A stretch of 23,475 nucleotides of DNA, from assembly GCA_016930435.1 (NCBI GenBank), contig JAFGGQ010000008.1:1-23475 (forward strand), in the 5' to 3' direction. The notes below the pieces were generated by a model. It did not search any database and was not told the DNA's origin. It saw nothing but the letters and a program-made list of their open reading frames with translations. Below, piece by piece: positions 1 to 23,475 of the stretch (position 1 is the first letter of the stretch; every line of letters starts with the position of its first letter). The translations under genes were made by a program, and so were the position numbers. Source of the DNA: a bacterium (lineage in GTDB: Bacteria; UBP14; UBA6098; JAFGQG01).

Positions 1-3000
1 GATTCGGCTGAATATTGCGGGCCAAATACCTTGTCCTCACCGGTATGCTGTGATTTCTTCGTTGATTATGAGTTCCCGCAGGTTACCATTCTCGTTCCCG
101 AAGAGGACGGAATGGTGACAAGTTGTGAAGACCAGGGTGTAGTTATTCTTTTTCAGGATCTCAGCGGAGTTGATTGGTCAACGGTTGACATTATGGTCGA
201 TGGCGTTCATTATAATTGCGATAGTCCCGAAGGAACCTGCCGGGGAGATACATTCTTTTTCAATCCCCCGCCCGGCATCTATGATGATTGTGAATGGATC
301 GATTTTGCCGTGGTCTCCGCTGCTGATGTCTTGGGAAATGCGATAACCGGAGTGACCATCGTGAGATCCTTCCTCACTGATTTTTCGGGCCCCTATGTTT
401 TCCTGGATATTGACAGCCCGGTACCCGTGCCGGGAGGGCCTCCGGTTTCGCCTATTGGATTGACAGCTCAGGTTGCCCTGGTGGATGAATGCAGTGAAGT
501 TGATCCCATGACCATCAGGGTCCAGGTGTGTAATCTAAACAGCGGAATCTGTGATACCTTCACAGTCGCTGATCCTGCTTTATCCTGGTTCGGAAGCGGT
601 CCTGCTGACCCGGGATGGATCTATCTTGAATTTGTTTACGCTCCCGGATTCATAATGAATGACCAGGATACCATCGAAATTTGCGTGCTCAATGCCGGAG
701 ACAACGCCACAAGCTGCCTACCCAATGCTATGGAAGAACCCTATTGCTGGAGATTTTATATAGATGCCCTGGGACCTCAGGCAGATATGATATATCCACT
801 GGAAGGTCAGGTTACTACCTGCAATTGTCAGAATCTAAAGATTTTATTGGAAGACCCCGCAGGAGTGAATGAGGGCACTATAGAACTGGAGGTTGACGGG
901 ACTGTTTACTCCATGCTTGACGGGGAATTGTTCTTTGTGGATGGACCATTGATCGATACCCTTTTCTTTATATGCGGTCCATCTACGCCCAGGAACACCG
1001 AAGCGTGCGACACCATTCTGGTTCGCCTGCTTTCCGCCATCGATAGCCTTGGAAATAATATCCCTGATATATATAGCTGGCAGTTCATTATGGACCATGA
1101 GGGACCTTACATTGAAGATTTTTCGCCGGTTTGCGGCTCAGCAGATACCTCAGGTTCACCTCAGATCCGCATTGCCATACGTGACGATTGCGGATATACA
1201 TGCCCTACTGAAACCGAACTGGTTATCGAATTAGTCAAGATAGATCCCCCTTCCACATTCATCGATACACTTTACTGGGGAACTCCGGGATTGAACTGGG
1301 CCACCGGAAATCCAGGTACCCTCCTTGTAGATATCGGTTCGGTGCCGGGTATGCCCCGCTTTGAAGACCTGGATACTATCTTTTTCTGCCTCCTGGATAT
1401 AGCCGACAGCGCTGATATTGTTGATTGTTACTTTAACCACCTGGAGGACAGCGCTTGCTGCTGGTTCAACAGAAGCTCTGCCGGCCCAACCGCAAACCTT
1501 CTGGACCCCGCCGCAGGAGCCTGCATATCATGCGAAGATATATGCATACTATTAGAAGTATATGACCGGGATGGTGTCGATGCCAGTACCATTGTTTTTG
1601 AATTTGAAGGCGAAATATTTACCATCGCAAGTTCGGAATTGTCTTATGATCCCGAGACGGAAACCCTTCGGTTCTGTCCTTCCCGTGATTTTTCAGTATG
1701 TGATGAAGTAGAGTTTTGTCTTTTAGAAGCCAACGATATGTTAGGTACGCCAATGGCCTCAAGGTTTTGCAGGGATTTCAGGGTTGACCTGAGACCACCA
1801 GCTTACTCCAATCCCAGGCCAACACCGGGGATAATCCTGGAATCCACCATCCCCATGATCAGGATCAACGTACAGGATACCTGTTGCGGAGTGCGAATGT
1901 CAAGCCTTTGCTTTACAATAACCACACCAAGCTGGACGGACACATATTGCGCCTCCGATGTTGATGATTCCAGTGTTTACTGGGTGGGAGATGTTGCTAC
2001 ATGGAACCCGGTATTGGCCACCCCTCCAAGGAGTTTTAACGGCGGCGATAGTGTCGAGATTTGTATGCAGGTTACTGATGCTACAAACCCGCTATGGTGC
2101 CCCTCAAACCTGACCGAATACTGCTGGCATTTCTTTATCGCCAGCGGAGCTCCTGTCGCTTATCCCATATTCCCCACACCCGGATTGATCACCGCCTGTC
2201 CCTCTGTCGAACAGATTATTATATCGGTCAGGGATACCAATGGAGTCGTTCCCGAATCCCTTATATTAGCCATTTACAGCGATTGTCTTACAGACACTTT
2301 CCACTTCCCGGATGCCACCCTGAGCTTCGATAATGATACACTCCGCTTTACCCCGCCAATACCCCTGGACGGCGCTTGTGAGTGTACGGTTACCGTAAAA
2401 CTCCTGCAAACCGCCGATGTTCTTAATAACCTGGGTTCCATGTCCCCATTCTCATTTGTGATCGACCACTCGGCACCGGAAATTATGACTGCCATCCCCT
2501 GTGATGAAATCATTTCCACTATCAGTCCCGTGCTTGGATGGACCGTCCAAGACCGCTGCTCATCAGTGGATGATAACTCATTCTGGGTTACAATAGAGAA
2601 GGATATGGTTGTGGATACCTTCCGGATTTGGACTGCGGATTATATCTATTTTGACTGGAGACCCAGTGAAAATCAACTGTTTTTCTCCAGCTGGGATGAC
2701 TCGCTTGGCGGAGCTGACAGCCTCTATTACTGCCTTTATGTCTCAGACCTGGTAGATACCTGTGATGCTAATGAAGCGGATACCTGCTGCTGGATCCGAA
2801 TCGCTGGAGGGGGACCGGTAGTGAGCTTATTAGCCCCTGCTGAAAGTCTGCATTATGGCGAAAGCTGCTTGCCCCTCCAATTTAACTTTGTAGTTTTTGA
2901 TTCCAACGGAGTGGATGCCCCCTCTATTGAGATCCTGGTAACATATTGCGGCTCTGTTGATACAAGCTTTGTATATTCCGATCCCGAGGTTGTTTTCTCC

Positions 3001-6000
3001 GCTGGTTCACTGCTGACTTTCACACCCAACCTTCCTTTCTGTGATTGCGATACCATTCTGATCGTTATTGACCAGGCTTATGATGTTCTGGGAAATCCGG
3101 TTCAATTGAACATGTTTTCCTTTATTATTGATCTGCAGCCGCCAGTTGTTACTCAACTGGAGCCCTATTATTCCCCAAGCTCTGTGGACAGCGTGAACAA
3201 TCAGGCTCCTGAGATCCGCTGGCTTATACAGGATGCGTGTGCTGGCATAGACTCATTCTGCCCGGAAGCCCATGCGTTCAATACCAGTCGAACCAGTGAA
3301 TCATTCTTCAATTGGGATGATGGCGTTTTCAGTTGGGAAGGGGATACCCTGGTACTTAGTCTTATTAGGGGAGCTTTTATCCTTTCCAGGGATGATACTC
3401 TTCACGTATGCCTTACCAATATGTGCGATAATACCGATAGCTGCTCAAATCCGATTGTTTATGATTCAGTTTCTTTCTGCTGGTGGTGGATCATAGCCCA
3501 GGGCGGGCCTATCTGTATGCTGGACAGTGCTTATTCTAATCTGCAGGAGATCTGCAACGACGATTGTATCCGTTTTATCATTCATGATGATGACGGAGTG
3601 GACACTACAACTGTGGAAGTAACCGTCAATGATATTCCCTATAGAATTGGTGATCCGGGGATTGCTTGGCGTCAACCAGATACTGTTATCGTTTGCCCTA
3701 CACCACTCTGGAATACTGAGATAGTTACTATAGGGGCATCTGCTGCCGAAGATACCGTAGGCTTAGCTATGGCCTCACCCTGCGAATGGACATTCTATGT
3801 GGATCTCAACGGGCCCGTCGGAAATTATCTGGGCCCATGGGTAATGCCATATCAACCAGTTTGCAGCTTGTTTATCTGGGATTATGATCATCCCGATTCA
3901 GGCTATCCGATGAACCCTGTCGATTCTACCACTATTGTGGTCAGCGTAAATGGAATGCTCTACTACGTTGATGGGGCAAGGGATTCGGTCATCCCCTCGG
4001 ATACCGATACGCTGGTTTATATCCGCAGTGAAAGTTTGCTTGTTTATAATGCGGTAGCTGCCGGCGATACATTCATTGCCGGCGACAGCATTACTATTTG
4101 TATTGACAGCGCCTACGATTTTACCGGCTGCATTCCCGCAAACTTCCTCGAAGATACTTACTGCTGGACATTTACTATTAATATCGGCGATGGCCCCCGA
4201 GCTTTTCTGGAATTCCCAGAATATGCAGGAGCAACCATCGCCTGTGATACCTTGTTTTATATTACCCTGAGAGTCTATGACCCGGATTATATCCTGGTTG
4301 ATAGTACCAAGATTCGGGTTGCCAGCCCTGGTATGGACACCGTTTTTGTTTGGGGAGATCCCCAGATTGAATTCATAAGTGATATAGCAGGCACACTTTT
4401 TACGGTCTATGTTGATCCAACTTTATTTCTTCTTGCCGATGATGATTACCTTATAGTTGAAGTAGTAAAGCTGCTGGACGGCCTGGGTAATCCTTATGCG
4501 CCGCCGCTTAGCGTCAGGTTCTATATTGACTACGCATCTCCATTCCTTAATTCCTCCTATCCTACTGAAATGCAGGTTATTCCTGAACCAGACCCTGTGA
4601 TATGGCTGGAATTGCTGGACGATTCCAGTTCTGTAAATTGCAGCACCACAATAATTTCAATCAATGGCGATACAATCGCCTGGGGCGACTCGAATATGTG
4701 GTGGAATGATGATACCCTCTATTATAATACCGGAGAATCCTTTGAGTTCAGGGGCGGCGACACTATTGAATTTTGCCTGATCGATATTGCCGATATACCG
4801 TATCTATGTTCACCCAATCATCTGCCAGCGGACACTTGCTGGTATTTCATTATTGGTACCGGAGGCCCTTTTGCGGAGATCATTCGGCCCGATTCCAACA
4901 GTGTGACAGCGTGCAGTCTCCAGCAAGTTATTGTAACCATAACCGATACTATACCGGGTGGAATCCGCGAATCAACAATAGTTATGGTGATAGATGGCGA
5001 GACAATCAATTACGGTGATCCACGATTTACATGGATACCCGCAGGAACCCTCTACTATGATCCGGTGGAGCCTTTCTCTAACGGTGACACCATCTGCGTT
5101 CAGTTGGTTTCTGCTATGGATAGCGCTTTCAATCCACTGGAAAATCCCCTTGATTGGTGCTTTGTGGTTGATCTCACACCACCATTGGCAGATACATATT
5201 CCCCGCTTCCGGATACCGCTATCCTGAATTGGGAACAGGAAGTATGCCTGAGAATCTATGATGAAGTCAGTACACTGAATGATACCCTCTTTTACTTTAC
5301 AGTATATGGTAACCTATATACGCTTGATTCAGCAGCGCTTAGCTGGGATTCCGCCAGCTCGGTTCTCTGTTTTGATCCTTTGCTCGCAGATACTGCCTGG
5401 ACCGAATTCGAGACCATCGATATAGAAGTCTGGGCTTGTGATATGGCTACTTACTGCCCCCCAAACTGCACCACTTTCAGCTGGTCATTCACCATCGGAG
5501 ATGATGACACACTGCCTCCTGATTGCGCCTTCTTCCCATGCACTACCTATGCTGAAAGTACCTTCATCATTACCGTAGTATTCGATGATACGTCAGGGAT
5601 TTTCGATGATGATACGGATACCACAGGTCAGGGTATCTTCCTGATCTATGATCTGGATGGCACGGTGGATTTCGCCACCGGTGACTACGCTCAGATTATG
5701 CAGATGGAATTACAAGCCGATGGAGTTACAGCAATCAGTGGACCACTTGGAGGCTTTGCCGAAACTGATACTTTTGTATATATGATCAGGGTATGCGATA
5801 ACGACTTCGATTTCTCCAACAGTAGAGACCGTTCATGTACTTTCTGCGGTCCCGGCAGTTGCACTATAGTTAATAATGAACCTCCTCAATGGATGATAAT
5901 TTCACCGGAAGATGAATCCTATTACTCCTGCTGTCCACCCGAAGTTCAGGAAATTATAGTCTGGATATACGACCCTAATGGGATTCGTGAAAGCAGTTGC

Positions 6001-6825
6001 ACGCTAATGGTTAATGACAGCGTATATGTGTCAGGTGTTGATGCTGATCTGTCTTATGACCGTGTTTCCAATTACCTGATATTCAACCCAGGAGAACCCT
6101 GGATGAACGGTGATACCCTATGTTGTCTTCTCTACGGAGTTGAAGATAACTTCGGTAATGCTCTCAGGGATACGCTTAACTGGTGCTTTATTGTGGACTG
6201 CTCTTCCCCTGTAGTATTCCAGGTTACTCCCCCAGAAAGCGCCTTTGTGCTCCTGGAAGAGATTGAAGATGTACGCATCCACATGGAGGATTCACTCTGC
6301 GGTATCGAAAGGGATTCACTGATTTTCAGGGTTGTGGTAGGCGAAGAGCAGTGGGAGTTCATCGGATTGAACCCGCTATATTTCGAGAGGGATACCCTGG
6401 TTTTCCCATTGCCTATGTCCGGAGTGGTTTACGATAGGGGGGATACCCTTGAATTTACGTTGCTCCAGCTATGCGACTGCGCCGAGGGGTGCGGGGCAAA
6501 TTGTATCTCCGATTCGGTCTATTGGTGGGTATTTATCAAACCCATCACCGATTGCAGTGTTAATCCAAATCCTTTCACTCCTAATGGTGATGGATATAAT
6601 GATGAAACTTCATTTGATTATCCCAAGCGTTTTGACCGGGATGCGGAAATTGAAATCTATGATATAAAAGGTATCCATATCCGGACCCTTAAGCCGGATC
6701 ATTTCCGTTATATCTGGGATGGCACCGACAAGAATGGCCGGGATTGCCGTCAAGGCACTTATGTATATGTAGTTAAGGCCGAAGGCAAGGAGGTTTGTAG
6801 CGGTACTGTAATTTTAGCACGATAA
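1..6825 (+). CDS. Giant secreted modular protein with type-9-like C-terminal sorting domain (5' partial)
   Basis: The reading frame is open from the first base, and its first residues (AEYCGPN, then VCCDFFVDY) match the end of a repeat module, so the gene starts upstream; the TTG at 31 is not the real start. At least 2274 residues are visible. About 19 beta-sandwich (Ig-like) modules of roughly 100-125 residues fill codons up to 6549. They carry motifs such as D-x-x-GV-x-x-ST-I, LGN and C-x-PN...yCW-x-F, and each ends in (G/P)P. The last ~91 residues (6550-6825) form a sorting-type domain: NPFTPNGDGYND, IYDIKG, WDGTDKNG, GTYVYV, ending GTVILAR. This resembles the CHU_C/type B CTD of type 9 cargo such as SprB, with FlgD-Ig-like features. 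Cysteine is abundant (about 100 by hand count) and lysine is nearly absent before the CTD. It is first in the visible operon, 71 nt ahead of a similar protein. A surface adhesin or structural role is inferred; no enzyme domain was recognised. Confidence 0.9.
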   Translation, partial: DSAEYCGPNTLSSPVCCDFFVDYEFPQVTILVPEEDGMVTSCEDQGVVILFQDLSGVDWSTVDIMVDGVHYNCDSPEGTCRGDTFFFNPPPGIYDDCEWIDFAVVSAADVLGNAITGVTIVRSFLTDFSGPYVFLDIDSPVPVPGGPPVSPIGLTAQVALVDECSEVDPMTIRVQVCNLNSGICDTFTVADPALSWFGSGPADPGWIYLEFVYAPGFIMNDQDTIEICVLNAGDNATSCLPNAMEEPYCWRFYIDALGPQADMIYPLEGQVTTCNCQNLKILLEDPAGVNEGTIELEVDGTVYSMLDGELFFVDGPLIDTLFFICGPSTPRNTEACDTILVRLLSAIDSLGNNIPDIYSWQFIMDHEGPYIEDFSPVCGSADTSGSPQIRIAIRDDCGYTCPTETELVIELVKIDPPSTFIDTLYWGTPGLNWATGNPGTLLVDIGSVPGMPRFEDLDTIFFCLLDIADSADIVDCYFNHLEDSACCWFNRSSAGPTANLLDPAAGACISCEDICILLEVYDRDGVDASTIVFEFEGEIFTIASSELSYDPETETLRFCPSRDFSVCDEVEFCLLEANDMLGTPMASRFCRDFRVDLRPPAYSNPRPTPGIILESTIPMIRINVQDTCCGVRMSSLCFTITTPSWTDTYCASDVDDSSVYWVGDVATWNPVLATPPRSFNGGDSVEICMQVTDATNPLWCPSNLTEYCWHFFIASGAPVAYPIFPTPGLITACPSVEQIIISVRDTNGVVPESLILAIYSDCLTDTFHFPDATLSFDNDTLRFTPPIPLDGACECTVTVKLLQTADVLNNLGSMSPFSFVIDHSAPEIMTAIPCDEIISTISPVLGWTVQDRCSSVDDNSFWVTIEKDMVVDTFRIWTADYIYFDWRPSENQLFFSSWDDSLGGADSLYYCLYVSDLVDTCDANEADTCCWIRIAGGGPVVSLLAPAESLHYGESCLPLQFNFVVFDSNGVDAPSIEILVTYCGSVDTSFVYSDPEVVFSAGSLLTFTPNLPFCDCDTILIVIDQAYDVLGNPVQLNMFSFIIDLQPPVVTQLEPYYSPSSVDSVNNQAPEIRWLIQDACAGIDSFCPEAHAFNTSRTSESFFNWDDGVFSWEGDTLVLSLIRGAFILSRDDTLHVCLTNMCDNTDSCSNPIVYDSVSFCWWWIIAQGGPICMLDSAYSNLQEICNDDCIRFIIHDDDGVDTTTVEVTVNDIPYRIGDPGIAWRQPDTVIVCPTPLWNTEIVTIGASAAEDTVGLAMASPCEWTFYVDLNGPVGNYLGPWVMPYQPVCSLFIWDYDHPDSGYPMNPVDSTTIVVSVNGMLYYVDGARDSVIPSDTDTLVYIRSESLLVYNAVAAGDTFIAGDSITICIDSAYDFTGCIPANFLEDTYCWTFTINIGDGPRAFLEFPEYAGATIACDTLFYITLRVYDPDYILVDSTKIRVASPGMDTVFVWGDPQIEFISDIAGTLFTVYVDPTLFLLADDDYLIVEVVKLLDGLGNPYAPPLSVRFYIDYASPFLNSSYPTEMQVIPEPDPVIWLELLDDSSSVNCSTTIISINGDTIAWGDSNMWWNDDTLYYNTGESFEFRGGDTIEFCLIDIADIPYLCSPNHLPADTCWYFIIGTGGPFAEIIRPDSNSVTACSLQQVIVTITDTIPGGIRESTIVMVIDGETINYGDPRFTWIPAGTLYYDPVEPFSNGDTICVQLVSAMDSAFNPLENPLDWCFVVDLTPPLADTYSPLPDTAILNWEQEVCLRIYDEVSTLNDTLFYFTVYGNLYTLDSAALSWDSASSVLCFDPLLADTAWTEFETIDIEVWACDMATYCPPNCTTFSWSFTIGDDDTLPPDCAFFPCTTYAESTFIITVVFDDTSGIFDDDTDTTGQGIFLIYDLDGTVDFATGDYAQIMQMELQADGVTAISGPLGGFAETDTFVYMIRVCDNDFDFSNSRDRSCTFCGPGSCTIVNNEPPQWMIISPEDESYYSCCPPEVQEIIVWIYDPNGIRESSCTLMVNDSVYVSGVDADLSYDRVSNYLIFNPGEPWMNGDTLCCLLYGVEDNFGNALRDTLNWCFIVDCSSPVVFQVTPPESAFVLLEEIEDVRIHMEDSLCGIERDSLIFRVVVGEEQWEFIGLNPLYFERDTLVFPLPMSGVVYDRGDTLEFTLLQLCDCAEGCGANCISDSVYWWVFIKPITDCSVNPNPFTPNGDGYNDETSFDYPKRFDRDAEIEIYDIKGIHIRTLKPDHFRYIWDGTDKNGRDCRQGTYVYVVKAEGKEVCSGTVILAR
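82..6549 (+). repeat. Protein-level array of about 19 alternating A/B beta-sandwich modules
   Basis: The coding region is a tandem array of diverged modules; no DNA-level repeat is obvious. Type A modules open with a cysteine about 10-20 residues before a D-x-x-G-(V/I) motif (TSCEDQ, TTCNC, ISCED, TACPS, IACDT, TACSL). They contain (A/D)-x-LGN and end F-x-(I/V)D-x-x-(G/P)P. Type B modules carry D-x-C-S/G near the start, then gGD-(T/S)-(I/V)-E-x-C, a C-x-PN motif and yCW-x-F, and end in GGP. The order is A,B,A,B through eight pairs, then one divergent module at 5521-5889, then a final A,B pair before the sorting domain. Boundaries were placed by eye on the (G/P)P junctions. Confidence 0.82.
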
Positions 6826-6829
6826 ATAT

Positions 6830-6855
6830 TCCCATAGAATGGGCTTCTATTGGGA
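6830..6855 (+). other. Intercistronic RNA hairpin between the two giant-protein genes
   Basis: TCCCATAGAA and TTCTATTGGGA can pair as a 10-bp stem with one bulged T around a five-base loop (TGGGC), starting five bases after the stop codon of the first gene. No T-run follows (the next bases are GGGTGG), so it does not look like an intrinsic terminator. It could protect the upstream mRNA 3' end or mark a processing site that sets the ratio of the two proteins. That role is inference. Confidence 0.45.
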
Positions 6856-6884
6856 GGGTGGACCAGGTAAAAGTACTCTAAATA

Positions 6885-6890
6885 GGGAGG
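6885..6890 (+). promoter_or_regulatory. Ribosome binding site fixing a TTG start
   Basis: GGGAGG lies 6 nt upstream of TTG at 6897. The TTG is in frame with a clear signal peptide, and no ATG or GTG codon lies between it and the hydrophobic core, so this site decides the start of the second giant gene. Confidence 0.7.
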
Positions 6891-6896
6891 TGTACT

Positions 6897-9800
6897 TTGC
6901 TTGGCTCTACTATATTTGTTCAACAACGAGGGAAGGGGTTCCCTCTCCGGAGAGAGAATATTAAGGCTGGAGTGTGGCTTGCAGCATTGCTTATGCTATT
7001 GTATTGTACTGCTCTGTTTCCCCAGACAGGACGTAAGGCATTGCTTAATCCATTCCGGGGAAATAAGATTTCTGTTCAAAATGAGGAGATCAGAATTACT
7101 GTCTCCGATGAGGACGGCCGCTTCACTATTGGAACGGTATCCGGGAAACCGCTGCTTTTTGGTTATCCCGCCGAAGGAGCAACATCTCACACAAATTTCA
7201 ATATTGATGGGGATATCTGGTGTAATATAAGTAACCCGGGATCCCATCCCCCTGAAATGACTATGGTTACTGCTCCGGCGGAGGTTGATGGCTCGATTAT
7301 TTGCCGCTGGAGGGAAGGGGATATTCGCATTACCCAAAGGTTAACTCCCACCGAAATTGGAGGATTATCGGTAATCCTGATCGAATACACCGCTGTAAAT
7401 CTGGGTATCCATCCTCACCAGGTAGGTTTCCTGTTGTTTATGGATACTATGATCAACAGGAATGATTATGCTCCCATTGCAACTCAGTATGGCTATTTTG
7501 CAGTAGAACGCGAATTCTCCGCGCCTACTATACCCCTGTACTGGCAGGCATTCGAGGAAGACCCATTCCAACCACCCGAAATGCTCATCGGAGAGGGAAT
7601 TCTATATGGCGGAGAAGCAGTAATGCCTGATAATCTGGTTTATGGGGATTATTGGGGTTATTCGCGGGTTGAATGGGATTATACCGTCTCCGGTACTCCA
7701 TATACGGATAGCTCTGTACTTTTACGATGGGAGCTTCAGACCCTGCTCCCAGGCGCTGAAAGACGTGTTGGAACTTACTATGGAAAGGGCACATCGGCAA
7801 CTACTATTGGGATTCTATCCTTATCTCTTACAGCACCGGATGCTCTGCTCTTTACCGAATGCGATGAACTCTCACCAAACCCTTTTGTGATTAACCTCTT
7901 CATCGCCAGCACAATGCTGGATATAGTCGAAGATGCTTACGCAATATTGGATATGCCACCCATTTTTGTGGCCGGTGATCCAATTTCGATAGTCGATCCT
8001 CCTATCCTCTATTCGGGCGCAACCGGGCTGGCTACATGGGAGGTCGGAATTATAGAGCCGGCACCTGTAGATACAATCATACATTACCGGATCAGGGTGA
8101 TCATTCCGGAGACCGATACTTTCACCATTATAGACTCAATTTATATTCCCAGTAACGATTACAGGGCTCCCAATTATGAAATATTAAGCCCTGAGGCCGG
8201 CCAGGTTTATAGTTGCGATTCATTACTTATATCAATATTTCTCAATGATCCTGACGGGATAAATTTAGAAAGTTTCCTGTTTAATCTGGGAAGCAGATCT
8301 TTCGCCATCAGCGACCTCAGACACCATATTTATAGTCATGGCTCGTTGAACGGCTATGTTCATACCTCTGATTTTTTGGATGGACGCCTGAATTTTAACC
8401 TGGAGATCAGCGATCTTCGGGGATGCCATACCGCTTCACCGGTGCAAGACCTTTCACTTGACCGCGAGCCTCCAAGGATAGTCCGGACTACTCCCTCCGA
8501 ACATGGAGTGGTAACCGGAAGCTCGTTTACAGTTCGGGTCGATTTTGATGATGAGCACGGTATCAACACCGATTCATTGCTTATCGTGATTCAGGACTCT
8601 ATCATGCTGACTGCGGCTTCTTGGGGAGTATCAATGGAAGGTGAAGAGCTTTCAATACAGGGCAGCATTTTTACAGCTATTTCCACTTCACTGGACACTA
8701 TTGAAGTCTGCTTGCACAAGGTTATGGACAATGTTTCAAGGTGTTCCTATAACCGCAGATATCTGCCCTATTGCTGGAGTTTTATTGTGGATAATCAACC
8801 TCCTCAAGTGGAAGTGATAGACCCTGTACCCGGCTCATATCTGAGTTGCCCGGAGTTAAACTCCAGGGTAATTGTCCGACACCCCCTGGGCATACTTGCC
8901 TCCTCGATCAGCCTGGAAGTAAATGAAAGGAGATACAGTATATATTCACCGGAACTTTCATTATCAGGGGATACATTGCTTATTAATCTTCCTGATTATC
9001 ATCTTGCAGAGGGAGTCCTGCAGTTCGATTTAAACCTCGAGGATGTACATGGTTCGGGCCTTCCTGAACCCTGTAACTGGCAATATACACTGGATTGGAA
9101 TGCTCCTCGGATCGAACCGAGGAATCCCGGTTCACATTCCGTGATCTCCAATCCCTGGGACAGTGTCATTGTAGTTATAGAAGATACTCTTAGCGGGGTA
9201 GATTTAAGTACTTTGGAGCTTAGTATTTCTTCAGGCGTCTTTTCATTACTTTTTGAGCCTGGCGATGAAGGTATATACTTTATAGACAATGTATTATTCC
9301 TGGTGCCTGAAGAGGCAGGATTCCGATGGCCCGGAAGAGATACAATTACTATAGCAGTAAATGCTTGCGACATGGCTGGTTACTGTGACCCCAATTGCTC
9401 CCCGACTAACCAATGGAGTTTTTACACTCCCGGTCAGGGGCCTGTAGCCGAAAGTATAACCTCCTCATTATTGAGAAATATCTCATGTGATAACCTGATT
9501 TTTAAATGGTTCGTTGAGGACGAGGAGGGAATAGAATACCATTCGGTTTCTGTAAATATCGGCTCACTCTATACGATAAGTTACGGAGAGGATGGGATAG
9601 AATGGAGAGGGGATACACTTGTTGTAGGGTATCCTGCGGAATTTTTACCACAGGGTGAATTGCTGCATGCCAGAATCGCCTCATTAGATGACCTGTTCCT
9701 TAATCCTTTATACTCCGCTGAGGAGATAATATTTTCTCTGGACAATACTCCTCCTCTGATAGAATACCTTTCGCCTGGAGCAGATAGCTATGTGGAAACC

Positions 9801-12245
9801 ATCTACCCGACCTTGATACTGGAAGTTAGTGATGAACACTCAGATATTGACCCACTCCTCACTCATTTAGAAGTAAATGGGATTGCAATAGGCGAGGATG
9901 TTGAATTCGAAAGGGAAGGGGATAACCTGATAATAGACCTGGCATATTACGCTTCCCTTTTAACACTGGAATGGGGTGATACGGTAGAATTATGCCTTCA
10001 CCTGTTCGATAAAGCTGTAGAATGTGAACCGAACCGAAATGATACGTGCTGGTCTATATATATACAGGAATCCGGTTCAGAAATCTGCCTGGTTTCCCCG
10101 GATAATGGTTCATCTTATGCATGCGATATGTTGGAAATTGAGATCTATATGAGTGATCCTGAAGGCATCAACGGGGAGAGCATAATATTTAGATTCGGTG
10201 ACATGCTCTACACTATTAGCGATACTGAACTGGATTATACCGGGAACTTGCTGCATTTTTGGTTGGCCAGTGTTATTGGATTATACGATACGGTCTATTT
10301 TGGAATTGAGGAGGCTATTGATAGCATGGGATTCCCATTATACTTGCCATTAGAACACTGGTCAGTGGTTTTGGATTGGAATGCTCCAAGGGTCTCTGAT
10401 ATCGAGCCTGCTGCGGGTTCACAGCTTGATTTCGATGCTCCACAGGTGATAATGCAGCTTGAAGATGAAAGTGGGATTTCTTCAAATAGATGCGTAATAT
10501 GGGTAAATGGAACTGAATATGATATGACCTCAGGACTGCTTGAATATTCTGAACCGAATCTTTATTTCAACATAAGGGATATACAGGGAGAACTTGCTGA
10601 GACCAACCAGGTTTGCCTGTCGATCCGGGATGATCCGGACTACTGCTTTAATGAGAACTATGAATGCTGGCAATACATCTTTGTAAATAACCCTCCATCA
10701 TTAAACCTGATCTATCCGCCAGAACATTCTATTATTAGTTGTGAAGAAAGCTTTATAAAAATTGCGATTATGGATGAACAAGGTATTTACCCTGAAAGCC
10801 TGAATATCAAACTAAGCGGAAATGATATTTGCTATGAGGATGGGTACTTTGAAATATTGGGAGATACTGTTCTCCTCCAATACAATCGTGATATTATCCT
10901 GGAAGGGCCATGTAATATTGAATGCTCCAATTTATATGATTCGTCCGGGCTGGCTAGTTCACAGAATTTTAGCTGGGAGATTACCTTTGATTTTTCCCCG
11001 CCTCAGCTTAGTGGAGTCTGGCCACCAGAAGAGATGGACATTACACCTGACCTGGAACTTATTAAAGTATTATTGTACGATTCATATTCTTTTATAAATT
11101 GGGATCATTTTTTACTATCTATTAACTTTAATAATGTTATATTTGATGACAGTTTGTTTTATTTTGAGGCGGACACCCTTGTTTTCAAAATAGGGGAGGT
11201 CAACCCAGCGTTCTTTGATAATCAGAGACTTGATGTTTGTATAAAAGTCAGGGATAATCCCAACTATTGTTCAGCCAATGAGACTACCTATTGCTGGAAT
11301 TATTCAATTGCTCAGGATGCTCCCCGAATACAGATAATCGAACCATTGAACAATACCATCACTCATCAGCCTTACCAGCAGATCAAGGTTAAGGTGTGGG
11401 ATAAGGATGGGCTGGATACCGGAACAATGCTCTTTATCGTTCAGGAGAACCGGCGAACCTTTGATAATTTTAATTATGAGTATGTTCAGGAAGAATCCTT
11501 GATGGTTTACAGCCCTTCAATACCCTGGGTTGATTTCAAGCGGTATGACGTTTCCTTTATCGCTTCCGATATTTATGGAAACCAGTCCGGACCGGTATTG
11601 TGGTCCTTTTATACCGATTATACAGGGCCCGTCGCATCTGAACCTGAACCGGGCTTAGGGGATGTCCATAGTGGAATCCTTGAACAAATAACGCTAAATC
11701 TGTCAGATTATAGGAGCGGAGTGGACATAAATAGCCTTATATTGAAAGTAGATGAGATTCTCTACAGCTATCCGCATCCGGCTTTACAATGGGACGGCTA
11801 TACTCTGTATTTTCTCACCGAATATTCAGACCAGCAATGGATCGCACCTGATACTGTATGGGTCAGCCTGGAATCAATTTATGATAAAACTCCGGATTAC
11901 GGAACACCAAATTTCCTTGACAATTCACCGTTTGAATGGTATTTTTTCATGCAATTAAAAGATTGTTGGATTTATCCGGAGCCATTCACTCCAAATGACG
12001 ATGGATACAATGATCAAGTGAGTTTTAACTTTAAGGAGAGTTATTCCAATAACGCCCTAATTCACATTTACGATCTAAAGGGGAAAGAAATCAAGAGTAT
12101 CTCTTCCTCCGACAGGATTGGCGGAGAATGGTTTTGGGATGGTAGAGATAGTAGAGGAAACGAATTATCCCCGGGCGTTTATATTTACTCTATTATAATT
12201 AATGGCAAGACGGTATATAACGGTTCGATAACTTTAGCTAGGTAA
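6897..12245 (+). CDS. Giant secreted modular protein with N-terminal unknown domain and type-9-like C-terminal sorting domain
   Basis: The 1782-residue protein starts at TTG behind GGGAGG. Residues 1-43 are a signal peptide with a long basic n-region (R11, K13, R18, R19, K23) and core VWLAALLMLLYCTAL. LLYC is not a proper lipobox, so signal peptidase I cleavage is likelier. Residues ~55-420 form a beta-rich region with no modules, which I do not recognise. Residues ~424-1688 hold twelve modules in six A/B pairs of the same two types as in the upstream protein. Residues ~1689-1782 are the sorting domain: DCWIYPEPFTPNDDGYND, IYDLKGKEI, WFWDGRDSRG, GVYIYSI, ending GSITLAR. The domain aligns end to end with that of the upstream protein, including the DC at its start. 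It sits 23 nt upstream of a PorV-OmpA gene, in one operon. It is probably exported to the cell surface by a type-9-like route. Binding partner and function are unknown. Confidence 0.93.
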   Translation: MLGSTIFVQQRGKGFPLRRENIKAGVWLAALLMLLYCTALFPQTGRKALLNPFRGNKISVQNEEIRITVSDEDGRFTIGTVSGKPLLFGYPAEGATSHTNFNIDGDIWCNISNPGSHPPEMTMVTAPAEVDGSIICRWREGDIRITQRLTPTEIGGLSVILIEYTAVNLGIHPHQVGFLLFMDTMINRNDYAPIATQYGYFAVEREFSAPTIPLYWQAFEEDPFQPPEMLIGEGILYGGEAVMPDNLVYGDYWGYSRVEWDYTVSGTPYTDSSVLLRWELQTLLPGAERRVGTYYGKGTSATTIGILSLSLTAPDALLFTECDELSPNPFVINLFIASTMLDIVEDAYAILDMPPIFVAGDPISIVDPPILYSGATGLATWEVGIIEPAPVDTIIHYRIRVIIPETDTFTIIDSIYIPSNDYRAPNYEILSPEAGQVYSCDSLLISIFLNDPDGINLESFLFNLGSRSFAISDLRHHIYSHGSLNGYVHTSDFLDGRLNFNLEISDLRGCHTASPVQDLSLDREPPRIVRTTPSEHGVVTGSSFTVRVDFDDEHGINTDSLLIVIQDSIMLTAASWGVSMEGEELSIQGSIFTAISTSLDTIEVCLHKVMDNVSRCSYNRRYLPYCWSFIVDNQPPQVEVIDPVPGSYLSCPELNSRVIVRHPLGILASSISLEVNERRYSIYSPELSLSGDTLLINLPDYHLAEGVLQFDLNLEDVHGSGLPEPCNWQYTLDWNAPRIEPRNPGSHSVISNPWDSVIVVIEDTLSGVDLSTLELSISSGVFSLLFEPGDEGIYFIDNVLFLVPEEAGFRWPGRDTITIAVNACDMAGYCDPNCSPTNQWSFYTPGQGPVAESITSSLLRNISCDNLIFKWFVEDEEGIEYHSVSVNIGSLYTISYGEDGIEWRGDTLVVGYPAEFLPQGELLHARIASLDDLFLNPLYSAEEIIFSLDNTPPLIEYLSPGADSYVETIYPTLILEVSDEHSDIDPLLTHLEVNGIAIGEDVEFEREGDNLIIDLAYYASLLTLEWGDTVELCLHLFDKAVECEPNRNDTCWSIYIQESGSEICLVSPDNGSSYACDMLEIEIYMSDPEGINGESIIFRFGDMLYTISDTELDYTGNLLHFWLASVIGLYDTVYFGIEEAIDSMGFPLYLPLEHWSVVLDWNAPRVSDIEPAAGSQLDFDAPQVIMQLEDESGISSNRCVIWVNGTEYDMTSGLLEYSEPNLYFNIRDIQGELAETNQVCLSIRDDPDYCFNENYECWQYIFVNNPPSLNLIYPPEHSIISCEESFIKIAIMDEQGIYPESLNIKLSGNDICYEDGYFEILGDTVLLQYNRDIILEGPCNIECSNLYDSSGLASSQNFSWEITFDFSPPQLSGVWPPEEMDITPDLELIKVLLYDSYSFINWDHFLLSINFNNVIFDDSLFYFEADTLVFKIGEVNPAFFDNQRLDVCIKVRDNPNYCSANETTYCWNYSIAQDAPRIQIIEPLNNTITHQPYQQIKVKVWDKDGLDTGTMLFIVQENRRTFDNFNYEYVQEESLMVYSPSIPWVDFKRYDVSFIASDIYGNQSGPVLWSFYTDYTGPVASEPEPGLGDVHSGILEQITLNLSDYRSGVDINSLILKVDEILYSYPHPALQWDGYTLYFLTEYSDQQWIAPDTVWVSLESIYDKTPDYGTPNFLDNSPFEWYFFMQLKDCWIYPEPFTPNDDGYNDQVSFNFKESYSNNALIHIYDLKGKEIKSISSSDRIGGEWFWDGRDSRGNELSPGVYIYSIIINGKTVYNGSITLAR
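8166..11960 (+). repeat. Protein-level array of twelve alternating A/B modules
   Basis: Six A/B pairs can be delimited by eye at residues ~424, 528, 638, 738, 849, 955, 1061, 1166, 1268, 1371, 1478 and 1579, ending at 1688. Five of the six A modules carry the opening cysteine (residues 440, 651, 864, 1076, 1282) before D/H-x-x-G-I; the last A module lacks it. B modules carry the EVCL / C-x-x-N / CW triad or, in the second B module, the variant NACDMAGYC...PNC. The last B module (residues 1579-1688) has no cysteine. Modules are diverged, so recent slippage or duplication is not apparent. Confidence 0.8.
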
Positions 12246-12268
12246 TATAAATTTATTAAGGAGGCGAA

Positions 12269-15181
12269 ATGACCCGAATAAGAGGCCTTTTAATATTGGT
12301 TATACTCCTGCTTTTTTTTAGCATAGATTATGCTCAGGAAGGCGCGGAATTGGCTTTAGAGGGGGCCCGGGTTGCAGGTATGGGTGGCGCTTTTGTAGGA
12401 TTAGCTAATGATGTTCATACTATTCCATTCAATCCTGCTGGTTTGGTAGGCTATAAAAGTATGCAACTATCCGGCATATATTCACGCCGGTTCTGGGGTT
12501 TGCAGGATGGAAATGCACTGCACGAAAGCGCATTGTTGTTCTCCAGAAGACTTGGAGAGCGGTCCGCGGTTGGTATCGGAGCGTCGCAATTCTTCAACGA
12601 TAAGCTCAGAGAATCTAAATTTAGTTTGGTATATACACATAAAACCTTTCTTTTCCGGAATCCGGAGGGGTCTGAAAAGGGTTTTTTATCCTTTGCCCTG
12701 GGCGGCAATCTCTTCCGCAATGACTACAACACCGGTTCTTTTTCGGATGAATTTGATTTTGACGATCCCCTTTTTCGTGATAAGGCCGGCGCTATGGATT
12801 TCGGAGTGGATTTCTCGGGCCTGCTTAACCTCCGGAAGTTTAACTGGGGATTCAAAGTGGCTAATCTTAATCAACCCAATCCCACTATTGGAAAAGTCGA
12901 AGCAGGAAAATTGCCTATTACGATACGAACGGGGCTCTCTTATAGCTTCAGGGATATTGTGGTGCCTTCTATAGGGGTTAAGATTCCATTGGTAGCTGTA
13001 ACAGATGATAATCCACCAGTTCAGGATGACGTGGAGGTCTCTGCAGGAGCGGAGATCTGGGTCTGGAAAAAACACCTGGGCTTTCGAGGTGGTTATAATA
13101 CAAATTACTTCTCTGCCGGCTTCGGCTATTATACGCGAAGCGCTTATAACCTTGGATTCGATTATGCCTATTTGCAGAGTTTTGAAGAGGGTATTAAAAA
13201 TTCGCCTACTCATAAGGTATCGGTCTCGGTTGGATTTCCGGAACCAGAAGAACCCTATCGCGACCTTGCAGTAATAAAGGATAGCCTGAAATGCTTGCCA
13301 TCCGTGGTCCCTTACGGCACGGAATCCATTATCCAGGCGACATTCACTAATCTGGGAGGTAAGAAAGAAAAGGATGTTGCTATTTCTGCCTATGCCGTGA
13401 ACGAAGAGGGAACAATATTCAAATTGAAGGGTAAGAGTAATATATCTATCAATCCAAGGGAATATAAAAAGGTCGAATGGAAATGGATACCTATTGAAAA
13501 AGGATATTATACTGTTTATGCTAATATTGATGACGATGGTTCAAGGGCGCCCAAGATCAAAGGGGTTATTTTCGAGGGTAGTGAAACCAATAATCAAGCG
13601 AGTTTTAGGGTTCCCAGTTTTATGCCTCCTTCTTCTGATCCTCCTCAGGTTCTGAAAGCCGAACTTGAATTATCCAGGGTCAGCTTTGTTAAGGAAGAGG
13701 TGCCTTTGATGCCTTTTATCCATTACGATGCAGGGGAATCCGGGATTCATGAGAGATTCGATGATGTTATCAATACCATAGCAGAAAGGATTAATGAGAA
13801 TCCCGATATTAATCTCCGTCTTTATGGCTTCTATGACCCGGGTACCGACGGAACTGACCGGGAAGATCTGGCTTTTGAAAGAGCGCGCATCGTGAAATCC
13901 CGTTTCGAAGAATTGGGAATTCCTTCCAATCGGTTGGAAGTGGCAAAGGATGGGTACGACCTTAGCAGGAAACGCGCTGACAAGGTTAGCAGAAAATACA
14001 CTACCAAACAGGACAGTCTTTGGGTAGCAGAAGAGAATCGCCGGCTTGAATTTAGAACTTATATTGTTGGTCAGGACTCGGTTTTAGAACATTTTGAATA
14101 TACTGTTGGCCAGCAGGAACCTTCACTCCATGAAGTGGAAAGGATTGCCGGGATGCTAACCGGGATAAAAACCCTGATGGATAAAAATCCTGAAATTGTA
14201 CTTCTTTTTGTTGGTTTATTTAGCCTTGGCGAGGAAGCAGGGTGGGATATTGCATTTGACCGTGCATTGAGTTTACGTGAAAAAGCCGTCCAGGTGCTGG
14301 GCGAGGACTATCGGGCCCGAATGTATGTTTTAGGGGCAAGAGAACCTCATACTACACCGGGAGTCTCCGTTTTTCTAAATGCTGAAGGTCTTGTTTTCAG
14401 ACCCAGAAAGGCGGCTGAGGTATCCGAAAGTTCCCAGTTGCCGGGAGAGGAAATGAACCAGATAGATATCCTGAACCTCAACGTGGAAGCTGGTGTAAAA
14501 AGCTTTCAATTGGATATCAAAGATGAGGAGGGAAATTTATTCAGTACTTTGGCTTCTGGAAATGAGATCCCCAGTGTCGTCCCCTGGAACTGGCGGGATA
14601 AAGAGGGTAATTTGCCTGATTCAAGGAAACAATACCATGCCGAGTTATTTATTGAAGACAGCGTCGGCCAGAACATTATCCTGGAGTCCAAGCGGATCAC
14701 TGTCAATGTTCTGACTGAAGAACGCCGCCGGGAACTTATAATAGTTAACTTCACTTTTGGAGGCACAAAGCCGGAATCCAAATTCCTGGAGAGCAGGATT
14801 GAAAATGCCGCCCGGGAATTTATCGATAAGGTGAATGAACCTAAACGGCAATTAACTGCATTTCTGGCTGGCCATACTGATAAGACTGGCCCCGATGAAA
14901 TAAACCAGGAACTTTCAGAAGCCCGGGCTGAAATTGAATTGCGGAACTTTCGTAAATACCTGATACATTTGTTAAACCTGAATTCTGAAGATGAACTTGA
15001 TCAGTGGTTAGGACGAAGCAATACCACCCTCGAATCAAAGGGCTATAGCTTTAAGAGGCCTTATGCAACAAGTATATGGAAGGGTGGAAGATACGAACGC
15101 CTTTTAGTAGGAAATAATAAGTATCCCGAAGGAAGATATATAAACCGGCGAGTTACCCTTGAATTCAGATGGTCCCGGTAA
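12269..15181 (+). CDS. PorV-like outer-membrane barrel fused to CARDB-like, FlgD-Ig-like and OmpA domains (paralogue 1)
   Basis: ATG follows AAGGAGG with a 4-nt gap. The 970 residues read as follows. Signal peptide 1-22, cleaved near YA|QE. PorV/UPF0164-type barrel ~25-323, with the family signature GARVAGMGGAFVGLAND and FNPAGL at 32-59. CARDB-like Ig domain ~331-448 (NLGG, W-x-W, SETNNQA). OmpA-like domain ~465-600 (D523 and R538, ENRRLEF). Degenerate OmpA-like stretch ~610-710. FlgD-Ig-like domain ~735-815 (WNWRDKEGN). OmpA domain ~823-970 with GHTDKTG, LSEARA and INRRVTLEF. D871 and R886 are 15 residues apart, like the diaminopimelate-binding pair in Acinetobacter OmpA. The gene lies 23 nt after the second giant gene. 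PorV-family barrels carry sorting-domain cargo in type 9 secretion, and OmpA domains bind peptidoglycan. A combined cargo-handling and anchoring role is inferred from the fusion and the neighbours. Confidence 0.9.
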   Translation: MTRIRGLLILVILLLFFSIDYAQEGAELALEGARVAGMGGAFVGLANDVHTIPFNPAGLVGYKSMQLSGIYSRRFWGLQDGNALHESALLFSRRLGERSAVGIGASQFFNDKLRESKFSLVYTHKTFLFRNPEGSEKGFLSFALGGNLFRNDYNTGSFSDEFDFDDPLFRDKAGAMDFGVDFSGLLNLRKFNWGFKVANLNQPNPTIGKVEAGKLPITIRTGLSYSFRDIVVPSIGVKIPLVAVTDDNPPVQDDVEVSAGAEIWVWKKHLGFRGGYNTNYFSAGFGYYTRSAYNLGFDYAYLQSFEEGIKNSPTHKVSVSVGFPEPEEPYRDLAVIKDSLKCLPSVVPYGTESIIQATFTNLGGKKEKDVAISAYAVNEEGTIFKLKGKSNISINPREYKKVEWKWIPIEKGYYTVYANIDDDGSRAPKIKGVIFEGSETNNQASFRVPSFMPPSSDPPQVLKAELELSRVSFVKEEVPLMPFIHYDAGESGIHERFDDVINTIAERINENPDINLRLYGFYDPGTDGTDREDLAFERARIVKSRFEELGIPSNRLEVAKDGYDLSRKRADKVSRKYTTKQDSLWVAEENRRLEFRTYIVGQDSVLEHFEYTVGQQEPSLHEVERIAGMLTGIKTLMDKNPEIVLLFVGLFSLGEEAGWDIAFDRALSLREKAVQVLGEDYRARMYVLGAREPHTTPGVSVFLNAEGLVFRPRKAAEVSESSQLPGEEMNQIDILNLNVEAGVKSFQLDIKDEEGNLFSTLASGNEIPSVVPWNWRDKEGNLPDSRKQYHAELFIEDSVGQNIILESKRITVNVLTEERRRELIIVNFTFGGTKPESKFLESRIENAAREFIDKVNEPKRQLTAFLAGHTDKTGPDEINQELSEARAEIELRNFRKYLIHLLNLNSEDELDQWLGRSNTTLESKGYSFKRPYATSIWKGGRYERLLVGNNKYPEGRYINRRVTLEFRWSR

Positions 15182-15201
15182 TGGAGCAGACTTGATATAC
15201 A

Positions 15202-18075
15202 ATGTTATTTAAGATCTTTACCAGAACTATATTTGTTTTTTGCATATTATTTTTTGCAGCAAATATAACCATTGCACAAACTGCACGTCCGTTGGGTTTT
15301 GCTAATGCTTTCGTGGGACTGGCCGACGATGGAAATGCCCTGTTCTTTAACCCCGCAGGTCTCCCTCTACTTGATTTCCGGGAGGTGTATGGGGGCGTCT
15401 CCAGATACTACTGGGGCTTTTCCGAAGCAAACATCATGGCAACTTCCCTCTCCTATATACATTCCACCCATAAATATGGTTGCCTGGCTGTTGCAGGCGA
15501 GCAGTTCAATCACTCTGTGCTAAGTCAATTCTCCTTTCTTCTGGGCTACGGTTACCCTCTTCTTAAAAACCACCAATGGGATATTTCGGCAGGCCTCTCA
15601 GGCGAATTCTATCGATTGCGATATAATGAAGGCGAATTTTTCCGCTTTGATTTCCAGGACCCCCTCTTTATCGAAAATGGATACTCTACTTTTGACTTCG
15701 GTCTGAATGCCGGACTCATAGCCAGATACGGGAATATTTCGGCCGGAGTTGCACTTAAAAATCTCAATCAACCCTCAGCAGGATTGGATAAAACCGATCC
15801 GGATGGGCGGAAACCCCTGGAAACTCAATTCGGATTTGCTTATAACTTCAGGGATTTTTTAACTCCCCTTATACAACTGAACTTCAACGAAATGGATAAT
15901 CTGGATTACAGTTTCGGTGTGGAGAGCTGGTTAATTGATAAGCAGTTAGCATTAAGGGCTGGATATGACAGCAAACAGAATTTGACTATGGGAGCAGGGT
16001 TTTATCTGAAAAAGATTAACCTAATCGGGATTGATTATGCGCTGACTTATTATTTAAGCGAGGTTAAATCGACTACCCACAGGTTGTCGGCCTCTGTACG
16101 CTTTCCATTACCCGCACTGGTGATACCTCCAAAAGAGTATCCGGATCTGGAGATATTGTCAAGTGATATACAATATGACTCTAAAAATGTACTTGTGGAA
16201 GAACCCTTCAATCTGAAGTTTAACATTCGGAATATTGGTGAAGCAGCGGCTGAAAATTTTTATGTTTCCTTTTTCTATAGTAGTCCGGAAAGTCTTTACC
16301 GGGGTTCTCTGGAGACCGTCCAGAAGCTGGGTGCGGGAGATGAAGTGCAGATGGTAAAGACCTGGACTCCCAGAGCTCTGGGAGAACACCAGATGGTAGT
16401 TTCTGTGGATGATGACGGGGCTCTTTATCCCGATTTGAATGGCATGATCGAGGAGAACAACGAAGTTAACAATCAGGCAGGAATAGATATCTTCGTTTAT
16501 CAGAGACCGGTAGCTGATATTAAGCTGGATAACAGCGTTCTTCCTATGATCGAAATGACCTATATAAAGGCTGAGGAACCTCTGGTCCCGGTAATATTCT
16601 TCGATCCTGATTCATCTGCGGTAAATCCCCGATTCCGGAACAGTCTAAAGGAAATTGCGCAACGATTGATCCTAAATTCCGATGTTGAAATCTACCTGTA
16701 TGGCTATATCGACCAGAATACCGATTCACAGAATTGGGAGGAGACAGGTCTGCATTTGAAACGCGCAGAAGCAGTAAAGCAAATATTGCTTAGTTATAAT
16801 GCTCCGGAGAACCGTGTATTCATTGCTCATGATGACTATGACCCCACTACAAAACGGGCAGGGAAAAGCGGTGTCTTTTATTCTGAACGGGATCGGATCT
16901 GGTCCAGTCAGGAAAACCGGAGGGTTGAATTATTAGTAAAAACCAGGGAAGATGATAAATTTATTGTAGAGAAGCAGTTCAGCGAAAGGGATACTACCTT
17001 TGACAGACAGCTTATCCAGGAATTGAACCGTTTCGCTGCAGATGTTTTACCGGTTTTAAAGTCTAATCCCGCATCCATAATCCTGGTCGAAGGATTTTCA
17101 GAAGAAGGAGAAAATTTCAGTAAGTATACTTTTTCCAGGGTAAAACAGGCCGAGGTTCAGCTTAAAAAGATGTTCGGAGATGAAGTAAGCACTGACAGGC
17201 TGAACAAGTTGATTCGCTCCGAGGAGGGAGTTACGGGAAAGCTCCAACTGTCATTGATCATGGATGGTATGATGTACACCCCGGTAGAGAACATCATGGC
17301 CGGCAAAGATGTGGAGATTCCCGAAGAGTACCGGCTAAATAAAGTAAATATCAGTTTTAGCGCTACAACCGAGATCGATACATATTTGATCACTATTGAT
17401 GAGGTACAGGGTAAAACCATTAATACTCTGGCTATGGGGGAAGGCGCGCCTCCCTCAGTTATTAACTGGGATTGGAAGGATCAGAATGGGAACATCATTG
17501 ATCCTGAAAAAAGGTACTACGCCAGATTGTATATCAGGGATAATATTGGTAACCGATATGTTTTTAAGTCCGATACAGTGGGTATAGAGGTCTCGCAGGA
17601 GTCACAAAGAATGGAATCTCTATTGATGTTCCAGTTCGTTTTTGACGAGATCCACCATGAATCGAAGTTCTTCAGTGGGAGACTGGACAAACTTACTGAT
17701 ATTATTATTGCCAAGGCTATGAAGCCTAATAATGAACTAAAGGTGAATATTATAGGTCATACCGACCAGGCCGGCACCGCAAGACATAACCAGGAATTAT
17801 CCACCGCCCGGGCGGATAATGAATTAAAGAACATCAGATTATATTTGATCAATAAATTAGGCTTTTTTAACGAAGAGCAGCTTGATGAATGGCTAAAAGA
17901 ACATCATACTGTACTGATAGCCCGGGGCGCTAGCTTTAAAGAACCACTGGCGATCGAACGCTACCGAAATGGGAAATATGAAGAGGCCCTCCTGGGTGAT
18001 AATGAAATTCCCGAAGGACGCTCAATTAACAGACGCGTAGTAATCGAATTCGAGGAGCGAAACATCAAGGAATAG
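15202..18075 (+). CDS. PorV-like outer-membrane barrel fused to CARDB-like, FlgD-Ig-like and OmpA domains (paralogue 2)
   Basis: This 957-residue paralogue has the same architecture as the gene before it. Signal peptide 1-25 (ITIA|QT). PorV-like barrel ~27-303 (GFANAFVGLADD, FFNPAGL). CARDB domain ~313-432 (NIRNIGEA, TWTP, ENNEVNNQA). OmpA-like domain ~445-580 (D504, and R521 two residues further on than usual; ENRRVELLV). Degenerate OmpA-like stretch ~590-695. FlgD-Ig-like domain ~713-795 (WDWKDQNGN). Terminal OmpA domain ~805-950 with GHTDQAG, LSTARA and INRRVVIEF, where D855 and R870 keep the 15-residue spacing. An in-frame TGA at 15193 makes ATG 15202 the first possible start. The nearest SD-like GGAG is 15 nt away, and the previous stop overlaps a four-codon mini-ORF at 15181, so translation may depend on coupling. 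It ends 20 bp from the convergent btuB-like gene; I see no terminator hairpin there. Confidence 0.9.
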   Translation: MLFKIFTRTIFVFCILFFAANITIAQTARPLGFANAFVGLADDGNALFFNPAGLPLLDFREVYGGVSRYYWGFSEANIMATSLSYIHSTHKYGCLAVAGEQFNHSVLSQFSFLLGYGYPLLKNHQWDISAGLSGEFYRLRYNEGEFFRFDFQDPLFIENGYSTFDFGLNAGLIARYGNISAGVALKNLNQPSAGLDKTDPDGRKPLETQFGFAYNFRDFLTPLIQLNFNEMDNLDYSFGVESWLIDKQLALRAGYDSKQNLTMGAGFYLKKINLIGIDYALTYYLSEVKSTTHRLSASVRFPLPALVIPPKEYPDLEILSSDIQYDSKNVLVEEPFNLKFNIRNIGEAAAENFYVSFFYSSPESLYRGSLETVQKLGAGDEVQMVKTWTPRALGEHQMVVSVDDDGALYPDLNGMIEENNEVNNQAGIDIFVYQRPVADIKLDNSVLPMIEMTYIKAEEPLVPVIFFDPDSSAVNPRFRNSLKEIAQRLILNSDVEIYLYGYIDQNTDSQNWEETGLHLKRAEAVKQILLSYNAPENRVFIAHDDYDPTTKRAGKSGVFYSERDRIWSSQENRRVELLVKTREDDKFIVEKQFSERDTTFDRQLIQELNRFAADVLPVLKSNPASIILVEGFSEEGENFSKYTFSRVKQAEVQLKKMFGDEVSTDRLNKLIRSEEGVTGKLQLSLIMDGMMYTPVENIMAGKDVEIPEEYRLNKVNISFSATTEIDTYLITIDEVQGKTINTLAMGEGAPPSVINWDWKDQNGNIIDPEKRYYARLYIRDNIGNRYVFKSDTVGIEVSQESQRMESLLMFQFVFDEIHHESKFFSGRLDKLTDIIIAKAMKPNNELKVNIIGHTDQAGTARHNQELSTARADNELKNIRLYLINKLGFFNEEQLDEWLKEHHTVLIARGASFKEPLAIERYRNGKYEEALLGDNEIPEGRSINRRVVIEFEERNIKE

Positions 18076-18095
18076 TCATCAATCTCCGCTTTTTT

Positions 18096-20081
18096 CTACA
18101 TAAAGAATTTCCAACTGAATCCAAACCTGTAATATCTGCGGGGTAAAGGAAACCACTGCCTCAACTCGTAATTGAGATCATAAAGATTGTCCACGAAGAA
18201 ATAAAGATCAACATCGTGGAACCTGATTGATAACTTGAGGTCGCCAACAGCAATTGGATCATAATATTCTTCATTATTGGGGATACCTATTGGATTGATC
18301 AGGGGTTTTTTGTATTTTGCATAGACCCTTTCCTCAAGACGGGTAGTGAATTTGAAGTTACCCTCCCAGAAGCTGATCGTACCCTGTAAATAGCCTCCCA
18401 AATTGTGTTGCGGCCGGTACTGCAAATATTCGCCCTGATCGTCCTTTGCAGATAGATAACTATAGTTAATACTACTTTTAATATCATCATTCAAAGAGAT
18501 TATTATACGGCTTTCCAGACCGAGTATCGAGGCTTTTGCAACATTTGCCGGTTTGAATGTGAAGTCGGTTTCATCAAAACGCCATTCGATCAGATTATCT
18601 ATAGAATTACTAAAAAAGCTGAGGGAGAGATCAATGGGCCTTTTGCTGTATTGAAAACCCAAATCAAAATTATTCGATGTTTCCGGTTCCAGGCCTGGAT
18701 TACCCTGGCAATACCATTCATCAAGTTGATAGTAGAGGTCATTTACTGTGGGATTTTTAAAGCCCATTGTATAGTTGGCATGGAATATATAGTTTTTCCA
18801 GTGATAACTCAAACCCATAAATGGCGATAAGTGAAGCTCATTCAAATGATCATAGTCAAGTCTCAACCTGATTATTGAGCTTAGATTGTGAATAATGGCA
18901 ACTTGATCTTCAATGGCTCCTGAAAACTGCCGGAGAAAATGCGTACTGCTGCTGGTGCTTTGGGTTTCGGTATATTCGTAATTAAGGTCCATGGAAAGTT
19001 TATGGTTTTTTAAGCTGCTTGAATATAATTTCAGTTGAATCAAAGCTGAACTAAAGTCGTTTGTATCGTTAGATGCAGAACTTATAGTATCGGTAACCGT
19101 AATTGTGGTATCGACCTCTATGGAATCGATTACCAGAGTTGTTTCAACTTCACTATCCAGAAGATACCATGAATAGGAGCTATATTTTTGTTTACCCTGT
19201 TGATAATTAAAACCATTCATAAGGGTAAGATTTTCAGTTAACTCAGTATAGAACTTTAGATTTCCGAAAAAATTCTGGTCTTTTTGATTGCCAGAATAAT
19301 GGGTGATGGAATAGGGTGATATGTCCGGCGGGTATTCCATTCCGGGAAGATCACCTTCACTTGAAATGGCGTCAATTATTCCCACAATTTCAAAGGTTTG
19401 GAAGAGCGTGGAATTGACCTTCATATTAAACTGATGATTTGTGTAACGGCTGTGTTTCCGTTCACCATTGCCCGAGAGTTTGGTTGCAGTTAAGTAATAA
19501 GCAAATTCTTCGGCAAGGTATTGGGAAAATTCTATTCCTAATTGCTCGTATCCCAGATCTCCGCCATCGATGAGCAGTTTGGTATAGGGTTCTTTGGTCG
19601 TATTTTCCTTTAAATGCAAGTTCAGAGCGCCTCCCATTGGCTGGCTCCCATAGGTGCTGGAAGCCGCCCCGCGGATAACCTCGATCTCCTTGACGGGTAA
19701 ATAATTATATAGGCTGAGATTATGTACACCCAGCAGAGGTGATTTTAAGGGAACCCCGTCAATGAGGACTAATACCTGATTGGTACCCCTGATCCAGGGA
19801 GTAACATTATGACCCACGAAGTTGCTGCGATCCAGGTTCAGCCCTGGCAAAAGGGTCAGGACATCGGTTAGGTCCTTTGGATGCAGATAATCATAGTCGC
19901 TGCTTGTTATAATATCTACCGAGCTGTAATCCCCGGTTGATGAATAAGCTTCTTTCTTAGCCCATACCATTACGGTATCAGCAGTATATATGGAATCGAG
20001 GAGGGGCTGATGCTCCTGGCCAGTTACTGGGTCCAATAACATCACCGGTAAAAAAAGAAAGATAAGCAATGTTCGAATCAT
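18096..20081 (-). CDS. btuB: TonB-dependent outer-membrane receptor, probable vitamin B12 transporter
   Basis: The 661-residue protein starts with a signal peptide (cleavage near VTG|QE, residue 21). A TonB-box-like DTVMVWA follows at 35-41, then a plug domain at ~48-160 with VLTLLPGLNL, IRGTNQVLVLIDGVPL and IEVIRGAASSTYGSQPMGGAL. A beta-barrel continues to the C-terminus, ending in an aromatic-rich RFGFSWKFFM, with the BtuB-like PLPRRYYRFG just before. Length is close to that of BtuB and related receptors. ATG at 20081 has AAAGGA upstream with 8-nt spacing. The substrate call rests mainly on the cobalamin riboswitch and terminator in its leader. A predicted loop near residues 310-345 is rich in Thr, Ser and Asp, which is unusual but plausible for an extracellular loop. 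No B12 ABC transporter genes lie next to it. Another corrinoid could be the true substrate. Confidence 0.88.
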   Translation of the reverse strand: MIRTLLIFLFLPVMLLDPVTGQEHQPLLDSIYTADTVMVWAKKEAYSSTGDYSSVDIITSSDYDYLHPKDLTDVLTLLPGLNLDRSNFVGHNVTPWIRGTNQVLVLIDGVPLKSPLLGVHNLSLYNYLPVKEIEVIRGAASSTYGSQPMGGALNLHLKENTTKEPYTKLLIDGGDLGYEQLGIEFSQYLAEEFAYYLTATKLSGNGERKHSRYTNHQFNMKVNSTLFQTFEIVGIIDAISSEGDLPGMEYPPDISPYSITHYSGNQKDQNFFGNLKFYTELTENLTLMNGFNYQQGKQKYSSYSWYLLDSEVETTLVIDSIEVDTTITVTDTISSASNDTNDFSSALIQLKLYSSSLKNHKLSMDLNYEYTETQSTSSSTHFLRQFSGAIEDQVAIIHNLSSIIRLRLDYDHLNELHLSPFMGLSYHWKNYIFHANYTMGFKNPTVNDLYYQLDEWYCQGNPGLEPETSNNFDLGFQYSKRPIDLSLSFFSNSIDNLIEWRFDETDFTFKPANVAKASILGLESRIIISLNDDIKSSINYSYLSAKDDQGEYLQYRPQHNLGGYLQGTISFWEGNFKFTTRLEERVYAKYKKPLINPIGIPNNEEYYDPIAVGDLKLSIRFHDVDLYFFVDNLYDLNYELRQWFPLPRRYYRFGFSWKFFM

Positions 20082-20107
20082 CTTTTTTGTCCTTTATTGA
20101 TGGGTTT

Positions 20108-20152
20108 TAAATAAAAAATCCTTAATACCTGTCAGGTAAGTATTAAGGATTT
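20108..20152 (-). terminator. Intrinsic terminator in the btuB-like leader
   Basis: On the minus strand AAATCCTTAATAC and GTATTAAGGATTT form a perfect 13-bp stem (arms 20140-20152 and 20116-20128) around an 11-nt loop, followed by TTTATTT. It lies between the cobalamin riboswitch and the start codon at 20081, so it is well placed as the expression platform. The upstream RNA segment AAGGAGTT (complement of 20170-20177) matches 7 of 8 positions against the 5' arm and could act as an antiterminator. That pairing is inference. Confidence 0.82.
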
Positions 20153-20199
20153 AGAATCTGATTTTTACCAACTCCTTTTCCGCGAAGAAAAATGGTAAT

Positions 20200-20405
20200 A
20201 TATTCAGAGGCAGGTCTTCTGGCTTTTCCTTGATCTGCTGCAGCCTTCCCCTCCCCGGAAATAGGAAAAGTGGCAAAAAGCGGCAAAATCATCACTTTGC
20301 ATACGGGAAAGATCGCATACAAAGGATGGAGGAAATACAGCGGCGGGACCGCTCCGGCTTCACACCGGATTCCCTTTTAATCCTTAAATGGCACCTTCAA
20401 ATATC
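20200..20405 (-). ncRNA. Cobalamin (B12) riboswitch
   Basis: Read on the minus strand, the segment contains the conserved blocks of the cobalamin riboswitch in order. They are GAAGGTGCC; TTAAAAGGGAATCCGGTG followed by TGAAGCCGG; AGCGGTCCCGCCGCTG; a GCCACTT / GGGGAAGGC region; and AGCCAGAAGACCTGCC (the B12 box, complement of 20209-20224). The 5' ATATT and 3' AATAT flanks can pair to close P1. A second small hairpin (20165-20198; TTACCA/TGGTAA with an inner TTTTC/GAAAA) lies between it and the terminator. Known riboswitches of this class bind adenosylcobalamin or related cobalamins and shut off downstream expression. Here the downstream gene is the TonB-dependent receptor. A promoter just upstream could not be placed with confidence. 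Confidence 0.95.
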
Positions 20406-20523
20406 GAATAAATATAAAAGAACATTATGAATTCAACCTATAACATATACTCTGGATGTCAATAAAAATCTCAGGCCAAAATGATAATTTTAAATTGCCT
20501 GCCAGGGGGGAAGGTGATGAGAA

Positions 20524-20625
20524 ATGCGTTTATGCCCTCATGTAGAAGAAGAGATTGCTGATTTTGCAGGATCCCGGGGTTCTATTATCACGTTTAATGC
20601 AGTTGAAATTAACTATAATGCCTGA
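20524..20625 (+). CDS. Possible small ORF (33 codons), function unknown
   Basis: ATG at 20524 is preceded by AGGTGAT (20512-20518), a seven-base match to the anti-SD complement, with 5 nt spacing. The frame runs 33 codons to TGA at 20623. The product begins MRLCPHVEEEIADF and has no signal peptide or membrane segment. It lies between the receptor leader and the propeller gene. The strong ribosome site is the only positive evidence. It could equally be a decayed gene start, a leader peptide or chance. Confidence 0.3.
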   Translation: MRLCPHVEEEIADFAGSRGSIITFNAVEINYNA

Positions 20626-20641
20626 AATATCGAAAAACAGA

Positions 20642-20653
20642 ATATTCGAATAT
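20642..20653. promoter_or_regulatory. 12-bp perfect palindrome, possible operator
   Basis: ATATTCGAATAT is a perfect 12-bp palindrome 130 bp upstream of the propeller gene start. In such A/T-rich DNA it may be chance. No matching copy was noticed elsewhere in the intergenic DNA of the window. Confidence 0.25.
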
Positions 20654-20670
20654 CAACTCCGGGATCAAAT

Positions 20671-20713
20671 TTGCATTTTAAGTCAGTTAATTTTTTTATT
20701 GTTGCATTTTAAG
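20671..20713 (+). repeat. Two direct copies of TTGCATTTTAAG, 31 bp apart
   Basis: Identical 12-mers occupy 20671-20682 and 20702-20713. Their 31-bp spacing is close to three helical turns, as expected for paired sites of a regulator on one DNA face. The second copy contains a -35-like TTGCAT with TATTAT 15 bp further on, so it could overlap the promoter of the propeller/VIT pair. Regulatory function is inference. Confidence 0.4.
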
Positions 20714-20783
20714 GAATTAAAATATTATTTAATACACTAAGGAAAAACAACCACATGATAGCCTAAAAAAAAGGCCGTATGGA

Positions 20784-22652
20784 ATGAGACAACATTCAAA
20801 AAAAACACCCAAAATTCCACTTTATATTTACCTGATATTCGCTATTCTGCTGGGTATAATTATTTTTTTGCTTATCTTCTTTCAAAGAATAAACAGGGCG
20901 CTTAAACCAATTCAGGAGGGGGCTGGAGAACAAAGGTTTTCCACTCAAAGTTACTTTCTTGGTGACTGCCGTTACCCATTTCAAAAGGTGATTACATCCA
21001 CAAGGGATTGTTATGACGGGCTCTATTTTGAGGATTACTATTACTTTATTTCCGCAGGGGGACTGGTAAGGGCTACACCGGACTTCAAGGAATACAACTG
21101 TTTCACTGTCCAAAACGGGCTGCCAACCCTTAATTTTACAGCCCTGGATACTTTCAGGAATACCCTTTACATAAGCACCTTAGATAGAGGTTTATTATCC
21201 CTGAAAGGGGATATCCTTACCCACTACCATTTTGAAAAGGATGAATTCAATACCCTTTCTGCGCTAAAGGGGAGTCCGTCGGGCCTTTTGATGGGGGGTG
21301 ATTTCAATGGCTATCTTATATTTGATGGTCAAACGTTTTCCCTCCGGCTTGCCGAATCGATTAAAGGGATTTTTTCCATAGACTGCAATAAGGAAGGGGA
21401 AATATCCTTTGGTACTAAAAGCCAAGGTTTGATAATTGTTAAATCCAACAATATGGTCATTTCCGTACCCATAAAATATGAAGGGAAGGATGTTCCAGTT
21501 AATGCGGTGAAATATTTCCAGGGTATTCCATTTATTGCAACAAATCAAGGGATCTTCAAGATAAACCGGTCCGACGGCGCAGAATTGGTATTAAAAAGTT
21601 TTTTCTGCACAGGCTTGGAAGCCCTGGAAGATAAATTTTTCGGGTATTCCTATTCTGGTGAGATTATTGAGGTAATGGAGCTCCGAAAAGCCAGTTTGGG
21701 AGTACCGGTTAACGGAGCCTTTTCTCATAATAATGAACTTTATTACTGTACTAATGAAGGAATTGCTACTATCGAGCATTGGAAATACAGACCGAAAAAG
21801 CAATTAAGTGAAAATTATATTACCTCGGTTTCGTTAAATCCAAAGGGATTGCTCATAGGAACATTTGAAAAGGGATTGAACTTTCTGGATCCGGATGGGC
21901 AATTTAGGGCTGATTATTATTCGGAAAGGATTCGGCAGATAAACTGGATACATTATTCCCCCCAGAATGAAGTAAGTTATATTGCTACTACTGATGGTCT
22001 CAGCCAGTTTAAAGGGGAAAAGGAAGTGGGGTTTTGGGATGCCAAAGAAGGGATCATTAATAATTACATAAGCTATTTACTTAGTCATCAAGGGGTACTA
22101 TACCTGGCCACCGGGGGAGGCTTAACCATCTATGACCAGGGTGTATTCAAGAATCTCTATGCCTTTCACGGACTTGTGAATAACCATGTTTATACATTGG
22201 CTTATCATAACGAAAAACTCTATATAGGAACATTGGGGGGGATCTCGGTTTACGAAAAGGGAAATATCGTCAATAACTATACTACTTCTAATACAGATAT
22301 GACAGTCAACTGGATTACCGCCCTCTTATTCCGGGATGGGGTTTTATGGGTAGGAACTTATGGGGGTGGACTACTGAAGATGGAAAAAGAAGGCCAGTTT
22401 ACTCAATTATTTAAGGGTGATGGCAATTTCGAAGTAAATAATAATGCCCTCTATTCGGATGACCGCTATTTATATGTAGGAACATTGGATAGGGGCCTCC
22501 TGGTAGCAGATCCTGAGAGTATGCGCTTTAAATACTACACCGATTTATTGCCTTCCCTCAATGTCACTGCGGTTACCGGTGGTCCGGATAATGTTTATCT
22601 GGGAACCGACAGAGGATTGCTAATTATTCAAAAAAACTATTTCAAACTATAA
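20784..22652 (+). CDS. Membrane-anchored beta-propeller protein (Reg_prop/WD40-like repeats)
   Basis: The 622-residue protein has a basic N-terminus (KKTPK) and one hydrophobic segment at ~13-34, with no evident cleavage site, so it is likely an inner-membrane anchor with the rest periplasmic. From ~75 to the end there are ~40-residue beta repeats. They have the look of two-component-regulator propellers: NGLPTLNFTALDTF, LYISTLDRGLLSL, LLIGTFEKGLNFL, LYLATGGGLTIY, LYIGTLGGISVYEKG, LWVGTYGGGLLKM, YLYVGTLDRGLLV, VYLGTDRGLLII. No kinase or DNA-binding domain follows, so it is a stand-alone sensor-like or scaffold propeller. C61 and C76 could form a disulfide. ATG 20784 is the only ATG, GTG or TTG codon after the in-frame stop at 20730. 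It has no good ribosome site; GG at 20781 is too close. A VIT-domain gene begins 40 nt downstream, and the pair probably forms an operon. Function is unknown. Confidence 0.85.
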   Translation: MRQHSKKTPKIPLYIYLIFAILLGIIIFLLIFFQRINRALKPIQEGAGEQRFSTQSYFLGDCRYPFQKVITSTRDCYDGLYFEDYYYFISAGGLVRATPDFKEYNCFTVQNGLPTLNFTALDTFRNTLYISTLDRGLLSLKGDILTHYHFEKDEFNTLSALKGSPSGLLMGGDFNGYLIFDGQTFSLRLAESIKGIFSIDCNKEGEISFGTKSQGLIIVKSNNMVISVPIKYEGKDVPVNAVKYFQGIPFIATNQGIFKINRSDGAELVLKSFFCTGLEALEDKFFGYSYSGEIIEVMELRKASLGVPVNGAFSHNNELYYCTNEGIATIEHWKYRPKKQLSENYITSVSLNPKGLLIGTFEKGLNFLDPDGQFRADYYSERIRQINWIHYSPQNEVSYIATTDGLSQFKGEKEVGFWDAKEGIINNYISYLLSHQGVLYLATGGGLTIYDQGVFKNLYAFHGLVNNHVYTLAYHNEKLYIGTLGGISVYEKGNIVNNYTTSNTDMTVNWITALLFRDGVLWVGTYGGGLLKMEKEGQFTQLFKGDGNFEVNNNALYSDDRYLYVGTLDRGLLVADPESMRFKYYTDLLPSLNVTAVTGGPDNVYLGTDRGLLIIQKNYFKL

Positions 22653-22692
22653 CAAGTTGATTTATATTAATATCAATACAGGAATCAAACCA

Positions 22693-23475
22693 ATGAATAA
22701 ACTAAAAATATTTTTTTTACTGATGATGCTCATTCTACCTGATCTTTTGAACGGGGAAGCGGGTGTTCTTATTCCCAAAAATACAACCGAAAGCGACGCC
22801 CTGCAGATCCAGGATATGGAGATAATTATTGATCTGGATAATCAATACGTCAAAACCCAGGTAATCCAGATATACCGAAACAATATCAATATCGAGGTAG
22901 AGGGGGAGTATCAATTTATGATACCGGAAAATGCGGCTATCTCAAATTTTGCAATATGGGAGGAAGGAGTTCGCATCGAAGGTGTGGTGATGGAAAAGGT
23001 AAAAGCCCGGGAGATTTATGAAGATCTGACCTGGAGGAAGATTGATCCCGGCCTGATGGAAAGCGCTACTGACCTGGAGAATATTAACCTCTTTACAGTG
23101 GATGTATTTCCTATCCCTCCTTTCGGAACCAAACGGATCGAGATCGAATACACCCAGTGCCTGGAAATAAACTCTATGCAGAGTTACTACATTTTTCCTT
23201 TAAAACCCTCTTTGGGGAGAGAAGAAAAAGTCGAAAGTTTCCATTTGGAGCTCTATATTAGCAGCGATTACCCTATCAGTGATGTCGATTTCAAAAGCCC
23301 AGATCTAACCCCGGTTTTACTGGATGAAGAAAAGGGGTTCAGGCATTATCAACTTGAAAAGAATGCTCTTCAGCTTGATGAAAATTTTAGCTTTAGTTAT
23401 ATAATTGACATTGATAGTATATACGCATCGTTCCTGGCATTCAGGGATATCGAAACAATTTATAAGGACATTGCC
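22693..23475 (+). CDS. Secreted VIT-domain protein (3' partial), probably VIT-VWA type
   Basis: ATG at 22693 has AGGA 9 nt upstream, and the frame stays open for 261 codons to the window end. Residues 1-21 are a signal peptide (FFLLMMLILPDLLNG). Residues ~35-160 form a vault/inter-alpha-trypsin (VIT) domain. It shows the typical run EKVKAREIYEDL, then DPGLMES, then NLFTVDVFPIPPFGTKRIE and a trailing EYTQ. The following ~100 residues are beta-rich. In the family, a VIT domain is normally followed by a von Willebrand type A domain with a MIDAS metal site; that part would lie beyond the window. Such proteins are typically extracytoplasmic and thought to mediate binding. The gene sits 40 nt after the propeller gene, which suggests that the two act together in the envelope. 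Confidence 0.88.
   Translation, partial: MNKLKIFFLLMMLILPDLLNGEAGVLIPKNTTESDALQIQDMEIIIDLDNQYVKTQVIQIYRNNINIEVEGEYQFMIPENAAISNFAIWEEGVRIEGVVMEKVKAREIYEDLTWRKIDPGLMESATDLENINLFTVDVFPIPPFGTKRIEIEYTQCLEINSMQSYYIFPLKPSLGREEKVESFHLELYISSDYPISDVDFKSPDLTPVLLDEEKGFRHYQLEKNALQLDENFSFSYIIDIDSIYASFLAFRDIETIYKDIA

Follow-up and report, generated by a model that had tools for sequence, protein, structure and literature searches.

Paired giant type B cargo genes and fused barrel-OmpA carrier genes in a UBP14 bacterium: a probable type IX secretion locus with putative wall-anchored carriers

In the type IX secretion system (T9SS) of Bacteroidota, type B cargo both requires and binds a carrier of the SprF type, either SprF or PorP (PMC9143113, PMC12618676). 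A complex of PorE, PorP and PG1035, in which PorE is the peptidoglycan-binding component, is a proposed connection between cargo and cell wall, and five operons of Flavobacterium johnsoniae combine PorE with a type B protein and an SprF (PMC9143113, PMC12618676). PorE of Porphyromonas gingivalis also carries a propeller (PMC9143113), and the C-terminal Cys-X-Cys of SprF joins that carrier to GldK (PMC12635249). Pull-downs and operon structure underlie a model proposed for Bacteroidota, in which a carrier of the PorP type and a wall binder of the PorE type jointly fix type B cargo to the cell wall.

The window, as the whole stretch of 23,475 nucleotides analysed here is called, begins at the first base of its 23475 bp contig in a bacterium of the lineage UBP14; UBA6098 (genome G000). 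Four plus-strand open reading frames fill bases 1-18075 in the order cargo1, cargo2, carrier1, carrier2 (Table 1), and because base 1 is the contig's first base, cargo1 is truncated at its 5' end. A sequence-only reading had described two genes for sorting-domain (CTD) proteins followed by two barrel-OmpA genes, and the reading frames bear this out, with 71 nt between cargo1 and cargo2, 23 nt between cargo2 and carrier1 and 20 nt between carrier1 and carrier2. Cargo2 starts at a TTG codon with a good Shine-Dalgarno match, AGGGAGGTG, four bases upstream, and its orthologue in G001 likewise starts with TTG. A simple terminator scan yielded a weak stem at 6831-6843 between the two cargo genes and is not decisive, so the case for an operon rests on spacing and conservation. 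Downstream and convergent with carrier2 lies a TonB-dependent receptor gene (18096-20081, minus strand), followed at 20784-23475 by a Reg_prop propeller protein and then a VIT-domain protein resembling the sortase-target and MSEP-CTERM families.

Table 1. Positions of the genes and predicted domains of the locus in the window
Feature	Position	Strand	Basis or remark
Cargo1, giant Ig-repeat protein, N-terminus lost at contig end	1..6825	+	ORF of 2274 aa, 5'-open
Type B (CHU_C) sorting domain, cargo1	6565..6792	+	CHU_C 39.7 bits
Shine-Dalgarno-like AGGGAGGTG ahead of cargo2 TTG start	6884..6892	+	direct reading of sequence
Cargo2: Ig-like repeats and type B sorting domain behind an N-terminal domain common to cargo1 relatives	6897..12245	+	1782 aa
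Type B (CHU_C / TIGR04131) sorting domain, cargo2	11973..12233	+	profile matches
Carrier1: 14-strand FadL/PorP/PorV-type barrel, CARDB, OmpA, degenerate OmpA-like, FlgD-like Ig, OmpA	12269..15181	+	970 aa
Carrier1 barrel, 14 strands, residues 65-323	12461..13237	+	AlphaFold2 model
Carrier1 CARDB domain	13262..13600	+	Pfam score slightly under cut-off; fold resembles 3idu (Z 14.6)
Carrier1 first OmpA domain (D523, R538)	13724..13948	+	Pfam; Pal-like fold, Z about 15
Carrier1 last OmpA domain (GHTD 868-871, R886)	14789..15178	+	alignment of orthologues
Carrier2, HMM domain architecture same as carrier1	15202..18075	+	957 aa; about 29-30% identity to carrier1
Carrier2 PorP/SprF-like barrel	15307..16104	+	TIGR03519 residues 36-301; PF11751 46.6 bits
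Carrier2 last OmpA domain	17707..17862	+	Pfam; D and R retained

With a probability of roughly 0.7, we read the locus as a pair of cargo/carrier units of the T9SS in which barrel and wall anchor are fused. Each cargo would be exported by Sec and then pass through the SprA channel by means of the type B sorting domain at its C-terminus. There a FadL-type barrel dedicated to it would receive it and remain bound to the sorting domain on the surface, and the periplasmic arm of the same protein (CARDB, OmpA, FlgD-like Ig and OmpA domains) would grip peptidoglycan. The giant Ig-repeat protein would thereby be pinned to the wall and form a surface fibre or adhesin that does not move. The roles of PorP and PorE, separate in Bacteroidota, would be merged in one chain. 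Since SprF-type carriers bind cargo and the PorE complex is a proposed wall link, the fused carrier is read as both parts. The analysis itself establishes gene order, domain content, a predicted fold, conservation and an SprA gene in the genome; secretion, specific pairing, peptidoglycan binding and static anchoring of the cargo by its carrier are what we infer from these. A wall-anchoring role for the fused OmpA domains would go beyond the sequence-only proposal.

The two cargos have CHU_C (PF13585) matches at their C-termini (39.7 bits for cargo1 and 34.8 for cargo2; cut-off 27), and TIGR04131 places cargo2 above its cut-off of 35 (37.8 bits) and cargo1 just below (34.0). Judged by these profiles, both giants end in type B T9SS sorting domains, preceded by Ig-like repeats. 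By eye, the N-terminus of cargo2 has a hydrophobic stretch. The C-terminal 300 residues of cargo2 were modelled as beta-sandwich domains (pLDDT 86.8), for which Foldseek put PorU (6za2) on top, the other matches being mostly generic Ig-domain proteins. Cargo1 genes in relatives encode up to 2.3-3.0 kaa, some of them cut (G001, G002, G004, G007, G008, G010, G016). At two loci a small protein of 148-150 aa with a lipoprotein-like N-terminus is encoded between cargo1 and cargo2 (L098:12254-12700 and L112:9054-9506); the L098 copy had no family match. With 138 matches to Por_Secre_tail and 55 to CHU_C, the window's genome as a whole encodes a T9SS secretome that is very large.

Carrier homologues, counting matches of any length, number 6-15 per genome in all 16 relatives of the same class and about 10 in the window's own genome; full-length homologues were not found in the genomes outside the class covered by the same search. 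A scan of a genome collection found relatives in UBP14 bacterium UBA6098, in Zixibacteria-labelled records and in a KSB1 genome. A tree of 99 carrier proteins resolves into orthogroups with conserved neighbours. All four families of the class share the order cargo1-cargo2-carrier1-carrier2. Seven genomes have it complete (G000, G001, G002, G004, G007, G008, G010), the contig of G016 stops behind carrier1, and that of G014 begins inside cargo2. A MurI gene, recognised by eye, lies upstream of cargo1 in G004, G007, G008 and G016, and a histidine-phosphatase-like gene lies downstream of carrier2 in G008 and G014, the G003 copy of which matches His_Phos_1.

Cargo-carrier adjacency is conserved and non-random, in keeping with the sequence-only expectation that cargo and barrel genes co-occur in related genomes. 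Across the class, a cargo with a type B CTD stands directly upstream of 42 of the 86 carriers with a visible upstream gene; such a CTD occurs in 10 of 376 comparison genes more than two genes away, a difference whose Fisher p of 4e-26 is to be taken as descriptive, because the related genomes are not independent, the CTD profile was built from the CTDs of the same cargos and one of the 42 matches is weak (19.6 bits). In all 12 loci where the gene upstream of a carrier1 orthologue is visible, that gene is a type B cargo; several further carrier orthogroups also sit behind type B cargos, and for one carrier (G009:C11:15776) the CTD cargo is the next gene downstream, with a 17 nt overlap. Another carrier is the upstream neighbour of 9 of the 86, and in the carrier2 orthogroup that neighbour is carrier1 in most loci. 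The upstream gene is unrelated in 27 of the 86, RlpA-, PilO- and HemN-linked groups among them, and divergent in 8, which argues that the carrier family also has other roles.

Some of these other neighbourhoods are themselves recurrent. At L166:1719-6414 (G002:C36) a carrier-OmpA gene comes immediately after a gene that looks PilO-like by eye, and this arrangement is also present in G000:C155, G004:C16, G007:C1, G008:C115 and G014:C375; the PilO-like gene had no family match, and in L166 it is preceded by a PilM-like gene (TIGR01175, 35.9 bits, below cut-off). The genes expected at the position behind PilO are pilP and pilQ. Another carrier-OmpA orthogroup lies beside RlpA, a septal peptidoglycan protein, at L024:7349-10980 (G000:C56) and in G001:C130, G004:C16 and G007:C19; the L024 RlpA scores 168 bits with TIGR00413.

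Reduced forms of the locus bear on which carrier might serve which cargo. In G003, G006 and G012 the order is MurI, carrier2, phosphatase and a single giant cargo, which measures 3.8-4.0 kaa in the first two genomes and is partial in G012; cargo2 and carrier1 are both missing there. Cargos and carriers at the locus thus number 2:2 or 1:1, as would be expected if every cargo had its own carrier, and these counts, with the joint absence of carrier1 and cargo2, suggest a nested pairing of cargo2 with carrier1 and cargo1 with carrier2. In G003 and G006 the N-terminal domain seen in cargo1 is missing from the lone giant, whose CTD clusters with a different orthogroup; this giant is thus not identified as cargo1, and the reduced loci do not prove the partner of carrier2. 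Co-divergence of cargo and barrel, a check proposed in the sequence-only reading, gives a hint at most, as it covers seven genomes, which are too few: divergence of the cargo1 CTD correlates best with that of the barrel in carrier2 (r 0.88, against 0.79 with the one in carrier1), and the cargo2 CTD has no preference overall (0.74-0.78 with carrier1, 0.70-0.78 with carrier2).

Full-length barrel-OmpA fusions are also often encoded in genomes of the KSB1 group. Where an upstream gene is visible, 37 of 38 follow a cargo with a T9SS-type C-terminus, as scored by a KSB1 CTD profile that three of the 38 had seeded, and 36 of these 37 pairs lie within 129 nt, many with overlapping ends. Two KSB1 barrels were classified, with PorV/PorQ scores of 119 and 89 bits (cut-off 90). 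Of three KSB1 cargo CTDs, one scores above the threshold for type A. In Bacteroidota PorV is paired with type A and PorP with type B, so that the PorV-like/type-A-like combination of KSB1 and the PorP_SprF/type B combination of the UBP14 class parallel the Bacteroidota pairing. In 38 of 41 KSB1 fusions (e.g. L169) the aspartate of the GHTD motif in the last OmpA domain is replaced by cysteine, a substitution that weighs against our reading; it is the only strongly conserved cysteine of these proteins and could possibly be the site of a covalent link. One KSB1 fusion of 1400 aa (L168:4076-8278) ends in a Reg_prop propeller, a kind of module that PorE of P. gingivalis also has, placing carrier, OmpA and propeller in one chain.

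The barrels might instead be general outer-membrane factors of the T9SS that handle many cargos, their adjacency to cargo genes a product of history or co-expression. The CHU_C and Por_Secre_tail matches of the genome do far outnumber its carriers, and a shuttle of F. johnsoniae serves several orphan type B cargos (PMC12618676), but we consider this explanation unlikely, as the same carrier orthogroup is linked to type B cargo across families, loci are 2:2 or 1:1 with carrier1 and cargo2 absent together, and the linkage appears again in KSB1. The sequence-only suggestion that the locus may be a self-contained display system is not supported: 55 CHU_C matches stand against about 10 carriers, several carrier orthogroups have no cargo neighbour, most CTD proteins are unlinked to a carrier, and SprA lies on another contig. 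The SprA-type translocon that was to be sought elsewhere in the genome is encoded there by a 1927-aa ORF (G000:C77) at 661.6 bits, against a cut-off of 200. Nearly every genome of the class has SprA, as do 30 of 30 genomes of the KSB1 group. Of the two outcomes that were to refute the sequence-only proposal, giant and barrel genes never adjacent or no SprA-type translocon, neither was seen.

The nature of the carriers is indicated by their domains and by the modelled fold. The barrel had been assigned to a family different from SprF, an assignment that the profiles do not establish: Pfam PorP_SprF (PF11751; cut-off 22.3) matches carrier1 at 49.8 and carrier2 at 46.6 bits, above cut-off, and T9SS_PorP_fam (TIGR03519; 53.3 and 48.9 bits, cut-off 90.55) and PorV_fam (NCBIfam; 57.7 and 49.9 bits, cut-off 90) both remain below theirs. 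Pfam further finds OmpA (PF00691, two stretches), CARDB and a weak FlgD_ig in both carriers, CARDB in carrier1 being just under cut-off; among the Pfam and NCBIfam models matched, none describes the fused protein as a whole, and TPR and beta-propeller domains are absent from both carriers. An AlphaFold2 model of carrier1 (pLDDT 81.2, from an alignment of 18 sequences) has, in order, 14 strands forming a FadL-type barrel and then CARDB, OmpA, OmpA-like, FlgD-like Ig and OmpA domains, named from Pfam matches and by eye. Searching solved structures with the barrel sequence by itself gave no useful match. The best PDB match of the model is PorV of the SprA translocon (chain 8gl6_F, Foldseek E 2.6e-11), on which the barrel superposes with Z 32.4 and rmsd 2.9 over 280 residues; the fold matches belong to the FadL family.

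This family resemblance has a second possible meaning, namely that the barrel-OmpA proteins are outer-membrane-to-wall tethers or accessory factors of the BAM type and do not receive cargo. The Bacteroidota BAM includes a FadL-family barrel, BamG (PMC12611786), the carrier barrel matches BAM FadL-family chains at Z 26.3-27.6, and some carrier orthogroups have no cargo neighbours. Set against this are the better scores with PorV (Z 32.4 and 31.6), the above-cut-off match to PF11751 and the strong enrichment beside CTD cargos in two phyla, which together make the tether or BAM explanation very unlikely.

For the wall-binding end of the predicted cargo/carrier units, the peptidoglycan-contact residues of the last OmpA domain are retained almost throughout the class sequences (D871 in 91 of 92, R886 in 92 of 92), and among 12 carrier1 orthologues neither the GHTD motif nor R886 varies. 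All 17 genomes searched also encode a standalone PorE-like protein, the best at about 170-309 bits and below the cut-off of 600, so that the fused carriers probably supplement PorE with private anchors rather than replace it. One match to the PorE model (G000:C137:17495-18820, with similar proteins in other genomes of the class), below cut-off, does not include the N-terminal TPR part.

The motor proteins PorL/GldL and PorM/GldM had no match in 21 genomes, with models that matched in no control genome; GldM had none in 30 KSB1 genomes, its model again matching in no control genome; and the ring protein PorK/GldK gave partial matches far below cut-off, of a kind that also occurs in genomes without a known T9SS, and none in G004, G007 and G009. 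A role in gliding, with the giants as adhesins and the carriers as counterparts of SprF that travel along a track, is highly improbable: giant Ig proteins with a type B CTD do adjoin an SprF-family barrel gene, but the Cys-X-Cys that joins SprF to GldK is found in 0 of 99 class carriers, the carrier has a predicted wall-binding domain fused to it, and the gliding motor models had no match beyond the partial GldK ones, with no positive control for GldM and GldL. A wider reading, tentative and somewhat doubtful, is that a family of wall-bound carriers exists outside Bacteroidota, where it spans two phyla or more, with the type of carrier matched to the type of sorting domain and with SprA operating without the canonical PorL/PorM motor. 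Outward transport would then need another energy source, possibly retention of the cargo by the wall-bound carrier, and the question is raised of what powers an SprA system in which the usual motor proteins went undetected.

Among known systems, the closest solved fold to the window barrel is that of PorV in the SprA-PorV translocon (PDB 6h3i, 8gl6), but PorV carries no OmpA arm and handles a wide range of type A cargos. BamG shares with the window barrel its 14-strand FadL-family architecture within an outer-membrane machine; it has the lower structural score and belongs to a barrel-assembly machine, whereas the carriers are linked to CTD cargo genes. SprB/SprF of F. johnsoniae likewise combines a giant type B CTD cargo with an adjacent gene for a PorP/SprF-family barrel; the window differs in having two cargos and two carriers in one locus, and its carriers bear a long arm with OmpA domains and lack the CXC motif. 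No description of a barrel-OmpA fusion was found in the open-licence papers searched. The parts themselves, a type B cargo, a PorP-type carrier and a peptidoglycan-binding OmpA module, are those of PG1035-PorP-PorE in P. gingivalis and of the PorE operons of F. johnsoniae (e.g. Fjoh_3952-3951-3950), but carrier and wall module are separate there and fused here, and the TPR and propeller of PorE are absent from the window carriers. Carrier-per-cargo display would extend to lineages outside Bacteroidota, and a natural fusion of both parts beside a cargo gene provides independent evidence for the wall-pinning model, of which the fused carrier would be a one-protein version that is open to test.
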